Source: a virus
Length of the DNA: 64,000 bases
Reading direction: 5' to 3' (one strand)
Virus record (IMG/VR): IMGVR_UViG_3300030390_001134
Coordinates: 1-64,000 of that record
The translations under genes and the position numbers were made by a program. Under the pieces are notes generated by a model. It did not search any database. It saw only the letters and a list, made by a program, of their open reading frames with translations, and had not been told where the DNA came from. Below are positions 1 through 64,000 of this stretch, one piece after another (the first letter of the stretch is position 1; each line of letters begins with the position of its first letter).

Positions 1-6
1 TTTCAT
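1..6 (-). CDS. 5' end of a leftward gene cut by the window edge
   Basis: An ATG AAA start lies 6 bp downstream of the GATAATA box of the first copy of the repeated early promoter, the same spacing as at four other genes here. Only two codons are inside the window, so nothing can be said of the product. Confidence 0.5.
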
Positions 7-11
7 ATTAT

Positions 12-42
12 TATTATCTGTAAGTAATCGTATTTAGTTTGT
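12..42 (-). promoter_or_regulatory. Repeated early promoter, copy 1
   Basis: On the minus strand ACAAACTAAATACGA is followed by 9 bp and then GATAATA. The ATG of the next gene begins 6 bp after the box, which would make its mRNA leaderless. The 5' edge of the motif touches the 3' end of the tRNA-like RNA just upstream. Confidence 0.75.
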
Positions 43-109
43 GGAGGTGGAGGGAATCGAACCCTCGTACGCAATGCTTATATCCAGTGTGCGTTACCAT
101 TTCACCCCC
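42..109 (-). ncRNA. tRNA-like RNA 1 without a normal D-arm or anticodon arm
   Basis: The minus strand folds into a 7-bp acceptor stem (GGGGGTG with CACCTCC), a perfect 5-bp T-stem with loop TTCGATT, and discriminator A. The rest is not a cloverleaf. Eight bases (AAATGGTA) lead to a 5-bp helix (ACGCA with TGCGT) closed by a 16-base loop, and no 7-base anticodon loop can be drawn. The third acceptor pair is G:U, the main alanyl-tRNA synthetase identity element, and the lack of a D-stem recalls the tRNA domain of tmRNA. Total length is 68 bases and no CCA is encoded. It may be a degenerate tRNA, a processing signal or an independent small RNA. Confidence 0.5.
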
Positions 110-245
110 ATGTAAAGCACCGATCCCAGCAGTTATGTGTCCATAATTTAGAACCGGTGCGTAATGTGTGCCTACTACTAATAGGTGGCATAACAGTACC
201 GTAGAGTACTCACACCCGTTATGTACTACAGCGCTGTATTTCACC
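110..245 (-). other. Structured non-coding stretch upstream of tRNA-like RNA 1
   Basis: No convincing gene lies here, but inverted repeats are dense. GCACCG (117-122) pairs with CGGTGC (155-160) and encloses TTATG/CATAA (133-137 with 142-146, 4-base loop). CCTA/TAGG (171-174 with 182-185) has a 7-base loop. CATAAC (189-194) pairs with GTTATG (218-223) around AGTAC/GTACT (195-199 with 206-210). TACAGCGCTGTA (227-238) is a perfect palindrome. Read leftward these helices precede the tRNA-like RNA, so the two may form one structured transcript. A 76-codon GTG-start frame also crosses the stretch and the RNA; I regard it as fortuitous. Confidence 0.4.
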
Positions 246-306
246 TTTGCAGGATTAGCCCTTCACAAGTACACCTTACGCCATCGCGTTATTTAGTTAG
301 CTATTG

Positions 307-702
307 TCATTCTCTACCCTCTCTACCAGTAGACGATATGGACGCTAAGTCTTCATCTATGATGTTAAATATGTCTGATAAGATTGAGTGGAACTCATCT
401 TCTGGCGCGTCTAAGTCATCTAAACCGCTGATATTATCAACTACAACTGTGTTGCTATAGTCTAGGCTAAACTCTATATCTAAGTCGCTGCTGTCAAAAT
501 TGCCTAATTGATCGTGAAATGCTCTACACAAGCATGACACTAGTTCGTTAGCTAGATCTTCACTAATCTTTGGCTTGTTTATATTTGCTAGCTCTTCACG
601 TGCTACTTGAGCAGATGACACAGCTACGCCTAACTCTTCACGTTTGATCGCTTCATTGGCTACAAGCGCTTCCAGCTTGACTTTTAATTGTTCTTTATTC
701 AT
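307..702 (-). CDS. Uncharacterised 131-aa early protein
   Basis: The product is not recognised. The N-terminal half is rich in Lys, Glu and Ala and probably a coiled coil (residues 1-45). The C-terminal half is strongly acidic, with many Asp, Glu and Ser between residues 70 and 125. No catalytic motif or membrane segment is visible. It is the last gene of the leftward run before the structured RNA region. An acidic, partly helical small protein would fit an early host-takeover or DNA-mimic role, but that is a guess from composition. Confidence 0.65.
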   Translation of the reverse strand: MNKEQLKVKLEALVANEAIKREELGVAVSSAQVAREELANINKPKISEDLANELVSCLCRAFHDQLGNFDSSDLDIEFSLDYSNTVVVDNISGLDDLDAPEDEFHSILSDIFNIIDEDLASISSTGREGRE

Positions 703-720
703 TATATTATATTATTTTAG

Positions 721-930
721 TTATCCTAACATTGTACCATAACCACGTCTACGTGTCATTTTAGCTATTTTAGCAGCATCAGACTGAGACATTATTTGTA
801 TAGTATTGCCTGTCTTGTGGTTTATAAGCGGCGCACAACCATAACGCTCTACAGTAGAGCAGTTGACGCATACTTTGTAACCAAGGCGCAGGCGACCTTC
901 GGGTATTGTATCGTTACATTTGCATTTCAT
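721..930 (-). CDS. Small TraR/DksA-like zinc-finger protein
   Basis: The 69-aa product has a CxC pair at residues 3 and 5 (MKCKCNDTIPEGRL) and a CVNC pair about 18 residues later. This spacing, with the IPEGRL segment between, resembles the C4 zinc finger of the TraR/DksA family, which binds the secondary channel of RNA polymerase. The start is the ATG 6 bp after the GATAATA box. A TTG 15 bp upstream is in frame but lies within the promoter. Family membership is inferred from the finger alone. A phage TraR-like protein would adjust host transcription during infection. Confidence 0.6.
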   Translation of the reverse strand: MKCKCNDTIPEGRLRLGYKVCVNCSTVERYGCAPLINHKTGNTIQIMSQSDAAKIAKMTRRRGYGTMLG

Positions 931-935
931 ATATA

Positions 936-966
936 TATTATCCAAAGGTAATCGTATTTAGTTTGT
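936..966 (-). promoter_or_regulatory. Repeated early promoter, copy 2
   Basis: ACAAACTAAATACGA, 9 bp, GATAATA on the minus strand, with the ATG of the zinc-finger gene starting 6 bp after the box. The TAA inside the 15-bp element is the stop codon of the upstream gene (958-1260). Confidence 0.8.
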
Positions 967-1260
967 AAACTCTTGTAAGTAGTCGATCACTTCTTCAGGT
1001 CGTCTGAAGTCTACAGTTCTACCTTGCTCGATAAGAGTCACAGAGAAAGTGTTGAAGCACTCGTTTTCTGGATCAAAGACATCACTATTAGGTATGTATA
1101 TTTGAAACTCTTCTTCAAAGTCTAACCCACCACCCGTGTCTAAAAGCACTGATATTGATGCGGTTACATCATTACCATAAGTAGTGTCTTCAAAAGACAC
1201 ACCTGCTTCGCGTAGCGCGTTAGACATATCGTCGTAGTTTTTCTGTTCTCTATAGGTCAT
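958..1260 (-). CDS. Uncharacterised 100-aa early protein
   Basis: The product is not recognised. It is acidic and mixed alpha/beta in appearance, with an alternating hydrophobic run near residue 35 (SISVLLD) and another near residue 50 (FQIYIP). There is no signal peptide or metal motif. The start overlaps the stop of the 52-aa gene upstream by ATGA, and its own stop codon lies inside promoter copy 2. It therefore belongs to a tightly packed leftward transcription unit. Confidence 0.65.
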   Translation of the reverse strand: MTYREQKNYDDMSNALREAGVSFEDTTYGNDVTASISVLLDTGGGLDFEEEFQIYIPNSDVFDPENECFNTFSVTLIEQGRTVDFRRPEEVIDYLQEFTN

Positions 1261-1415
1261 AGTAATTTAGTTTGTAGTGATTTCACAGCGTCTAATCTGT
1301 CTTGAGCATCTCGAACGCAATCTAAATCAAGTTGCACGTCAAGCAAATGATCTTCCATGTGATCGAGTGCTACCGCTAGCACGTTTAGCTCTATATTAGT
1401 TAGTTTAGTTATCAT
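1257..1415 (-). CDS. 52-aa helical microprotein
   Basis: The sequence (start MITKLTNIELNVLAVALD) has a heptad-like pattern of Leu, Val and Ile through its length and many Asp residues, so a single long amphipathic helix or coiled coil is likely. It overlaps its neighbours at both ends (11 bp at the start and an ATGA at the stop), the mark of translational coupling in this arm. Function unknown. Confidence 0.55.
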   Translation of the reverse strand: MITKLTNIELNVLAVALDHMEDHLLDVQLDLDCVRDAQDRLDAVKSLQTKLL

Positions 1416-1527
1416 CTTCTTGGTATATTATTTCTTCTATTTCACATAACAGCATCTCGTCGATCTGTTCTCGCGTGTAAACGCCTTTGCATAGTTTAAA
1501 TGCAGCATCCCATGGGCAGTAGTTCAT
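1405..1527 (-). CDS. 40-aa acidic microprotein
   Basis: This 40-codon frame starts MNYCPWDAAFKLCKGVYTRE and ends in an acidic tail. It overlaps the preceding 173-aa gene by ATGA and the next gene by 11 bp, which supports it being translated. It has three Cys but no paired zinc motif. Function unknown. Confidence 0.5.
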   Translation of the reverse strand: MNYCPWDAAFKLCKGVYTREQIDEMLLCEIEEIIYQEDDN

Positions 1528-2045
1528 TCTTGTATTCTTTTTAGTATTGCATTTTGAGTGCTTGGGTGACAAGTATCGAAATCAAACTCATTGAACACGT
1601 ATTTAGCCATTCTGTTCAAGCTATCCATGTTAATTTGTGGTTGAAACTTTGGTTTAGCGACGAAGTAGTTACGCATAATAAAGTCAAATAAGTACTCTAT
1701 TCTGTCACCAACGCCGTCAATTAGCACACATTTAGAGTGATCGTACCTTTTTCTGTACAAACCCGCATGCGGACCAGTGGTAATCTTCATGAAACCACTG
1801 TCAACTTTCTCTCTTTTATTGATTTGATAGCAAGGACAGTAGCCATACTTCACTAATTTACGCACATAACCGCTATTATATGTAGCAAAATCTATGTCAT
1901 AACCATAAGCATCTTTAAATGGTAAACGATATACTCGCGTGCCATTGTTGTTTTGCCTTGTAGTTGTTACTTCAGTAACACCTATTGTAGACAGAGCGTC
2001 TCTATAACGCTCGTATTTCTTGTATTGTTCACTGTGTAAAGTCAT
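1524..2045 (-). CDS. Uncharacterised 173-aa early protein
   Basis: I place the start at the ATG at 2045, which overlaps the TGA of the upstream 58-aa gene, rather than at the longer in-frame start at 2123 that would run through that gene. The N-terminus is charged and helical. The middle is rich in Tyr and Gly with a CPC pair (GYCPCY), and the C-terminal part has a hydrophobic helix (DRIEYLFDFIMRNYF). It is basic overall. No family is recognised; DNA or RNA binding is possible from the charge. Confidence 0.6.
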   Translation of the reverse strand: MTLHSEQYKKYERYRDALSTIGVTEVTTTRQNNNGTRVYRLPFKDAYGYDIDFATYNSGYVRKLVKYGYCPCYQINKREKVDSGFMKITTGPHAGLYRKRYDHSKCVLIDGVGDRIEYLFDFIMRNYFVAKPKFQPQINMDSLNRMAKYVFNEFDFDTCHPSTQNAILKRIQE

Positions 2046-2218
2046 GAGTTGTCGATTATATAAGTGAAACCTTTGTAACCGAACCAGTCGCTTATACCAT
2101 CTGACTCGCCGAAGTTGATACAACCGAAGTTGTTTGGCAGGTCGCTAATACAGTATGGTCGATAAGTTACGCCATCGAGCTGTATTTTGTTGTACTTTAA
2201 GAATTTAATTGTTTTCAT
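2042..2218 (-). CDS. 58-aa early protein with leaderless start
   Basis: The start MKTIKFLKYNKIQLDG uses the ATG 6 bp after the GATAATA box of promoter copy 3. An ATG 15 bp upstream is in frame but overlaps the box. The product is a small, probably beta-rich protein with many Gly, Tyr and Phe. It is the first gene of a run of ATGA-overlapped genes down to 721. Function unknown. Confidence 0.6.
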   Translation of the reverse strand: MKTIKFLKYNKIQLDGVTYRPYCISDLPNNFGCINFGESDGISDWFGYKGFTYIIDNS

Positions 2219-2223
2219 ACTTA

Positions 2224-2254
2224 TATTATCCATTAGCTGTCGTATTTAGTTTGT
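2224..2254 (-). promoter_or_regulatory. Repeated early promoter, copy 3
   Basis: ACAAACTAAATACGA, 9 bp, GATAATA on the minus strand, ATG starting 6 bp later. The whole motif lies inside the last codons of the upstream 52-aa gene, whose TAA stop falls within the GATAATA box. Confidence 0.8.
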
Positions 2255-2384
2255 TAATCTCTGCGTTTATATCACTTAGTTTACCTTGGTAAAACCTACT
2301 ATAATGAGCATCGTTGGCATCCATATAGTTTTTCATTTGTGTTTTTAGCGTATCTAACGCTTCTAGTATTAATTCTTTATTCAT
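2226..2384 (-). CDS. 52-aa helical microprotein whose 3' end contains a promoter
   Basis: Starts MNKELILEALDTLKTQMKN and is predominantly helical with heptad-spaced hydrophobics. Its last codons (NKLNTTANG) are the promoter sequence of copy 3, and the stop is part of GATAATA. It begins 5 bp after the stop of the 46-aa gene. The opening resembles that of the 131-aa gene at 307-702 (MNKEQLKVKLEAL), so the two may be related. Function unknown. Confidence 0.55.
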   Translation of the reverse strand: MNKELILEALDTLKTQMKNYMDANDAHYSRFYQGKLSDINAEINKLNTTANG

Positions 2385-2389
2385 TATTT

Positions 2390-2530
2390 CTATTCATTTA
2401 TTGGTGTTGATAGTAAGTAAGTTTCAAGTATGTGAACCATTTCTTCATCATTACAAGTCATGAAACCAAACTCACCGTAAATGTCTTCTGCTAGTCTATC
2501 TAGCTCTTGTAAGTGATCGTTGTACTTCAT
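2390..2530 (-). CDS. 46-aa acidic microprotein
   Basis: Starts MKYNDHLQELDRLAEDIYGE and looks like two short helices. The start overlaps the stop of the preceding gene in a TAATG, implying coupled translation. Function unknown. Confidence 0.5.
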   Translation of the reverse strand: MKYNDHLQELDRLAEDIYGEFGFMTCNDEEMVHILETYLLSTPINE

Positions 2531-2715
2531 TAGTATAGTGTTGTGCCATTGTTTATAGCTAAGTTATCCATAAAGTCGTCAAACTCTTGCGAGTCTTCAG
2601 TAGAGAGCTTGTGAGGCTTTGCTATTGTATATCCACTTTTGATAAGTGACTGCTCGATCATTTTGATTGCTATTCCAGTAGCATTCTTACCTGTTTTCTT
2701 ATTTATTATCTTCAT
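2530..2715 (-). CDS. 61-aa early protein
   Basis: Begins with a basic stretch (MKIINKKTGKNATGIAIK) followed by an acidic helix (residues 40-55). It is TAATG-coupled to genes on both sides. No family is recognised. Confidence 0.55.
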   Translation of the reverse strand: MKIINKKTGKNATGIAIKMIEQSLIKSGYTIAKPHKLSTEDSQEFDDFMDNLAINNGTTLY

Positions 2716-2954
2716 TATTTGTAGTATTTAATTGGCATTGATACAAAGTCACCTGATGACCAACTGCACCTACCTGTTTGTTTAAGTAGTCTAGAGTTCT
2801 CTGCTTGTATTGCTTTGCGAGCATCATAACACCACTCGCGACTGAATACAACACCGTTAGGCCACTTAGGCCATAGTACGGAATATTCTTTCTCTGTGTC
2901 TTTACAACGGAAACCACTATCTAGTATTCTTGATTTGTATATTTGTATTCTCAT
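2715..2954 (-). CDS. 79-aa early protein with leaderless start
   Basis: The ATG at 2954 is chosen because it starts 6 bp after the GATAATA box of promoter copy 4. The in-frame ATG 15 bp upstream overlaps that box. The product (start MRIQIYKSRILDSGFRC) has four Cys, several Trp and a basic centre, and could be a small zinc-stabilised or nucleic-acid-binding fold, though no clean motif is visible. Confidence 0.6.
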   Translation of the reverse strand: MRIQIYKSRILDSGFRCKDTEKEYSVLWPKWPNGVVFSREWCYDARKAIQAENSRLLKQTGRCSWSSGDFVSMPIKYYK

Positions 2955-2959
2955 GATAT

Positions 2960-2990
2960 TATTATCCATTACTTATCGTGTTTAGTCTGT
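2960..2990 (-). promoter_or_regulatory. Repeated early promoter, copy 4
   Basis: ACAGACTAAACACGA, 9 bp, GATAATA on the minus strand, with ATG starting 6 bp after. It differs from the consensus at two positions. The TAA of the 15-bp element is the stop codon of the upstream 85-aa gene. Confidence 0.75.
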
Positions 2991-3239
2991 GCGGTAACCT
3001 TTCTCACCATAACCACCAACCATTTCATCGATATCAATACAACAGTTAATGAAGTCATCAGCATCTCTAATACTATCTGCTTCAGAGAGTAATTCCCAAC
3101 CCATTTCTAAGTGCATAGAGCAGTTCCACTCTGCCTCATCCTGATCTATCTCGTTATCGCTATTATCAATCGACATAATACTATACTCTGCAACACCTCT
3201 ATGGTGACGAGTGATTATGAATAAGTAATCTGACTTCAT
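2982..3239 (-). CDS. Uncharacterised 85-aa early protein
   Basis: A very acidic protein (start MKSDYLFIITRHHRGVAEYS) with an N-terminal beta strand and a long run of Asp and Glu. No family is recognised. It is ATGA-coupled to a 41-aa membrane peptide upstream, and its stop lies inside promoter copy 4. Confidence 0.6.
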   Translation of the reverse strand: MKSDYLFIITRHHRGVAEYSIMSIDNSDNEIDQDEAEWNCSMHLEMGWELLSEADSIRDADDFINCCIDIDEMVGGYGEKGYRTD

Positions 3240-3361
3240 GACACTACATTTATTACTAGTGATATCATTCCGAAAGCAAATGTGACGAAGTTGATAAGGA
3301 ATAGTGATTTGAATGTAACTTCATTTATTGTTACTATTACGTGGTGATTAAAAATTCTCAT
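3236..3361 (-). CDS. 41-aa single-span membrane microprotein
   Basis: Residues 19-40 form one hydrophobic span (LFLINFVTFAFGMISLVINV) after a short polar N-terminus. The stop overlaps the start of the 85-aa gene (ATGA). It may act at the host inner membrane during early infection, by position and topology only. Confidence 0.5.
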   Translation of the reverse strand: MRIFNHHVIVTINEVTFKSLFLINFVTFAFGMISLVINVVS

Positions 3362-3384
3362 AGTTAGTTATTTATTTTATTTAT

Positions 3385-3660
3385 TTAGTTTCTGTGGTGA
3401 TGACATTGTCCACTCGTGTGAGTTGTCTTGTTTTTGCATTGGTTGTTACTTTTAGTAATACCAGTACACTGAACTGACTCGATCTTCGCTACTTTAACAT
3501 AAGTAGAGTCGTGCTGCCAACATAAGTTTCTACCTACAATAGCAAGATTCTTGCATTGAGTATTTGTTTTAGTAGTATCAGAGCATTGTACTCTATCAGT
3601 CTGAGTGAAAGCAGTTGAGCTTAACGCTAACATTACTGCTGTTGTAATTATTGTTTTCAT
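3385..3660 (-). CDS. Exported protein with two C-C-C-H zinc-binding repeats
   Basis: Residues 1-20 (MKTIITTAVMLALSSTAFTQ) are a signal peptide ending in the TQ/AQ style of Bacteroidota. The mature 71 aa is two copies of one repeat, VQCxxxTKxNxQCKN followed by xxCxxH. This spacing matches a short cysteine-histidine family common in flavobacteria (DUF5763-like, from memory). The same repeat pair forms the C-terminus of the 3069-aa virion protein at 34990-44199. The start codon directly follows the 3' end of tRNA-like RNA 2. Probably a periplasmic or surface zinc-binding protein; role unknown. Confidence 0.7.
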   Translation of the reverse strand: MKTIITTAVMLALSSTAFTQTDRVQCSDTTKTNTQCKNLAIVGRNLCWQHDSTYVKVAKIESVQCTGITKSNNQCKNKTTHTSGQCHHHRN

Positions 3661-3781
3661 GTAACAGCATGAGAATCGAACTCATCTTGTGTATCACTTG
3701 CAAGCTATTGCTCGCTCCTCTCACTTTGTAACCTAGTTATAGGTGGAGTTTATCGCTTACACACAATCACCATGACTGCTA
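3661..3781 (-). ncRNA. tRNA-like RNA 2 with a 68-base insert
   Basis: On the minus strand TAGCAGT pairs with GCTGTTA as a 7-bp acceptor stem with a G:U third pair. ATGAG/CTCAT closes a TTCGATT T-loop. Eight bases (CATGGTGA) lead to a 6-bp helix (TTGTGT with ACACAA) holding a 68-base insert. The insert has its own hairpins (ACCTA/TAGGT, GCAA/TTGC, CTCC/GGAG). The order and the 8-base ATGGT linker match tRNA-like RNA 1. The 3' end abuts the ATG of the secreted zinc protein, so tRNA-type processing would create a leaderless mRNA. It is not a normal tRNA. Confidence 0.4.
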
Positions 3782-3912
3782 TGTTAACTCTTACTGCGCC
3801 CTTTGATCACTACTTTAATAAGTGAAGCTCGACTTACTGGTTTTATACGTGAGTGTTCATATTTGATTAACGAGGGAACATTCAACTAACTCGACTATAT
3901 TTAGAGTGCTTA

Positions 3913-4152
3913 TTAAGACACTACTGCATCACTTTCACGCAATACTTTTGGCAGATTGCCACTTGCAGTGTATGATTTGTACTTTGCCCAGCAATTCATT
4001 GCTTCGAGCGACTCTTGCATGATAGCGAAAGCTTTGTCATGTGAGTATGTTACTTGATTACCATTTTTAAATGTTACTTCAATGTTAGTATTCTTTCCGA
4101 GTAGTGATTGGCGTACTACAAAGCGCTTTGATTGGAGTGTATTTTGACTCAT
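3913..4152 (-). CDS. Uncharacterised 79-aa early protein
   Basis: Starts MSQNTLQSKRFVVRQSLLGK. A beta-hairpin-like segment (NIEVTFKNGNQVTYSHDKA) precedes an amphipathic helix (AFAIMQESLEAMNCWAKYK). I associate similar short proteins with marine phage contigs but know no function. It is preceded by an A/T-rich leader about 50 bp downstream of promoter copy 5, so unlike its neighbours it has an untranslated leader. Confidence 0.65.
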   Translation of the reverse strand: MSQNTLQSKRFVVRQSLLGKNTNIEVTFKNGNQVTYSHDKAFAIMQESLEAMNCWAKYKSYTASGNLPKVLRESDAVVS

Positions 4153-4202
4153 ATTATTAATTATTTATTTAGTTTATTATTATTCTTTGTTTGTTACATA
4201 TA

Positions 4203-4233
4203 TATTATCTATACATGATCGTTTTTAGTTTGT
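4203..4233 (-). promoter_or_regulatory. Repeated early promoter, copy 5
   Basis: ACAAACTAAAAACGA, 9 bp, GATAATA on the minus strand. No ATG lies at the leaderless position; transcription would run into the 79-aa gene through a leader of about 45-50 bases. Confidence 0.7.
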
Positions 4234-4254
4234 AAAAGTAGTGACTTCGTTTAG

Positions 4255-4320
4255 TCAATCGTTCACGTTAGTATGTATTCCGCCACGCTCGTGAGTGCAC
4301 AAGTAGAATTGATATTGCAT
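4255..4320 (-). CDS. Possible 21-aa peptide
   Basis: A short frame, MQYQFYLCTHERGGIHTNVN plus one residue, ends 22 bp before promoter copy 5. It is tentatively called because the stretch otherwise holds nothing and the arm is full of tiny genes. There is no independent support. Confidence 0.25.
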   Translation of the reverse strand: MQYQFYLCTHERGGIHTNVND

Positions 4321-4329
4321 TATTGTATT

Positions 4330-4371
4330 TTAGTTGTAGTATCTGTAGGTAAATTCCCAGTATTTTGGCAT
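4330..4371 (-). CDS. Possible 13-aa peptide
   Basis: The frame MPKYWEFTYRYYN is preceded by an A-rich leader. It is aromatic-rich and very short; it may be a leader peptide or chance. Confidence 0.15.
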   Translation of the reverse strand: MPKYWEFTYRYYN

Positions 4372-4397
4372 AGTATTATTGTATTTGTTATTAGTTA

Positions 4398-4502
4398 TTA
4401 TTCAGAGTATTGTGACATGATATAGTTCATGTATATATTGATTTGTGTTTGAGTTGGATTTGTTAAGAGAAATTCTCTGTAGTTTTGTAGTAATTGTTTC
4501 AT
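4398..4502 (-). CDS. 34-aa microprotein with leaderless start
   Basis: MKQLLQNYREFLLTNPTQTQ starts 6 bp after the GATAATA box of promoter copy 6, exactly as at four other genes here. That placement makes translation likely despite the size. It is probably one amphipathic helix; function unknown. Confidence 0.5.
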   Translation of the reverse strand: MKQLLQNYREFLLTNPTQTQINIYMNYIMSQYSE

Positions 4503-4507
4503 GTTAT

Positions 4508-4538
4508 TATTATCTATTGTGACTCGTATTTATATTGT
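4508..4538 (-). promoter_or_regulatory. Repeated early promoter, copy 6
   Basis: ACAATATAAATACGA, 9 bp, GATAATA on the minus strand, with the ATG of the 34-aa gene starting 6 bp after. The TAA in the element is the stop codon of the upstream membrane peptide. Confidence 0.75.
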
Positions 4539-4634
4539 GATTGAGTGAATGTTAGTAGTTATTATTATAAAGATTGTAAATGAAATTGCTAAAAGAATTA
4601 TAAATAGAATTTCTGAAAGTATTTTTTTAAACAT
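4530..4634 (-). CDS. 34-aa hydrophobic membrane microprotein
   Basis: After a short charged head (MFKKILSE) the peptide is almost wholly hydrophobic (about residues 9-27, rich in Ile, Leu and Phe), a single membrane span. It is the first gene of the leftward arm, about 30 bp after promoter copy 7. Small one-span peptides of phages often disturb or block the host inner membrane; here only topology supports that. Confidence 0.5.
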   Translation of the reverse strand: MFKKILSEILFIILLAISFTIFIIITTNIHSITI

Positions 4635-4663
4635 TGTAAAGTAGATTTGTTTTGTTATATATA

Positions 4664-4694
4664 TATTATCTAAATGAAGTCGTATTTATGTTGT
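4664..4694 (-). promoter_or_regulatory. Repeated early promoter, copy 7 (arm-proximal)
   Basis: ACAACATAAATACGA, 9 bp, GATAATA on the minus strand, the rightmost copy and the likely start of the leftward arm. The leader to the first ATG is about 30 bases. Confidence 0.75.
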
Positions 4695-4783
4695 AAAAGT
4701 GAAGAGAGAAGTGAAAAGTAGAGAGTGGGGGTGGGTGAAGAGTTGGAGTTTTTGTGGGAGAGGGGAGCGGGATAGGAGGGGGG
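4695..4783 (+). promoter_or_regulatory. Polypurine tract with G-quadruplex motif between the divergent arms
   Basis: From about 4695 to 4783 the plus strand is almost all A and G. The end (4756-4783) has four G-runs of 3, 4, 3 and 6 with loops AGA, AGC and ATAGGA, a canonical quadruplex pattern. The palindrome CTATGCATAG (4784-4793), flanked by GGGC and GCCC, follows directly. Placement between the divergent arms suggests a replication origin, a packaging site or a transcription switch. The 65-codon frame at 4699-4896 looks like by-product. Confidence 0.5.
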
Positions 4784-4896
4784 CTATGCATAGGCCCTAT
4801 ATTTACAACAACTTTTTTTTAGTGACAATAGCCTATAAAGTAGTACCTAGTAACAGGCTTGTGTCACACTTTGTAAATAGTAAAGTAATCCTGTAA

Positions 4897-4911
4897 TTAT
4901 ACGAAGTATAA
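4897..4911 (+). promoter_or_regulatory. Inverted repeat before the first late gene
   Basis: TTATAC-GAA-GTATAA is a perfect 6-bp inverted repeat 11 bp before the first late start codon. It could be an operator or a short 5' hairpin in the late mRNA. It resembles half of a loxP arm, but no second arm is present. Confidence 0.35.
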
Positions 4912-4922
4912 CACTTTAAACA

Positions 4923-5315
4923 ATGGCAACACTAACCCCAACATTAACATTAGCAAGTACGGATCTATCGTCCGCGGAAGCTCTATCATTGTCCGTGACA
5001 GATTCTTTATCTGTAGCGGGTGGTGCGCAGTCTTTCCAAAAAGTAGTATCGAGCACTAAGTCTAACTTACTACTAGCCTCTGCTTACACTAAATCATATG
5101 TGTTCTTACAAAACTTAGACTCTAGCATTGTTATACATATAGGTATGGATACTGAGGCTGATAACACTATAGATAACGACGCAACTGATTTGTTTATAGA
5201 GTTAGCGGCTGAAGAATTCGCATTCTTCCCGTGGTCAGCGACGTATAACCTGCATGTTGACGCAGCATCAGGCACACCAACTTTAGAGGTTAGAGTATTT
5301 CAAGCAGCATCATAA
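4923..5315 (+). CDS. Small structural protein, paralogue A
   Basis: The 130-aa product starts MATLTPTLTLASTDLSSAEA, is rich in Ala, Ser and Thr, and looks like a beta-sandwich. The next gene shares the first 14 residues exactly, the SLSVTDSL segment and the EEFAFFP motif, so the two are a tandem duplication. Position at the head of the late arm and the composition suggest a virion decoration or fibre-associated protein. No catalytic residues are seen. Confidence 0.65.
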   Translation: MATLTPTLTLASTDLSSAEALSLSVTDSLSVAGGAQSFQKVVSSTKSNLLLASAYTKSYVFLQNLDSSIVIHIGMDTEADNTIDNDATDLFIELAAEEFAFFPWSATYNLHVDAASGTPTLEVRVFQAAS

Positions 5316-5316
5316 C

Positions 5317-5760
5317 ATGGCAACATTAACTCCTACATTAACACTAGCATCGACTGATGCTTTCGCAAATCAAGCTATAAGTCTATCCGTAACGGATTCT
5401 TTGACTATATCAGCTCCTATGGCAGATATATCTAGAATGGCCGTTGACGACGATATAGGTAACGGAGCTGGAATAATACTAACCGAAGCCGAGAGCACTG
5501 CCACTACGTTTGTATATGTTAAGCATTTAGGTGTCTTAGCATCAGACTTTTCTACTGCGTGCCACGCATCTAACGATTTCGTGCTATTAAAAAACGCAGA
5601 CGCAGACGTAAGCTTTATAAAGCTACAACCTGAGGAGTTTGCTTTTTTCCCACTACAGGAGTTTGATGGATCAGACGGAGGCGTAGAACCTGGCGGGTTA
5701 AAAGTAATAAAAGGTAGCGCAGACGTAGTTATAGAGTTCGCTTATTTCACTAGAGGATAA
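5317..5760 (+). CDS. Small structural protein, paralogue B
   Basis: The 147-aa product is a tandem paralogue of the preceding gene and starts 1 bp after its stop. It keeps MATLTPTLTLASTD, SLSVTDSLT and EEFAFFP and has extra loops in the middle. Likely a beta-rich virion surface component. Divergence outside the shared motifs suggests an old duplication. Confidence 0.65.
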   Translation: MATLTPTLTLASTDAFANQAISLSVTDSLTISAPMADISRMAVDDDIGNGAGIILTEAESTATTFVYVKHLGVLASDFSTACHASNDFVLLKNADADVSFIKLQPEEFAFFPLQEFDGSDGGVEPGGLKVIKGSADVVIEFAYFTRG

Positions 5761-5772
5761 AAATAAACAACT

Positions 5773-6162
5773 ATGGCATTTAAGATAAAGGGCAAAAGCC
5801 CAATGATGAAAGCTTTAGTAGGTAAACAACATAACCTACCACCAGAACTAAAGGCTAAGATCGAAGCTTCACCGGCTAAAAAGTACGCGAGTGACGCTCA
5901 ACGCAAGGCTGTTCACGCTTCAAAAGCTGAGTCCGCTATGAAAAAGGGCGATGACCCAGCCTCTGTAACTAACCGCAGGAACGAGGGGGACATGAAGGGT
6001 GCGCGTATAGAGAGACGCAGAGGCAACGCCGCGGCTAATAAAAACACTAGAAGAGCAGCAAGATTAGCTAGAAAGCTAAAAGCACATGATAATACAGACA
6101 ACAAGGGTAAGCAGCCAACTGAAACAAAGAGTGTTGGTCGTGGCGGAAGTATAGAATTTTAA
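5773..6162 (+). CDS. MAFK-type small basic protein 1
   Basis: The 129-aa product begins MAFKIKGKSPMMKALVGKQH and is extremely basic and Ala-rich, with two Arg/Lys clusters (NRRNEGDMKGARIERRRGN and NTRRAARLARKLKAH). It is one of five genes here whose products open with MAFK and then diverge. A highly basic, abundant late protein could be packaged with the DNA; that is inference. Confidence 0.6.
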   Translation: MAFKIKGKSPMMKALVGKQHNLPPELKAKIEASPAKKYASDAQRKAVHASKAESAMKKGDDPASVTNRRNEGDMKGARIERRRGNAAANKNTRRAARLARKLKAHDNTDNKGKQPTETKSVGRGGSIEF

Positions 6163-6191
6163 CAACAAACTAAACAAACAATATATATATT

Positions 6192-6554
6192 ATGGCATTT
6201 AAAATGAAAGGCAACCCGATGCAACGTAACTACGGCGTCGGAGCACCAACAAAGAAATCAGCATATCCATTAAAAGGTGATACGGAACCTACGCCCGGAG
6301 CTGATCCAAAAACTGAAGAAGGAACGCAGGAACTTATAGACAATGCTATGCGCCCCGCTAGGAAAGTGGCAATAGGCGAAGAAACCACAGAGGGGATGAA
6401 GAAATACTTTGGAGGTGTTAACGCTGATATGGATGCAGTGAGATTAGCCATCCGAAAAGCAAGTTCAATTGAAGGTAATAGCGACCATGTTAAAAACATG
6501 CGCAAGGTCGCTGGTAATAGGTACCCAAAAAATGAAGGGTTCGGTACCTTTTAA
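6192..6554 (+). CDS. MAFK-type small protein 2
   Basis: The 120-aa product begins MAFKMKGNPMQRNYGVGAPT. The rest is mixed helix and coil with Pro/Gly-rich linkers and does not resemble the other MAFK proteins. Its start follows an A/T-rich leader. Probably a minor virion or packaging-associated protein. Confidence 0.55.
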   Translation: MAFKMKGNPMQRNYGVGAPTKKSAYPLKGDTEPTPGADPKTEEGTQELIDNAMRPARKVAIGEETTEGMKKYFGGVNADMDAVRLAIRKASSIEGNSDHVKNMRKVAGNRYPKNEGFGTF

Positions 6555-6585
6555 TGTTTCAGGCCTCACCCAAGGAATATATATG

Positions 6586-6600
6586 TAGGGAAACTCCCTA
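6586..6600 (+). promoter_or_regulatory. Short hairpin in the 78-bp gap after the second MAFK gene
   Basis: TAGGGA-AAC-TCCCTA, a 6-bp stem with a 3-base loop, not followed by a T-run. It may be an mRNA processing or stability element, or chance. Confidence 0.25.
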
Positions 6601-6632
6601 TACCATAAACAGTCATAAAAACCAAACACAAA

Positions 6633-6923
6633 ATGACCTATTTATACTACAACAGTACGTCTACGACGCACACCGCAAAGCCTAGTGCTAAAGAAATTGG
6701 CGAGTTTACTCATATGGCGGCTAAAAGCAACTGGCGGATCACCCAATTACCTAACGGATTCTACCAAACGGAGGTATCTAACCCTAATGAGGCCGAAAAC
6801 TGGCATTCTGTAACCCGAAGAGAAACGCTCGAGGGTGCGGAATCCGCCATTGATGGTAGCATCGACTACTTTTCAAAGAAACTAGAGGCCGTAAGTGGCC
6901 CAAAAGTAGTAAAAACATTCTAA
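6633..6923 (+). CDS. Uncharacterised 96-aa late protein
   Basis: Starts MTYLYYNSTSTTHTAKPSAK. A WRITQLPNGFYQTEV segment looks like a short beta-hairpin, and the C-terminus is helical (ETLEGAESAIDGSIDYFSKK). No signal peptide or catalytic motif. It sits between two MAFK genes. Function unknown. Confidence 0.55.
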   Translation: MTYLYYNSTSTTHTAKPSAKEIGEFTHMAAKSNWRITQLPNGFYQTEVSNPNEAENWHSVTRRETLEGAESAIDGSIDYFSKKLEAVSGPKVVKTF

Positions 6924-6935
6924 TAAACAAGAGAT

Positions 6936-7130
6936 ATGGCGTTTAAAATGAAAGGCATGAAGTTCTATGGTGACAGATCTAGAAAAGAGATGCGCAAAGA
7001 CATACAGGCCGAGCGCCGTACCTTAAAAGAGGGTGGCGCAACTAGAGAAGAGGTTAAAACCTTTAATCAAAACCAACGCGACCGTAAGAAAGAAATAAGA
7101 GACGAGGTTAAGTCTCAAAAAAACAAGTAA
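6936..7130 (+). CDS. MAFK-type small basic protein 3
   Basis: The 64-aa product begins MAFKMKGMKFYGDRSRKEMR, and after this opening it is one long, highly charged helix rich in Lys, Arg, Glu and Gln. It ends 30 bp before groEL. Probably a nucleic-acid-associated or scaffold-interacting peptide; function unknown. Confidence 0.55.
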   Translation: MAFKMKGMKFYGDRSRKEMRKDIQAERRTLKEGGATREEVKTFNQNQRDRKKEIRDEVKSQKNK

Positions 7131-7160
7131 CTAAACTAATTTAATTTAATTTAATACAGT

Positions 7161-8729
7161 ATGGAGTACAATTTACCTAGTGAATTGATCAAGGAACTAA
7201 ACTTTGGTCATGAAGCTAAGAACAAAATAATAGCTGGCGTAGATAAGCTAGCCAAAGCCGTAAAGAGCACACTTGGCGCATCGGGAAAATGCGTCATATA
7301 CGAGGATGCTCGCGGCATGCCGGTCATAACAAAAGACGGTGTAACCGTTGCCCAAAGCGTAGTCTTATATGATCCGGTTGAGAATATAGGGGCCACCCTA
7401 ATTAAGGAGGCTGCTAGTAACACAGTGAAAGAGGCGGGAGATGGTACCACTACGGCTACCGTCCTCGCCGAATCACTTCTAAAAGAAGTAAATAAAAAGA
7501 AACATGCTGAAAAATCTATTCGAGAAATTAAAGCAGGGATTAACTCTGGCTTGGCAAAAGTTATGGAGTACCTTGAAAGCAGGGCTATTGAAGTTGAAGG
7601 AGATATGCTTAGCGCTGTTAGCGCGATTAGTTGCAATAATGATAAAGCCCTTGGCGGCGTTATTGCAGAAGCTTACGAAAAAGTAGGTAAAACAGGTGTA
7701 GTCCTTATGGAGACTAGCGATACAGAGGAAACGTACGTAGAGCTGGTGGATGGTGTTCAGATTGATTGCGGTTTAACATCTCCGCATTGGGTGACAAATA
7801 CAGAGAAGCATATAGCAGAACTAGATAACCCATATGTCCTTATTGTTTCTAGTGAGATACCTAACGTACGAAAGATACAGGTGGTGCTAGAGCACGTGAT
7901 AAAGAAAGGGAGGGCATTACTTATTATAGCTCCAGTGGCACAGTCAGTAAAAAGTGCTTTACTTATGAACAGGGTGAAGGGTAACATAAAGATCAATATA
8001 ATCGATCTACCTGGGTTTGGACCTACTAAGCAGGACGCTACGGAGGATCTAGCTATCCTAACCGGTGCTACAGTGATCAACGAAGAACTAGGTGATGATT
8101 TAGATCTTATCTCTATAGAACATCTAGGGGAAGCTGATAATGTTGTTACAGATGATAAGTCTACTGTGATAACTTTAGACGGGGTCACAGAGGAGGTTAC
8201 AGAAAGGATAGCAGAAGTAAAGGCTAAGATAGATAAAGAGAAGAACGGGTTTATAAAGAAGAAGCTAGAGCAAAGGCTAGCATCTTTATCCGGGTCTGTA
8301 GGTATTGTAAAGGTAGGTGCTGATTCTAAGGTTGAACTTAAAGAGAAGAGAGATAGAGCTGAAGATGCTATATACGCAACTAAAGCCGCTTTAAAAGAAG
8401 GTATAGTAGCAGGTGGCGGAATAGCACTGCTAAACGCTTCTCAAAAAATCTCACCCCAAGGGGTGGGGGAGGAGATACTCATGCAGGCTATAAAAGCTCC
8501 ATACATAACTATACTGGATAACGCTGGATTACAAATTGGTAATAAGCTAGATGAGGGGCATGGAGTTAACGTAGTTACAGGTATGCCAGTTGACATGGTG
8601 AAAGCTGGGATTGTAGATCCTGTGCTAGTTACTAAGTCCGCATTGAAGAACGCTGTGTCAGTGGTGTCAACCATTATATCAGCAGATTGTGTAATCTCAA
8701 ACGCTAGAGCAGATGAAAGCAATAAATGA
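7161..8729 (+). CDS. groEL: Phage chaperonin GroEL
   Basis: The 522-aa product is a group I chaperonin that folds proteins in an ATP-driven double-ring cage in the cytoplasm. The equatorial ATP site is intact: ITKDGVTVA near residue 56 and AGDGTTTATVLA near 92, with D94 equivalent to the catalytic Asp87 of E. coli. The late equatorial GIVAGGGIALL is also present, and the apical region is recognisable. It is shorter than the bacterial protein (about 548 aa), lacks the Gly-Met tail, and has TLGASGK where bacteria have LGPKGR. The groES gene overlaps its end. Giant virion proteins nearby are plausible clients. Confidence 0.95.
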   Translation: MEYNLPSELIKELNFGHEAKNKIIAGVDKLAKAVKSTLGASGKCVIYEDARGMPVITKDGVTVAQSVVLYDPVENIGATLIKEAASNTVKEAGDGTTTATVLAESLLKEVNKKKHAEKSIREIKAGINSGLAKVMEYLESRAIEVEGDMLSAVSAISCNNDKALGGVIAEAYEKVGKTGVVLMETSDTEETYVELVDGVQIDCGLTSPHWVTNTEKHIAELDNPYVLIVSSEIPNVRKIQVVLEHVIKKGRALLIIAPVAQSVKSALLMNRVKGNIKINIIDLPGFGPTKQDATEDLAILTGATVINEELGDDLDLISIEHLGEADNVVTDDKSTVITLDGVTEEVTERIAEVKAKIDKEKNGFIKKKLEQRLASLSGSVGIVKVGADSKVELKEKRDRAEDAIYATKAALKEGIVAGGGIALLNASQKISPQGVGEEILMQAIKAPYITILDNAGLQIGNKLDEGHGVNVVTGMPVDMVKAGIVDPVLVTKSALKNAVSVVSTIISADCVISNARADESNK

Positions 8730-8970
8730 TTACATAGTAGTAGACGTAGAGAAAGTAGGTCCTAAGAAAGTTGGTGGCCTACTTCTTACAGAAGAACTAG
8801 ACGAAAGCAATAGGTATATAAAAGCTACGATTATCTCTACAGGTAATCTAGTGGAAGGCCTAAAAGACAAAGACATTATATATTACGACAAACATGCTGG
8901 ACATGGTATAACCTGGGCAGATACAATGTACCATGTGATCCGAGCAAGAGATGTTGTTTTAGTGGAGTAA
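8713..8970 (+). CDS. groES: Phage co-chaperonin GroES
   Basis: The 85-aa product matches the GroES fold, with an N-terminal strand (INDYIVVDVE), a mobile loop ending in GGLLLTEE that should bind GroEL, and a C-terminal strand pair (YHVIRARDVVLVE). It is about 12 residues shorter than bacterial GroES. The start lies 17 bp inside the end of groEL, so translation is likely coupled. The order groEL-groES is the reverse of the bacterial operon. Confidence 0.88.
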   Translation: MKAINDYIVVDVEKVGPKKVGGLLLTEELDESNRYIKATIISTGNLVEGLKDKDIIYYDKHAGHGITWADTMYHVIRARDVVLVE

Positions 8971-9067
8971 CTACTTCGCTAAACGTGTGATATATATATT
9001 AGACCAAACCTTAATCCTTAAACCTTAAACGATAAAATTAAAAACAAATAACTAATTTAAAAAAACT

Positions 9068-9433
9068 ATGGCAAAAGAAAACTTTTTGTATTTTTGCGAA
9101 AATGCACTTGGCGCAACAGCAACAGCTTATGTTGCTAAAGCAAGTAATTTCCTAGGGGCAGACTCTAGCGCTGCAAACAAGATTAAATTCTCCTTTAAAG
9201 CGGCGGCCGGCACAGCTGCTGATGATTTAATTGAATTAACGTTTACTCCAGCAGGAGCTCACAAGCAAGTCATGGAGGCTGTTGCGGGTGCAATGGTTAA
9301 CGGCGCTAATGTTAGAACTAATTTCAATACTGTGTATGACGGCGTAAACTCAGCAGGTGTTGGAATGGCTTGTCCATCTACAGCTCTAGGTGCTGCAGTT
9401 AATATTACAGTGTGTGATATTACACTAGGATAA
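9068..9433 (+). CDS. Small structural protein of the FLYF family, copy 1
   Basis: The 121-aa product opens MAKENFLYFCENALGATATA and is rich in Ala and Thr. The segment FLGADS...KIKFSFKA...AHKQVMEAVAGAM reappears in the 270-aa protein two genes on as FIGADP...LSFKSVKG...AYKEVCQAMEEIA, so they are paralogues. Probably a capsid-associated structural protein. The 97-bp leader before it holds AAACGTGTGATATATATA, a possible promoter. Confidence 0.6.
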   Translation: MAKENFLYFCENALGATATAYVAKASNFLGADSSAANKIKFSFKAAAGTAADDLIELTFTPAGAHKQVMEAVAGAMVNGANVRTNFNTVYDGVNSAGVGMACPSTALGAAVNITVCDITLG

Positions 9434-9457
9434 TTATAAACTTTAAAAACTAAGAAA

Positions 9458-9811
9458 ATGAATCAAAATAAAAACTTTCTATATTCAGCTAATGGCGATG
9501 ACGCTATAGATGCTACTATGGAAGCTTTGATGTTTCCAGCTACAGCTATAACAGGGATGTTTGGGGCTTCTGCTACGACAACCAACGTTAGCATTCAAAC
9601 TACAACTGGTGCTGGTAACAACAACCATCAAATGCTAATAACACATGCGTCTTTAAAAAACAAAGAAGTGATGAATGCTGTTGCTAAGCTAGCAAACTCG
9701 GCAGGGCCGTTTACGGTTATATCTGAGTTCCCAGTTGGAGGACCAGAGCTATTTCCAATAAATAATCTTGACGCAACGATCGCAGTAACTAATATTGCAA
9801 TCACTGCATAA
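9458..9811 (+). CDS. Small structural protein of the FLYF family, copy 2
   Basis: The 117-aa product opens MNQNKNFLYSANGDDAIDAT. It keeps the pattern of the family (SLKNKEVMNAVAKLAN corresponds to AHKQVMEAVAGAM in copy 1) but is otherwise diverged. Ala- and Thr-rich, no signal peptide. Probably a virion component formed by tandem duplication. Confidence 0.58.
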   Translation: MNQNKNFLYSANGDDAIDATMEALMFPATAITGMFGASATTTNVSIQTTTGAGNNNHQMLITHASLKNKEVMNAVAKLANSAGPFTVISEFPVGGPELFPINNLDATIAVTNIAITA

Positions 9812-9823
9812 TAAATAAATAAA

Positions 9824-10636
9824 ATGAATAATTATGTATATTTTGGCAAGAGATCACATTTCTCTTGTCTAGCAAACGAAGGTGGAGACTTACAAAAATC
9901 TGACACGCTTACCGCGGCTAACTTTGGTATAGTACCAGCAGACTTTACGGCTGCAACAGCAACAGAAGAAGCTCAAGGTTATGAGATTTTTATACACACT
10001 GGTGAAGCTAACGCTTCTACTAGAGGTACCGCTCTTACTGCTTTGGGTGATGTTGTTACAGGCGTTGTTAAAGCCGGCGATGCGGCTGCTAAAGCAACAA
10101 CTATTATTGGTGACGTTACAAGGTTAAAGTTTGACACCGTAGGTATGGCTACTGGCGTTCTAACTCTTGCTAACTTTGGCGCTGATGGTACTGATGGTTA
10201 CTTAATTGACGCTACTGATCAATGGATTATTAGAGAAAAAATTGGAAGTACAAATGATGCTTTGTCTGATGTGCCGGCTATTAATCAAGCGTTATGCGTG
10301 GATATGGCTAACTTTATAGGAGCGGATCCTGTTGATACAGCTACAGCTGCTACTATAGGTGTTGGCATTTTAAACGGAGCACTTGTAGAGATTGACCAAA
10401 CTGTTTTGTCTTTCAAGTCAGTTAAAGGTGACGCTACAGACGACACAATACTCTTAACGCACAAATCTGGTGCTTACAAAGAAGTTTGCCAAGCAATGGA
10501 GGAAATAGCAAATGGTAACTATCACCGTAAAGGTAAAGGTTATTATACTTTTACTGATCTAATGAGTGGTAAGAAAACTATATGGGAAAACAGATTAGGA
10601 ATAATCGGTTGCTCTATGATAGTACAAGCTGTATAA
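9824..10636 (+). CDS. Larger structural protein of the FLYF family
   Basis: The 270-aa product opens MNNYVYFGKRSHFSCLANEG. Its C-terminal half (about residues 155-230) aligns with the full length of the 121-aa paralogue. The N-terminal half may be a second, diverged copy (FGIVPADFTAATA... RLKFDTVGMATGV). It therefore looks like a fused duplicate of the family. Likely a capsid or tail surface protein. Confidence 0.58.
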   Translation: MNNYVYFGKRSHFSCLANEGGDLQKSDTLTAANFGIVPADFTAATATEEAQGYEIFIHTGEANASTRGTALTALGDVVTGVVKAGDAAAKATTIIGDVTRLKFDTVGMATGVLTLANFGADGTDGYLIDATDQWIIREKIGSTNDALSDVPAINQALCVDMANFIGADPVDTATAATIGVGILNGALVEIDQTVLSFKSVKGDATDDTILLTHKSGAYKEVCQAMEEIANGNYHRKGKGYYTFTDLMSGKKTIWENRLGIIGCSMIVQAV

Positions 10637-10642
10637 CACGGT

Positions 10643-11083
10643 TTGAGACTAACAGCGCAGGATCTGCGTGAAATGAATATCCTTAAGTACTACAGGCTCA
10701 CGCGCAAGTGGGCCTGTAAGACTTACGGGTTAACTGATGCCGATCTAGAGTTATTGATATACCTAGATCATAAGGGTAGATTTACCCGAAACGAATTTAT
10801 CGAGGGTGCTTACACATATTCTTGGGATAAGAAAAGGTGGGAGAAACTGCGATCAGCTGGATGGATAGAGGTTTGGAGACATAGGAATAGAACTAGTATA
10901 AAGTTCTCTGTGTATAAGACTTCTTTCAAATGCTCCCAGCTAGTCACTAGGATATACCGTATCCTATTAGGCGAAGAGGATCTACCAACCTCAGAGCGGA
11001 GTATATTTTTCAATAACAAGTCGTATACAGATAAGGTCTACAATAAGTCCATAGATGATATGATTAGAGATACAGATAGATAA
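10643..11083 (+). CDS. Winged-helix-like protein
   Basis: The 146-aa product uses a TTG start 6 bp after the previous stop; an alternative ATG lies at 10673. The segment KTYGLTDADLELLIYLDHKG, followed by basic helix and wing-like residues (KLRSAGWIEVWRHRNRTS), looks like a MarR-type winged helix. It may regulate late genes or act in DNA packaging; I associate similar proteins with marine phage structural modules. It is 1-bp coupled to the next gene. Confidence 0.55.
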   Translation: MRLTAQDLREMNILKYYRLTRKWACKTYGLTDADLELLIYLDHKGRFTRNEFIEGAYTYSWDKKRWEKLRSAGWIEVWRHRNRTSIKFSVYKTSFKCSQLVTRIYRILLGEEDLPTSERSIFFNNKSYTDKVYNKSIDDMIRDTDR

Positions 11084-11454
11084 TGGCTTTTAAACGGCAG
11101 CGTAAATCTCTTCCTGGCATTGCTCGAGGCGGCAATATTAATAAGAAGCACAAGTTTAAAGTTGAGCGTAAAAACTTAGCTGACGGTATTCTTGGCGAAG
11201 CTAATATGGACGGTAGTATATACGTAGATAAAAACGTTAAACCTGGTAGCGCTCAAGATAAAAAGATAATAGCTCACGAAGGTGTTCACGCTAAAGAAAT
11301 AGCTAGCGGTAAGATTGAGTATGGTGACGACTACGTGAGAGATGGAAATAGTACTTTCCACAGGAAAAACGGTAAGATAAAATACAACGGTAAGTGGCAT
11401 GAGGAAGGGAGTAACGTATTCCCATGGGAGAAACGAGCTAAAAAAGCAGAGTAA
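11083..11454 (+). CDS. MAFK-type small putative zinc metallopeptidase
   Basis: The 123-aa product begins MAFKRQRKSLPGIARGGNIN, is very basic at first, and contains IIAHEGVHAKEI near residue 66. HEGVH fits the HExxH zinc site of metallopeptidases, with Glu as catalytic base. A downstream HEEGSNVFPWE could supply a third ligand. At this size it is a minimal domain. It lies just before a holin-like gene, so envelope cleavage or virion maturation are both possible. Confidence 0.6.
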   Translation: MAFKRQRKSLPGIARGGNINKKHKFKVERKNLADGILGEANMDGSIYVDKNVKPGSAQDKKIIAHEGVHAKEIASGKIEYGDDYVRDGNSTFHRKNGKIKYNGKWHEEGSNVFPWEKRAKKAE

Positions 11455-11891
11455 TGAGTAAAAAAAAGAAAATAAAAGATACTAAATTAGGTTCTTGGTT
11501 AGCTGACAAAGCTCCAAGTATACTAGGTGTCGTAGGAGATCTTCTCCCAGATAGTGGAGCCTTAGGCATTGTTAAAAACCTTATAGATAAAGATCCAGCC
11601 GTAGACTCAGCAGAGGCTCAAAAGGTTATAGATGCAGAGGTAAAGTTCCAAGAGAACGTATCTGCTAGATGGGCATCAGATATGGGTAGCGATGTAAAGC
11701 TAGCTAAATTAATTAGACCTTTAACACTGTTAGCTCTTATGACTATGTTCATGCTAACCATGGTGTTTGACAGCGTAGACACTCTGCCTTTCAACGTAAA
11801 GGATTCATACGTGTCTTTATTAGAAATATTAATGTTAACTGCCTTTGGAGCATACTTCGCGGGTAGAACAATAGAAAAAGTAAAAAAATAA
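11454..11891 (+). CDS. Holin-like membrane protein
   Basis: The 145-aa product has a Lys-rich, helical cytoplasmic N-terminus and two hydrophobic C-terminal segments, LTLLALMTMFMLTMVF (about residues 90-105) and SLLEILMLTAFGAYF (about 121-135), followed by a basic tail. The segment SARWASDMGSDVKLAKLIRP before the first span resembles the three-span holin family of gene transfer agents. Holins permeabilise the inner membrane to release lysins. The lysis enzyme candidate lies 40 kb downstream. Confidence 0.65.
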   Translation: MSKKKKIKDTKLGSWLADKAPSILGVVGDLLPDSGALGIVKNLIDKDPAVDSAEAQKVIDAEVKFQENVSARWASDMGSDVKLAKLIRPLTLLALMTMFMLTMVFDSVDTLPFNVKDSYVSLLEILMLTAFGAYFAGRTIEKVKK

Positions 11892-11892
11892 A

Positions 11893-12228
11893 ATGGGACA
11901 AAATTCAACAGAAGTCGCATATGGCTTCGGACAATTAGGTAGTGGTTTCTCGGATGAAGCTGCAGAAGTAACGGCTCCAAGCGGTAAAGTTATAGTAGCT
12001 ATTCAATTTTTATCAGACACGGTACTATCTACTTTAGTTGCAGCTACAGACACGCCTGACACGGCTTACTTTAGCCATACAGCCGCTGTTGCTAATAACG
12101 GTGCCGGAGCTGCTGAAACAGACGCAGCAACGTCATTTCCAAAAGGAATAACTATATATGGAAGATGGGCTAGTTTTACACCACCAGAATCAGCAGCTGG
12201 AGGAGTAATATTTTACTTCGGATATTAA
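11893..12228 (+). CDS. Small beta-rich structural protein
   Basis: The 111-aa product (start MGQNSTEVAYGFGQLGSGFS) is Ala- and Gly-rich and looks like a compact beta-sandwich. It lies in a 1-bp-spaced run with two other likely surface proteins. No enzyme motif. Probably a head decoration or fibre-tip protein. Confidence 0.55.
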   Translation: MGQNSTEVAYGFGQLGSGFSDEAAEVTAPSGKVIVAIQFLSDTVLSTLVAATDTPDTAYFSHTAAVANNGAGAAETDAATSFPKGITIYGRWASFTPPESAAGGVIFYFGY

Positions 12229-12719
12229 TGCTAGGATTAGGCAGTAACTTAATAAGTGGAGTCTATGTAGAGGCAGCTGCAGCCACGCCTACTATTGGGA
12301 TTGGGATAACTACCGTTACTGGAATTAATGACGAACAAGTGGGGATTGTTCAACCAATAACCAGCGGACTAGATGTAACCGGTGTTTCAGATTTTGCTAG
12401 AGTAGATGGGGTTGAAGGTAACGTTACAATAACACACACTCATGGAGCAAATACAATAGCACTAGACCCTGTTGTTGCGGAAACAGTTACGCTTTACGCA
12501 TATAAGTTTCCTGGATCAAATTCAATTTTTCTAACAGAACTCACTAGTGGTAGTTACTCTTCATTTTTGGTGCTAGATTTAACATCTATAAATTCAGGTA
12601 GTATAGCTGCTGTAGACAACGGAAACAAATACACAGTTAAAGTCAATTTTATTTCTAAATCAGGACTTAACAATAGCGCAGCGGGCGACTTGAAAGTTCT
12701 AACACTATCAGCAGCATAA
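12228..12719 (+). CDS. Beta-rich structural protein
   Basis: The 163-aa product (start MLGLGSNLISGVYVEAAAAT) alternates small and hydrophobic residues, with an HTHGANTIALDP segment that could bind a metal. The start overlaps the preceding stop by one base. Likely a virion surface protein; no family recognised. Confidence 0.55.
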   Translation: MLGLGSNLISGVYVEAAAATPTIGIGITTVTGINDEQVGIVQPITSGLDVTGVSDFARVDGVEGNVTITHTHGANTIALDPVVAETVTLYAYKFPGSNSIFLTELTSGSYSSFLVLDLTSINSGSIAAVDNGNKYTVKVNFISKSGLNNSAAGDLKVLTLSAA

Positions 12720-13420
12720 TGGCATCAAAAATACTAGACACATCTCTAGGCCCAAACACTTCTAATGATTCAGCTATTGCGTCAAGAGACTCAAGAGGCT
12801 CTAATACAGTGGCACTTGCTCAGTCAACAAGCAGCCGCAGGCCAACATTTAAATCATATGGTGAAAACGCAAAGCTTAAGGAAGTTATATCTTCGACGTA
12901 CTATGATGGTAGCGATGGGTTGGACTTAGGTTCGTCAGAGGTCATAAATCCAAGTACGGCTCACACAGTTATATGTTGTTGGGTTGATGGAGATTACACA
13001 GCCGAGGGCATAATAATAGCATCTGGCACAAATGGAGCTAAATACTCTATAGCAGCAGGTGGAGCTGGTATAACTATAAAGCCGGGGTCAGCTAGAGCTA
13101 GCGCGGCAACATATGCCATAAACAGTACGGCAGGTTCAACTACTAATTACACCTTTGGATCTGATGTCGAGCTTTTAATAATAGTTAACGATGGAAGCAA
13201 CGGAGTTAAGGCTTATAATATAAATGGCGACCTTATACTAAACACTGGTGTTGTAGCATCTTTAAGTTCGCAGTTTAAAGTTGATTATTTATTTCACGAC
13301 GGAAGCGGAGGCAGTGGGTTTAAAGGAGAAGTTATGTGGATAGAGGTGTATGACGACTGGGGTTGCACGGAGGGCGCGGCGGATGGATATGGACTTATGT
13401 TTAATGATTTTAAAAATTAG
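12719..13420 (+). CDS. LamG/lectin-like virion surface protein
   Basis: The 233-aa product has an unstructured Ser/Asn-rich N-terminus (about 60 aa) and then a probable concanavalin-like jelly roll. It has the pattern of these lectins: YYDGSDGLDLGSS, HTVICCWVDGDYT, GIIIASGTNGAKYSI, and near the end GFKGEVMWIEVYD. Such domains on phage heads bind glycans. The assignment is by pattern only. Confidence 0.5.
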   Translation: MASKILDTSLGPNTSNDSAIASRDSRGSNTVALAQSTSSRRPTFKSYGENAKLKEVISSTYYDGSDGLDLGSSEVINPSTAHTVICCWVDGDYTAEGIIIASGTNGAKYSIAAGGAGITIKPGSARASAATYAINSTAGSTTNYTFGSDVELLIIVNDGSNGVKAYNINGDLILNTGVVASLSSQFKVDYLFHDGSGGSGFKGEVMWIEVYDDWGCTEGAADGYGLMFNDFKN

Positions 13421-13448
13421 TAACAATTTAATTTAATACAATATAATT

Positions 13449-13727
13449 ATGGGTAAAAAGAAAGACAAGGTCGTAGACCTAAAACCAGAGGCTATCTCTG
13501 AAGAGCAATTAAAAGAACTACAGCAAGTGGTTTCAGCTATAAACAAATTGCAATTCGATATCGGAACTATGGAGGTGCAGAAGCATAACGCTTTACACGC
13601 TTTGTTCCAAGGTAACGATAAGCTAAATGAGATGCAAGGTAAATTTGAAGAGCAGTACGGTACTAATGATATTAATATACAAAACGGTACTATAAACTAC
13701 AAGAAAGATGAGCCATCTGATTCGTAA
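13449..13727 (+). CDS. Small coiled-coil protein
   Basis: The 92-aa product starts with a Lys-rich segment (MGKKKDKVVDLKPEAIS) and continues as a coiled coil from about residue 18 to 75. It overlaps the next gene by 20 bp. Likely a late assembly or regulatory factor; function unknown. Confidence 0.6.
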   Translation: MGKKKDKVVDLKPEAISEEQLKELQQVVSAINKLQFDIGTMEVQKHNALHALFQGNDKLNEMQGKFEEQYGTNDINIQNGTINYKKDEPSDS

Positions 13728-13929
13728 GATCACGATAGGTAAAGACTACAAAAATGACTCCATGCACTATGCCGTAGGGCAAGAAGTGTATGGAGGTCAT
13801 ACTATTTGTGATATACTAGAAGAGGAAGATAAGTACTCTATTTATATACGCAAAGACAAAGCAGTCATACCTTGGAAGGACTTTAATAAAAACATGGCTA
13901 TATCTGTTGAGTATAATCTTCAGTACTAA
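13708..13929 (+). CDS. Uncharacterised 73-aa late protein
   Basis: Starts MSHLIRKITIGKDYKNDSMH, predicted as beta strands with a central HYAVGQEVYGGHTI. I recall similar short proteins beside terminase genes in marine phage contigs. It overlaps both neighbours, so it is translated as part of the terminase operon. Function unknown. Confidence 0.6.
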   Translation: MSHLIRKITIGKDYKNDSMHYAVGQEVYGGHTICDILEEEDKYSIYIRKDKAVIPWKDFNKNMAISVEYNLQY

Positions 13930-14519
13930 TGCAGTCGGTTTACAACTACGTTGTAGAACCATTAGGAGAAAGGTATAACAACACGAAGAAGGTTGGAGAT
14001 AAAGAACTAATACTAAACACAGAGGTTTTTAATCATCAACACGTAAACAGAGAAGCTAGAGTTTTATCTGTACCTAAGATTGGTGACTCAGAGGTTCAAC
14101 CTGGAGATATAGTGACACTACATCATAATGTTTTTAGAAGATGGCATGATGTAAAAGGTAAAGAAAGAAATAGTAGATCTTTCCTTGAAGAAGGTAAATA
14201 TCTAGTAACGCAAGACCAGATATACCTATACAAGCGAGACGGAGACTGGACATGTCCTAGGGGATATTGCTTCGTGCAACCTATTAAGGACAAAAGCCAG
14301 TTAAGCGTTGAAACTGAAAAACCTCTAGTTGGAGTTGTAAAATACTCCGACGATAATACAAGCGTAGGTGACTTAGTTGGTTTTGATCCAGTAAGTACTT
14401 TTGAGTTTGTAGTGGACGGTAAGAGGATGTATAGGGCGTTATCTAAATTTATTACAATTAAATATGAATATCAAGGAGACGAAGAAGAGTATAATCCAAG
14501 CTGGGCAGATAGCCGTTGA
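13929..14519 (+). CDS. Two-domain GroES-like (Hsp10 fold) protein
   Basis: The 196-aa product appears to contain two GroES-like barrels. The first (residues 1-75) has NYVVEPLGERYN, a loop where GroES has its mobile loop, then EARVLSVPKIG and VQPGDIVTLHHN, matching RVLAVG and VKVGDIV of GroES. The second (about 113-185) has YCFVQPIKDK, PLVGVVKYSDD and SVGDLVGFDP. A canonical groES is already at 8713. It may dock on the phage or host chaperonin or be a structural adaptor. It lies two genes before the terminase and overlaps the next gene. Confidence 0.6.
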   Translation: MQSVYNYVVEPLGERYNNTKKVGDKELILNTEVFNHQHVNREARVLSVPKIGDSEVQPGDIVTLHHNVFRRWHDVKGKERNSRSFLEEGKYLVTQDQIYLYKRDGDWTCPRGYCFVQPIKDKSQLSVETEKPLVGVVKYSDDNTSVGDLVGFDPVSTFEFVVDGKRMYRALSKFITIKYEYQGDEEEYNPSWADSR

Positions 14520-14739
14520 AGAGTTAATCAAAGTGGCTAAAGAAGCTATCGTTGATTCAGGTGATGATATTACCGCGGACAGACTCAAGAACGCTGCTGC
14601 TACAAAAAAGCTTGCTATCTTCGACGCCTTTGAGATATTGACCAGAATCCAAGAAGAAGAAAACTTGCTTGAGGGCAGAGAGCCTGAAGAAAAGAAAGCA
14701 AACGTCTTCAAGGGTTTTGCTGAAGGAAGATCTAAGTAA
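14464..14739 (+). CDS. Possible small terminase subunit
   Basis: The 91-aa product is all helical (start MNIKETKKSIIQAGQIAVEE) and directly precedes the large terminase, sharing one base of its start codon. It overlaps the end of the GroES-like gene by 56 bp in another frame. Position and helical composition suggest the small terminase or a packaging accessory, but no helix-turn-helix is evident and it is short for a TerS. Confidence 0.4.
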   Translation: MNIKETKKSIIQAGQIAVEELIKVAKEAIVDSGDDITADRLKNAAATKKLAIFDAFEILTRIQEEENLLEGREPEEKKANVFKGFAEGRSK

Positions 14740-16952
14740 TGTACGAACAGACATTATTAAAAATAATAGAGCCTATAAAAAAAACCACTCTTACCAGGTT
14801 AAACAGGGGTAAGAAGTGGAAGTATGGTTACGATAAAGATCACGATATAGTGGTTTTGTCTAGAACCGGTGTTATAGGTGAGATATACGAAATACAAGGT
14901 TTTAAGATTGCTCTACCTAAACCCACTAATGTTTTCAAGCACGAAAGCAACAAGTGGAAAAAAGTAGATCAACCCAAAGAACTTAGCCGCATAAAAACTA
15001 TATTTGACTGGAGAAGTTATCCAGACGAACAAAAAGAAAAGTGGCACGGGTATATCGACGAAGAGTTCAGGCGCAGAGACGAAGGGCATTGGTTTATGAA
15101 TGATGGTAAACCAACGTATATAACTGGTAGTCACTATATGTACCTGCAATGGAGTAAAATTGACGTGGGTGCACCAGACTTTAGAGAGGCCAATCGGCTG
15201 TTCTTTATATTCTGGGAAGCCTGCAAGGCAGATAAGAGATGCTATGGAATGTGCTACCTTAAGAACCGTCGTTCAGGTTTTTCTTTTATGTCCTCTGCAG
15301 AAACAGTTAACTTAGCCACTATATCGAGTGATAGTAGATATGGGATCTTGTCTAAGTCTGGTGCCGATGCGAAGAAAATGTTTACAGATAAAGTGGTACC
15401 TATATCAATTAATTACCCTTTCTTCTTTAAACCTATACAGGATGGTATGGATCGTCCGAAGTCTGAGTTAGCATACCGAGTACCTTCTACTAAGTTTACT
15501 CGTAAAAAAATTCAGAGTAATGAAAAGCTAGAGGAGCTTGCTGGTCTTGATACAACTATAGACTGGAAGAATACAGGTGACAACAGTTATGACGGTGAAA
15601 AGTTAAACCTGTTAGTGCACGATGAGAGTGGTAAGTGGGAGAGACCTGACAACATACTAAACAACTGGCGAGTTACAAAGACTTGCTTAAGACTTGGAAG
15701 TAGAATCGTAGGGAAATGCCTTATGGGATCTACTTCAAACGCGTTAGATAAAGGAGGTAGTAATTTTAAAAAGTTATATAATGACTCAGATGTTTCTAGG
15801 AGAAACCGCAATGGACAAACAAAGTCTGGCTTGTATTCTCTCTTTGTCCCTATGGAATGGAACTATGAAGGATTTATTGACGAATTCGGATTTCCAGTCT
15901 TTGATAATCCACGTGATGGAGAACGACTGGGACCAGACGGTGAACTGATAGATATAGGCGTTGTAGACAGTTGGGAGAATGAAGTAGATGGTCTTAAGGA
16001 AGATCAAGATGCTTTGAATGAGTTTTACCGACAGTTTCCTAGGACTACGGAACACGCTTTCAGAGATGAGAGCAAAAGCAGTATCTTTAACCTAATGAAG
16101 ATATATGAGCAGATAGACTACAACGAAGGAAGTAGACATGCTGCTCACACCACAACAGGTAGTTTTGGTTGGGTTAATGGAATTAAGGATTCAAAGGTAA
16201 TATTTCACCCAGATCCAGGAGGTAGATTTAAAGTAAGCTGGGTACCACCAGCGCACTTGCAGAATAAACAAATAATAAAGAATGGTGTTAAGTTCCCAGG
16301 CAATGATCATATTGGCGCGTTCGGCTGTGACAGTTATGATATTAGCGGTACTGTTGATGGCAAAGGGTCGAAAGGCGCGCTCCACGGACTAACAAAGTTT
16401 TCTATGGAAGATGCTCCTTCGAGCACATTTTTCTTAGAGTATATAGCAAGACCACAAACCGCAGAGATATTTTTTGAAGACATGCTTATGGCACTCGTGT
16501 TTTACGGGATGCCCATACTAGCAGAGAACAATAAACCAAGGTTATTGTACTACTTGCGCCGAAGAGGTTATAGAGGGTACAGCATGAATAGACCAGATAG
16601 AACTTGGAAGAAGTTATCAGTTGCTGAAAAAGAAGTAGGTGGTATACCAAACTCAAGTGAAGATATTAAACAAGCCCATGCTTCAGCTATTGAGATGTAC
16701 ATACAAGAACATGTGGGTCATTTAGGTGAGGGCAATTACGGAACAGTGTACTTTAACGAGCTACTTAACGACTGGGCTAGGTTCAATATAAATAACCGAA
16801 CTAAACACGACGCCTCTATAAGTTCTGGCCTAGCTATCATGGCCTGCAATAGACACCTATATGCACCAAACGCCAAAGTTGAAAGACAACCTTTAAACTT
16901 AAGTGTATCAAAATATAACAATAAGGGCTTTAACTCCCAGATAATTAAATAA
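14739..16952 (+). CDS. terL: Terminase large subunit
   Basis: The 737-aa product is the DNA-packaging motor and nuclease. A Walker A variant LKNRRSGFS lies at residues 174-182 and the Walker B LLVHDE at 291-296, with E296 as catalytic Glu. The C-terminal RNase H-like nuclease starts at FGCDSYD with D531 and D534 as likely metal ligands. Both length and the RRSGFS variant fit the large terminases of crAss-like and related Bacteroidota phages. The portal gene follows after 2 bp. The motor docks on the portal and cuts the concatemer. Confidence 0.9.
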   Translation: MYEQTLLKIIEPIKKTTLTRLNRGKKWKYGYDKDHDIVVLSRTGVIGEIYEIQGFKIALPKPTNVFKHESNKWKKVDQPKELSRIKTIFDWRSYPDEQKEKWHGYIDEEFRRRDEGHWFMNDGKPTYITGSHYMYLQWSKIDVGAPDFREANRLFFIFWEACKADKRCYGMCYLKNRRSGFSFMSSAETVNLATISSDSRYGILSKSGADAKKMFTDKVVPISINYPFFFKPIQDGMDRPKSELAYRVPSTKFTRKKIQSNEKLEELAGLDTTIDWKNTGDNSYDGEKLNLLVHDESGKWERPDNILNNWRVTKTCLRLGSRIVGKCLMGSTSNALDKGGSNFKKLYNDSDVSRRNRNGQTKSGLYSLFVPMEWNYEGFIDEFGFPVFDNPRDGERLGPDGELIDIGVVDSWENEVDGLKEDQDALNEFYRQFPRTTEHAFRDESKSSIFNLMKIYEQIDYNEGSRHAAHTTTGSFGWVNGIKDSKVIFHPDPGGRFKVSWVPPAHLQNKQIIKNGVKFPGNDHIGAFGCDSYDISGTVDGKGSKGALHGLTKFSMEDAPSSTFFLEYIARPQTAEIFFEDMLMALVFYGMPILAENNKPRLLYYLRRRGYRGYSMNRPDRTWKKLSVAEKEVGGIPNSSEDIKQAHASAIEMYIQEHVGHLGEGNYGTVYFNELLNDWARFNINNRTKHDASISSGLAIMACNRHLYAPNAKVERQPLNLSVSKYNNKGFNSQIIK

Positions 16953-16954
16953 GC

Positions 16955-19327
16955 ATGGCTGAGTCAGTATATGTAAACTTTCCTTCTCAAGCGGTTCCTG
17001 ACCTAGAGAAAATGAGTACCGAATATGGTCTCAAGGTGGCACAAGCTATAGAGCAGGAGTGGTTCAAGGATTCACATAGTAATAGGTACAACGTAACTCA
17101 ACAGAAGTTCCACAACCTAAGACTATATGCCAGAGGAGAGCAATCCATACAGAAGTACAAAGATGAGTTGTCTATCAACGGCGATTTATCATATCTTAAC
17201 TTAGACTGGAAGCCAGTTCCTATTATACCAAAGTTTGTAGATATTGTAGTGAATGGTATGGCTGAGAGAATGTTCACGGTAAAAGCTTATTCACAAGATC
17301 AGTATGGCGTAAGTAAGAGAACTGAGTACATGGAGTCAATGATGAGGGATATGGACGCTAAGGTATACAATGACCAAGCTGCGGAGATGTTCAGTGTTGA
17401 TCTCTATGAAAACAAAAAAGAAGAGCTACCAGACACGCAGGAAGAGTTAGACTTACACATGCAGCTTAACTACAAGCAAGCTGTAGAGATAGCCGAAGAG
17501 CAAGCTATAAACGTACTCTTGGATGGCAATAAATATGATCTAATAAGACGTAGGCTTCTTTATGATTTAACAGTGCTAGGCATTGGCTGTGTGAAAACAG
17601 GGTTTAACTGGAGCGATGGAGCCACCGTGCAATATGTGGATCCAGCAAGCATTGTCTACTCTTATACTGACTCTCCTTATTTTGACGATATATACTATAT
17701 AGGAGAGGTTAAAACAATTCCAATTAACGAACTTGCTAGGGAGTTCGACCACTTAACCGAGTCTGATCTTAAGGACATACACTCTAGCTCTGGACAAAGG
17801 AATATACGTGGGAGAAGAATCAACGAGACAGATAAAAACAAAGTCCAAGTCTTATACTTTAACTACAGAACATACACTAACGATGTCTACAAAGTTAAAG
17901 AAACAGGTTCTGGTGGAGAGAAAGCTATAGAGAAATCAGACGTATTTAATCCACCTGAGAATAAGGAAGGTGGTTACTCAAGACTACAGAGGTCTGTGGA
18001 GTGTATATTTGAAGGCGCTATAATTCTTGGTACAGACAAACTCATCAAGTGGCAAAAAGCTGAGAATATGATGCGTAGCAAGAGTGATTTTAACAAAGTT
18101 AAAATGAACTACTCTTTAGTTGCGCCAAGGATGTACGAAGGACGTATTGAGTCTATCGTAAGTAGAATTACTGGTTTTGCTGATACTATTCAATTGACTC
18201 ACCTTAAATTACAGCAGGTCTTATCTCGCATGGTACCCGATGGAGTATACCTTGATGCAGACGGACTTGCTGAAATAGATTTAGGTAACGGCACTAATTA
18301 CAACCCACAGGAAGCACTTAATATGTTTTTCCAAACAGGTTCTGTTATAGGTAGAAGTCTAACCGCTGACGGCGACCCTAATCCAGGCAAGATACCTATT
18401 CAACAGATATCAAATGGAGCTGGGCAGAACAAAATGGGTAGTTTAATCCAGACTTACAATTACTATCTTCAAATGATACGTGATGTAACGGGGTTGAACG
18501 AAGCTAGGGACGGTAGCACGCCAGACCCTAATGCGCTGGTGGGCGTGCAAAAGCTCGCTGCTGCCAACTCCAACGTAGCTACCAGACATATACTTTTATC
18601 TTCGATGTTCTTGACGTCTGAAGTTGCTGAGGCTCTTTCTTTACGTATATCAGATATATTAGAGTACTCTCCAACTGCTGAAGCTTTTGTTCAGTCTATA
18701 GGCTCTCATAATGTAGCTACACTAAAAGAGATGTCAGAGCTACATCTTTATGATTTTGGTATATTCTTAGAGCTAGAGCCTGATGAAGAGGAAAAGCAAA
18801 TGCTAGAGAATAATATCCAAACGGCATTGTCTCAGAAGTTAATAGATTTAGATGATGCTATAGACATTAGAGAGGTTAGGAACTTGAAGTTAGCAAATCA
18901 GTTGCTAAAGATAAAACGTAAGAAGAAACAAGAACGTGACCAGCAAATCCAACAGCAAAACATTCAAGCGCAAGCACAGGCAAATGCGCAAGCTCAACAA
19001 GCCTCAGCTCAGTCTGAGATACAAAAAAATCAGGCAAAAGCTCAAACCGACACACAATTAGAGCAAATGAAAGCTCAAAGCAAACTAACTCATCTTCAAG
19101 AAGAGGTTAGATTAAAGAAAGAGTTGATGCAGTTTGAGTTTGACTTAAACCAGAGCCTACGTGACCAAGAGAGAGAGTCTACAGAGAAGTTGGAGGGTAT
19201 GAAAGAAGCCGGTAAAGATAAACGAGAAAATGTCAAAGCAGGTGCTAAAAAGTTTGAGTCTTCAGGTAATGATATACTAGGAGGCGGATTGGGTTTAGAT
19301 AAGTTCAACCCACAAATTGGTAATTAA
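16955..19327 (+). CDS. Portal protein
   Basis: The 790-aa product lies between terminase and scaffold, where the portal is expected, and is the dodecameric channel for DNA entry. It is rich in helix and contains the portal-like segment RDVTGLNEARDGSTPDPNAL near residue 510. Residues 640-770 form a Gln/Ala/Lys-rich coiled coil (KNQAKAQTDTQLEQMKAQSK). A long C-terminal helix is typical of portal barrels of podoviruses. Length agrees with crAss-like portals. Called mainly by position and composition. Confidence 0.8.
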   Translation: MAESVYVNFPSQAVPDLEKMSTEYGLKVAQAIEQEWFKDSHSNRYNVTQQKFHNLRLYARGEQSIQKYKDELSINGDLSYLNLDWKPVPIIPKFVDIVVNGMAERMFTVKAYSQDQYGVSKRTEYMESMMRDMDAKVYNDQAAEMFSVDLYENKKEELPDTQEELDLHMQLNYKQAVEIAEEQAINVLLDGNKYDLIRRRLLYDLTVLGIGCVKTGFNWSDGATVQYVDPASIVYSYTDSPYFDDIYYIGEVKTIPINELAREFDHLTESDLKDIHSSSGQRNIRGRRINETDKNKVQVLYFNYRTYTNDVYKVKETGSGGEKAIEKSDVFNPPENKEGGYSRLQRSVECIFEGAIILGTDKLIKWQKAENMMRSKSDFNKVKMNYSLVAPRMYEGRIESIVSRITGFADTIQLTHLKLQQVLSRMVPDGVYLDADGLAEIDLGNGTNYNPQEALNMFFQTGSVIGRSLTADGDPNPGKIPIQQISNGAGQNKMGSLIQTYNYYLQMIRDVTGLNEARDGSTPDPNALVGVQKLAAANSNVATRHILLSSMFLTSEVAEALSLRISDILEYSPTAEAFVQSIGSHNVATLKEMSELHLYDFGIFLELEPDEEEKQMLENNIQTALSQKLIDLDDAIDIREVRNLKLANQLLKIKRKKKQERDQQIQQQNIQAQAQANAQAQQASAQSEIQKNQAKAQTDTQLEQMKAQSKLTHLQEEVRLKKELMQFEFDLNQSLRDQERESTEKLEGMKEAGKDKRENVKAGAKKFESSGNDILGGGLGLDKFNPQIGN

Positions 19328-19341
19328 TTATATAATATATT

Positions 19342-20502
19342 ATGGAAGAAGTAAAAAACGAAGAAGTAGTCGAAGAGACTACTCAAGAAACGCCTCAGGT
19401 AGAGGTTGTAGAAGAACAAGCCCCAGAGCTTGATTTAGAAAAATTTGAAAGCAAAGATGACCCAGATGTCATTAAAGTAGATTTAAGCAAACCAGTAGAA
19501 CCACAAGAAGAAGTAGTTGATGAAAACCAAATTGATCTCGAAGAAGCAATTGAAGAAGTTGCACAAGAAGAGAACGCTAGCGACGAAGCACCCACGCTTG
19601 AGGAAGTAACAGAAGAGGAGATAACTGAAGAAGAGGTTATTGAAGCTTTAGACGCAAACGAGGAAACAGGGAAAGCTATACCTGAGAACGTTCAGAAGCT
19701 AATGGACTTCATGGATGAGACAGGTGGAGATCTTCAGGACTATGTTAACCTCAACCGGGACGTTAAAGATCTAGACGATCAAGACGCTTTACTTGAGTAC
19801 TACAAAAGAACTAAGCCTCATCTAAACTCGGAGGAGATAAACTTCCTTATGGAAGATAACTTCTCATTTGACGAGGACATAGATGAAGAGAGAGATATTA
19901 AACGAAAAAAATTGGCCCTCAAAGAGCAAGTTGCCGAGGCCAAGACCTACTTAGACGGGCAAAAGTCTAAATACTATGAAGAGATTAAAGCTGGAAGCAA
20001 GCTCACAACTGAGCAGCAGAAAGCAATAAATTTCTTCGACCGATACAATAAAGAGTCAGAGCAGACGCAAAAAGTAGCTCAACAACAGAAGTCTAGATTT
20101 AACAAGAAGACCGAGCAGGTTTTCAATAACGAGTTCAAAGGTTTTGAATATAACGTTGGAGATAAAAGATTTAGATATAATGTTAAGGATGCAAACCAAG
20201 TAAAGGAAACCCAAAGCGATATTAACAACTTTGTCAAAAAGTTTTTGAACGAAGATAATACAATGTCAGACGCTAAAGGTTACCATAAGAGTTTGTACAC
20301 AGCTATGAATCCAGACGCAGTTGCTAATCACTTTTACGAACAAGGCAAGGCAGACGCGCTGAAAGACAGTGTGGCCAAAGCTAAGAATATCAACACGACG
20401 GCTAGATCCTCTCATGGAGAAAGCCAGACTGGAGGTACAAAGTTTAAGGTGTTAGGTGATGATTCTGCCTCTTTTAAGTTCAAAATGAAAAATAAAAAAT
20501 AA
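19342..20502 (+). CDS. Scaffold-like protein
   Basis: The 386-aa product has an extremely acidic first 110 residues (runs of Glu and Val), a helical coiled-coil centre and a basic C-terminus ending FKFKMKNKK. This charge pattern, with the position directly before the major capsid gene, fits a scaffolding protein that binds the capsid protein by its basic tail and is expelled on maturation. No protease gene lies next to it. Confidence 0.7.
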   Translation: MEEVKNEEVVEETTQETPQVEVVEEQAPELDLEKFESKDDPDVIKVDLSKPVEPQEEVVDENQIDLEEAIEEVAQEENASDEAPTLEEVTEEEITEEEVIEALDANEETGKAIPENVQKLMDFMDETGGDLQDYVNLNRDVKDLDDQDALLEYYKRTKPHLNSEEINFLMEDNFSFDEDIDEERDIKRKKLALKEQVAEAKTYLDGQKSKYYEEIKAGSKLTTEQQKAINFFDRYNKESEQTQKVAQQQKSRFNKKTEQVFNNEFKGFEYNVGDKRFRYNVKDANQVKETQSDINNFVKKFLNEDNTMSDAKGYHKSLYTAMNPDAVANHFYEQGKADALKDSVAKAKNINTTARSSHGESQTGGTKFKVLGDDSASFKFKMKNKK

Positions 20503-20521
20503 CAATTAAAATTACAAGATT

Positions 20522-21955
20522 ATGGCTATAACAGGCGTAACAGCGGGAAGTTTAACTCCCGCACCAAGAAAACAAACGCTTATTTCCGCGTATATCGACT
20601 TTGCTACGGCGGGTAGTTCTGACGGATGGGCGCAACAATATTTACCAGACCTTATGGAAAAAGAGGCTGAGATTTTTGGAAACAGAACTATCTCAGGATT
20701 CCTTTCTCAAGTAGGGGCTGAAGAGTCTATGACAGCTGACCAAGTAGTTTGGTCTGAGCAAGGTCGACTACATTTGTCTTATAAGAATTGCACGTCTGTA
20801 ACAGCTACTGGTGTAATAACTATTGGTGATGAAATGGACGGTACTGCATCAGTAAGTACGCATGCTATTAGAGCAGGTGACATGGTGTTGGTTACCGACG
20901 GTAGCGCAACTGCTCAGTGCTTTGTTACAGTTGCTGTACCTGGCTCTGACACAATTACTGTAAAACCTTACAAATTTGCTAATCTAGCTGCTGCGGGTAT
21001 CGCGGATGGTACAGACAAAAGCGTTTTGGTTTACGGTTCTGAGTTTGTAAAAGGAGCAGTAGGACGAGTTGGAGCTAACGCACCGGCTTTCAAGTCTTAC
21101 ACTAACAAGCCGATCATCCTAAAGGACAAGTACGAGATCTCTGGATCTGACGCTTCTCAAATTGGTTGGGTTGAAGTTTCTGGAGAAGAAGGACAGAATG
21201 GTTACCTATGGTATTTAAAAGCCGAAGGTGATACACGTGCTCGTTTCACAGATTACTTAGAGATGGCTATGATTGAGTCAGTTAAAATGACTAACGCTGT
21301 TACTTCTGCAATTGATGGAGCTGCCGGTGCAATCACTGGTACTGAGGGTTTATTCTCTGCTATTGAAACGCGAGGAAATCAATCTTCTGGTATCACAGGC
21401 GTTAACGCTGCTACTGACCTAGCTGAGTTTGATGCTATCTTAGCTGAGTTCGATAAGAACGGTTCTATTGAAGAGAATATGATGTTTGTAAATAGAGCAA
21501 CAGCTCTAGCTATGGATGACATGCTTGCTTCTATGAATTCTTACGGTGCTGGAGGTACTTCTTATGGAGTATTTGAAAACAACGAAGATATGGCTCTTAA
21601 CTTAGGATTCTCTGGATTCCGTCGTGGATCTTACGATTTCTATAAGTCAGATTGGAAGTACTTAAATGATGTGGCTACTAGAGGCGGTTTAACTGACACA
21701 GTTAACGCTATCCGTGGAGTTATGATCCCAGCTGGAGTTTCTTCGGTATACGATCAAAACCTAGGTAAGAATCTTAAGCGTCCTTTCCTACACACACGTT
21801 ACCGCGCTTCTGCTACAGACAACCGTAAGATGAAGACATGGACCACTGGTTCTGTTGGAGCTACAACTTCTGACTTAGATGCTATGGAGGTGCACTACCT
21901 ATCTGAGCGTTGCTTAGTGGTACAAGGTGCTAACAACTTCATGTTGTTGAACTAA
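20522..21955 (+). CDS. Major capsid protein
   Basis: The 477-aa product follows the scaffold and precedes a strong terminator, both usual for a capsid gene. An N-terminal arm (LISAYIDFATAGSSDGWAQQ) leads to mixed alpha/beta sequence with a helix at EGDTRARFTDYLEMAMIESV that fits the HK97 spine helix. Codon use is enriched in preferred codons compared with neighbours, consistent with high expression. Called by position and fold pattern, not by search. Confidence 0.82.
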   Translation: MAITGVTAGSLTPAPRKQTLISAYIDFATAGSSDGWAQQYLPDLMEKEAEIFGNRTISGFLSQVGAEESMTADQVVWSEQGRLHLSYKNCTSVTATGVITIGDEMDGTASVSTHAIRAGDMVLVTDGSATAQCFVTVAVPGSDTITVKPYKFANLAAAGIADGTDKSVLVYGSEFVKGAVGRVGANAPAFKSYTNKPIILKDKYEISGSDASQIGWVEVSGEEGQNGYLWYLKAEGDTRARFTDYLEMAMIESVKMTNAVTSAIDGAAGAITGTEGLFSAIETRGNQSSGITGVNAATDLAEFDAILAEFDKNGSIEENMMFVNRATALAMDDMLASMNSYGAGGTSYGVFENNEDMALNLGFSGFRRGSYDFYKSDWKYLNDVATRGGLTDTVNAIRGVMIPAGVSSVYDQNLGKNLKRPFLHTRYRASATDNRKMKTWTTGSVGATTSDLDAMEVHYLSERCLVVQGANNFMLLN

Positions 21956-21974
21956 GGTAAGATTATATTTGGTG

Positions 21975-22004
21975 AAACTACCTCTCCTTCGGGAGGGGTA
22001 GTTT
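21975..22004 (+). terminator. UUCG hairpin terminator after the capsid gene
   Basis: A perfect 13-bp stem (AAACTACCTCTCC with GGAGGGGTAGTTT, one G:U) closed by a TTCG tetraloop, followed by TATATTAATTTTTT. Partial termination here would set capsid mRNA above that of downstream genes. Confidence 0.85.
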
Positions 22005-22031
22005 TATATTAATTTTTTATTATATTATATT

Positions 22032-22871
22032 ATGGCTAAAAAGCAAACAAAAAAAGTAGAGGTTAAAGAACCCTACGTAGAAGAAACAGTTGTAGTTGAA
22101 GCTCTAAAACCGGAGCCTAAACCAATTGCAAAAGAATTACCCAAGAAAGACACTTGGGAGATCAAGGATAGAGTTTACGCATTAACAAGGGGTCGATCGC
22201 CACTAAGTTTTGCTATACGCACAAACGATATACACTGGTTTGACGAAGAAAAGGGTTACGAGAGAGAGTTGAAACACACTTCCAATCAAAGGTCATGCTT
22301 CGTTGACGAGATGCATGGTGAGCAGAGGCTAGAGCATATAGTTTTCAGAAACGGAACTTTAGCTGTACCGAGAAATAAAGTGACATTACAGAAATTACTG
22401 TCACTATACCACCCTCAAAACGGATCTTTGTTTGAAGAAGTAAAACCAGCTCAAAAAGCAGCAAGTGAAATACAGGTGCTAGAATTAGAAATAGATGCGC
22501 TTAACGCAGCCATGAGCTTAGATATTGATATGGCAGAAGCCGTTATGAGAGTAGAGGTTGGTTCTAAAGTCACAGAGATGAGTTCTAAGGAGCTTAAACG
22601 AGATTTATTACTATATGCTAAGAGAAACCCCGGTTTGTTCTTAGATTTAGTCAATGACGATAATGTGATGCTTAGGAACTTTGGTATCAAAGCCACGGAG
22701 ATGGGTATTATCAAATTATCTTCTGATCAACGAACGTTCTCATGGGGAACTAATGACAGGAAGTTAATGACAGTTCCTTTCGATGAGCACCCATATTCAG
22801 CCTTAGCCCAATGGTTTAAGTCTGATGAAGGGATGGAGATATACTCCAATATAGAAAAACGATTAAATTAA
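22032..22871 (+). CDS. Head-associated protein of unknown function
   Basis: The 279-aa product begins with a Lys/Glu/Pro-rich flexible region (about 45 aa) and continues with a mixed domain (DRVYALTRGRSPLSFAIRTN). Residues 140-220 are helical. Position between capsid and connector genes suggests a head protein or vertex component. No family is recognised. Confidence 0.55.
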   Translation: MAKKQTKKVEVKEPYVEETVVVEALKPEPKPIAKELPKKDTWEIKDRVYALTRGRSPLSFAIRTNDIHWFDEEKGYERELKHTSNQRSCFVDEMHGEQRLEHIVFRNGTLAVPRNKVTLQKLLSLYHPQNGSLFEEVKPAQKAASEIQVLELEIDALNAAMSLDIDMAEAVMRVEVGSKVTEMSSKELKRDLLLYAKRNPGLFLDLVNDDNVMLRNFGIKATEMGIIKLSSDQRTFSWGTNDRKLMTVPFDEHPYSALAQWFKSDEGMEIYSNIEKRLN

Positions 22872-22884
22872 TAATCAATGGTGA

Positions 22885-22910
22885 TGCAACTGCCCTTCGG
22901 GGTGGTTGCA
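22885..22910 (+). promoter_or_regulatory. Second TTCG hairpin, without T-run
   Basis: TGCAACTGCCC pairs with GGGTGGTTGCA around a TTCG loop (11 bp, two G:U). A-rich sequence follows on the plus strand, so it is not a classical terminator. It may shield a processed 5' end just upstream of the connector gene at 22930. Confidence 0.65.
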
Positions 22911-22929
22911 AAACTACAAAAAAAGAATT

Positions 22930-23661
22930 ATGGCAATAAGTGTAGACACAGTATATCAAAGAGTATTAGCCCTTGCGAACAAAGAGCAACGTGGTTATGT
23001 TACTCCGCAGGAGTTTAACTTATTGGCAAACCAGGCTCAGATGAGTATATTTGAGTCTTACTTCTACGCTAAGAATCAGAGAGAGCGAGCTGAGTCAGCT
23101 AGAACAAACGAAGTGGATGAGACGGACATAGGGGAATTGTTAGGTGCTAAATTAAGCCCATTTAGAAAAGTCCAAGCTGTTACAAGCGGGCATACTTTTT
23201 TAGGAGTAGGCACTATAGGTAGTGTTGAGCGCGATGTGTTTCAAACCGGTAGGGTATTCTTAGGCAACGACGTTTGCCATAAGTTGTCACTTAACGAGGC
23301 TAGCAGGATTCTGCGATCTAAACGCCATATTGCTACAACAGCAAGTCAATTTCCGATATATACAGATAATCCCGCGGACGCTAGGGATATACTAGTATAT
23401 GCTGGTAGTACCTCGGCCGAAGCCACGATTACGGCGGAATACTTTTTAGTTCCTAAAGTTGTTAACTGGGCATATGTAGTTGTTAACAGCAAAGCCTTAT
23501 ATAACGCTACGTTAGGTGTTGACTTTGAACTACACAGATCAGAGGAAGATACTTTAGTATATGACATACTAGCCTTAGCAGGTATAGTAATAAATAAAAC
23601 TCAACTTGCTCAAACAGCGTCTCAAATTGGTATTGGTGAACAACAACTTCAAAACGTATAA
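22930..23661 (+). CDS. Head-tail connector (ring/adaptor) candidate
   Basis: I start at the ATG at 22930 (MAISVDTVYQRVLALANKEQ); the longer TTG-start frame runs through the hairpin. The 243-aa product has an opening of two helices (YQRVLALANKEQRGYVTPQEFNLLA in form) that I associate with ring or adaptor proteins of crAss-like phages. The remainder is beta-rich. It lies 4 bp before the next connector-like gene, which supports a role in the neck. Confidence 0.6.
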   Translation: MAISVDTVYQRVLALANKEQRGYVTPQEFNLLANQAQMSIFESYFYAKNQRERAESARTNEVDETDIGELLGAKLSPFRKVQAVTSGHTFLGVGTIGSVERDVFQTGRVFLGNDVCHKLSLNEASRILRSKRHIATTASQFPIYTDNPADARDILVYAGSTSAEATITAEYFLVPKVVNWAYVVVNSKALYNATLGVDFELHRSEEDTLVYDILALAGIVINKTQLAQTASQIGIGEQQLQNV

Positions 23662-23665
23662 ATAG

Positions 23666-24601
23666 ATGGGAATATTAGTATCACCGGAACAAGCGTATTA
23701 CCGACATGATGGAGATCACGGTAATTATAGATATATAAACTTAACTGAGATCATAGACTCTTTTAGCGCAACATATATAGGAGAAGGTAAGTTGTGTGAA
23801 AACGTGGTTTTGAACGATGTTACATTCCACGCTATTAGAGGATTACAGGAACTAAGCTACGATACCATTCGATCAACTAAAGATTGGGAGGTTGCAATAC
23901 CTAGCACGTTGGTTCTAGTCATGCCTGCAGATTATATTAACTACGTGAAGTTATCTTGGAGTGACAGTAACGGTATAGAAAGAATTATATACCCAACGTC
24001 TAAAACTTCAAATCCGTTTAATATAAACGAAGCTATAACTAACGCTGGGGGCTTTGAAACAGGTGGTGCAACCACTGACCTTACTCACACGGCAGCTGAT
24101 AGCGACAACAACCTCAACTCTGACACGTGGGCTAACTACAAAGCGAACACCTCTTCTGACATAGGATCCGTTGACGCAGACGAAATGGATGACGAGTACG
24201 GTAACTTAGTCGGAGCTAGATATGGCATTGACCCTCAACACGCTCAAGCTAATGGATCTTTCTTTGTAGATGAAAAACAAGGTAAGTTTCACTTTAGTTC
24301 TAATATTGCAGGTAAAACTGTAGTGCTTAAATATATAAGTGATGGTGTAGCTACTAACGCCGCTAATGATGCTATAGACCTAACAGAGTCTTACGTACCT
24401 AAGTTTGCGGAGGAAGCTATATACAAGCATATCTTGTACGGAGTGCTATTAGCGCGTAAAGATTCGCCAGCAGGTTTACTGGCACAGATTAAAAAAGAAC
24501 GGTTTGCAGAGACTAGAAAAGCTAAGTTAAGATTATCTAATCTTAAACTAGAAGAGTTAACACAGGTACTTAGAGGAAGCTCTAAAATAATCAAACACTA
24601 A
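23666..24601 (+). CDS. Tail tubular or ring protein candidate
   Basis: The 311-aa product has an N-terminal helix-strand region (LTEIIDSFSATYIGEGKLCE), a central beta section (WEVAIPSTLVLVMPADYIN), and a C-terminal helical bundle (YVPKFAEEAIYKHILYGVLL). This arrangement is like gp11-type tail tubular proteins in podoviruses. It lies immediately before the giant tail gene, 3 bp apart. Assignment by order and fold pattern. Confidence 0.6.
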   Translation: MGILVSPEQAYYRHDGDHGNYRYINLTEIIDSFSATYIGEGKLCENVVLNDVTFHAIRGLQELSYDTIRSTKDWEVAIPSTLVLVMPADYINYVKLSWSDSNGIERIIYPTSKTSNPFNINEAITNAGGFETGGATTDLTHTAADSDNNLNSDTWANYKANTSSDIGSVDADEMDDEYGNLVGARYGIDPQHAQANGSFFVDEKQGKFHFSSNIAGKTVVLKYISDGVATNAANDAIDLTESYVPKFAEEAIYKHILYGVLLARKDSPAGLLAQIKKERFAETRKAKLRLSNLKLEELTQVLRGSSKIIKH

Positions 24602-24604
24602 AGT

Positions 24605-27600
24605 ATGGCTGAGTTAAAACGTAACTTCTTAGGGGCTAGGATGAATAAGGATGTCGACGAAAGACTCCTTAAACCTGGTGAATATAGAGACGCTAACAAT
24701 ATAGAGATATCCACGTCGGAAGGTTCTGATGTAGGCACTGTGCAGACTATAAAGGGTAACACTAAACGCGAGACTATGGCCTCGGGAACGGGTGTTTACG
24801 GAGTGCCAGACACAGCAACATGCGTAGGGTCGATCGCAGATAAGGAGACTGATAAGATATATTACTTTCTCTCTGGAGGTGATAGGAATGATTCTCTTGA
24901 GCTACCTAGTTTAAGAAAGAACTACATACTAGAGTATGATACTGTGCTAGAAAGCCATAAGTATGTATTTGTAGATATATTTGAAGTAAATACTACATGT
25001 GGTGAACTTACTGAAGGAAATTCTTATATTTATATACCTGCACCAGACCAAACCGGTAGTTCTAACTTTAATACTACAGGCGTAAGGATAGGTATGACTC
25101 TTACAACTACTGGTGGGTATAACGAAAATGATGAGATAAAAGTTACAGATATAAAATACGAAACGCTATCGCCCTATGGTGTTAGTTTCCCTGTTTTTAA
25201 AATAACTCTTAGTAAAGCTTTAACCGCGTTTAATATCCCTGTTAATGCCGCTGTAAAGTTCATATCAGGTTCAGTACTTAGGTTTAAAAGAGATAGACTT
25301 ATAACAGGTGTTAACATATTAGATGGTTTTATTTACTGGACAGACGATTTTTCTGAACCCAAGAAAATAAATATAAAACGATCCATTATGGGTACTGGAG
25401 GCACTAAGTATCTTGTTGGCGGAAGTATTACGGGTGGTATTAGCGACACTGCTACTGCTAACTCTTATAATCTTTTTACAGGAGATACAGAGCATTTCCA
25501 CACGCGGTTAGTAATAAAGGGTGAGAGTACCAACCCGAACACTAATCACATAGTTGTAACCAACCCTGCGGGGAATGAGGCTGTATACGTTAAAGAAGAT
25601 CATATAACTGTAATTAAGAAAGCCCCAACGCAGCCTTTGGATCTTGAAATGTATAGGAGCGTAACGCCTAGATTAGACAATAGCGGAGCAGAGGCCTCAG
25701 TCACTGGTTTTGTTTCAGGTTTTAACTTCCACGTTGATGGAGAGCTTCTTACTACTAGTTCGGAACCAATCACCTTCGAGTTGTCAGAAGCTAGAGATTT
25801 TAGAAAAGATGATATATTAACTTTTTCTAGTCCAGGATCTTCAACTACAGGTAGCTACTCAGAGTGGCAGGTTAAAGTTAAAGTTACAAGTGGGGTAGCT
25901 CAAAGTGCGATAGGGTATAATCCCGTGACAGAGATTACTGGTCAAATACTTAATATCTCAAAAGATATTGCTTCTACACAAGATCAATGGAATGTGAAGA
26001 GGGAGACTGGAGACACTTTGTTTGAGTTTAAGTTTCCTAGGTTTTCGTACAGATACAAATACCAAGACGGAGAGTACTCTACTTTTGCACCTTTTTCTCA
26101 AGTGGCATTCTTGCCAGATGTGTTTGACTATGCTACAAAGCAAGGGTATAATCTAGGTATGATTAATCAGCTTAAAAGCTTGAAGCTGAAAGGTTATTTT
26201 GGCAACTCAGATATTAGACCTAGAGATATATCAGAGATAGATATACTATACAAGGAAACCAACAACCCTACTGTGTATGTTCTTAGAACTTTAACAGCTA
26301 ACTCCAAAGGTGACCTTAACGCGTGGCCTGATCTTTTGACTTCTCCAAACGCAAGAGGAGAGGTGACCGTTAATAGCGATAACATATACTCTGTTGTTCC
26401 TTCTAATCAATTGCTAAGACCATGGGACAATGTGCCTCTCTTTGCTAAGTCACAAGAGATTAGTGCTAACAGGCTTATTTATGGCAACTACGTACAAAAC
26501 TTTAATGTTCCAAAAGAGCCTAAAATAACCTTCAACCTACTAATTGACGGCGCATCGGACGCTGATTGGCAGAACGCCGGGCCTTCTATAAAGTCTTTGC
26601 GAGATTACTCTATTGGTGTGGTATATAGTGATGACTACGGAAGAGAGACGCCTGTGCTTTTTGACACTCCTAAATCTATAAAAACGCTTAAAGAAAACTC
26701 AAGCACAAGAAATAGATTTCAAGTTAGCTTAAGCGACGACGTGCCACCACCTAGTTGGGCGAAGTATTTTTCTTATTACATAAAGGAAACATCCACAGAA
26801 TACTACAACCTAGTTATGGATAGGTGGTATGATGCTGGAGATGGTAATGTGTGGTTGTCCTTTCCCTCGGCTGAGCGAAATAAAATTGACGAGGATACAT
26901 ATATTAAGCTTAAAAAGAAACATGGTTCTAATACCACCTCTACAGAAAGAGCAAGGTATAAGGTTTTATCTATAGAAAACGAAGCGCCAGATGCGGTAAA
27001 AAAGAATAGGGTTATTGTAGGAACTTTATTTAATTCAGGTTTTATTGGTAATTCAGAAGAAGGATACCCGCTACAAGGTTTTACTTACTTTATGGTTCAA
27101 GCCACAAACTTTAACGCTAGCATAGATATCGGTGTATTACAAAATGCATCCGAGACAAGTGTAAGATTTGGTGGCGCTGGCCTTGTATCTAATCATTATG
27201 AAATTGTTAGCGTTACAACGGTTAACGACAAATACAGAATAGAACTTAAAACACCTATTGGCCCAGACGCGGCTTTTGCTTCTGCCTCCGATACTTTTGC
27301 CTCTGCTATACAAGACCTTTATGTAGAGTTTTTTGAAATGAAAACCGAAAATAAAGCAGAGTTTGATGGTAGATTTTTTGTAAAAATAAATAGCGATCAG
27401 GCTCTACGCTCAGAGGTTTTATTTTCAAATGATACTAGCCAACGAACAATTATTGATTCAAAAGCCTTAAGGTATCTAAACAATAACGGGTATGTTACAG
27501 AGACTATGTACACGGGCCCTAAAACTATTCGTCATCTTGAAAATGGTTATTCAGGTACTAGAGACTTGCATCCAACAGAGTATTCGCACCACACTAATCC

Positions 27601-30600
27601 GGCTTTAGAAAATCAAGCTAAATATTTCTGGGGAGGTAACGTTGCTTCTGGCGGGGGATTATCTGTGCCTAGTGTTGCCGAAGGAATTAGTGGAGGTTTA
27701 ATTGCTTTTGATCCGGTCGAAGCTTTAAATGGAAACGGGGCCACTGGCGGAGCCGGGTCATCCAGGGTCTTCTGGAGAGACTTGGCTGACAAAGGGGACT
27801 TTTTTATAGACTTCTCTACGGCGTATACTTTCACGTCATTTATAGGTGAAATAGACTACTCCGGGGTTTTTAGCGGCCAGGCCAACGCCACGTCTGGTAC
27901 GGATAATTACTTTAACGGTCCATTTGGAAGTAGCGATGAAGATTACATTTGGGAAGACCTTGGTTCATATGATGGAACCAGCGAAAACCTTGAAAACCCT
28001 GAGTGGCTAGAAGCTGGCGCTGCGCCAGTTTTCAATGGATCTTTACAAGGAAACGCCTCTAACCTCGTGCGCAATATAGGTGGTGGTTTGCCTAGCCGAG
28101 GTATATGGCATAACAACTCCGGCGATGGTAGCTATATGGATATCTCATGGACCGGTATGGGTGTTGGTTACGATGGAACCAATGAAGTCGATCAACCTTT
28201 TGTTCAGATGCTACAGCAAGTGGTAGGCTCAGAGGTACACAGCAATGCTGCGGGCTTTATTTTAAAACTAACAACTCCAGGCACGGTATTTAGGTTTCAA
28301 AATGATCCAGACGGTACTGAGTACACTGTGCAAAAAACTACCGTAAACAGCGGCAATGAGTATGCATACGACAACCCAGATTTTTGGGAGGCTGGTACAA
28401 ACCGTACCACAGGCGCTTTTGGTATTAGAAATTCTAGGGTTACAGGTGGTGGCGGTTACGATATTGGATATAGACACTATCAAGGATGGAACATGCGCCA
28501 AAGATGGACTATAGCTGTAACACCTAAAATAGGCTCAAGCAACTCCATAAGTGGTTACAACCCCATACACGGTACAATGGAAGGCGGACCAACAAATACT
28601 CACGCAGATTATAGAAGAGCTCTTCATCACGATGCTACAGACAATGACGTTATAGAGATATTAGGTGCACCTTCTGGTGGTCGCGGAGGTTCTGTTGAAG
28701 AATCAGCTATATGGGAAACAGAACCTAAAGAAGCTGCTGAGTTGGATATATACTACCAAGCTAGTGGCTTAAACCCTATTCGTTTATCAGAAGAAACTAA
28801 CGAGGAGTTTATACCTATTGGATCTACTTTTTCAGACGTAGGCCAGGAGCAGTCAGGTCAAACATACAAGGTGACAAGTTGGGAAAACGGAAATACGTTT
28901 AACTTCACACCGAATATAGTGCCACAAGGCGTTACTCCAGCTGGCACAACAATTACGTTTACAAAGCCAAACGGCGCCGCTGTTACCGCTGCTATAACAA
29001 CGGCAATATCTACTACCATATCTGCTATAGAGCTTCATGGAGGTCTTGCTACAGATGATGCCAGTCAAAAACTATATACTCAAACTCATACGTTAAACTG
29101 GAGCAACTGCTGGATGTTTGGTAACGGAGTAGAGTCAGATAGGATTCGTGATGATTTCAACGAAGTACAATTAGATAACGGTGTTAAAGCATCCAGTACT
29201 ATAAGTGGCATATCTAAGCAAGAGCGAAGAAAGCACGGGCTTATATGGTCTGGTATATACAACTCCGCGTCTGGAATTAATGATACTAATCAGTTTATTA
29301 TGGCTGAGAAGATCACTAAAGATATTAATCCAATATACGGTAGTATACAAAAGCTATACAACAGAAACACTAGGTTGCTAATGTTCTGTGAAGATAAAAT
29401 TCTAAGAGCTGTTACAAATAAAGACGCGTTATACAACGCCGATGGAAACCCTCAGCTTGTGGCAAGTAACGCGGTTATAGGTGATGTAACGTCGTACCAA
29501 GGAGAGTACGGTATATCTACAGACGCGGCTTCTTTCGCAGAAACACCATACGCTATATATTTCGCCGACAGCGCAAGGGCGCAGGTTTTAAGACTAACAA
29601 CAGAGGGTGTAGTATCTATATCAGACAAAGGTATGAGAGACTACTTTGCAGACTACATGTCTAAGGATGTTGCAAAAGTTGTAGGTAGTTATGACGAGCG
29701 TAGCAAGGAATACAACCTAACTATCTCTAAGCAATTTACTGGCTCTAATTCAGGTCAACCAACATCTCAGACTACTACGTCTTACAGCGATATATCGGGT
29801 GGGTGGAGTAGCTTTAAAAGCTTCTACCCACAAAATGGTATTAGCATAAACAGTACTTACTATACTTTTTTCAATGGGCATATTTGGGAGCACTATCACA
29901 AAGACGCGGCTTACAATACTTTCTACGGCTCGCATGGAAGCTCAGACCACAGTAGTGTGACTTTAATAGTAAACGATAGCCCAGGTTCAGTAAAAAGTTT
30001 TGGCGCTATAAACTACGAAGGTTCGCAAGCTAAAGTATCTGAATTTTCTACAACATCTGTAAAGATGTTTAATAACAACTACGCGGCTACTGCTGGTGGA
30101 GCGAGCTCAGGGTTAGCGCCCACAACAAATGTTGTTGATGGTGAGTATCACAATCTTACAGCGAGCAAAGGTTGGTACGCAGATAATATAACTACCGATC
30201 TACAGACTAGCGGTAATATAGAATTTAAAGAAAAAGAAGGTAAATGGTTTGGTTACCCTAGCGGAGAAACAACCTCTCTTACCAACTTAAACGAAAAAGA
30301 GTTTACGGTACAAGGTTTAGGTACCGCATCTATCACTCACGATGACGCAAGTTGGGGAGCTAGAATATCAATCTCTATAGAAAACAATGACGACCCTTTG
30401 TTTAACGCTGGTACTAACGATGGAACAAACGTATGGGACGGTGGTAGCGACATTGCAAGGCTTCGCCATATTGCGTCTGTTTCAACAGGTGTCTTTGAGG
30501 CTCAAGCGGGTGTTCTTGAAAGCCACAACGTTGTTTTTGAAATAACTAATAATTTAGATGATAACACGTTTCCCATATCTGACCGTCCTTGGAGCGGTTA

Positions 30601-32536
30601 CTATATAGAAGCTAAAAACTTTGTTGTTGGAAATGGTAACTTAGCGGCTTCGTTTCCGAGTATCTATATCTGGAATGGATCAGGTACTAATTGGAATGTT
30701 AATCCGAAAATAAATACTGTGACTTTCACCGACACCGGTACTCCAGGTGATGCTAATAACACGGTTCTAGTTACATGCAGTATACCTGCTACTTCGTTCT
30801 CAGCAACAGAAACCTTATATATAGACATTGATATAAATGAGGATGACCCTCCGTCTAATACACTAACAAACGATTTTGCAATCCAAGCTGGGTTCATCGA
30901 TGTTGCAGCAGACACACATGCTACCACCTCTGACTACACTGTGACTAACGTTGGGACGAGCCCGTTTGTTTACACTAATTTTACAGGTACAGCTGTTGGG
31001 AACGCACCTGTAGAGGTTGCTAAAATTGTTTTTACTGCAAATTCAGGGCAAAGATATATACCTACTAATACGATCGTCGACTTTGGCCCATTTAATACTG
31101 TGGATGGGTTAATAGATGATCTATATACTCACACTGCCGGAGAGTTTGTTACTGATGCAAATGGTAATGTAACTTCTTTTACTGTAAGAATATTTCATAA
31201 TAACGTTTCACTATCTTCTCAAGGCACGGATCCAGCTATTTATGGGCACTCAGTGTTTATAACTAGAGATGTTCAAGAGATATACGTAGAGCCAGCTGAG
31301 CCGACGCTTGCTTTGTACACGGCATCGTGGGTTAATTCAGATCAATATTACGACCCTGCTACAGATACATTTGAAATAGCATATGTAGCAAATAATAGCT
31401 GGATACCTATAAATGTTTCTGGTTCAGGGAATACACCTTATAGAGTATCACTGCAAAAGAAAACTGGACTGCACTCTATTACTACAGCCGCGACAAACGG
31501 GTATTATAATTTTGAAACTCACGAGTTCCAAACAGCGCCTTGTAACTTTAGTGCTACAACTAATACCCTTGGAAGCGCTACGCATCAAGTTTATTTTCCT
31601 TCGGTTTCGGATGCTACAAGATATGATTTAGTTTTTTCAAATGAGCTAACTTACGTTGGTGGCAATGTAACGTTTGGCAATAGTGTCCCAACAGCAGCTG
31701 GAGACGCTATAATAACAAACTGTGGAACCGAGACTCTTACAGTTAACCCTGTAGTTTACGAATCCGCAAACTTTGGAGTAATACCTGACGATTTAGAATT
31801 TATTAAAGTATCTGACTGCACTACGGGTGGTGGTGAAATTTCCAATGTGGAAGTTCACGGCGTTGGAGGTACTGCAGGCGTGTCTTCTGACAGGCTTGTG
31901 TTAAACTTAGCTTCAACTTCAATATTCCCTGGTATGATAGTTACCGCAAGCGGGGTGGCACATAACACTACTGTTTTATCTATTAGTGAAAAAGCCGTAA
32001 CCTTAAGTGCTGCTGCTACCGTAGCTAATAACACAGATATATTGTTTACTAAAAACAGTGTAAGTTTACTTCCTTTTAGTTTTACTATACCGCCAAATGG
32101 CAGTGGAGATGCCTTGAGTGTTAATGCTGCTGGGATAGCAAACCCAAACAGTGTTGGTGGGTTACGCGCAAGGAAACAAACTATAAACGGTACGGCGGCT
32201 AAAACAATAACCCACACATTGGACTCCACCAAAGGCGTGGTTCCAGGTATGGCAATCACCGGAGCGGAGGTTAAAGTAGCAAGCGGTACGAATTTAACTG
32301 TGGCTAGTGTAACTAACGGCACGGTTATCGTGTTAAGTGAACCTCAAAGCTTCCTTGATAACGCTGCTCTTAAATTTTCAGGAGGCAACAGCGATTCCTC
32401 GTTGGTAAATCTACATAGTATACAAGCTAATAAAATAGGTAGTAACATAGTCGTATCTGGATATATTAACGCGCTTAAGATAGCCTCCACAGCGCGCGTA
32501 GATATATACTTAGATGACATAATAGATACAGCATAA
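24605..32536 (+). CDS. Giant tail muzzle/stabilisation protein
   Basis: The 2643-aa product opens MAELKRNFLGARMNKDVDER, a start I recall for stabilisation or muzzle proteins of crAss-like and marine Bacteroidota phages. Residues 1-900 look like a beta-propeller-type body (INILDGFIYWTDDFSEPKKI). A second conserved core lies near 1570-1710 (RNTRLLMFCEDKILRAVTNK and following). About 1700-2500 is a chain of probable Ig-like beta domains. The last 50 residues (HSIQANKI...RVDIYLDDI) resemble the 98-aa protein at 50754. It likely forms the tail nozzle. Confidence 0.7.
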   Translation: MAELKRNFLGARMNKDVDERLLKPGEYRDANNIEISTSEGSDVGTVQTIKGNTKRETMASGTGVYGVPDTATCVGSIADKETDKIYYFLSGGDRNDSLELPSLRKNYILEYDTVLESHKYVFVDIFEVNTTCGELTEGNSYIYIPAPDQTGSSNFNTTGVRIGMTLTTTGGYNENDEIKVTDIKYETLSPYGVSFPVFKITLSKALTAFNIPVNAAVKFISGSVLRFKRDRLITGVNILDGFIYWTDDFSEPKKINIKRSIMGTGGTKYLVGGSITGGISDTATANSYNLFTGDTEHFHTRLVIKGESTNPNTNHIVVTNPAGNEAVYVKEDHITVIKKAPTQPLDLEMYRSVTPRLDNSGAEASVTGFVSGFNFHVDGELLTTSSEPITFELSEARDFRKDDILTFSSPGSSTTGSYSEWQVKVKVTSGVAQSAIGYNPVTEITGQILNISKDIASTQDQWNVKRETGDTLFEFKFPRFSYRYKYQDGEYSTFAPFSQVAFLPDVFDYATKQGYNLGMINQLKSLKLKGYFGNSDIRPRDISEIDILYKETNNPTVYVLRTLTANSKGDLNAWPDLLTSPNARGEVTVNSDNIYSVVPSNQLLRPWDNVPLFAKSQEISANRLIYGNYVQNFNVPKEPKITFNLLIDGASDADWQNAGPSIKSLRDYSIGVVYSDDYGRETPVLFDTPKSIKTLKENSSTRNRFQVSLSDDVPPPSWAKYFSYYIKETSTEYYNLVMDRWYDAGDGNVWLSFPSAERNKIDEDTYIKLKKKHGSNTTSTERARYKVLSIENEAPDAVKKNRVIVGTLFNSGFIGNSEEGYPLQGFTYFMVQATNFNASIDIGVLQNASETSVRFGGAGLVSNHYEIVSVTTVNDKYRIELKTPIGPDAAFASASDTFASAIQDLYVEFFEMKTENKAEFDGRFFVKINSDQALRSEVLFSNDTSQRTIIDSKALRYLNNNGYVTETMYTGPKTIRHLENGYSGTRDLHPTEYSHHTNPALENQAKYFWGGNVASGGGLSVPSVAEGISGGLIAFDPVEALNGNGATGGAGSSRVFWRDLADKGDFFIDFSTAYTFTSFIGEIDYSGVFSGQANATSGTDNYFNGPFGSSDEDYIWEDLGSYDGTSENLENPEWLEAGAAPVFNGSLQGNASNLVRNIGGGLPSRGIWHNNSGDGSYMDISWTGMGVGYDGTNEVDQPFVQMLQQVVGSEVHSNAAGFILKLTTPGTVFRFQNDPDGTEYTVQKTTVNSGNEYAYDNPDFWEAGTNRTTGAFGIRNSRVTGGGGYDIGYRHYQGWNMRQRWTIAVTPKIGSSNSISGYNPIHGTMEGGPTNTHADYRRALHHDATDNDVIEILGAPSGGRGGSVEESAIWETEPKEAAELDIYYQASGLNPIRLSEETNEEFIPIGSTFSDVGQEQSGQTYKVTSWENGNTFNFTPNIVPQGVTPAGTTITFTKPNGAAVTAAITTAISTTISAIELHGGLATDDASQKLYTQTHTLNWSNCWMFGNGVESDRIRDDFNEVQLDNGVKASSTISGISKQERRKHGLIWSGIYNSASGINDTNQFIMAEKITKDINPIYGSIQKLYNRNTRLLMFCEDKILRAVTNKDALYNADGNPQLVASNAVIGDVTSYQGEYGISTDAASFAETPYAIYFADSARAQVLRLTTEGVVSISDKGMRDYFADYMSKDVAKVVGSYDERSKEYNLTISKQFTGSNSGQPTSQTTTSYSDISGGWSSFKSFYPQNGISINSTYYTFFNGHIWEHYHKDAAYNTFYGSHGSSDHSSVTLIVNDSPGSVKSFGAINYEGSQAKVSEFSTTSVKMFNNNYAATAGGASSGLAPTTNVVDGEYHNLTASKGWYADNITTDLQTSGNIEFKEKEGKWFGYPSGETTSLTNLNEKEFTVQGLGTASITHDDASWGARISISIENNDDPLFNAGTNDGTNVWDGGSDIARLRHIASVSTGVFEAQAGVLESHNVVFEITNNLDDNTFPISDRPWSGYYIEAKNFVVGNGNLAASFPSIYIWNGSGTNWNVNPKINTVTFTDTGTPGDANNTVLVTCSIPATSFSATETLYIDIDINEDDPPSNTLTNDFAIQAGFIDVAADTHATTSDYTVTNVGTSPFVYTNFTGTAVGNAPVEVAKIVFTANSGQRYIPTNTIVDFGPFNTVDGLIDDLYTHTAGEFVTDANGNVTSFTVRIFHNNVSLSSQGTDPAIYGHSVFITRDVQEIYVEPAEPTLALYTASWVNSDQYYDPATDTFEIAYVANNSWIPINVSGSGNTPYRVSLQKKTGLHSITTAATNGYYNFETHEFQTAPCNFSATTNTLGSATHQVYFPSVSDATRYDLVFSNELTYVGGNVTFGNSVPTAAGDAIITNCGTETLTVNPVVYESANFGVIPDDLEFIKVSDCTTGGGEISNVEVHGVGGTAGVSSDRLVLNLASTSIFPGMIVTASGVAHNTTVLSISEKAVTLSAAATVANNTDILFTKNSVSLLPFSFTIPPNGSGDALSVNAAGIANPNSVGGLRARKQTINGTAAKTITHTLDSTKGVVPGMAITGAEVKVASGTNLTVASVTNGTVIVLSEPQSFLDNAALKFSGGNSDSSLVNLHSIQANKIGSNIVVSGYINALKIASTARVDIYLDDIIDTA

Positions 32537-32537
32537 T

Positions 32538-32903
32538 ATGCCAAGCGTAACATTAACATTTTCAGCTCCGCTAAACACCTCTTGTCAAGTAGGTGATTTA
32601 GCATATTACGTAACCACTCAAGACTTAGGTGGTTTTAAAACAAATGATGGTGACGTTGCTTTAATTGGTGAGATCCGTCAGATTACTAACCCAGCCAGTA
32701 GCTCACCTACTATTATATGTGAAACAACAGTTGGTTATCTCACCCTTAACGGTAAAAACAAGTTTATATTGTTTAGTAAAGACAACAAGGCAAACCTAAG
32801 TTCTATACTAGGTTATCATGCTAGTGTCAAGCTAGTCAATGATTCTACTGTAGCTTCAGAGCTGTTTAGTGTAGGTATGGACATGTTTGAAAGTAGTAAA
32901 TAA
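32538..32903 (+). CDS. Small tail-associated protein
   Basis: The 121-aa product (start MPSVTLTFSAPLNTSCQVGD) looks like a small beta-barrel, with FILFSKDNKANLSSILGYHA near its end. It starts 1 bp after the giant tail gene and probably attaches to the same structure. I recall homologues in marine phages but no function. Confidence 0.55.
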   Translation: MPSVTLTFSAPLNTSCQVGDLAYYVTTQDLGGFKTNDGDVALIGEIRQITNPASSSPTIICETTVGYLTLNGKNKFILFSKDNKANLSSILGYHASVKLVNDSTVASELFSVGMDMFESSK

Positions 32904-32961
32904 GGACTATAAAGTGTAACTATATTAGTACGCTTAGCAAATAAACTAAAATAAATTAATC

Positions 32962-33789
32962 ATGGCAATACCTATAATGGCCATTACTGGAGCAATTAAT
33001 GCCTTTTCAGGTATAGCTAAAGCAGCTGCCGGTAAAAGCGCAGCAGCAGCAGCAAAGATAGAGGCTGATAAGGCTCGAATAGAAATGGAGAAGCAGAAAG
33101 ATGCTTTTGCAGCTTTAGACACTAGTAACCCATATGCTAATATGGAGAATACTATGGAGGATCTAACAGTCAACCAACAGCAGGCCGAGTTTGAAAAACA
33201 AAACAATATGCAGAACCAAGCGAATATCATGGGTCAAATGCGTGGCGCGGCTGGTTCGTCTGGTATAGCAGCTTTAGCACAGAGCTTATCTAACCAAGGT
33301 TCTTTAGACGCTCAAAGAGCTTCAGCTTCTATTGGAGCTCAAGAAGCTCAGAACCAAAAACTTTCAGCTGCAGAAGCTAGTAAGAATCAAGCGTTAGAAA
33401 GACAAGGCGAAATGCAAAGCCGTAACATGCAGTTCGGAAAAACAAAGTCTTTACTTAGTATGGCTGCTGGAGATGTCTCTAACGCTCAAGCTATGGAAGC
33501 TGCAGGCAATCAGCAGAGGATGGCTGGTATAGGTGATGCTCTTGGTGGTGTAACCGATATAGCAACATCAGGTTTATTCGGTGGTAATAAAACAACTGCG
33601 GCGACAGATACTACAACTGTCCCGGTTGTAGGCGGTACGGCTCAAGTAGGTGGCATATCAACGCCACAAAACGTAACGGGACAAAATGAAGTCACGGGTG
33701 CCACTGGCGGTGGTAACACTAGTTGGGACATGGGTAACAGTGCGCCACAGTTTGGATATGTAGATGGAGTTTGGCAGCAAATAAATTAG
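32962..33789 (+). CDS. Ejection-type internal virion protein
   Basis: The 275-aa product begins with a hydrophobic Ala/Gly-rich segment (MAIPIMAITGAINAFSGIAK) and continues as a long Gln/Ala-rich helix with many Met and few aromatics. The C-terminal 60 aa are Gly/Thr-rich and loose. This composition matches T7 gp14-type internal core proteins that leave the head with the DNA and enter the outer membrane. The two following genes would be its partners. Confidence 0.6.
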   Translation: MAIPIMAITGAINAFSGIAKAAAGKSAAAAAKIEADKARIEMEKQKDAFAALDTSNPYANMENTMEDLTVNQQQAEFEKQNNMQNQANIMGQMRGAAGSSGIAALAQSLSNQGSLDAQRASASIGAQEAQNQKLSAAEASKNQALERQGEMQSRNMQFGKTKSLLSMAAGDVSNAQAMEAAGNQQRMAGIGDALGGVTDIATSGLFGGNKTTAATDTTTVPVVGGTAQVGGISTPQNVTGQNEVTGATGGGNTSWDMGNSAPQFGYVDGVWQQIN

Positions 33790-33792
33790 ATT

Positions 33793-34974
33793 ATGGCAGA
33801 ATCAACGGGAGTAAATTATAATTTAGGTAGTGATACACTGCGAGCGGTTCGCGACGCTGGGCTAGGAGGAGAAGCTAGGGAGCAGTTGCAGAAATCCGTA
33901 ACAGCGGATGCTATAGGTGGTATCGCGCAAGGCGTGGTTGATAAAATAGAGAAGAAGCAAGAGGACACAGCTACGCGATTAGAGAATTGGGATTCAGGTT
34001 TCGATGCTATGGGTGATAGAGGATCGTGGGCATCTGGCGAGTTGTTTGATCAGTTTCAAACTATGGAAGCTGGTTATAGAGATGAGTATGTAGAAGCGGT
34101 TAGAACTGGTGATAAGCAAGCTCAGCAGAGAATGTTAAAAGACCAAGCTGCTAGAGCTTCTGGATTAGATGGGTGGAAGGAGACTATGGAAACCGCTAAG
34201 CAAATAAATGACATGCCAGGCGGAGGATGGAGTAATACTTTTAAAGGTGACGAGGAATCACTGGAGATAATGAACGCTCTAACAACGTTGGATGGTAAGT
34301 CGGCTGTAACAAAGTTTGGAGAAAATGGCGAGATGGTATTTGAGATAAAGCTACCCGGCCCACCTGCAAAAACGGTTACAAAAACGCGACGTCAAATAGA
34401 CGACATGATTGCAAAGGGTACTAAACCCCTTAAGCTAAAGCAAGACATGGGGGAAAGGTTAATAAAAATTAGGAAAGACGCAGAGGAAGGAAAAAGCGAT
34501 TGGGATGAAAACAGATCTTACCAGAATGTTGTTGACTCAATAGATGAAAACAATGTTAGCCATTATTTTAACGAGAACATTTTAGGTAAAACAACTTTCA
34601 GAGAAGATTTTATTGCCAAAGAGAATCCTGTTTGGAGTAAACCAATTAACATTGAAAGCAATCTCACTCTTATGAGTGCGGACCCTACCCCAGATGGTGT
34701 TATTTCTGAAGGTGATTGGGTACTTATGATTGAAGACAGTGCCACGAAAGAGCTTATAATGGACGAGATGGAACGTCAACCAGATATAGCAAAGCATTAC
34801 ATAGCTGACTGGGTTGTCAATACTGAAAAGCAGAACGTTACAGATGGGCAAACAAAGCGTGCTAACGAAAACATAAAAGAGTACTATGAGAACCTTCCGA
34901 ATGCAAAATTAAAAGCGGAGTTTTATAAAGAACATAGTGCTGAGCTAAAGAAAGCTTACGACGCCAATTTTTAG
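33793..34974 (+). CDS. Internal virion protein candidate
   Basis: The 393-aa product (start MAESTGVNYNLGSDTLRAVR) is helical, acidic and rich in Met and Trp, with no membrane span. It lies between the gp14-like gene and the 3069-aa giant, the usual place for the second ejection protein of podoviruses (T7 gp15 position). Function by context only. Confidence 0.55.
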   Translation: MAESTGVNYNLGSDTLRAVRDAGLGGEAREQLQKSVTADAIGGIAQGVVDKIEKKQEDTATRLENWDSGFDAMGDRGSWASGELFDQFQTMEAGYRDEYVEAVRTGDKQAQQRMLKDQAARASGLDGWKETMETAKQINDMPGGGWSNTFKGDEESLEIMNALTTLDGKSAVTKFGENGEMVFEIKLPGPPAKTVTKTRRQIDDMIAKGTKPLKLKQDMGERLIKIRKDAEEGKSDWDENRSYQNVVDSIDENNVSHYFNENILGKTTFREDFIAKENPVWSKPINIESNLTLMSADPTPDGVISEGDWVLMIEDSATKELIMDEMERQPDIAKHYIADWVVNTEKQNVTDGQTKRANENIKEYYENLPNAKLKAEFYKEHSAELKKAYDANF

Positions 34975-34989
34975 TAGAAACTAAACAAT

Positions 34990-37900
34990 ATGAACGGACA
35001 GCAACAAGGTTACCCAGAAGAGTTACAGATTGTCGTAGATAAAATGAAGGCTAATAGAGAGCCTCAGTTTAATATTGACATTATGGTACAGAGCTACTAC
35101 GCATCTAAACAGGATGCAGGCTCAGGGCCAGAGCCGACACCGGTAGCTGGTCAACAAGAAGTAGAGGAGAACGTTGGTATTCCAAAAGAATCATCTATTG
35201 ACCAAGAGTGGTGGGACAATGCTGGACTAGATAGGAGCTCTTACTTTGACGAGCAAGGTAATATGTTACCACCTCCTAGTGTTCTTACAACGGTTGATCC
35301 CGGTTGGGATCAGATACGTTTAGAAGAAGAGAACGCTATCAAAGCTCAAGCTGCTTTAGAAAGCGCTGAAAGCTACGACTCAACAGATATAAGCGAAGGT
35401 GAGGGTGATAGTGAGTATAGCACTCAAAGCATTGTTGAAGACAGTGTAGCTACGGAGGAGCAGAGGAAAGAGAACATAGAAAAAGCCTCTGCTGACTATC
35501 AAGAGTTTATTGATGCATCCTTTGCTTATAACTCTATAACAGACGAAGACAAAGCTAGAGAAGCTGATCTTGTATCTAAATGGGAGAAAGACGGTTTAGC
35601 TATGGTGATGGGCGAAATACCCACTATAAATTATTTCGGTCTTGGTAGTGGAAACATGTTAACTGTTGACAACTACGTTGCATACAAGCGTCGCAGGGCT
35701 AGAAACCCAGAAAGCATGGACTTTGATCCTACGTTACCTAGTTACATAGAGGTTAAGCACAACGAATATGAATCTAACCCCACGTTTAGAGATGCAAAAA
35801 TAAATATTGCGAAAAGCGAATATGCTAAAAAGGCAGGGTTAAGCGAGAGTGAAACAAAAAAGCTGCTTAAGGCTAACATTGATCCAGCTAATGCAGAGTC
35901 TATGGAGCCTTTTTCTACTTTTGACGAGGATGGAAATGTAGTTTCTTTTGAGAATGAGTACAAGAACATAGACCCAAACCAATCTGGTAGGATTTTATCT
36001 GATGGATCTAAGCTAGGTGACAAGTTACGTAAGGGTGTTGAGGATAAATTAACTGCTCAGAATGACGCTGAAAGTCAGAGGGCTAACGTGAAAAAGTTTG
36101 TTGAAGCATTACCATCGTACTCAAAGACGTCTGCTACTGGTGCGGTAGTAAAAGCTGCAACAGGGTTGGATCTTGGATTGTTTTTAAAGAGTGATGCGCA
36201 GAAACTAATTGAAAAGCGAGCTAAAGAGGATTTTAAGTTATTAGAAAGCAACGTGCAAAAAATAGCTTCTGAAGCAGACGTAGTAGGTTCTCAGATCAAA
36301 AACAACGGTGCTCTTTTAACTAAAGCCCATGAAGATCTAAAAGCGCTGGGTGATGTTCGGGCTAAGATAAATGAGTTAAAAAACGGGGAGTATACTACTG
36401 AGGCCCAGGTTAAAAACGCTAATCAAAAAATAAGCGCGCTGGTAAATGACTACACAGCTAAGTTTAACGCGTTTGATAAATACAGAAAAGCTAACAGCAC
36501 TTTAAATAACGCAGCTGCAAGGATTGGAGCGGAGATAAAGGATCTAGACGTGAAGGTAAAAGACCTAGGCGCGTTTACAGAGTTTATTGGGGATAATCAT
36601 CAGATAGGTACACAAATGGCTTGGTCTGCTGCAAACGCTGCTATAGACCTTGGTCAAGGCTTTATGGACTTTGCATATATGGCTAATCCTTTTGGCGCTT
36701 TATCTGACGAGTTGATTGATTGGGCTGGTGAAGACTCTCTTGCAGCATCTATAGTGGAAGGAGTTAGGATAGCAGCTGCACCTATGACAGGAGGTTTAAG
36801 TTTATACTCAGGGGACAGGAGGGACGATATGCGAGATGCTATAGATAATTTTCAAGAAAACGTATCGTCTAAAATTGAACAGCCACCTGCGTTTAGTAGT
36901 ATAAAAGATGTAGGTAGCTTTGCTGAGTGGGCAGCTGTAACAGGTATTGCTCAAGCGCCTCAATTAGCTTTAATGTATGCCAGTGGCGGTACGTCTGGTT
37001 TACTTTTAATGGGTGCCGGTGCAGCTGGAACGAAGTACAACGAGATGGAAGAGAACCGCGAGACCTACAGAGAGTCTGGTGGGTTATATGGTATAGATCA
37101 CTCTTTCGCCAGCATGCTTGCCGTATCAACGTTTACAGGTGCTGTTGAGGCATTGTCTGAGAAAGTTACACTAGGACAGCTTAATGCTGCGGGTAGAACT
37201 TTGAAAAACGAAGTGTTTAAAGCAAGTGGCAGAAGAGGCATTGCGAAGTATTTAAGAAACGACGTGTTTACTAAGGATTCTTTTAGATCAACTCTTCGAG
37301 GGGGAAAAGACTTGTTTGAGGAAGGCGGCTCAGAGTTCCTAGCAACCGTAGGCGGTAACGCTTTAACTATAGCATCAGGGGATAAATCTGTAGGGCTTTG
37401 GGATGGCGGTCTTGAGTCGTTTGTTACAGGAGCTATGATAAGTTCTACTATTAAAACACCTTCTTTATTCAGGTCCGCCGTAGCTCCTTTCCAGTCTAAG
37501 ACAACTTCAGAGATCTTAAACAATAATCTTGATATTATTGAAAGGAACCGTGCTGTTGCTTCTGGAGAGACCGGGGCTTCAGCCGATGCGGTGCAGTTTG
37601 CTCAAGATATTATAGCTGAAGCTGTTCACGAAAATAAGTTGGCCTTAGAGTTAGACATTAAAAGGGTGGACGCGTACGAAGACGCTGATAAGTCTAGGCT
37701 GATAAATATAGAATCAGATAACATAGATCTTCGCCGTAAGGCAACCGCTATAGTTCAAGATGAAACATTAGATGAGTCTCAGAAAAAAGAGATGATTAAT
37801 GATCTTCAGACAAAGCTTGATAATAATATTGCTGAGAAGCAAGCTATTATAGAAAAATACCCTGAAGATGTAGTTAATAAAAAGTACAGTGAGACATCAT

Positions 37901-40900
37901 TAGGCCGTCAACCCGCATCTCAAACATTTGAAGAGAATATAGAATTCGCTAAAAAGCATAGCGCTTTGTATGGGTTAGAGGTTAACGACACTATGAGCCC
38001 TGCGGAAATAGAAGCTTACTTATTAAAGAAAGGGTATTCTGAAAAGGATGCAAAGGATGGTAGAAAATCGGATGGGTTTATTGTTGGAGATGATATAATA
38101 ATAAACAGAGAGGTTGCAATGGCTAAGAACGCCGTCACTGTCGGTAGCCACGAGTTATTGCATGGTATACTTAGAAAAGCAATGGGCGATAAAGCTCTTT
38201 CAACTCAAGTTATATCGCAGCTAAAAAAATCTATTGGTAGCCAATGGTCTGTAGTTCAACAGAGAATAGACGAGAACTACACTCCTGAGTACATGGCTTT
38301 AAATCCAGACGAGTACTTAACTCTTGTCTCGGATGCTATAGCTAAAGGAGAGATTACTTATCAAGAGACTGTATTTGACAAGCTAAGAGATTCTCTTAAC
38401 GAGATACCTATATTTAAAAAGTACTTCCCTAATATTAAATTCAAAACAGGTAGAGACGTATACCGTTTCTTAAGAGAGTATAATAAAAGCATACACAAAG
38501 GCGCACTAGCGACTGACATTGTAAAAGCAACGCAGACCGATGAGGATGTTGAAAGAACCGAAGACCAAGTTAAAAAAGATGGTATAAAGAAATCTCTAAC
38601 TTCAGACCAGAAGAAAGCCGCTGCTAAAAATGTTAAAGAACTAGGAGCTAAAGAAACAAATAAGTCTTGGAGAAGAGGTGGTGCAGATGCTGCTATAAAA
38701 GATATAAAAGACAACGGTTACTTTGACGCTCTTATAGCTTCTAAGTATAAAGTTAAACCTGTACCTAGAGATTTTGTTGAAAAGGTTTACTCTGAGATAA
38801 CGCCACATATTAAGAGGTTTAAGCCAGAGCAGAACGACAACCTATTTGCTTACATAAATAGTCAGATAGGAAACAAAGCTGGTAACGTATATAACAAGGA
38901 GTATAAGGTTGATGAGGCTATGCGTGGATCGAAAGACATCGACGCTAAGACTTCTGAGGGCGCTCCGGTAATTCAAGTGGCAGCGGAGACTGACACTGAT
39001 GTAACGTCATTTGAAGAGCAAGACATGTCTATGCAAGCTCAAGCTAAAAGAACAAAATTAGCTGAGCAAGGTAAGTCTGAATCAGATAGGTACTCTGGTC
39101 TTAGAACTGAACTAGGTTTAGAAAAACCTATGATGGATAAAGTACGTCAGGCTGTCATGAAGACATTCGGTACAAAGTTACCTGATGTAAACTCTAAGAA
39201 GTTTAAAGCCGCATTACAGAAAGCTTATAGAACTGAGCTAAAGAAACCTATCCAAGATATGATAGGTAAAGGCGCTACGTACGAAACTTTCTTAGCGGAA
39301 AACTTTCCTACTGTATTTAAGTTTCTGCCAAAAGAAACGTTACTTCAGATGGAGCGTAACGTAGCTCCTGAGAATAGAATATTTACTAAGTCAGAGAGAA
39401 TAACTAAACCCACAGAAGTTGACAAGTTGATTAGTGACGGTTTACTACCTAAAGAAACTAATAGACTATCTGGCCCAACTCTAATCACCAAACTACCTTA
39501 CCCTGGTTCTAAAAAAGTTATGGCTTATTTTAGAGGCCAGAACATGGATAACGCTCTTGGGTATAAGGTAGGTGCATCTACGCTTGGCACTAGGAAAGAT
39601 AAGCTAGCTATGGAAATGGGTGTCGAACTTGGGTTTGATGCGACTATGGAGACCGTGCAACAGCCTGAGGTAGCTGAACGAAGAGAGAGCATATTAGAAT
39701 TAACGGGTCAAGTACAAGCTGAAAACGACGTATCGGTTATGGCTAAGCAAATCGATAGGGACCCAAACATTAAGTTTAGTAATACCAGTAACAAGTCCCC
39801 AAGCGATATATTCGCGGATCAAACTATGTCTTTAGTTAAAGACGTTGTTAACAATGGGTTTGAGACAGTTTTTACTGAAGATGGTAAACTTGTTGAGGGT
39901 TATCCCGGTGACTTTAGTAAAAAAGCTGTTGACTTTGCTTACAACTTGTGGGATGACGGAACGTTGCATGACGGTAAGAGTATAGGTTTTAAGGCTAAAG
40001 TTGCTTTAAGTGAAAGTTTTTCTAACGAAATCAAAGAAACTTACAAGAGCGATGGTAACCTAAGAAACAACGAAGCTGCGTTAGATAGATTATACGAAGC
40101 TGTTTCTGTGCTAACAACAAAGCTAGGACCAGAAGTTATGGACGCTATAGGTTTTGAAATCGCTGGTTTCAAAAACAGGGTCATGGACTCTCCTAAGCTT
40201 AAAAGAGACGGAACTCCTGGACGGTTTTACGAGCGCCTTCAAAAGCTATCTAAAAGAGTCAGGGAAAGTGTAGGTGCTTCACTTCCTTTTGGATTAGATT
40301 TAAAAGGCGTTTCTATAATGAACAAAAACGCTGGAGCAAAAAGCATATTTGGTAAGGTACAGAAAATACTAAACGAAGATATAACGCGAGATGCTAAGCT
40401 TGTAAAGCTTGCTGAGTTACAACCTGAGATAGATGCCGCAAACGAAGCTAATATAAAGTTAGCTAAACATATATCAACTGTTTTAATTAATGGTGTTAGA
40501 GATGGCTCTATTGATCAGGTTTCAGCGCTACACTTATTGCAAGCACAAACAGGTATTGTTAACGGGTTTAGAGGTTTATCTAGGTTAGATTTAATAACAG
40601 TTTTAGATGGGTCTCAAAAACCTGGAGAAACACACCCGCACTATAAGAGGATATATAGAGAGCTGTCTAAAACAATGCCTAAAGACCAAGCTAAGATAGA
40701 GGCTATTAAACGTACTGGAACAAAAGGCGAGCACTTAGCCCCAAACTCTAACACCATGTTTGAGATAGCTGAGTTATTCAACAGCAGCGAAACAGCTACT
40801 GAACTAGAAAACAAGCTTACTAATATATTTAGAGGTCACTCTCAAATGCACACTACCATAGACCTAACAAAGGTTATGGACAAAAAGGGAGGTGAGACTA

Positions 40901-43900
40901 ACGATACAGACTTTAACAGAGTTAAATTCTTAGACCAAGTAGATATTAACTCAACTGTTAGGGCGGATGGAAAGAGCTTCATAGAGGTTCTTGCTGAAGT
41001 TGAAATAGCTAAAGAGGTTTCAAAGATGAACCTAGCTATAGATCAAAGAAACGAGAGCACTAAGCTTATGGACCAAGCTATTAAAGCATCTCGCTCTAGC
41101 ACTAAGCCTAAAGGTATAACAGTGTTAGACTTTGATGACACGTTGGCTACAACTAAGTCTAATGTTATAGTCACACCTCCAGACCCCGCAACTATCCCTG
41201 GTAAACGCCGCACAAAGAAAAGCAAAATCTCCGATGAGTATGCGGTGACTCCGGGCAAGGATAAGTTTTATAAGAGTGATTCTTATTTAGACCCAGCTCC
41301 TGTAGATCCTGCCCCAGCACCTGGTTCAAGAGAACTAAAGGATATAATAGGCAAGGACCTATCAGTAGGTGGGACTTTTTATGCCGCTAAACCTTTTAAA
41401 CTGAGTGCTGAAGAGTTTGCTAAGCACGGTAGCGAGTTGCTAGCGCAAGGGTATAAGTTTGATTTTTCTGAATTCAACAAGGTTGTTGACGGCAAGACGG
41501 CGCCATTATTTAACAAAGCTATGAAGCTTTCTGGAAAGTTCGGAACAGAGAACATGTTTATCCTTACAGCTAGAGCGCCTCAATCAGCAAAAGCTATTAA
41601 ACAGTTTTTAGATGCGCAAGGTTTAAAGATACCTCTTAAAAATATTACAGGTCTAGGTAAGTCAGAAGCTTCGGCTAAAGCTAACTGGATAGCGGAGAAA
41701 GTGGGTGAGGGTTACAATGACTTTTACTTTGCTGACGACGCTATGCAAAACGTCAAGGCGGTTAAGGATATGCTTGATCAGTTTGATGTAAAAGGTAAAG
41801 TTCAACAAGCGAGATTAAAGTTTAGTAATTCTGGCCCTAAGAAGATGTCTGATATAATAGACGAAAGTCAATTAGACCTTAATAAGATACTAGAGGAAAC
41901 TAAAGGTGTAGGTAAAGACAAAAGATTCTCAGCTGCAAAAGCTAGGCAGCGTGGTAAGAACAAAGGTAAGTTTAAGTTCTTTGTTCCACCTTCAGCAGAT
42001 GACTTTGCTGGGTTGATGTATTCGTTTATGGGTAGAGGTAAGCAAGGTAATAAGCACCACGCGTGGTTTAAGGAAAACCTATTCGACCCGTTCTCAAAAG
42101 GCATGAGACGCCACAAGATGGTTCAGCAGCAGGTGGCCAATGATATGAAAAACCTTAGAAAGGCTATGCCTGACGTAAGGAAGAAGCTAGGTAAAAAAGT
42201 ACCTGGCACAGAGTACACACACGAGGATGCTATAAGAATATACAACTGGAGCCAAGCGGGTCTTGATATACCTGGGTTATCTCAAGCTGACGCTACAGCT
42301 TTGATAAACGCGATTGAGTCTGATCCTAAGCTTCAAGCATTTGCACAAGGTGTTAATTCTATAAGTGAAACTCCGGGTGGCATGGTAGAACCTGGTCCTC
42401 ACTGGACAGGAGGTAATATAGCTTTAGATTTAAAAGAAGCGTTAGACAACGCTAGGGGTAATAACCTTAGGCAATGGGTGGAGAATAAAAATATTATATT
42501 CTCTGAAGCTAACATGAATAAGATAGAAGCTTTGTATGGCTCTAACTTTAGAGAAGCGTTAGAAGACAGTCTATACCGTATGGAAACTGGTAGCACGCAG
42601 AACGTGGGTAAAGATAGGTTGTTAAATAACTTTACAGCTTGGATACACGGTTCTATAGGTACTACTATGTTCTTGAATGCTAGGTCAGCCATGTTGCAGA
42701 TGATCTCTAATGTTAACTTTGTTAACTGGAGTGATAACAATATGCTTAAAGCTGCTGGTGCATTTGCTAATCAAAAGCAGTATTGGAAAGACGTGTCTAT
42801 GATATTCAACTCTCCTTTCTTAAAGCAAAGAAGATCTGGTATTCAGACAGATGTTAACGCAGCTGAGCTTCTAGCTCAAATCAAGGATTCTAAAAACAAA
42901 ATGAAAGCAGCTGTAGCTTACTTGCTACAACTTGGTTTTACCCCTACACAGATTGCGGATAGTTTAGCCATCGCAACAGGTGGCGCTACGTTTTACAGGA
43001 ACAGAATTAAGACATACCTAAAAGATGGTATGTCCCAGGTTGATGCTGAAACAAAAGCCTTTGAGGATATGATGGAGATAGCGGAGGAAACTCAGCAATC
43101 CACTAGAGCAGATAAAATATCTCAGCAGCAAGCTTCTCCTATTGGTAAGTTTATACTAGCTTTCCAGAATACACCTATGCAGTATAACAGGTTGATTAAA
43201 AAAGCGGCGCAAGATCTAGTCAATGGTAGGGGTGACGTAAAAGCTAACGTATCTAGGATTGTTTACTACGGTGGTATTCAAAACTTAATATTCTATGGGT
43301 TGCAAACCGCGTTGTTTGCAGCTTTATTCAGCGATGACGAAGAGGACGAAATAACGGCTAAAAAAACAGAAAGAGTCATGAACGGCATGGTTGATACCTT
43401 GCTACGTGGCTCAGGCATCGCTGGCGCCGCTGTGTCAACTGTTAAAAATGTTATTCTAAAGTTCATGAAGGAGAGCGAAAAGATGAATGACGATAAGTAC
43501 TATACGGATCCTGACTGGGGCAATGTAGTTATAGAGGGTCTTAATATATCTCCGCCTATAGGTATTAAGGCTAGAAAAATTTATAGCGGCCTTAAAACAT
43601 GGGAGTACAATAAAGATGTCATAGATCACATGAGTAAGACAGATCTAGATAATCCTATATACGATGCTATTTCTAGTGTAACAGAGGCAGCAACTAACGT
43701 GCCTTTAAGTAGAGCTTACAGTAAGTATCAAAACATATCAGAGGCACTGAACGCAGAGCATGAGGCGTGGAAAAGAATAGCTATGCTATTGGGTTGGAAC
43801 AAATGGAGTTTTGGAATTAAAAACCAAGATGTAGTTACAGCTAAAAGCGAGGTTAAAGAAATAAAAGCTGAAGAGGCTGAGGAGAGAAAGGAGATGAAGA

Positions 43901-44199
43901 AGCTTGCCAAAGAAGTTGAAAAGCAAGCTGAAAACGAGGTTATTGAAGAAGACAACTTGTTAGATCAGCGAGAAGAAAGAGAGCAAAGTCAAGAAGATAT
44001 AAAATGTGCGGCGGTTACCAGCTCAGGAAAGCGCTGTGGTAAGAAAGTTAAAGGTGACGGAAACTACTGTACTATACACGAAACCGTTGAGGCAAGAAAG
44101 GATGGTAAAAAAATACAGTGCGCTCACATTAAGCCAGATGGTAAAAGGTGTAAAATGAAAACAACAAATAAATCAGGTAAATGCTACTATCACGATTAA
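34990..44199 (+). CDS. Giant multidomain internal virion protein (HExxH, HAD, zinc tail)
   Basis: The 3069-aa product takes the place of T7 gp16-type ejection proteins. A probable zinc metallopeptidase site VGSHELLHGIL lies near residue 1054. A HAD phosphatase is visible from 2047: LDFDDTLA (motif I), ILTARAP (about 2190) and FADDAMQ (about 2246). The order is that of polynucleotide 3'-phosphatase-type HADs. Several Ala/Gly-rich segments (about 575-700) could enter membranes. The last 65 residues carry two C-C-C-H repeats (RCGKK...YCTIH and QCAHIKPDGKRCK...CYYH). The next gene starts 19 bp inside its end. Confidence 0.75.
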   Translation: MNGQQQGYPEELQIVVDKMKANREPQFNIDIMVQSYYASKQDAGSGPEPTPVAGQQEVEENVGIPKESSIDQEWWDNAGLDRSSYFDEQGNMLPPPSVLTTVDPGWDQIRLEEENAIKAQAALESAESYDSTDISEGEGDSEYSTQSIVEDSVATEEQRKENIEKASADYQEFIDASFAYNSITDEDKAREADLVSKWEKDGLAMVMGEIPTINYFGLGSGNMLTVDNYVAYKRRRARNPESMDFDPTLPSYIEVKHNEYESNPTFRDAKINIAKSEYAKKAGLSESETKKLLKANIDPANAESMEPFSTFDEDGNVVSFENEYKNIDPNQSGRILSDGSKLGDKLRKGVEDKLTAQNDAESQRANVKKFVEALPSYSKTSATGAVVKAATGLDLGLFLKSDAQKLIEKRAKEDFKLLESNVQKIASEADVVGSQIKNNGALLTKAHEDLKALGDVRAKINELKNGEYTTEAQVKNANQKISALVNDYTAKFNAFDKYRKANSTLNNAAARIGAEIKDLDVKVKDLGAFTEFIGDNHQIGTQMAWSAANAAIDLGQGFMDFAYMANPFGALSDELIDWAGEDSLAASIVEGVRIAAAPMTGGLSLYSGDRRDDMRDAIDNFQENVSSKIEQPPAFSSIKDVGSFAEWAAVTGIAQAPQLALMYASGGTSGLLLMGAGAAGTKYNEMEENRETYRESGGLYGIDHSFASMLAVSTFTGAVEALSEKVTLGQLNAAGRTLKNEVFKASGRRGIAKYLRNDVFTKDSFRSTLRGGKDLFEEGGSEFLATVGGNALTIASGDKSVGLWDGGLESFVTGAMISSTIKTPSLFRSAVAPFQSKTTSEILNNNLDIIERNRAVASGETGASADAVQFAQDIIAEAVHENKLALELDIKRVDAYEDADKSRLINIESDNIDLRRKATAIVQDETLDESQKKEMINDLQTKLDNNIAEKQAIIEKYPEDVVNKKYSETSLGRQPASQTFEENIEFAKKHSALYGLEVNDTMSPAEIEAYLLKKGYSEKDAKDGRKSDGFIVGDDIIINREVAMAKNAVTVGSHELLHGILRKAMGDKALSTQVISQLKKSIGSQWSVVQQRIDENYTPEYMALNPDEYLTLVSDAIAKGEITYQETVFDKLRDSLNEIPIFKKYFPNIKFKTGRDVYRFLREYNKSIHKGALATDIVKATQTDEDVERTEDQVKKDGIKKSLTSDQKKAAAKNVKELGAKETNKSWRRGGADAAIKDIKDNGYFDALIASKYKVKPVPRDFVEKVYSEITPHIKRFKPEQNDNLFAYINSQIGNKAGNVYNKEYKVDEAMRGSKDIDAKTSEGAPVIQVAAETDTDVTSFEEQDMSMQAQAKRTKLAEQGKSESDRYSGLRTELGLEKPMMDKVRQAVMKTFGTKLPDVNSKKFKAALQKAYRTELKKPIQDMIGKGATYETFLAENFPTVFKFLPKETLLQMERNVAPENRIFTKSERITKPTEVDKLISDGLLPKETNRLSGPTLITKLPYPGSKKVMAYFRGQNMDNALGYKVGASTLGTRKDKLAMEMGVELGFDATMETVQQPEVAERRESILELTGQVQAENDVSVMAKQIDRDPNIKFSNTSNKSPSDIFADQTMSLVKDVVNNGFETVFTEDGKLVEGYPGDFSKKAVDFAYNLWDDGTLHDGKSIGFKAKVALSESFSNEIKETYKSDGNLRNNEAALDRLYEAVSVLTTKLGPEVMDAIGFEIAGFKNRVMDSPKLKRDGTPGRFYERLQKLSKRVRESVGASLPFGLDLKGVSIMNKNAGAKSIFGKVQKILNEDITRDAKLVKLAELQPEIDAANEANIKLAKHISTVLINGVRDGSIDQVSALHLLQAQTGIVNGFRGLSRLDLITVLDGSQKPGETHPHYKRIYRELSKTMPKDQAKIEAIKRTGTKGEHLAPNSNTMFEIAELFNSSETATELENKLTNIFRGHSQMHTTIDLTKVMDKKGGETNDTDFNRVKFLDQVDINSTVRADGKSFIEVLAEVEIAKEVSKMNLAIDQRNESTKLMDQAIKASRSSTKPKGITVLDFDDTLATTKSNVIVTPPDPATIPGKRRTKKSKISDEYAVTPGKDKFYKSDSYLDPAPVDPAPAPGSRELKDIIGKDLSVGGTFYAAKPFKLSAEEFAKHGSELLAQGYKFDFSEFNKVVDGKTAPLFNKAMKLSGKFGTENMFILTARAPQSAKAIKQFLDAQGLKIPLKNITGLGKSEASAKANWIAEKVGEGYNDFYFADDAMQNVKAVKDMLDQFDVKGKVQQARLKFSNSGPKKMSDIIDESQLDLNKILEETKGVGKDKRFSAAKARQRGKNKGKFKFFVPPSADDFAGLMYSFMGRGKQGNKHHAWFKENLFDPFSKGMRRHKMVQQQVANDMKNLRKAMPDVRKKLGKKVPGTEYTHEDAIRIYNWSQAGLDIPGLSQADATALINAIESDPKLQAFAQGVNSISETPGGMVEPGPHWTGGNIALDLKEALDNARGNNLRQWVENKNIIFSEANMNKIEALYGSNFREALEDSLYRMETGSTQNVGKDRLLNNFTAWIHGSIGTTMFLNARSAMLQMISNVNFVNWSDNNMLKAAGAFANQKQYWKDVSMIFNSPFLKQRRSGIQTDVNAAELLAQIKDSKNKMKAAVAYLLQLGFTPTQIADSLAIATGGATFYRNRIKTYLKDGMSQVDAETKAFEDMMEIAEETQQSTRADKISQQQASPIGKFILAFQNTPMQYNRLIKKAAQDLVNGRGDVKANVSRIVYYGGIQNLIFYGLQTALFAALFSDDEEDEITAKKTERVMNGMVDTLLRGSGIAGAAVSTVKNVILKFMKESEKMNDDKYYTDPDWGNVVIEGLNISPPIGIKARKIYSGLKTWEYNKDVIDHMSKTDLDNPIYDAISSVTEAATNVPLSRAYSKYQNISEALNAEHEAWKRIAMLLGWNKWSFGIKNQDVVTAKSEVKEIKAEEAEERKEMKKLAKEVEKQAENEVIEEDNLLDQREEREQSQEDIKCAAVTSSGKRCGKKVKGDGNYCTIHETVEARKDGKKIQCAHIKPDGKRCKMKTTNKSGKCYYHD

Positions 44200-45224
44200 C
44201 ATTAATAACAGCAATGATGCTGTCCTGTTTAATATGCTCAGGACAAGGTTTAAAAAAAGCGTTTAAGTTCTCTACGTTTTACACTGCTGTTAACGGAGGC
44301 AACTCTGTTGCTGATCAAACAGTGTGGTCTGTGGGTAATGGTTTAAACTTTACTAACATAGAAACTCCTTACGACTACAGTCTTACAATGGGTGTTCGTA
44401 AAATAGCTAGGTTTGGATACGAGAACAGAGCACAAACCTTCTATGATGGAAGTGAAACATCATGGGCAGACGGAGCTAATGTAGGTAAACGTAATGGCTT
44501 AGAGTTTTTAGCTGAGGTTAAATACAAAAGACAAATGGGTCAAGAGTTTCTTGATCAAAACCATTTCCTAAGATATGTAGGGGATAAGTACATTGTTAAA
44601 GGAGAATATCTACAAGATGGCTTTGCAGATATATCTTACTTTGAGATCTCACAGAGATACAGGCAGAAGATAGGTGAGAAGTTTTCTTTTAATATAGGTA
44701 TAGCTCAAAGAGCTTCTGAGCCGTATGGTTACAACCCGCTAGCTGAGTGGTCATTGAATAACAATGATATACACTACACATACTTAGCTTTACAAGAGGG
44801 TTACACAGTGGACGTACCTAACAACGAATACTTTTCTCCTGATGGAGAAAGCGTAGCTACAAGTACAGAGGTGTGGGAGGCGGTTGTTATACCTGAGGTT
44901 ATATCTGACTATGTAGACAGGAAAAGATCAGGGCTAGACAAACTGATACAACACTCTGTCATAGCTGGGTTTGACTACTACCACTACACAGATGACTTTT
45001 GGTTGCACGCTTGGGGTAACGTTATGCCCTACCATTTAGACAGCGGAAATGAATTTATGTATCACAACTCTGTAGGTGGGCAATGGCTTGATTATTCAGG
45101 TGGGGCAATAGTTGGGTACAGGTATAATAAACATTTAGGATTATTCTTAGAAGGTAAATATAACAAGTACTGGAATAGAGAGTGGTACAACTTTAAGTGT
45201 GGTGTAAATTATGTAATCTTTTAA
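44181..45224 (+). CDS. Exported outer-membrane beta-barrel-like protein
   Basis: The 347-aa product has a signal peptide (MLLSRLTLITAMMLSCLICS, cleavage probably before GQG). It then has many alternating polar/hydrophobic strands with aromatic ends (FSFNIGIAQ, SVIAGFDYYHY, GAIVGYRYNKHLGLFLEGKY). It ends in YVIF, the terminal Phe seen in outer-membrane barrels. It overlaps the giant gene by 19 bp. A phage barrel could mask or replace the receptor, causing superinfection exclusion, or help lysis. No homologous host gene is identified. Confidence 0.6.
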   Translation: MLLSRLTLITAMMLSCLICSGQGLKKAFKFSTFYTAVNGGNSVADQTVWSVGNGLNFTNIETPYDYSLTMGVRKIARFGYENRAQTFYDGSETSWADGANVGKRNGLEFLAEVKYKRQMGQEFLDQNHFLRYVGDKYIVKGEYLQDGFADISYFEISQRYRQKIGEKFSFNIGIAQRASEPYGYNPLAEWSLNNNDIHYTYLALQEGYTVDVPNNEYFSPDGESVATSTEVWEAVVIPEVISDYVDRKRSGLDKLIQHSVIAGFDYYHYTDDFWLHAWGNVMPYHLDSGNEFMYHNSVGGQWLDYSGGAIVGYRYNKHLGLFLEGKYNKYWNREWYNFKCGVNYVIF

Positions 45225-45227
45225 GAT

Positions 45228-45509
45228 ATGGCTAAAGATGGATACGAAGGACCTCTAAAAATTACAGAGGAAGCTTACGCAAGGCGTAACAGAAAAATGA
45301 GAAAGGATAATCCTGGTATGGCTAGCAGAAAAACTAGTGGTACTCATCCTGATAGAGTTAAGTTTGCCTGTAGGTTTGGAGCTCAAAACCACCCTATGAA
45401 AACCGCTAAAGGAGAGCCGACTCCTTACGCTATGGCATTAAAAAAATGGGGTTTTGGTAGCGCGCAAGCTGCTAAAAACTTTTGCAAAAAACATAAAAAG
45501 AAAAAGTAA
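45228..45509 (+). CDS. Small basic late protein
   Basis: The 93-aa product contains FACRFGAQNHPMKTAKGEPT and ALKKWGFGSAQAAKNFCKKH. I associate this pattern with a widespread small DUF family of phages and large viruses, function unknown. It is strongly basic and helical at the C-terminus. The start of the next gene overlaps its stop. Confidence 0.6.
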   Translation: MAKDGYEGPLKITEEAYARRNRKMRKDNPGMASRKTSGTHPDRVKFACRFGAQNHPMKTAKGEPTPYAMALKKWGFGSAQAAKNFCKKHKKKK

Positions 45510-45775
45510 TGGCTTTTAAAATGAAAGGTATTCCACACTTTACTAAAAATAAAGAGGAGTGGAAAGGAGCAACGCATAAAATGGATGACGGATCGTTGCA
45601 CACGGGAAAGACTCATAACAAGGACAGTAAAAAGCTCTTTCACAAAGGTGATTCCGCTTTAAGAAAACGAGGTCTATGGGACAACATACATGCTAAAAGA
45701 AAACGCGGTGGTAAAATGCGTAAAAAAGGAGATCCAGGAGCTCCAACAGAAAAAGCAATAAGAGACTCTCAATAA
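45509..45775 (+). CDS. MAFK-type small basic protein 4
   Basis: The 88-aa product begins MAFKMKGIPHFTKNKEEWKG. The last half has GLWDNIHAKRKRGGKMRKKG and GDPGAPTEKAIRDSQ, a pattern I associate with small basic virion proteins of viruses with large genomes. With its neighbour at 45228 it forms a pair of Lys-rich proteins, perhaps packaged. Confidence 0.6.
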   Translation: MAFKMKGIPHFTKNKEEWKGATHKMDDGSLHTGKTHNKDSKKLFHKGDSALRKRGLWDNIHAKRKRGGKMRKKGDPGAPTEKAIRDSQ

Positions 45776-45782
45776 ATAAAAC

Positions 45783-46067
45783 ATGGCAAAGCAAATAAGT
45801 GAGGACACTAAGGTAACATTAGACCTCAAGACGATTGGAATAGCGGGTGCAGGGTTAGCTGCTTTAATAGGGATGTGGTTTGCATTACAAGCTGATATAG
45901 CTCTGGCTAAAGAATTACCTGAGCCTACACCACCAGAAATTTCACGTATGGAATTTGATATGAAGGATAAGCTAGTGCGCCAAACTATTATGACAACTCA
46001 AGAAGACGTTAAGGAATTGAAAGATGACTTAGATCGCATTGAAGAGAAAATAGACAAACTAAAATAA
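45783..46067 (+). CDS. Membrane-anchored coiled-coil protein (spanin- or holin-like)
   Basis: The 94-aa product has one membrane span (IGIAGAGLAALIGMWFALQA, about residues 18-37), a Pro-rich link (LPEPTPPEISR) and a C-terminal coiled coil (ETVKELKDD-like, residues 70-94). This is the topology of Rz-type inner-membrane spanins. I recall near-identical proteins in marine phage contigs. No outer-membrane partner lies inside it; the lipoprotein-like export genes nearby could serve. Confidence 0.5.
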   Translation: MAKQISEDTKVTLDLKTIGIAGAGLAALIGMWFALQADIALAKELPEPTPPEISRMEFDMKDKLVRQTIMTTQEDVKELKDDLDRIEEKIDKLK

Positions 46068-46073
46068 AATATT

Positions 46074-46448
46074 ATGAGACTTAAAATAGGCTTCAAGACG
46101 GCTTTGCAGGTGTATCTTATATTGTTTTTAGCTGCGATGTTCTTTGCTAGCAGTGCTAAAGCACAGAACCCTTGCAACAGTGATATATGTGTAGTACAGT
46201 TTAACGCTAGTTGGAACGGATCTAATAGTGTAGAATACCTAGATAAATTGACTGAGTGTAACGTAATGAACGTTAGTATCGACGAAGGCACGTGGCAGAA
46301 AGACTTTGGTATTGTTGTTGTACCTACTATTATAGTTTTTAACGGCAAGGAAGTCGAAAGGTTTCAAGCTAACATCATGATGCAGATGGAGGCTACAAAG
46401 AAAGATATACAAGGCGTTATAGACGAAATTATATATAGCGATTTTTAA
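46074..46448 (+). CDS. Exported thioredoxin-fold protein without CxxC
   Basis: The 124-aa product has a signal peptide of about 31 aa ending AKAQ, then a thioredoxin-like core. CVVQFNASWNGSNSVEYLDK stands where thioredoxins have VDFWAxWCGPC, and IVVVPTIIVFNGKEVERFQA supplies the cis-Pro and last strands. The active-site Cys pair is replaced (WNGSNS), so it cannot act as an oxidoreductase. Two Cys in the mature N-terminus (PCNSDIC) may form a structural disulfide. Probably a periplasmic binding partner or inhibitor. Confidence 0.65.
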   Translation: MRLKIGFKTALQVYLILFLAAMFFASSAKAQNPCNSDICVVQFNASWNGSNSVEYLDKLTECNVMNVSIDEGTWQKDFGIVVVPTIIVFNGKEVERFQANIMMQMEATKKDIQGVIDEIIYSDF

Positions 46449-46449
46449 C

Positions 46450-48588
46450 ATGAAGAGTTTTTTATTATGTTTATTTTTAATACCACTAACGTTTCTAACT
46501 CAAGAGAGTTGGGTTAACGTAGTTGTACAAACAGATCAGTATGGAGGTGAGACGACTTGGGAGATATATCAAGATAGTCAACTAGTAGCGGTATCACCGC
46601 CTTACCAAAACAATTCTTACAACGAAACCTTAGTTGAGTTACCCGTTGGGCAATACAACTTAGTTGTGTACGACGCTTTTGGTGATGGTATATGCTGTGA
46701 CTTTGGACCTGGTTATTTTGGTTTAACAAACTCTTGTGGATTAGATACGTTTGTATATGACTTTAACACTCCGCAGGCTACTGTATTTTTTGAGCTAACA
46801 GAATGTGAGCAACCTGTATATGGGTGTTTACAGCCTAACGCTTTAAACTACAATCCATGGGCTAACACCCCAACGCCGTGTAACTTTCCGCCAATGCCAT
46901 GTGGTGAGGGTCAGACAAACATACTTTCGTTTTTCACACCTGATAGTTACCCAGCAGAAACAAGTTGGGAGATAACTGTTAACGGTGACTCGCTAACGTC
47001 TGGTGGTGGTGGTACAACTGGTATAACTGAACCCACGTATCACTGCGTGAACGAGGGTGATACAGTTGTAGCTAGTATATACGATTTATATGGAGATGGT
47101 ATGTGTGGTACTTGTTGGGGTGGAGTAGATGGGTTTTTTAACGTAACAACACTATGTGGGGATAGTATATTTATGGCTGGTGGTACAATGGAGTTTGATA
47201 CATTATACTCAGAGCCCTATGTAGTACAACCTTGTGCGCCCGCGTTCTTAACAGGATGTACAGATAGTTTGTTTGTAGAGTATAGCCCTAATGCACAGGT
47301 TAACGATGGAAGTTGTGTGACTGAGATAGCTTTAGGTTGTATACAAGAAGATGCTCTAAACTACGATCCACTAGCTAACACTATGGAAACAGAAAGCATG
47401 TGTAGTTATGATCTCGTTATAACAGATGGCGGGGCTGACGGGTGGTTTGGTAGTTGGCTAGGGTTTACACAAGGTGGTAACTTGTATGGTCCATATCAAA
47501 TGGGACCTGACGACGGGTATGAAGAAACGTTTGAGGTAGCTTTAAACTCTAATGAAGAGGTTAAGGTTTACTTCTTTACAGAAGGTAACGCGGAAACTAC
47601 AGCTGCTCAGTGTGGGTTTAGATTAGAAGGTCCTAACGGTATTATAGCTCAGAGTGGAACTAACCCTTGGACAGATAGGTTGAAAAAATTTCCGTTCTCT
47701 TACAGTGCTACGCCTACATGTTCTAACTACTGCATTGCTCCGGTACTTGGTTGTGTTGACGTTGAAGCTTGTAACTTTGATACCTTAGCAAACGTAGACC
47801 ACGGATGTGTCTACCCTATAGAATACTACGACTGTGATAACCTGTGTAACAGTGATATAGATAACGACGGTGTGTGTGACGAGCTAGAGATAGTGGGTTG
47901 CATGGATCAAACCGCTTTTAATTATAATGAGTTAGCTACAGATCCAGCTGACTGTGAACCACTAATATTCGGATGTACAGATGCCACGCAGTATAACTAT
48001 AACCCAGAAGCTAACACGGACAACGGTAGCTGTATTCCTTACATTGACGGTTGTACTGATAGCAATGCCTTTAATTATGATCCGCTGGCTACTGCTGACA
48101 ACGGCTCGTGTATTGAAATCGTGGAAGGGTGTGCCGATCTTCAAGCGTACAACTACGAAGTCCTAGTTAATATACCAGACCCAGAGTCTTGTTTATACGA
48201 AGCTGTAGGTTGTGTCACCGGTTTAGGTGAGCCATATGGAGATGGTTATTGGCTCAACGATATGTGCTTCGCTTGGTTGATTCAAGCTGACCCATATTGC
48301 TGCGAAGAGGAGTGGGATAACACATGTCAAGAGACATTTGATTACTGCTCCGCTACTGGTATAGAAGCTATACTAGCTAGAGATGATTTAGTGATGTACC
48401 CTAACCCAGTTGGTAACGTACTTAACATAAATAAAAACGTTGATCTAGACGTGTTCGATTCTGCAGGACGTGTTATCGTATCTAAAACAAATATAAACGC
48501 GATAGACGCATCTCTATGGGATCCAGGGATGTACACAGTGCGGATTGTTTGGAACAACCGAATTGTAATCAAAAAGATTATTAAATAA
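46450..48588 (+). CDS. Secreted Cys-repeat protein with T9SS type A sorting domain
   Basis: The 712-aa product has a signal peptide (about 18 aa), beta domains, and at least eight Cys repeats of the form GCxDxxAxNYNPxAxxxxGSC (for example GCTDATQYNYNPEANTDNGS). The last 65 residues match the type A T9SS sorting domain: MYPNPVGNVLNI, FDSAGRVIVS, DASLWDPGMYTVRI and KKIIK. Type IX secretion would export it through the host outer membrane and remove the tail. It opens the tail-fibre block. It could be a released factor, a surface shield or a virion part; transfer from the host is likely. Confidence 0.8.
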   Translation: MKSFLLCLFLIPLTFLTQESWVNVVVQTDQYGGETTWEIYQDSQLVAVSPPYQNNSYNETLVELPVGQYNLVVYDAFGDGICCDFGPGYFGLTNSCGLDTFVYDFNTPQATVFFELTECEQPVYGCLQPNALNYNPWANTPTPCNFPPMPCGEGQTNILSFFTPDSYPAETSWEITVNGDSLTSGGGGTTGITEPTYHCVNEGDTVVASIYDLYGDGMCGTCWGGVDGFFNVTTLCGDSIFMAGGTMEFDTLYSEPYVVQPCAPAFLTGCTDSLFVEYSPNAQVNDGSCVTEIALGCIQEDALNYDPLANTMETESMCSYDLVITDGGADGWFGSWLGFTQGGNLYGPYQMGPDDGYEETFEVALNSNEEVKVYFFTEGNAETTAAQCGFRLEGPNGIIAQSGTNPWTDRLKKFPFSYSATPTCSNYCIAPVLGCVDVEACNFDTLANVDHGCVYPIEYYDCDNLCNSDIDNDGVCDELEIVGCMDQTAFNYNELATDPADCEPLIFGCTDATQYNYNPEANTDNGSCIPYIDGCTDSNAFNYDPLATADNGSCIEIVEGCADLQAYNYEVLVNIPDPESCLYEAVGCVTGLGEPYGDGYWLNDMCFAWLIQADPYCCEEEWDNTCQETFDYCSATGIEAILARDDLVMYPNPVGNVLNINKNVDLDVFDSAGRVIVSKTNINAIDASLWDPGMYTVRIVWNNRIVIKKIIK

Positions 48589-50090
48589 TGAAGTGGATCG
48601 GTGCTCATGTTATAGATAGGGACGTTAGGTTTAACACCGTAAATTTGTACCTACCAGGTGGTATTCAAGACGCGGGCTCAGACACGGATAAATTTTTAGT
48701 ATATGGCGGACAAGGTCTCTTGGGTTATAGAACCGGGGCGGAGGTACTTTCTGATATAGGTGGCTTACCTACGTCTACAAATATACTAGCATTTGACGGT
48801 TCAACTGCCAATGGTGTTTGCACTTTTAAAGATGCAGATGAGATATCTGTTGAGTCAACGCTAACTTTTGACGCATCATCAAGTCCAACGTTGACTATGG
48901 GTGCGGATGACAATGGTAGTTCATTTATAAGAAGGCTAGCTCATAGCGACGGGGCTGGCGGCATACTACAGGTTGAAGCTGGAAGCGCTACGATTGGACA
49001 AACAAACCAAGCGGGTGGAGCCTTAAGGCTAGCTGGCGGTCAGTCAACTGGATCTGGAGCTGGAGGAAGCGTAACGCTTTTTACGTCACCAGCAGGAGGT
49101 AGCGGTGTGAGTTTGAACGGCTATACTAACTCTTGGGTGTTTGGAGCTGATGGATCTTTTACAACCGAGGGTGGTATTACAACAGGCACAACATCATTTG
49201 TTAATGCAAGTGGTGTAGTACAGGTTGCTACTCAAGGCACTATTGATCACGATTCATTGGCAAACTTTTCAGCTGACGAGCATTATACTCAAGCTAATAT
49301 CGTGGCTACAGGTACTATAGCTAGTGGGACATGGGAAGGCACGGATATAGGTGTGGCTCACGGCGGAACAGGTTTATCAACTGTTGGTACTAATGAAATA
49401 TTAACAGGTAACGGGACGGGGGCTTTAACATCTGAAGCTAATTTAACTTTTGCATTAGATCGTTTAATCATTGGTGCTGATGCTGAAATAACGCCTCAGA
49501 TAAGATTTAGAAACGACGAAAATACTGTCAACATTGGGGTGTCTGACTCTTCTGACAACTTAATTAGCGGCTCAGCAGACGGAGACTTTGTTATTAACTG
49601 TACAGGAGATCACAACGTTTTATTTGGTCAAAACAATGCAATAGCCGCAAAAATAGACACTGACAGTAATTTTAATATTAACCGCAGATTTACTGTTACA
49701 GGTGACACGGACGGAACATACGAAGGGGATGTAGTGTATTTTGGTGGGACAACATCTATGACAGTTGGGACTATATACCACTACAAATCTGACGGCACGT
49801 GGGAGGTGGCAAACGCTAACGCAGCGGCGACATCTGATGGTTTACTTGGTGTGGCTTTAGGTGCGGCTTCTGATACTAATGGAATGCTTTTAAGAGGTAT
49901 GGTTACTTTAGATCATGACCCTGGAGCAGTTGGAGACGTTTTGTATTTAAGTAACACTAATGGGGACGCTTCATCCACAGCCCCGTCAGACAACAACGAT
50001 ATAGTAAGAGTAATAGGATACTGCTTACACGCGTCAAATGGCCAGATTTGGTTTAACCCAGACAATACGTTTGTAGAAGTAACAGCATAA
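48588..50090 (+). CDS. Tail fibre protein
   Basis: The 500-aa product opens MKWIGAHVIDRDVRFNTVNL and has Gly/Thr/Ser-rich repeats. A segment typical of marine phage fibres, GVAHGGTGLSTVGTNEILTG, lies near residue 260. The C-terminal part is a beta-rich head. It probably forms a trimeric fibre for host binding. Overlaps the preceding stop by one base. Confidence 0.65.
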   Translation: MKWIGAHVIDRDVRFNTVNLYLPGGIQDAGSDTDKFLVYGGQGLLGYRTGAEVLSDIGGLPTSTNILAFDGSTANGVCTFKDADEISVESTLTFDASSSPTLTMGADDNGSSFIRRLAHSDGAGGILQVEAGSATIGQTNQAGGALRLAGGQSTGSGAGGSVTLFTSPAGGSGVSLNGYTNSWVFGADGSFTTEGGITTGTTSFVNASGVVQVATQGTIDHDSLANFSADEHYTQANIVATGTIASGTWEGTDIGVAHGGTGLSTVGTNEILTGNGTGALTSEANLTFALDRLIIGADAEITPQIRFRNDENTVNIGVSDSSDNLISGSADGDFVINCTGDHNVLFGQNNAIAAKIDTDSNFNINRRFTVTGDTDGTYEGDVVYFGGTTSMTVGTIYHYKSDGTWEVANANAAATSDGLLGVALGAASDTNGMLLRGMVTLDHDPGAVGDVLYLSNTNGDASSTAPSDNNDIVRVIGYCLHASNGQIWFNPDNTFVEVTA

Positions 50091-50752
50091 TGCCTACTTT
50101 AAATGTAAATAGGCAGGGTGTTGGTACAGGAATTTCTAACGGTAACTTTAATACAGCTAGGACAAACGCGGCTTCAGCTGTTACAGATGGCATTACAGGC
50201 GAGTTTGATGTTCAGTACTTTGCTACAGGTAGAACAAAGAGATTCAAAAGAGTTTTTCTACATTTTGACACAAGTGGAATAACTGGAACTGTAAGCGCAG
50301 CACACATAGACATAAATGGAGGTAGTGTAGCCAATGCTGATCCTAATGATACCATTATGATAAAAAGCACCGCTTTTGGCGGTGACGGTGGGACAGCTTT
50401 AGCTACCTCAGATCATTTTAGTTCGTTAGATTACAGCACGGCATACTCTAGTGAGTTAACTACTTGGTCAACAGGTAATAATGAATATACTTTAACAGCG
50501 GCAGCTTTAGCTGATATAAAAAACAACGATCACTTTACTTTAGCTATAGTAGATCACGATAACGACTACGCTAATTCAGCTACTACAGGAGTTGCTGATG
50601 TTACCATAGACTTTGATGTAACGATAACCTTGGATTACACTTTAGCCGCAACCGGGTATAGCCATGATATAAACGGTGTCGCAGCTGCTAGTATAGGAAA
50701 AGTAATAAGCGTGGCGACAGCTAATATAGGAAAAATAAATTCAGTAGATTAA
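50090..50752 (+). CDS. Beta-sandwich tail or fibre protein
   Basis: The 220-aa product contains RVFLHFDTSGITGTVSAAHI and a strand-rich remainder in the style of DNRLRE/CBM96-like jelly rolls, which bind polysaccharide. It ends in a short repeat-like tail (ASIGKVISVATANIGKINSV). Position between fibre genes supports a receptor-binding or chaperone-like role. Confidence 0.55.
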   Translation: MPTLNVNRQGVGTGISNGNFNTARTNAASAVTDGITGEFDVQYFATGRTKRFKRVFLHFDTSGITGTVSAAHIDINGGSVANADPNDTIMIKSTAFGGDGGTALATSDHFSSLDYSTAYSSELTTWSTGNNEYTLTAAALADIKNNDHFTLAIVDHDNDYANSATTGVADVTIDFDVTITLDYTLAATGYSHDINGVAAASIGKVISVATANIGKINSVD

Positions 50753-50753
50753 A

Positions 50754-51050
50754 ATGGAATACGGATTACACCATATAACGTCAGCAACAACAACCACGTT
50801 GATACCTATACATGGATCAGGTGGAGCTATTAAATCGATAAGTATAGCCAACCAGCACGACACAACTGCAGCGCATGTAGACTTATATTTAGATGACGGT
50901 ACAAATACATCGTATATAGTAAAAAGCGCCTTGATATATTCTGGAACTGCCATGGTTTTAGATCACAACATATCTTTTGACAATTCAGTACTAGGATTAA
51001 AACTAACCACTGTTGGAAGTGGTTTACCTATATCAGTAATTATAAAATAA
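50754..51050 (+). CDS. Small fibre-tip-like protein
   Basis: The 98-aa product is one beta domain with IKSISIANQHDTTAAHVDLY followed by LDDGTNT. The same pattern closes the 2643-aa tail protein, so this may be the free version of a tail-end domain. No enzyme motif. Confidence 0.55.
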   Translation: MEYGLHHITSATTTTLIPIHGSGGAIKSISIANQHDTTAAHVDLYLDDGTNTSYIVKSALIYSGTAMVLDHNISFDNSVLGLKLTTVGSGLPISVIIK

Positions 51051-51655
51051 TGTACACAAGAGAACAAATTAAAGAGGCTTTAGAAGCTAAAGGTTATAAG
51101 TTTTTTGAAGAAGGAGACTACAACGTGAATATCGTTGGAATAAGAAACTCTGAAACAGAAGGCAAAGTCACAAACAGATTCGATGACTTAATGACGGTGT
51201 CGTACAAGATCGACGGAGAGTGGCAGTATCACGAGTTTGATTGCACTACAGACCCAGGCACTCATTGGGTTGACAATTGCGCTTACTCTAAAAAAGGGGT
51301 GGCTATACTTAGGCCTGATCAATACCGCAAGTCACACAAAATTAGAAAGCACCTAGGGCAATACGAAGCTTTAGGACAGCAAAATCCTGTTACAGTGTAT
51401 AGAGATCCAAATAAGGATGCGGTGTATGACCTTAACGAAGACACCACTCAAACAGGTTTGTTTGGTATTAACATTCACAGGGCTTCAAAATACGCGGGTA
51501 AGAAATCCACCCGAATAAACAAGTGGTCTGCTGGTTGTCAAGTGATTGCAGCTAATGATGATTGGACTAAATTTATGAAGATCATGAGAAAAGCTAGACT
51601 TATCTGGAGCAACAACTTTACATACACTTTAATAAATTCTAAAGATATTACATGA
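51050..51655 (+). CDS. L,D-transpeptidase-like lysis enzyme candidate
   Basis: The 201-aa product contains LFGINIHRASKYAGKK and INKWSAGCQVI (about residues 138-165). This is close to the YkuD site, an upstream His and then S-x-G-C with catalytic Cys. No signal peptide. In phages such folds act as peptidoglycan hydrolases. It is TGA/ATG-coupled to the exported gene after it, and is the only candidate endolysin in the window. Confidence 0.6.
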   Translation: MYTREQIKEALEAKGYKFFEEGDYNVNIVGIRNSETEGKVTNRFDDLMTVSYKIDGEWQYHEFDCTTDPGTHWVDNCAYSKKGVAILRPDQYRKSHKIRKHLGQYEALGQQNPVTVYRDPNKDAVYDLNEDTTQTGLFGINIHRASKYAGKKSTRINKWSAGCQVIAANDDWTKFMKIMRKARLIWSNNFTYTLINSKDIT

Positions 51656-52011
51656 AGTACATATTCGCATTAATATTATCAATGACTTTTACTGGTTTAT
51701 TCAGCCAGTGTAACCAACACGTATTCACCTCAGTAGGTGCCACAGAGTGGACGAGCTTTGAATACGTAGATTGTGATGGAGAAGATCACGCTTTTGGTTT
51801 ACCTGCAGGAGGATATACTATAATATTCTGCGCAGACATAGGTACAGCTTTTGCTTTAAACGGAGATGGGTTTGTATATCCATTAATGACAGAGCATCCT
51901 AACTACGCATCATGTGCGCAACCTGTTTGTCAGGGGGACTTCGATGAGGATGGTGTAGTGGGAGTAAGCGATTTACAAGTGTTTTTATCAAACTACGGAG
52001 CATGCGATTAA
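51652..52011 (+). CDS. Exported protein with dockerin-like calcium loop
   Basis: The 119-aa product has a signal peptide (MKYIFALILSMTFTGLFSQ), a small Cys-containing beta domain and a C-terminal dockerin/EF-hand-like loop, GDFDEDGVVGVSDLQVFLSN, with Asp at the calcium positions. Such a motif is common near the C-terminus of secreted Bacteroidota proteins. It overlaps both neighbours, which also look exported or lytic. Role unknown; surface attachment is possible. Confidence 0.6.
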   Translation: MKYIFALILSMTFTGLFSQCNQHVFTSVGATEWTSFEYVDCDGEDHAFGLPAGGYTIIFCADIGTAFALNGDGFVYPLMTEHPNYASCAQPVCQGDFDEDGVVGVSDLQVFLSNYGACD

Positions 52012-53207
52012 ATTTACTTGGCATACTATGGATCTTATATAGTATATTTATATTCAACAATAGCGCCTATGGCCAATGTGATGTGGCTATAAGTAACTGG
52101 GATGCGCTGACGGGTGATATTCTTGTTGAAGCGATTAACAGTGAGAATTGTGGCTGCAATGAATTTACAACTGAAGGCAACACATGTGAAAGTAGCGCTA
52201 GTTCTCATGTAAATAATAACGAAACGGTATCTCATATAGTTTTAGGGCTGCACGTGGAGGGGTTGGATTATAACTGGATGGATTGTTTAACAGGTGTTAA
52301 TCATCCAGGTTGGACGTTTAAAGTTTTTACTCTTTATGGTAATCAAACTCTTAGCAATGGTGATACTTGGGGTGCTAATGTTTATGATACAGGGGCAAGT
52401 ACAAATGATTGTTGGGCAGAACTATTATCTAACGATACGCTATGTACTGAGTTAGTTGTGTGGCAGATTAATTTATCTCGCACAGCTTTTATAGCTGACG
52501 GAGGTTGGGCGCTGAATCCAGGGTTTAACCAAACGCAGAACTACCCTGACGTTGATCTTTCTAATAACACAGCCGTTAACTGTGCTCTACCTACGTGCGA
52601 CCCTGTTTACATATACGAAACCGACACGATAGTGTTATATGATACTATCATAGAATATGTCACAGACACTGTTATTGAATACGTGGACGTTGAGTGGATA
52701 ACAACCGATACGCTGTATATAACTGAAGTTGACACGTTAATTGAATATGTCCAATTACCTACAGATACTGTACATGAGTATATAACTGACACTATTACGT
52801 TAGTAGAAACTGAGTATGTTGATGTTATAGTAGATAACTACGTTTATATTACTGACACTATAATAGAGTTTGTAGCTAGCACTGTTTATATCGACTGTGA
52901 AACAGGAGAGGAGTGTGGCACCTCAAGCCCTTGTGACGAGACTTCTATATACGCGCCTAATGTTGTCACGCCTAACGATGACGGGTGGAACGACACGTGG
53001 CAGGTAATTGCTGACGGAGCTTGTTGGGCTCAGTGGGAGGTAAGAGTGTACAATAGATGGGGTGGGCTAGTTTGGATCAGCGCGTCTAACATAGACGCGT
53101 GGGAAGCTAATGTAGCTACAGGTGTTTATGTATATACAATAACAGCGCACAGCGCGGTAAATACAAGTGTATTTGAATTTAACGGTACACTAACAGTACT
53201 ATATTAA
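52002..53207 (+). CDS. Secreted protein with T9SS type B (gliding-type) sorting domain
   Basis: The 401-aa product has a signal peptide (about 25 aa, ending AYGQ), a Cys-containing N-terminal domain, then about 90 residues of degenerate repeats (DTI-x-EYVTDTVIEYVD in form) likely to make a beta stalk. The end is a type B T9SS sorting domain: APNVVTPNDDGWNDTW, VRVYNRWGGLVW, and GVYVYTITA before a closing GTLTVLY. This domain directs T9SS export and surface retention without cleavage of the type A kind. It sits just before the tailspike. Confidence 0.8.
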   Translation: MRLNLLGILWILYSIFIFNNSAYGQCDVAISNWDALTGDILVEAINSENCGCNEFTTEGNTCESSASSHVNNNETVSHIVLGLHVEGLDYNWMDCLTGVNHPGWTFKVFTLYGNQTLSNGDTWGANVYDTGASTNDCWAELLSNDTLCTELVVWQINLSRTAFIADGGWALNPGFNQTQNYPDVDLSNNTAVNCALPTCDPVYIYETDTIVLYDTIIEYVTDTVIEYVDVEWITTDTLYITEVDTLIEYVQLPTDTVHEYITDTITLVETEYVDVIVDNYVYITDTIIEFVASTVYIDCETGEECGTSSPCDETSIYAPNVVTPNDDGWNDTWQVIADGACWAQWEVRVYNRWGGLVWISASNIDAWEANVATGVYVYTITAHSAVNTSVFEFNGTLTVLY

Positions 53208-53219
53208 TTAAAAGTAACT

Positions 53220-55208
53220 ATGGCAATACCAACAGATAGTTTTGTAAAAGTACAGTCCGCGGACACGCCGACAAAGGAGATAACATCTATTAGGAAGCAA
53301 CCTAATGTGTCTTATCATACTATAGGCGCTATTGTTGCAGATGTTGTTGCAGCGGCTAACGTCTCAGCTACGGGTGATTTTGATACCGTAGCCTCCATGA
53401 AAGCTGGGACATTAGCAAATGGAGATGTCGCTAGAACAAAGGGCTACACTACCATAGGTGATGGTGGTTTGTGTGTGTACAACATAACAGATGCCGATCC
53501 TGGTGGAGTAGAGCACGTTATAACACTTAACAATGGTAAATACGCCACAGCTCAGTTTAACGGCGCTACAGTACCGCAACAGTGGGGCGTTGTGCATGAC
53601 GCGTCTGGTTCTGCAGCAGCGAATGTAACTGCATTGAATGCTATGTTCCAGTATCAAAGAACCCATTTGTGTGTAGTTCACTTTTTAGGAGGGGATTATT
53701 ATGTTAATGACACTATCACTCTACCAACTTACCTTAACGTAGGTAATAGAATACCAGAAGACTCTTACGTTATAAACTTCAACAGCGCGGTTCTTAGACC
53801 AACAGTCGCTGACAAGGTTGTACTTCAAAGACCAGAGGTTTCAGCTGCAGAAAGTGGTAGTCTTAAAATAACAAACTTAACAGTAAACGCTAATAGTCAG
53901 TCAGGCTGTACAGGGCTTCAGATTATATCTTCTTTCTCTTCTTTAGTATCTGGTTGTCATTTTATAGGTTTAGCTACAGGTTTAGATTTACAGTTCGGGT
54001 TAGCTACGCACGTAGAAGGCACGAGATTTACTAGTTGTTTACTAGGTACTAATTGTAGGAATACAGTAGGGGCCGGCTCCAATAACAAACAAAGCAATAG
54101 AACAAAGTTCGATAACTGCAGGTGGTACGCACCAAATAATTCGAGTGCAGACTATCAATTAAGAGTTGAACATAGTTCTGGTATAAATGTTGTGGATTGT
54201 ATATTTGAAGGGCATCATACTTCAGAGGCAGATATATATGTGGACGCAACAGCTACCACAGTTAAAGATATTTCTATACAAAGAGTCCACGTAGAGTCTG
54301 TAGACTCAAGCCATTCAGGTGATAATGTTTTTCTCGAAGTCGACGGTAGTGGAGGAGGAGCTCCTTTTGTGAAAGTTATAGATATATACCAGCAAGATCC
54401 AGGCACCCCGGGTCGAACTATGGTTAAAGCTACGGCTTGTCAAGTAACGTTTTCTTCGTCTTGGTATCAAGATATAAAAATGGAAAACATTGGGTCAAAA
54501 TGGGATTTCCCTGATAGACTTAAAAACTACTATATGATAGCGGGTACACCACAAATCGACTGGGACACGTCAGGTTCGGGTACTATACCTACTGCTTTAC
54601 ATATTGAGCCTGATCTAGTAGATCTGCACGGTATAAGTTCTGGTAGAGGCTGGAGCCTAATGGGTGACAGCAGTAAGGGCACTTATTCTTTAAAGTCATA
54701 CATAAATAGGGCTGAATACGAAAAAGTATATGATGGGGATGCTGCTACTGTAGCTAGTAACCTATCTCACTTTAAAATAAGTTGGAATGGCTCTTACTTT
54801 ATATCAGCGAAAGGTAGCGGAACAGGCGCTGTTCGACACTTTAGTTTTTTTAATGATGTAGGTGTGCAAAACAGGTTGTATCTCACCAACGGTGATAATG
54901 TTGATGATGGAGCAGGGGGAACGACGATAACTAGATTTGATCATACATACCAAACAAATATACACCACCATCCTCAGTATACGGATAACTATATGTCTTT
55001 GAATTTACCTGGAGGCAATAACTATACAGGTACTAAAGCAATAACATTTCCAAATGCGACTGGAGACTTAACGGCTTATACAGGGACAGCAGCTCCTGCA
55101 CATAATGGCACTGGGGCAAAAGGTGAAATTAGGTATAACGGTGGTAAAGTATATATATGCGTAGACACCGACACGTGGGTTAGAATAGCCGCTGATACTA
55201 GTTGGTAG
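53220..55208 (+). CDS. Tailspike-like beta-helix protein
   Basis: The 662-aa product has an N-terminal attachment region (SFVKVQSADTPTKEITSI), a short domain with FDTVASMKAGTLANGDVART, and then a right-handed beta-helix from about residue 130 to 390 (LKITNLTVNANSQSGCTGLQ and following coils, with Asn and Cys ladders). The C-terminal part is beta-rich. Such spikes cleave or bind host surface glycans. It is the last gene of the late arm, 20 bp before the terminator. Confidence 0.7.
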   Translation: MAIPTDSFVKVQSADTPTKEITSIRKQPNVSYHTIGAIVADVVAAANVSATGDFDTVASMKAGTLANGDVARTKGYTTIGDGGLCVYNITDADPGGVEHVITLNNGKYATAQFNGATVPQQWGVVHDASGSAAANVTALNAMFQYQRTHLCVVHFLGGDYYVNDTITLPTYLNVGNRIPEDSYVINFNSAVLRPTVADKVVLQRPEVSAAESGSLKITNLTVNANSQSGCTGLQIISSFSSLVSGCHFIGLATGLDLQFGLATHVEGTRFTSCLLGTNCRNTVGAGSNNKQSNRTKFDNCRWYAPNNSSADYQLRVEHSSGINVVDCIFEGHHTSEADIYVDATATTVKDISIQRVHVESVDSSHSGDNVFLEVDGSGGGAPFVKVIDIYQQDPGTPGRTMVKATACQVTFSSSWYQDIKMENIGSKWDFPDRLKNYYMIAGTPQIDWDTSGSGTIPTALHIEPDLVDLHGISSGRGWSLMGDSSKGTYSLKSYINRAEYEKVYDGDAATVASNLSHFKISWNGSYFISAKGSGTGAVRHFSFFNDVGVQNRLYLTNGDNVDDGAGGTTITRFDHTYQTNIHHHPQYTDNYMSLNLPGGNNYTGTKAITFPNATGDLTAYTGTAAPAHNGTGAKGEIRYNGGKVYICVDTDTWVRIAADTSW

Positions 55209-55228
55209 AAAATATAAGAGAAATAAAA

Positions 55229-55257
55229 AAGGGGATAGCCATTACGGTTATCCCCTT
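55229..55257. terminator. Bidirectional terminator between converging arms
   Basis: AAGGGGATAGCC pairs with GGTTATCCCCTT (12 bp, one G:U) around ATTAC. T-rich flanks follow on both strands (CTTTGTTTT rightward, TTTTTTATTT leftward). It lies between the tailspike and reductase genes. Confidence 0.88.
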
Positions 55258-55279
55258 CTTTGTTTTAGGTGGTTACGGT

Positions 55280-57145
55280 TTATGTGACCTCACACGATCC
55301 ACCTGAGCAAGCTAGCTCACCAGAAAGATCAGTGTTGTCGTCTAGCTCAGTAATATTAGATAAATCAATATTGTTTAGAGACTTAACCATTTCATCAAAC
55401 TTAGCTTTAGTTATATCTTCAAACGGAGCCTGAGTATACGTACCGCCGTTGTAAGGTAGAACAGACAAACCGTTATATGAATGCCTGTTTGTCCACATCC
55501 ACTCTCCAGCTTTGTCCCATTCGTTTTCTTTTAAACTAACGGTAGCAGAAACATTGTGAGTGTTAGACCCTGTTCTATGACCTGGTGCAACCCAGTCTGT
55601 AGAAACTTTCTTGACTCTTTCAAATAAATCAAATGCAGACTCGGTTCTTACAATGCAGCCTTTAGGAGCAGCTTGAGGTACGCTTATCACAGCTGTATCA
55701 TGAGCTCTAAAAAATTCATCTTCAACAAGCTCAGGATGGTTCTTAGATAGGTAACTGTATATAGCCTCGTTCTTTCCTACGCGCAATCTACGGACATAGT
55801 ATTTATTATGCCAAGCATGAATACCCGAAGATGTTCCTAGCACCAGAGATGTCGTCCCTGCAGGCTTAACACACGTTGTACGCGCGGCTTTGTTTATACC
55901 TATAAGCTTCGCAACCCTAACGTTTTCACGTTTAACAACGTTAGCAGCTTGAACCATATCTAGGTTCATAACTTTGTTAGAGCCTATACCTGTCATCGAC
56001 ACACCGATCAAAGCATCCTTCTCAGTTGTGTCTTTCCATATCTCGCGTAAGTAGTGAAAGTCCGTGTAGCCAGCCTGTAAAGTACCTATAAAAGCAGCTG
56101 TTTCAACTCTGATGTTTAAATCTTGCTGATCAACTATATCAGAAACATTAACCTCACACAGGTTACAGAACTGATAAGCTCGTAAAGCTATTTCACAACA
56201 AGGGTTAGTGCCCCAGTCTTTATCGTTATTAAGGTATATACCTGGTTCACCAGCGCCTGATGCTTCAACACGTTTCCACAGGTCCATGAAAAACTCTTTA
56301 GTGACCTTGTGTCTCATAAGTACAGCTGAGTTGTTAGCTCTACCGCGTTGAGGGTTTAGTTCCCACCAGTTACCAGATTTACATGAGATCATCTCTTCAT
56401 CCGTAGCGCTAAATAGCGATATAAGCGCCGCGCGTCTAATCCCGCCAGCCAAAACAGCGTCAGCGATATGACATACGATATCGTGCACCTCAATACTCTT
56501 AAGTTGCGATCCGTCTTCTTTAGCATCTAATATACCTTTTACTTTTACTAAACATTCTTTTAAAGGTTGTGGCCCAGGTGCTTTACCGCCTGATGTAACT
56601 AGTCTGGCTCCCTTAGGTCTTATGTCTGAGTAGTCAAACTTCAAACTCGAGCAACGTCTACCCCCAAGGTATGACTCAACTAAAACCTTAACTGCGTCAG
56701 CCCAACCTTCTATACTATCACCTATAACAAATCGCCTGTGTCTCTTGTCAAAGGGTCTAATGACATGAGGTAATCTTCCAACGTGGTGTTGCTGGACAGA
56801 ATAACCCACCCCACAGCCTGAAAGCAGTAAGAACATAGTCTCACTAAAGCTGTCAATGTGATCAATGGGTAGATAACTGCAATTATACAAGCGGTTTGGA
56901 GAGATTTCAATAGGTTTACCGCTGAACTGGAGTGAACGCATTGATGGTAAAACCTTTTTATCATATACAAATTCATAGGCTTCATTTATTTCGCCCTCTA
57001 AGTCGGGATATTTCTTAATGTGCATCTCTTTATTCCTAGTGACAAGCTCGTGCCACGTCTCTCTTCTGTTAAGCTCAGGTATATACTTAGCATATTTCAT
57101 ATGCACTGTAATATCTGACAATATATCTCTACTTATTTGACTCAT
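55280..57145 (-). CDS. Class II (B12-dependent) ribonucleoside-triphosphate reductase
   Basis: The 621-aa product reduces ribonucleotides to deoxynucleotides for phage DNA synthesis. It has the monomeric class II pattern: NCSYLPID near residue 87, LLSGCGVGYSVQ near 108, NPCCEIALRAYQ carrying the active-site Cys, VKPAGTTSLVLGTSSG, and a C-terminal redox pair CSGGSC. It needs adenosylcobalamin, so host cobalamin supply matters. It is shorter than the Lactobacillus enzyme (about 740 aa). A 47-aa gene overlaps its start (ATGA). Confidence 0.9.
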   Translation of the reverse strand: MSQISRDILSDITVHMKYAKYIPELNRRETWHELVTRNKEMHIKKYPDLEGEINEAYEFVYDKKVLPSMRSLQFSGKPIEISPNRLYNCSYLPIDHIDSFSETMFLLLSGCGVGYSVQQHHVGRLPHVIRPFDKRHRRFVIGDSIEGWADAVKVLVESYLGGRRCSSLKFDYSDIRPKGARLVTSGGKAPGPQPLKECLVKVKGILDAKEDGSQLKSIEVHDIVCHIADAVLAGGIRRAALISLFSATDEEMISCKSGNWWELNPQRGRANNSAVLMRHKVTKEFFMDLWKRVEASGAGEPGIYLNNDKDWGTNPCCEIALRAYQFCNLCEVNVSDIVDQQDLNIRVETAAFIGTLQAGYTDFHYLREIWKDTTEKDALIGVSMTGIGSNKVMNLDMVQAANVVKRENVRVAKLIGINKAARTTCVKPAGTTSLVLGTSSGIHAWHNKYYVRRLRVGKNEAIYSYLSKNHPELVEDEFFRAHDTAVISVPQAAPKGCIVRTESAFDLFERVKKVSTDWVAPGHRTGSNTHNVSATVSLKENEWDKAGEWMWTNRHSYNGLSVLPYNGGTYTQAPFEDITKAKFDEMVKSLNNIDLSNITELDDNTDLSGELACSGGSCEVT

Positions 57146-57285
57146 TGATTATCTCTTAAAATTGTTAAACACATATCTACAAACGGTAAGTATAACACGT
57201 GGTTAACTCTATCGTCTTGTTCGTAAGATCTAAATCCTACTATTATGCCAGGGTACCACCCGAAGCTAATTTCCCATCCTTTCAT
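57142..57285 (-). CDS. 47-aa microprotein before the reductase
   Basis: Starts MKGWEISFGWYPGIIVGFRS and overlaps the reductase start (ATGA) and the end of the endonuclease gene by 20 bp. It is hydrophobic and probably beta-rich. It could be a small regulator of the reductase, by position only. Confidence 0.5.
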   Translation of the reverse strand: MKGWEISFGWYPGIIVGFRSYEQDDRVNHVLYLPFVDMCLTILRDNQ

Positions 57286-57751
57286 TTTTTCTTTTATTTA
57301 ATATTAATTCAACTACCTTGTCACACTCCTTATGATTTTGGGGTTTATATAAAGTTACATGAGGTCTCTCAGAGTTAATGAGTTTTTTAAACATTTTCCA
57401 TCTCATAGGAAAACTCTCGTTAGCTCTACCTTTTGTTTCTATTATAAAACCTTCCCCAAAGAAATCAGGGGTGTATTTTATAGGTAGTATTTTCTTTTGT
57501 CCTCGGTTTACCATGTCACCCTTGCCGTTGCCTTGTCTTTCGTAACACAACAGGTCACACATAAAACCTTCTTGCAGTATAAAACTTTCGCTTTCATATG
57601 TTGCTTTGATCTTGGACTTTTTCATAGCTTGCCACATATATCGCTCAAGGCCAGAGGCGAAGGTGATGCCATCGTACACCACCTTCTTTGACCTTACAGG
57701 CCCTCGTTTCCTACTTTTAGTTTTCTGAGTTGTTTTACGTCCCATGCTCAT
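57266..57751 (-). CDS. Phage endonuclease / Holliday junction resolvase
   Basis: The 161-aa product has a basic N-terminus and a PD-(D/E)xK core: GLERYMWQAMK (helix with the first Glu), IKYTPDFFGEGFIIETKGRA (Asp, Glu and Lys of the site), and ESFPMRWKMFKKLI. The pattern matches T7 endonuclease I-type phage resolvases, which cut branched replication intermediates. The start MSMGRK is preferred; an ATG two codons on is possible. Overlaps the next upstream gene. Confidence 0.75.
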   Translation of the reverse strand: MSMGRKTTQKTKSRKRGPVRSKKVVYDGITFASGLERYMWQAMKKSKIKATYESESFILQEGFMCDLLCYERQGNGKGDMVNRGQKKILPIKYTPDFFGEGFIIETKGRANESFPMRWKMFKKLINSERPHVTLYKPQNHKECDKVVELILNKRKNERMGN

Positions 57752-58013
57752 CTAGTTCTTCGCGTGCGGCTTGAATATACAGTATTGCATCCATAAGCTC
57801 TTCTTGTATATCGTTAAGATAACCAGCTAAGTCCTTGTGCTTACCAGTACGTTCGCTGTGTAGCGTTCTGCCATATTTTTCAAAACCTAAATCAGATCTT
57901 TCTACAAACTTATCTACTACACGTTCTACAACGGGGTCGCGGAACTTGATGACTTTGCCGCCTGGGTGACATCGATCAGCTCTCTTTGCGTTCATTATTT
58001 CTCTATCGCTCAT
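57735..58013 (-). CDS. MazG-like helical protein
   Basis: The 92-aa product contains a helical pair: VERSDLGFEKYGRTLHSERT and YLNDIQEELMDAILYIQAAR. The QEELMDA stretch looks like the EExxD metal site of all-alpha NTP pyrophosphohydrolases. It may remove unwanted nucleotides such as dUTP or dCTP. It overlaps genes on both sides. The short length leaves the call open. Confidence 0.5.
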   Translation of the reverse strand: MSDREIMNAKRADRCHPGGKVIKFRDPVVERVVDKFVERSDLGFEKYGRTLHSERTGKHKDLAGYLNDIQEELMDAILYIQAAREELDEHGT

Positions 58014-58852
58014 AGTGTATCTTTTACAAATGTTCCGTTAACCATTTTACCTGTGCGTTTGCTTATAACCCTATAAGCTTCATCAATGCAAAGTTCTATT
58101 GACACATTGCCAAGCTCAGCTAGATTCGTGAGCACTACAACCATATCACCTATAGCATCTACAAACTCTACCTCGTCGTCTTTAAGAATAGCTCTACCAA
58201 GCTCTCCAGCTTCCTCCATAAGCTTCAAGTACTGAGTCTTCGTGTCGCCGCCCTTGTATAAGCCTCGCTCGTTAGCCCAAGCTCTAATTAGATCAAAACG
58301 ATCTGGCTTTCTACGGCCGCTCATTCCTAAAGCACCAGAGTTTGTTAAAACTGGTTTAGCCTGACATCTATAAGAAGCCTCGCGCTCTAGATTCTCAAAA
58401 TACACAGCTAAAGCTTTGTTGTACACGTAGCATCTCTTAGCATTAAACTGCGAGGGGCTTACGTTGCTCATTATCCAATCTACCGAGTCTGGTGTTAAGC
58501 AAAAAGTGCCATTGTCAGTTAGCCAAATCATACCTAGCTCATCCATTAACCTACCCTTCAGTTTGTTAACTGGGCAAGGGAACGTTGTTGTTTGCTCCGT
58601 TACATTTATATCCATATTATTAAATTTAGTTATATTATTATTTTTTATATCTTCATATCTTTGGTAGTCTACCTTATAGCCATAGTGCTTTTGAAGCTCA
58701 AGCTCTCTAGTAGATATATAGCTAATGTCCTCAGACATCTCTAGTATTTCAAATTCATCCTCAGAGTACCCTTGTTGCCTTACAACTCTCTCTTGGACAT
58801 CGTTAGCTACGCCGATTTTTTTGCCTGGTATGTGGTATATGCAGTAGGTCAT
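58010..58852 (-). CDS. GIY-YIG-like domain fused to MazG pyrophosphohydrolase
   Basis: The 280-aa product has an N-terminal 75-aa domain like a degenerate GIY-YIG nuclease: YCIYHIPGKKIGVANDVQER, with an Arg, and a later Glu in STRELELQKHYGY. The C-terminal 80 aa carry the MazG-type metal site: YLKLMEEAGELGRAI and EFVDAIGDMVVVLTNLAE. The fusion may give nucleotide-pool cleansing with DNA targeting. The middle has Cys-rich, uncharacterised sequence. Overlaps genes on both sides. Confidence 0.7.
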   Translation of the reverse strand: MTYCIYHIPGKKIGVANDVQERVVRQQGYSEDEFEILEMSEDISYISTRELELQKHYGYKVDYQRYEDIKNNNITKFNNMDINVTEQTTTFPCPVNKLKGRLMDELGMIWLTDNGTFCLTPDSVDWIMSNVSPSQFNAKRCYVYNKALAVYFENLEREASYRCQAKPVLTNSGALGMSGRRKPDRFDLIRAWANERGLYKGGDTKTQYLKLMEEAGELGRAILKDDEVEFVDAIGDMVVVLTNLAELGNVSIELCIDEAYRVISKRTGKMVNGTFVKDTL

Positions 58853-59202
58853 TGCTTTTTTCTTTTTCGGGCATTACTTATTTCTATATTCATACCATAC
58901 CCTAGCGGAGAAAAGTATACGTTATCTTTGCTTTCAAACGTGTCGTGGTTGTGGTCGCCGTCGTCATAAAACGTAGTTACATCTCTAAACCTTCTCTTCT
59001 TGTCCCAAAAGTGCAGGCACATTACTTCGCCAGAGTCAACTCTAAGAGTTGTAACATCAGCCAGTGGCTCTCTATCTATAACCTCGCTGGTATCAAAGTC
59101 AAAGTTAATAATTTCATCAAGGGTTATCATGACACACAGCGTGTCTTGCGCGCTTATCGTAGCGCAAACGAGCATAAATGCTATTGTTGTTATATGTTTC
59201 AT
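58849..59202 (-). CDS. Small exported protein in the replication arm
   Basis: The 117-aa product has a signal peptide (MKHITTIAFMLVCATISAQ). The mature part has MITLDEIINFDFDTSEVIDR and SKDNVYFSPLGYGMNIEIS. I recall close relatives in marine Bacteroidota phages, all of unknown function. An exported protein between MazG and the thymidylate-synthase-family gene is unexpected. It overlaps both by ATGA. Confidence 0.6.
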   Translation of the reverse strand: MKHITTIAFMLVCATISAQDTLCVMITLDEIINFDFDTSEVIDREPLADVTTLRVDSGEVMCLHFWDKKRRFRDVTTFYDDGDHNHDTFESKDNVYFSPLGYGMNIEISNARKRKKQ

Positions 59203-59846
59203 AGTTTGTTATTATATAAGTGTAAATTATGGGCAAAGTGATAGTATTCACCTACCTCCTTATCGATCCTCATAGCCACATATCTTTGTAGTTCTGAGAA
59301 ACAGTATTGATCGTTACAGAAACCATACCAGAGATCGTTCGATCTCATAACCACAGACATATTAAGCTTGTTGTTTAGTATTGTAAACTGAACGGCGTAA
59401 GTGCACGGTGTATCATTTTGATAGTACCCGTCGTTTATTTCTTTAGCATCATATATGCTAATAGCCGCTTGTCGCGTTTCAGGGTTTGATTTAAGCATAG
59501 CTATAATATTGTCTAGCTGATGATTTCTTTGCCACTGCCAACCATAGTTAGAGTTAACGTTACCGTCTTCATCTGCCATACGTTTCCATATAGGAGGTAT
59601 TTTACCGTATATTTCTCCTAGCTTACTTATGTTACGGTCGCCTGATAAATACCATTGCCATTCGGCTTCGGCATACTTTAGGTTCCATTTCCTTTCTTCG
59701 TTTTGAATACGGTTCGCAAGCGGGTCAATAATGGTGAAACCGACATTAAATAAAGCCCGTGTTCCAGCAAAATCAATACCGACACTACGAATCTCGTTAA
59801 GAAAATAATTATATGCTTCATCTGCTGTTAAAAATTTAGTTCTCAT
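59199..59846 (-). CDS. ThyA-family enzyme with dCMP hydroxymethylase signature
   Basis: The 215-aa product has the ThyA-fold landmarks: AEAEWQWYLSG (E60), VNSNYGWQW, NDTPCTYAVQFTI with catalytic C148, and VMRSNDLWYGFCNDQY. In thymidylate synthase the last motif ends in Asn (dUMP-binding N177); here it is Asp (D179). T4 dCMP hydroxymethylase, as I recall it, has the same C148, D179 and RSND...GF.ND. This enzyme makes 5-hydroxymethyl-dCMP from dCMP and methylene-tetrahydrofolate. A true thymidylate synthase is the alternative. Confidence 0.7.
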   Translation of the reverse strand: MRTKFLTADEAYNYFLNEIRSVGIDFAGTRALFNVGFTIIDPLANRIQNEERKWNLKYAEAEWQWYLSGDRNISKLGEIYGKIPPIWKRMADEDGNVNSNYGWQWQRNHQLDNIIAMLKSNPETRQAAISIYDAKEINDGYYQNDTPCTYAVQFTILNNKLNMSVVMRSNDLWYGFCNDQYCFSELQRYVAMRIDKEVGEYYHFAHNLHLYNNKL

Positions 59847-60120
59847 TGTATTTATCGTAATAGTATTTATAATAGTCGTACATCTTTCTTAAAGCTTCTT
59901 CGTCGGTGTAATCAGCTGGGTCAGTTGAAACTTTACCTTTAATCTTGATCTCCAGCATCCAACTGTTACTGCTTCTACCCCAATCAGGGCAAACTGCTAT
60001 AGATATACCATTGTCCATACACCAACCAACGTGCTTGATGTTTTCTGGCATATAAGATAGCTTGCCTGGTGACCTGCCATACTTAGGTCGCTTTTTTAGA
60101 GGGAAGAATACTAATCCCAT
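59836..60120 (-). CDS. Uncharacterised 94-aa replication-arm protein
   Basis: Starts MGLVFFPLKKRPKYGRSPGK; CMDNGISIAVCPDWGRSSNS suggests a small alpha/beta fold, and the C-terminus is Tyr-rich and helical (YDYYKYYYDKYNEN). It overlaps the primase gene by 10 bp and the ThyA-family gene by 11 bp. Function unknown; perhaps an accessory of the primase. Confidence 0.55.
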   Translation of the reverse strand: MGLVFFPLKKRPKYGRSPGKLSYMPENIKHVGWCMDNGISIAVCPDWGRSSNSWMLEIKIKGKVSTDPADYTDEEALRKMYDYYKYYYDKYNEN

Positions 60121-61844
60121 GGCATAGGTTCGTTTTCAGCGTTTTCAGTTACCTCAGGTATAAAACAACCTGATCGCGGTTCCCATTTGAAATGAGCTTC
60201 AGCACCGTTTTCACCTAGGTTCTGGAACTTAACTTTAAGAACCTTAGCCTTAACTGTTTTAGCTTCGTAGTCGCGGTGTACAAGCAGACCGTGATAGCTA
60301 GCATCGTACCATTCACCACCACCTTTAATGTTGTACATTGTAGGTTCTTCGATCTTTCCATCTTGACCTTTGTACATCTTAGTAGGGTGAGCTACGATAA
60401 ACACTAACACGTCGTACTTTTTAGCAAAGATCTCTATCTTTGTTAAGTACTCCATCGTGTAACGATTAACATCCTCTGTCTTGCAGTCGACGTCTCGAAC
60501 CTTATTAAAAGGATCGATCACAAGGCACTTAATACCTTTGCGTTTTACAAGCTCAGCCCCCTTACGTAGTACAGACTCAAGAGTATATCTGTCCATATCA
60601 ATAAAGAAGTAGTTATCATTAACGTGATCAGCTACGCTGTTCCATTTGTTTCCACCAATGTCGGCAGGAAGAGGCATGTCTTGCCACGTCTTGCGCATTA
60701 GTTTGTGAGCGTGGAGATACGTTGGCTGATTCTCTGGTGACGCGAATGCAGTCTTCCACCCATAGTTGTTATTGTAGCCAACCACCATCTGGTCCACAAA
60801 ATCCGATTTTCCAGAAGATGGAATACCAGTAACAGTAATAAACTGACCGGTGTAAGTACTAAAAATTTTATCAAAGTTAGGCAGACCAACTTGAAAGCCT
60901 GGCTTGAATCCGTTGTTAACAAAGTCTTTAAGTTCATCTTCTATATCGTATAATGTTGAAACACCTTCTAGTGGAACCTGAGAGCTACGATCTATAACAT
61001 CACGTAGTTGCTTTTTTCCATACTTTAATAAATAATCATTAGCGTCTTTACAATCCTCGAAATCAACTAGGTAGCAGACTTCAGCTCCCAGACGACGGAT
61101 AAACTCATGCTTAAGAGCTTGGCCAGCTTCGTCGGTATCTACAGCTAAGATAATCTTAGTCTTGTCTTCTAGATAGTCAATGCAATTATCTAAGTAATCG
61201 AGGTTGTTTGAATTTAATGTAGCTCCATTAGGTACAGAGATAACATTCTTTATTCCCGCTTCGTGCATTGCAAGCACGTCCATTTCCCCTTCAGTTATAA
61301 TACAGGTATCGTAACCAACGATAGAGTTTATATTGTAAAAGACTTTTTCTGCTCCCTTGTATAGCTTAAAGTTCTTTCTACCGTCTCTATATTTAACATT
61401 GATCAACTGATCACCCATATAGTAATTAAACTGAATGGTATTCTCGTTCTTACCTGTCTGAGGCATCCACTCAGAGCCCTCTGTGACGTTTAAGTCTAGT
61501 AGAGTCTGAGGTGATACACCTCTTGTTTCAAACCACTGAACAACTTTCTTGTTCATTTTAACCACGTCCATAGGGTTATCCTCTGGTCGGCTTATAGCTG
61601 GAGGTCTTACGTAGACTTTTTCGCTATTACCTTTACGTTGGTATGTGTGCATTTGAAAACTCGTATCACAGTTGTGACAGGTACCAAGACCACGTTCCCA
61701 ATCATACGACGCGCATCCCGCCTTTTGATTTTTAGGTTGCCTAGAAGACGAACACAGGGGACAAATCCCCTGCGCTGCGCCTTCTTTTAGGCTGTGTTGA
61801 TTGAACTTGTCAATCAAAAATCCATTGATCTCTTCAGTACTCAT
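60111..61844 (-). CDS. Bifunctional primase-helicase
   Basis: The 577-aa product combines primase and replicative helicase, as in T7 gp4 and Twinkle. The N-terminal zinc ribbon has C28, C31, C56 and C59. The Toprim domain has TEGEMDVLAMHE (EGE at 186-188) and AVDTDEAG (236-241). The RecA-like helicase has Walker A GIPSSGKS (340-347) and Walker B LVIDPFNKV (D444). It unwinds the fork and synthesises primers. SSB is encoded immediately upstream. Confidence 0.88.
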   Translation of the reverse strand: MSTEEINGFLIDKFNQHSLKEGAAQGICPLCSSSRQPKNQKAGCASYDWERGLGTCHNCDTSFQMHTYQRKGNSEKVYVRPPAISRPEDNPMDVVKMNKKVVQWFETRGVSPQTLLDLNVTEGSEWMPQTGKNENTIQFNYYMGDQLINVKYRDGRKNFKLYKGAEKVFYNINSIVGYDTCIITEGEMDVLAMHEAGIKNVISVPNGATLNSNNLDYLDNCIDYLEDKTKIILAVDTDEAGQALKHEFIRRLGAEVCYLVDFEDCKDANDYLLKYGKKQLRDVIDRSSQVPLEGVSTLYDIEDELKDFVNNGFKPGFQVGLPNFDKIFSTYTGQFITVTGIPSSGKSDFVDQMVVGYNNNYGWKTAFASPENQPTYLHAHKLMRKTWQDMPLPADIGGNKWNSVADHVNDNYFFIDMDRYTLESVLRKGAELVKRKGIKCLVIDPFNKVRDVDCKTEDVNRYTMEYLTKIEIFAKKYDVLVFIVAHPTKMYKGQDGKIEEPTMYNIKGGGEWYDASYHGLLVHRDYEAKTVKAKVLKVKFQNLGENGAEAHFKWEPRSGCFIPEVTENAENEPMPWD

Positions 61845-62165
61845 CTAGAACGGCAAATCTACTTCAGCGTCAGCAACTGGTGCTTGCCTAGGAGGTGGTG
61901 GGGCTCCAGCCCCGTCGCGAGGTGCAGCATCAACATTTTCGCCGTTTGTCCATACAACCTTAACGTTACCTAAGTAAGTCTTAGCTTCCTTAGCATCTCG
62001 TTCTTCTTTACTTTGATCAACGCAAATAGGGCCTTGGTTACCAAACTGATCTAGATCATCGTTTACAGTGATCGTGATAGGTAAATACTTACCCTTCTTA
62101 CCAGTTATGATCTTATCCTTGGGCACGTTGCTTAGGTTGATACTTGCTTTTATAATACTTGCCAT
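61845..62165 (-). CDS. ssb: Single-stranded DNA-binding protein
   Basis: The 106-aa product has a small OB-like body (PITITVNDDLDQFGNQGPIC) and a Pro/Ala-rich linker. It ends DLPF, like the DDDIPF C-terminal tip by which bacterial SSBs recruit replication proteins. It is directly followed by the primase-helicase and shares a TAATG with the preceding 56-aa gene. Confidence 0.7.
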   Translation of the reverse strand: MASIIKASINLSNVPKDKIITGKKGKYLPITITVNDDLDQFGNQGPICVDQSKEERDAKEAKTYLGNVKVVWTNGENVDAAPRDGAGAPPPPRQAPVADAEVDLPF

Positions 62166-62335
62166 TACTTAATTGTAGCTAATTTGTTAAACATATTTCT
62201 CATCTGGTCTTTTGTGGCGCCAGATACTCGCCTTAGGTTGTCTACTACTTTTAAATGCGATTGCTTTGAATAAAAGTTATTAGTACTTGTAGTTACGCCT
62301 GTTACATCGCAGGTCTTTTTCATTGTTCTTCCCAT
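62165..62335 (-). CDS. 56-aa microprotein upstream of ssb
   Basis: Starts MGRTMKKTCDVTGVTTSTNN. It is basic, with one Cys, and probably a small helix-strand domain. Its TAA overlaps the ATG of the SSB gene. It may bind nucleic acid; function unknown. Confidence 0.55.
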   Translation of the reverse strand: MGRTMKKTCDVTGVTTSTNNFYSKQSHLKVVDNLRRVSGATKDQMRNMFNKLATIK

Positions 62336-62345
62336 GGTTTTAGGT

Positions 62346-63083
62346 TTATAGGGTTGTTGTTGTTAAGTGTTGCTTGTGATCGAAATTCTCATCCTTGTAG
62401 AATAAGTCGTACAGCTCACTAGCTTTCTGTACTTTTTCCTTGCCTGACTTATAGAAGTTAGGTGAACAGTCAAACAGACCGATCTGATGGGTGTTTTTAT
62501 CGATAGCTATAAATAGCATATCGTAACCAAACAGGTGTCTGTAAATATAGGCTTGGCTGTCATAGTTGAACTTTGACGCAGACCAGCGAAATTTATCTAT
62601 ATCGCCTGTAGTCTTTAAATCAATAACGAGTTTTTCATCGTGATTAACTATGTCAGCCTTACCTTTCCACATGTTGTCATATAACCTGACAAGACCTGGT
62701 TCCTCGTATTGGACATTACCCAAAGCTGGTTGGATAAGGTCCCTGCATATATCATTTGCCATCATCTTGTCTACCATTTTTTCGATCATATCAACTTCGT
62801 GTTGCAACAAGCAAACCTCTCCACCAGATATCTCTTTATACTTTTTAGTGTTGCGAGTGGTTGCTTCTATGATTTTAAATGACTTAAGTTTGTCAGGTTC
62901 TAATATAGCTGTGTGAAAATATCCTCCGACCTTGAAGTTTGTGTTATCTGGTGTCTTGTCAAATAACGCCATAGGATTCTTAAGTAACTTACTTATGTGT
63001 GAGTTGCTTAAAAACTGGTTACCAAAATCACCGTAGTAATCTTCGTCAACTCTTAGTCGTTCTATTATCTCTTGTTTATTCAT
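62346..63083 (-). CDS. PD-(D/E)xK exonuclease (RecE/Cas4-like)
   Basis: The 245-aa product has the exonuclease pattern: FKVGGYFHTAILEPDKLKS, then MWKGKADIVNHDE, LVIDLKTTGDIDK (Asp and Lys of the site) and FNYDSQAYIYRHLF (Gln/Tyr helix). This is the exonuclease VIII/RecE-like family used in phage recombination. It overlaps the ERF-type annealing gene by 8 bp; together they form a two-component recombination pair. Confidence 0.78.
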   Translation of the reverse strand: MNKQEIIERLRVDEDYYGDFGNQFLSNSHISKLLKNPMALFDKTPDNTNFKVGGYFHTAILEPDKLKSFKIIEATTRNTKKYKEISGGEVCLLQHEVDMIEKMVDKMMANDICRDLIQPALGNVQYEEPGLVRLYDNMWKGKADIVNHDEKLVIDLKTTGDIDKFRWSASKFNYDSQAYIYRHLFGYDMLFIAIDKNTHQIGLFDCSPNFYKSGKEKVQKASELYDLFYKDENFDHKQHLTTTTL

Positions 63084-63645
63084 GACCTTCTAATGCTTCT
63101 TCTTGTGCCTTAGTAAGGGCATACTTTGTTTTAATCGCTGCGAGTTTTCCTCCATTTTGTAAGTATTTTTTTGCGTGTTCAAATTGATCCGCGTTAATTT
63201 TTGGCTTCTTAGGCATTGAAGCTTTTAGATTATCTAGCACTGTTGATTGTTTCCCGTGCTTATTAGATGCGTCTGCGTCTTCAGTATCGTCTATTAGTAA
63301 TAGATTACCTAACGCGTACTTTTTTCCGTAAGTACTTGCGGCACCGAACTGTTGAGATGTCTGCATGCCTTTTTGATTCAGGTCGACACCTACAATAGCT
63401 GTTGCGGAGATTAGATCTTCTCCATCCGTGAAAATTGCTGTGGTTTCGAGCATTGGTACAGGTTGTAGTTCCACTATCCTCTCTTGAATAGTTACTGTTA
63501 CATCGAGCTCGATGAGAAACGGTTTTATCGCTTCTAGTATATCTTCGCTTTTGCGAAAATAATATTTGCCAAACGAGTTGTAGCTAGACTTTTTAGCTTT
63601 TAGCTTAGTCTGGACTTGGGCTAATTTATTGTTTAATTCCTTCAT
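63076..63645 (-). CDS. erf: ERF-family single-strand annealing protein
   Basis: The 189-aa product has the ERF motifs: SFGKYYFRKSEDILEAIKPF near residue 24, and GMQTSQQFGAASTYGKKYAL near 100 followed by GNLLLIDDTEDAD. ERF proteins anneal complementary single strands for recombination and circularisation. The C-terminal 50 aa are a separate helical region. It pairs with the exonuclease encoded just downstream. Confidence 0.82.
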   Translation of the reverse strand: MKELNNKLAQVQTKLKAKKSSYNSFGKYYFRKSEDILEAIKPFLIELDVTVTIQERIVELQPVPMLETTAIFTDGEDLISATAIVGVDLNQKGMQTSQQFGAASTYGKKYALGNLLLIDDTEDADASNKHGKQSTVLDNLKASMPKKPKINADQFEHAKKYLQNGGKLAAIKTKYALTKAQEEALEGHE

Positions 63646-63704
63646 ATGGTATGTGGTTTGTATATATATAATTACACGTTTTTATTGTTATTTACACGAG
63701 TAAA
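63646..63704 (-). promoter_or_regulatory. Leader with possible second-type promoter
   Basis: The 59-bp gap on the minus strand reads AAAACGTGTAATTATATATA before the ERF gene. A close match, AAACGTGTGATATATATA, lies on the plus strand near 8983 ahead of the FLYF structural genes. The recurrence hints at a second promoter class. Confidence 0.35.
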
Positions 63705-64000
63705 CTACAGGAAGTCAATCACTTGCGAGTAATCTACAGTGTTTATTAACTTATCTATAGCTTGGCGTTTTAGCTGCGAAACACGCACGTAAGCGCTGTC
63801 TCCTCTGATGTTTAATTTGTTAGCTATTTCTTTAGCTGACATCTTATCACAGTGTAACCCATAGCTAAGTATTATAACCTCGGCCTCTCTATCTGTTAGA
63901 TGCACGTGTAGCAGGCTCAGAAGATAAGCCGTTAAGAGATCTGGGTTGTAGTTTTTAACGTCGTCAGGTACATCATACGTGGTAGACGTGTCATCTATTA
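63705..64000 (-). CDS. Sigma-70 region 4-like protein, 3' part only
   Basis: The frame is open from the window's right edge, so at least 97 C-terminal residues are visible. The part LTDREAEVIILSYGLHCDKM, followed by SAKEIANKLNI and RVSQLKRQAIDKL, fits the helix-turn-helix of sigma region 4. The N-terminus lies outside the window. It is a candidate for recognising the repeated early promoter or switching host polymerase. The GTG at 63905 is internal to this longer frame. Confidence 0.7.
   Translation of the reverse strand, partial: IDDTSTTYDVPDDVKNYNPDLLTAYLLSLLHVHLTDREAEVIILSYGLHCDKMSAKEIANKLNIRGDSAYVRVSQLKRQAIDKLINTVDYSQVIDFL

Follow-up and report, generated by a model that had tools for sequence, protein, structure and literature searches.

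Phage genomes encode a predicted T9SS type A cargo protein with an exchangeable sorting tail beside genes for three predicted envelope proteins

Proteins with T9SS sorting domains have been reported from phages before. Cryophage (Bellas et al. 2020, Nat Commun, PMC7468147) encodes type A cargo, comprising an endoglucanase, GH39 and a PA14 protein that lie in variable islands and were described as a unique occurrence, and hijacking of the host system was already proposed for it. In the crAss-BACON phages (2019, Viruses, PMC6949934), proteins with T9SS sorting domains are encoded near the head genes of Bacteroidota phages, and one BACON ORF carries such a domain. Among the Bacteroidota themselves, type A cargo such as NucA and RemZ of F. 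johnsoniae has a C-terminal sorting domain (CTD) in which a near-invariant, functional lysine close to the C-terminus contacts PorV (PMC10994853), and type B cargo is encoded near outer-membrane barrels, the PorP/SprF-like shuttles (PMC12618676, PMC9143113). Given the two phage precedents, use of T9SS by phages is not new, and the preliminary description of the locus examined here went too far in calling the export of a phage protein by this route a new strategy. What does appear to be new is the combination described below of a conserved module with swappable tails; among open-licence papers, we found no description of either the conserved module or the tail exchange. A Tenacibaculum phage paper that mentions T9SS was set aside as a precedent, as T9SS there concerns the host only.

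The DNA analyzed here (the window; 64,000 nucleotides) is nearly all of the 64,166-base IMG/VR record IMGVR_UViG_3300030390_001134. On its plus strand are genes for a terminase large subunit (14739..16952; phrog_6681, E 8e-166; 45% identical to those of Flavobacterium elemoviruses), a portal protein (16955..19327; phrog_6547, E 1.4e-140), and a virion structural protein that is probably the major capsid protein (20522..21955; phrog_13704, E 2e-100). By terminase and portal, the closest annotated relatives are the metagenomic podovirus genome MW202828 and phages of Flavobacterium, Cellulophaga, Tenacibaculum, and Maribacter. T9SS is used by the phylum Bacteroidota, to which all the named hosts of these nearest phages belong. 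GroEL (7161-8729; phrog_5725, E 6.7e-133), ribonucleotide reductase, MazG, and a primase-helicase are also encoded in the window, and groEL is found as well in a Flavobacterium elemovirus and in a Manatee Spring podovirus genome. A late protein of 3069 residues (34990-44199), which has no Pfam match, shows by eye an HExxH-like motif (HELLH), a HAD-like DxDxT stretch, and two C-terminal Cys/His zinc-finger-like repeats.

The plus-strand gene at 46450..48588 encodes a 712-residue protein, here named T9A. Residues 649-712, the extreme C-terminus (48394..48585), match TIGR04183 with an E-value of 5.3e-11 and a score of 42.3 bits (cut-off 23), and residues 649-711 match PF18962 with 39 bits (cut-off 27); the match to a sorting domain is thus far above chance. 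The N-terminus is hydrophobic and forms a predicted Sec signal peptide (residues 1-17, 46450..46500; MKSFLLCLFLIPLTFLT, followed by Q), for which AF2 models a helix at residues 2-14, and the glutamine at +1, Gln18, is invariant across the 36 rows of the family alignment, consistent with the signal peptide Q-rule of Bacteroidota (PMC10653852). Between signal peptide and CTD, the region 46822..48192 contains eight repeats of the type GCxDxxAxNYxxxAxxxxxxC with invariant cysteine columns, three among the N-terminal domains and five near-tandem (residues about 125-144, 269-289, 296-318, 434-453, 483-502, 508-528, 534-554, and 560-581). Repeats of this sort are commonly seen in surface proteins with a structural or adhesive role, and no catalytic or enzyme domain was recognized in T9A. 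The preliminary description had read the type A domain at the end of the ORF, the signal peptide, and the eight repeats from the letters of this one gene and had proposed comparing the last residues with TIGR04183 and Pfam; all three features stand, the sorting domain being significant in both comparisons, and the observation was even understated, since the window and its relatives hold a type B domain, upstream envelope genes, and a large viral family besides.

The AF2 model of T9A consists of three β-sandwich domains, the Cys-repeat stretch, and a well-predicted CTD with a core pLDDT of about 80-85. When the whole protein was searched with Foldseek, no meaningful match was obtained apart from the CTD, which matched the CTD of NucA in complex with the T9SS translocon of F. 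johnsoniae (8glk_D) with a probability of 1.00, a TM-score of 0.73 of the target, and 32% identity, and the mirolase CTD (8qb1_A) with a TM-score of 0.61. Close to the C-terminus, K709 is present in at least 90% of the rows of a second family alignment, in which K712 is invariant; these are putative counterparts of the PorV-contacting lysine, with only approximate residue equivalence to RemZ Lys1110. T9A thereby resembles the type A cargo of Bacteroidota (NucA, RemZ; PMC10994853) in its Sec signal peptide, CTD β-sandwich, and C-terminal lysine. Unlike that cargo, T9A is phage-encoded, is linked to phage late genes, and in its full-length form was not found in bacterial genomes.

The family to which T9A belongs is predominantly viral. 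A scan with an alignment of ten relatives as the query identified T9A relatives on at least 158 IMG/VR viral contigs of up to 297 kb, of which 80 were kept, whereas a scan through the genomes of 84,980 species of bacteria and archaea gave two weak partial matches, both in Saprospiraceae MAGs; because the peptide patterns differed between the scans, this contrast should be read as indicative rather than exact. Taken singly, the Cys repeats, the N-terminal sandwich, and the CTD are each found in Bacteroidota proteins, and with the full-length relatives being viral, T9A looks like a viral family built from domains of host surface proteins. TIGR04183 was matched in 35 of 36 full-length relatives, and the body of the protein is under strong purifying selection (dN about 0.02-0.08 at dS 0.15-2; dN/dS mostly below about 0.15). 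Isolated flavophages, where the preliminary description had suggested looking for the same domain, did not yield it: TIGR04183 has no match in four related isolates (elemoF 6-3D, phi40:1, Gundel_1, and phi19:3) or in the metagenomic genome MW202828, only repeat matches to T9A were obtained in 50,697 phage records, and the module described next occurs in no cultured phage among those records.

Immediately upstream of T9A on the same strand lie the genes of three predicted envelope proteins that recur with it. OMP347 (44181..45224) has a signal peptide and a predicted 14-strand outer-membrane β-barrel; TMcc94 (45783..46067) has a predicted inner-membrane anchor followed by a coiled coil, as judged from its family alignment; and Trx124 (46074..46448) is a thioredoxin-like protein, predicted to be exported, that lacks CxxC. 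Two small basic proteins encoded within the module, also on the plus strand (45228..45509 and 45509..45775), proved less conserved when neighborhoods were compared. In iterative neighborhood searches of 83 loci found through the cargo, OMP347 was present in 73, TMcc94 in 69, and Trx124 in 68. To avoid circularity, a reciprocal search was started from the barrel, and in the best 80 of more than 550 loci found in this way the cargo was present in 70, TMcc94 in 74, and Trx124 in 72, with most absences of a partner falling at contig or fetch ends. Two gene orders are found: barrel, coiled coil, thioredoxin, and cargo, which is that of the window, and cargo, barrel, coiled coil, and thioredoxin, which often lies between the portal and capsid genes. 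As dozens of independent contigs show cargo and the same partners beside terminase, portal, and capsid genes, the assignment of T9A as a phage late gene, made beforehand from the window alone, is well founded. Counted with a simple custom pattern rather than SignalP, Q-rule signal peptides begin 65/65 OMP347 proteins, 70/83 cargo proteins, and 34/62 Trx124 proteins, compared to 23/711 other ORFs.

The AF2 model of OMP347 has 14 main strands with a pLDDT of 73.8, and Foldseek returned only outer-membrane barrels and barrels in general, which indicates no specific function. Profile comparison did not support its identification as PorP/SprF (TIGR03519; hhalign probability 16) or PorV (NF033710; 1.2), for which PorP against PorV, with 91, served as the yardstick, and no Pfam match to either was obtained. 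More than 550 viral relatives of OMP347 are among the matches listed; OMP347, TMcc94, and Trx124 have no match in the 50,697 phage records, and a search of 296 Bacteroidota genomes with OMP347 gave none either, a weak negative as that search had no positive control. PF00085 matches 23 of 31 members of the Trx124 family, in whose alignment CxxC is missing and FNASFN or WNGSN stands where WCxxC would be expected. The proximity of a cargo gene to an outer-membrane barrel gene resembles that of type B cargo and PorP/SprF-like shuttles (PMC12618676, PMC9143113) and suggests a cargo-anchor pair; unlike in those systems, the cargo beside the barrel is type A, and OMP347 is not detectably homologous to PorP/SprF or PorV. 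T9A also differs from the phage precedents: whereas Cryophage carries enzymes in variable islands, T9A is a conserved core gene with no recognized enzyme domain, sits in an envelope module of four genes that recurs in hundreds of viral contigs, belongs to a family with exchangeable tails, and is accompanied by a second cargo family, of type B. Our analysis detected no BACON domain, and the envelope module is not described for the crAss-BACON phages.

The tails of the family often have a history of their own. When 114 C-termini were compared, 80 matched TIGR04183, 33 ended in a shorter, host-like tail, and one had no tail, so that 113/114 keep a sorting-type tail. The short tail is of the ITDLLGRP...NKLLFYIYDDGTVEKK type and comprises 50 residues; in L171 (9248-11302), for example, it takes the form ITDLLGRPxxxxNKLLFYIYDDGTVEKK in place of a full type A CTD. 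TIGR04183 missed it in those contigs that were checked, as did PF18962 in L171, and a similar tail (54% identity over 37 residues) ends one secreted-looking Bacteroidota ORF. From its position, its exchange with the full tail, and this one similar Bacteroidota tail, the short form is probably a T9SS signal that current models do not cover. Exchange is evident in individual pairs: between L003 and L005, dS is 0.15 in the body and 1.08 in the CTD, and the bodies of L168 and L171 are 95.6% identical over 632 residues while their tail classes differ, with DNA similarity ending at about the start of the CTD. On the tree of the bodies (FastTree), at least 10 switches of tail class are needed. By these sequence comparisons, the T9A tail acts as an exchangeable cassette, and the history of the CTD often differs from that of the body. 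That the tail sequence is replaced and a sorting tail nevertheless kept indicates that selection maintains the sorting tail, which is the strongest, albeit indirect, evidence that export is the function.

Taken together, T9A is likely a late-made phage cargo of the host T9SS that works with the three co-encoded envelope proteins. Export through the host T9SS is the best-supported reading and is strongly suggested by a tail that persists, is replaced by other sorting tails, and matches a CTD of known structure in the translocon; the route, through Sec and then SprA/PorV, is inferred from the domains that T9A contains and from what is known of T9SS. T9A would be made late in infection, pass through the inner membrane via Sec, be cleaved just ahead of Gln18 to remove the signal peptide, and fold in the periplasm into a Cys-rich rod of β-sandwich domains and Cys repeats. 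The host SprA/PorV translocon would then recognize its type A CTD, and PorV would either release T9A or anchor it to surface lipopolysaccharide, so that the infected cell is probably made to display a viral protein on its own surface. TMcc94 may be the inner-membrane coiled-coil partner of T9A, Trx124 a redox-dead periplasmic partner, possibly a chaperone or adaptor, and OMP347 an outer-membrane barrel that could be its partner or anchor; the four proteins would place a phage product in every envelope layer during virion assembly. If T9A is cargo of this kind, our tentative choice for its use is late remodeling or coating of the surface that limits superinfection or keeps progeny from being lost to infected cells and debris. 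Whether the four genes constitute a previously undescribed phage envelope module, with a surface part that is delivered by T9SS and a tail that is swapped between phages to fit their hosts, and so a widespread late strategy by which Bacteroidota viruses take over the surface or breach the outer membrane, we regard as nearly an even matter.

The late position and the presence of one protein per envelope layer fit surface remodeling or lysis alike, and the main alternative, to which we give a lesser but real chance, is that the four genes encode a machine for lysis or egress that spans the envelope, in which TMcc94 would be holin- or inner-spanin-like, the barrel its outer partner, and the T9SS-exported rod a means to weaken or open the surface. 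An endolysin-like protein (51050..51655, plus strand; phrog_33083 endolysin, E 7.8e-11) is encoded 2.5 kb downstream of the cargo in the window, the module is kept across many phages, as would be expected of an essential function, and among the very weak matches of TMcc94 to PHROG, the best named one is an XhlA-type 'hemolysin' (E 0.05). However, no holin or spanin family was matched significantly, isolated relatives of these phages lack the module, and in many relatives it lies between portal and capsid genes and not beside an endolysin; this last point leads us to favor surface remodeling slightly over lysis. It is improbable that T9A is instead a virion fiber or decoration that uses its sorting domain to bind PorV or SprA during adsorption to the next host. 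T9A does sit among virion genes and adjoins fiber-like genes, and CTDs bind the translocon (PMC10994853), but virion proteins assembled in the cytoplasm have no need of the Sec export that the conserved Q-rule signal peptide implies, its linked partners are likewise exported or membrane proteins, and the strongly conserved body is unlike that of a receptor-binding protein in an arms race. Still less credible is a host surface-protein gene acquired as a moron and kept for the benefit of the host or for none: each T9A domain does occur in Bacteroidota proteins, but the preponderance of viral contigs over partial matches in species genomes, the fixed partners and order, and the purifying selection speak against it. 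An assembly artifact or a phage contig fused with host DNA, the contamination that the preliminary description had named as a refutation, has a negligible chance, since the record is a tailed-phage genome with phage genes on both sides of the cargo gene and the same gene and partners recur in dozens of independent contigs.

If T9A is exported as cargo, viruses that need the host T9SS would explain the importance of the secretion and gliding machine for infection, and such dependence would link the host range of phages to variants of PorV/SprA. With the module, named, testable genes become available for the almost unstudied late-infection surface effects of Bacteroidota phages, and its exchangeable tails offer a natural collection of T9SS signals that includes the short form.

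The window also encodes a second predicted cargo, T9B (52002..53207, plus strand), a protein of 401 residues with a Q-rule signal peptide and a type B (CHU_C) sorting domain (CTD 52953-53159) that matches PF13585 with 53.7 bits (cut-off 27) and TIGR04131 with 33.5 bits, just below the cut-off of 35. With type A and type B domains in T9A and T9B, respectively, the genome has both kinds of T9SS cargo, and as the families are separate, these represent two distinct viral families of such cargo. T9B has 88 viral relatives, whose genes often lie 1.3-1.9 kb upstream of the terminase gene, which falls within the fetched stretch at 30 of 80 T9B loci; a search of 247 Bacteroidota genomes gave no match to the T9B body, and no PorP-like neighbor of T9B is present within the window. 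Just before T9B, a 119-residue protein with a Q-rule signal peptide and an Asp-rich C-terminal repeat (51652..52011, plus strand) is predicted to be exported, and its homologue adjoins T9B also in L008 and L011. A third tail class for T9A, the cargo body with a type B tail (L286, L293, L295, L297, and L298), was considered and dropped because the common part is essentially the Cys repeats. Proteins with a type B T9SS tail are encoded on contigs classed as viral (L293:1035-3887, L295:2070-4976, and L297:89-2968), and these three contain an M43 metallopeptidase domain (PF05572, tested on L293). Two small minus-strand ORFs of the window (3385-3660 and 58849-59202) have Q-rule-like signal peptides and no Pfam match. 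A few genes upstream of T9B, L008 encodes a glycosyltransferase (326-1087; PF04488) that might modify surface sugars. On the 232-kb viral contig L012, an 801-residue TonB-dependent receptor (14701-17106; PF07715, 84 bits; PF00593, 81 bits) is encoded a few kilobases downstream of a T9SS cargo gene; a phage-encoded TonB receptor would be unusual.
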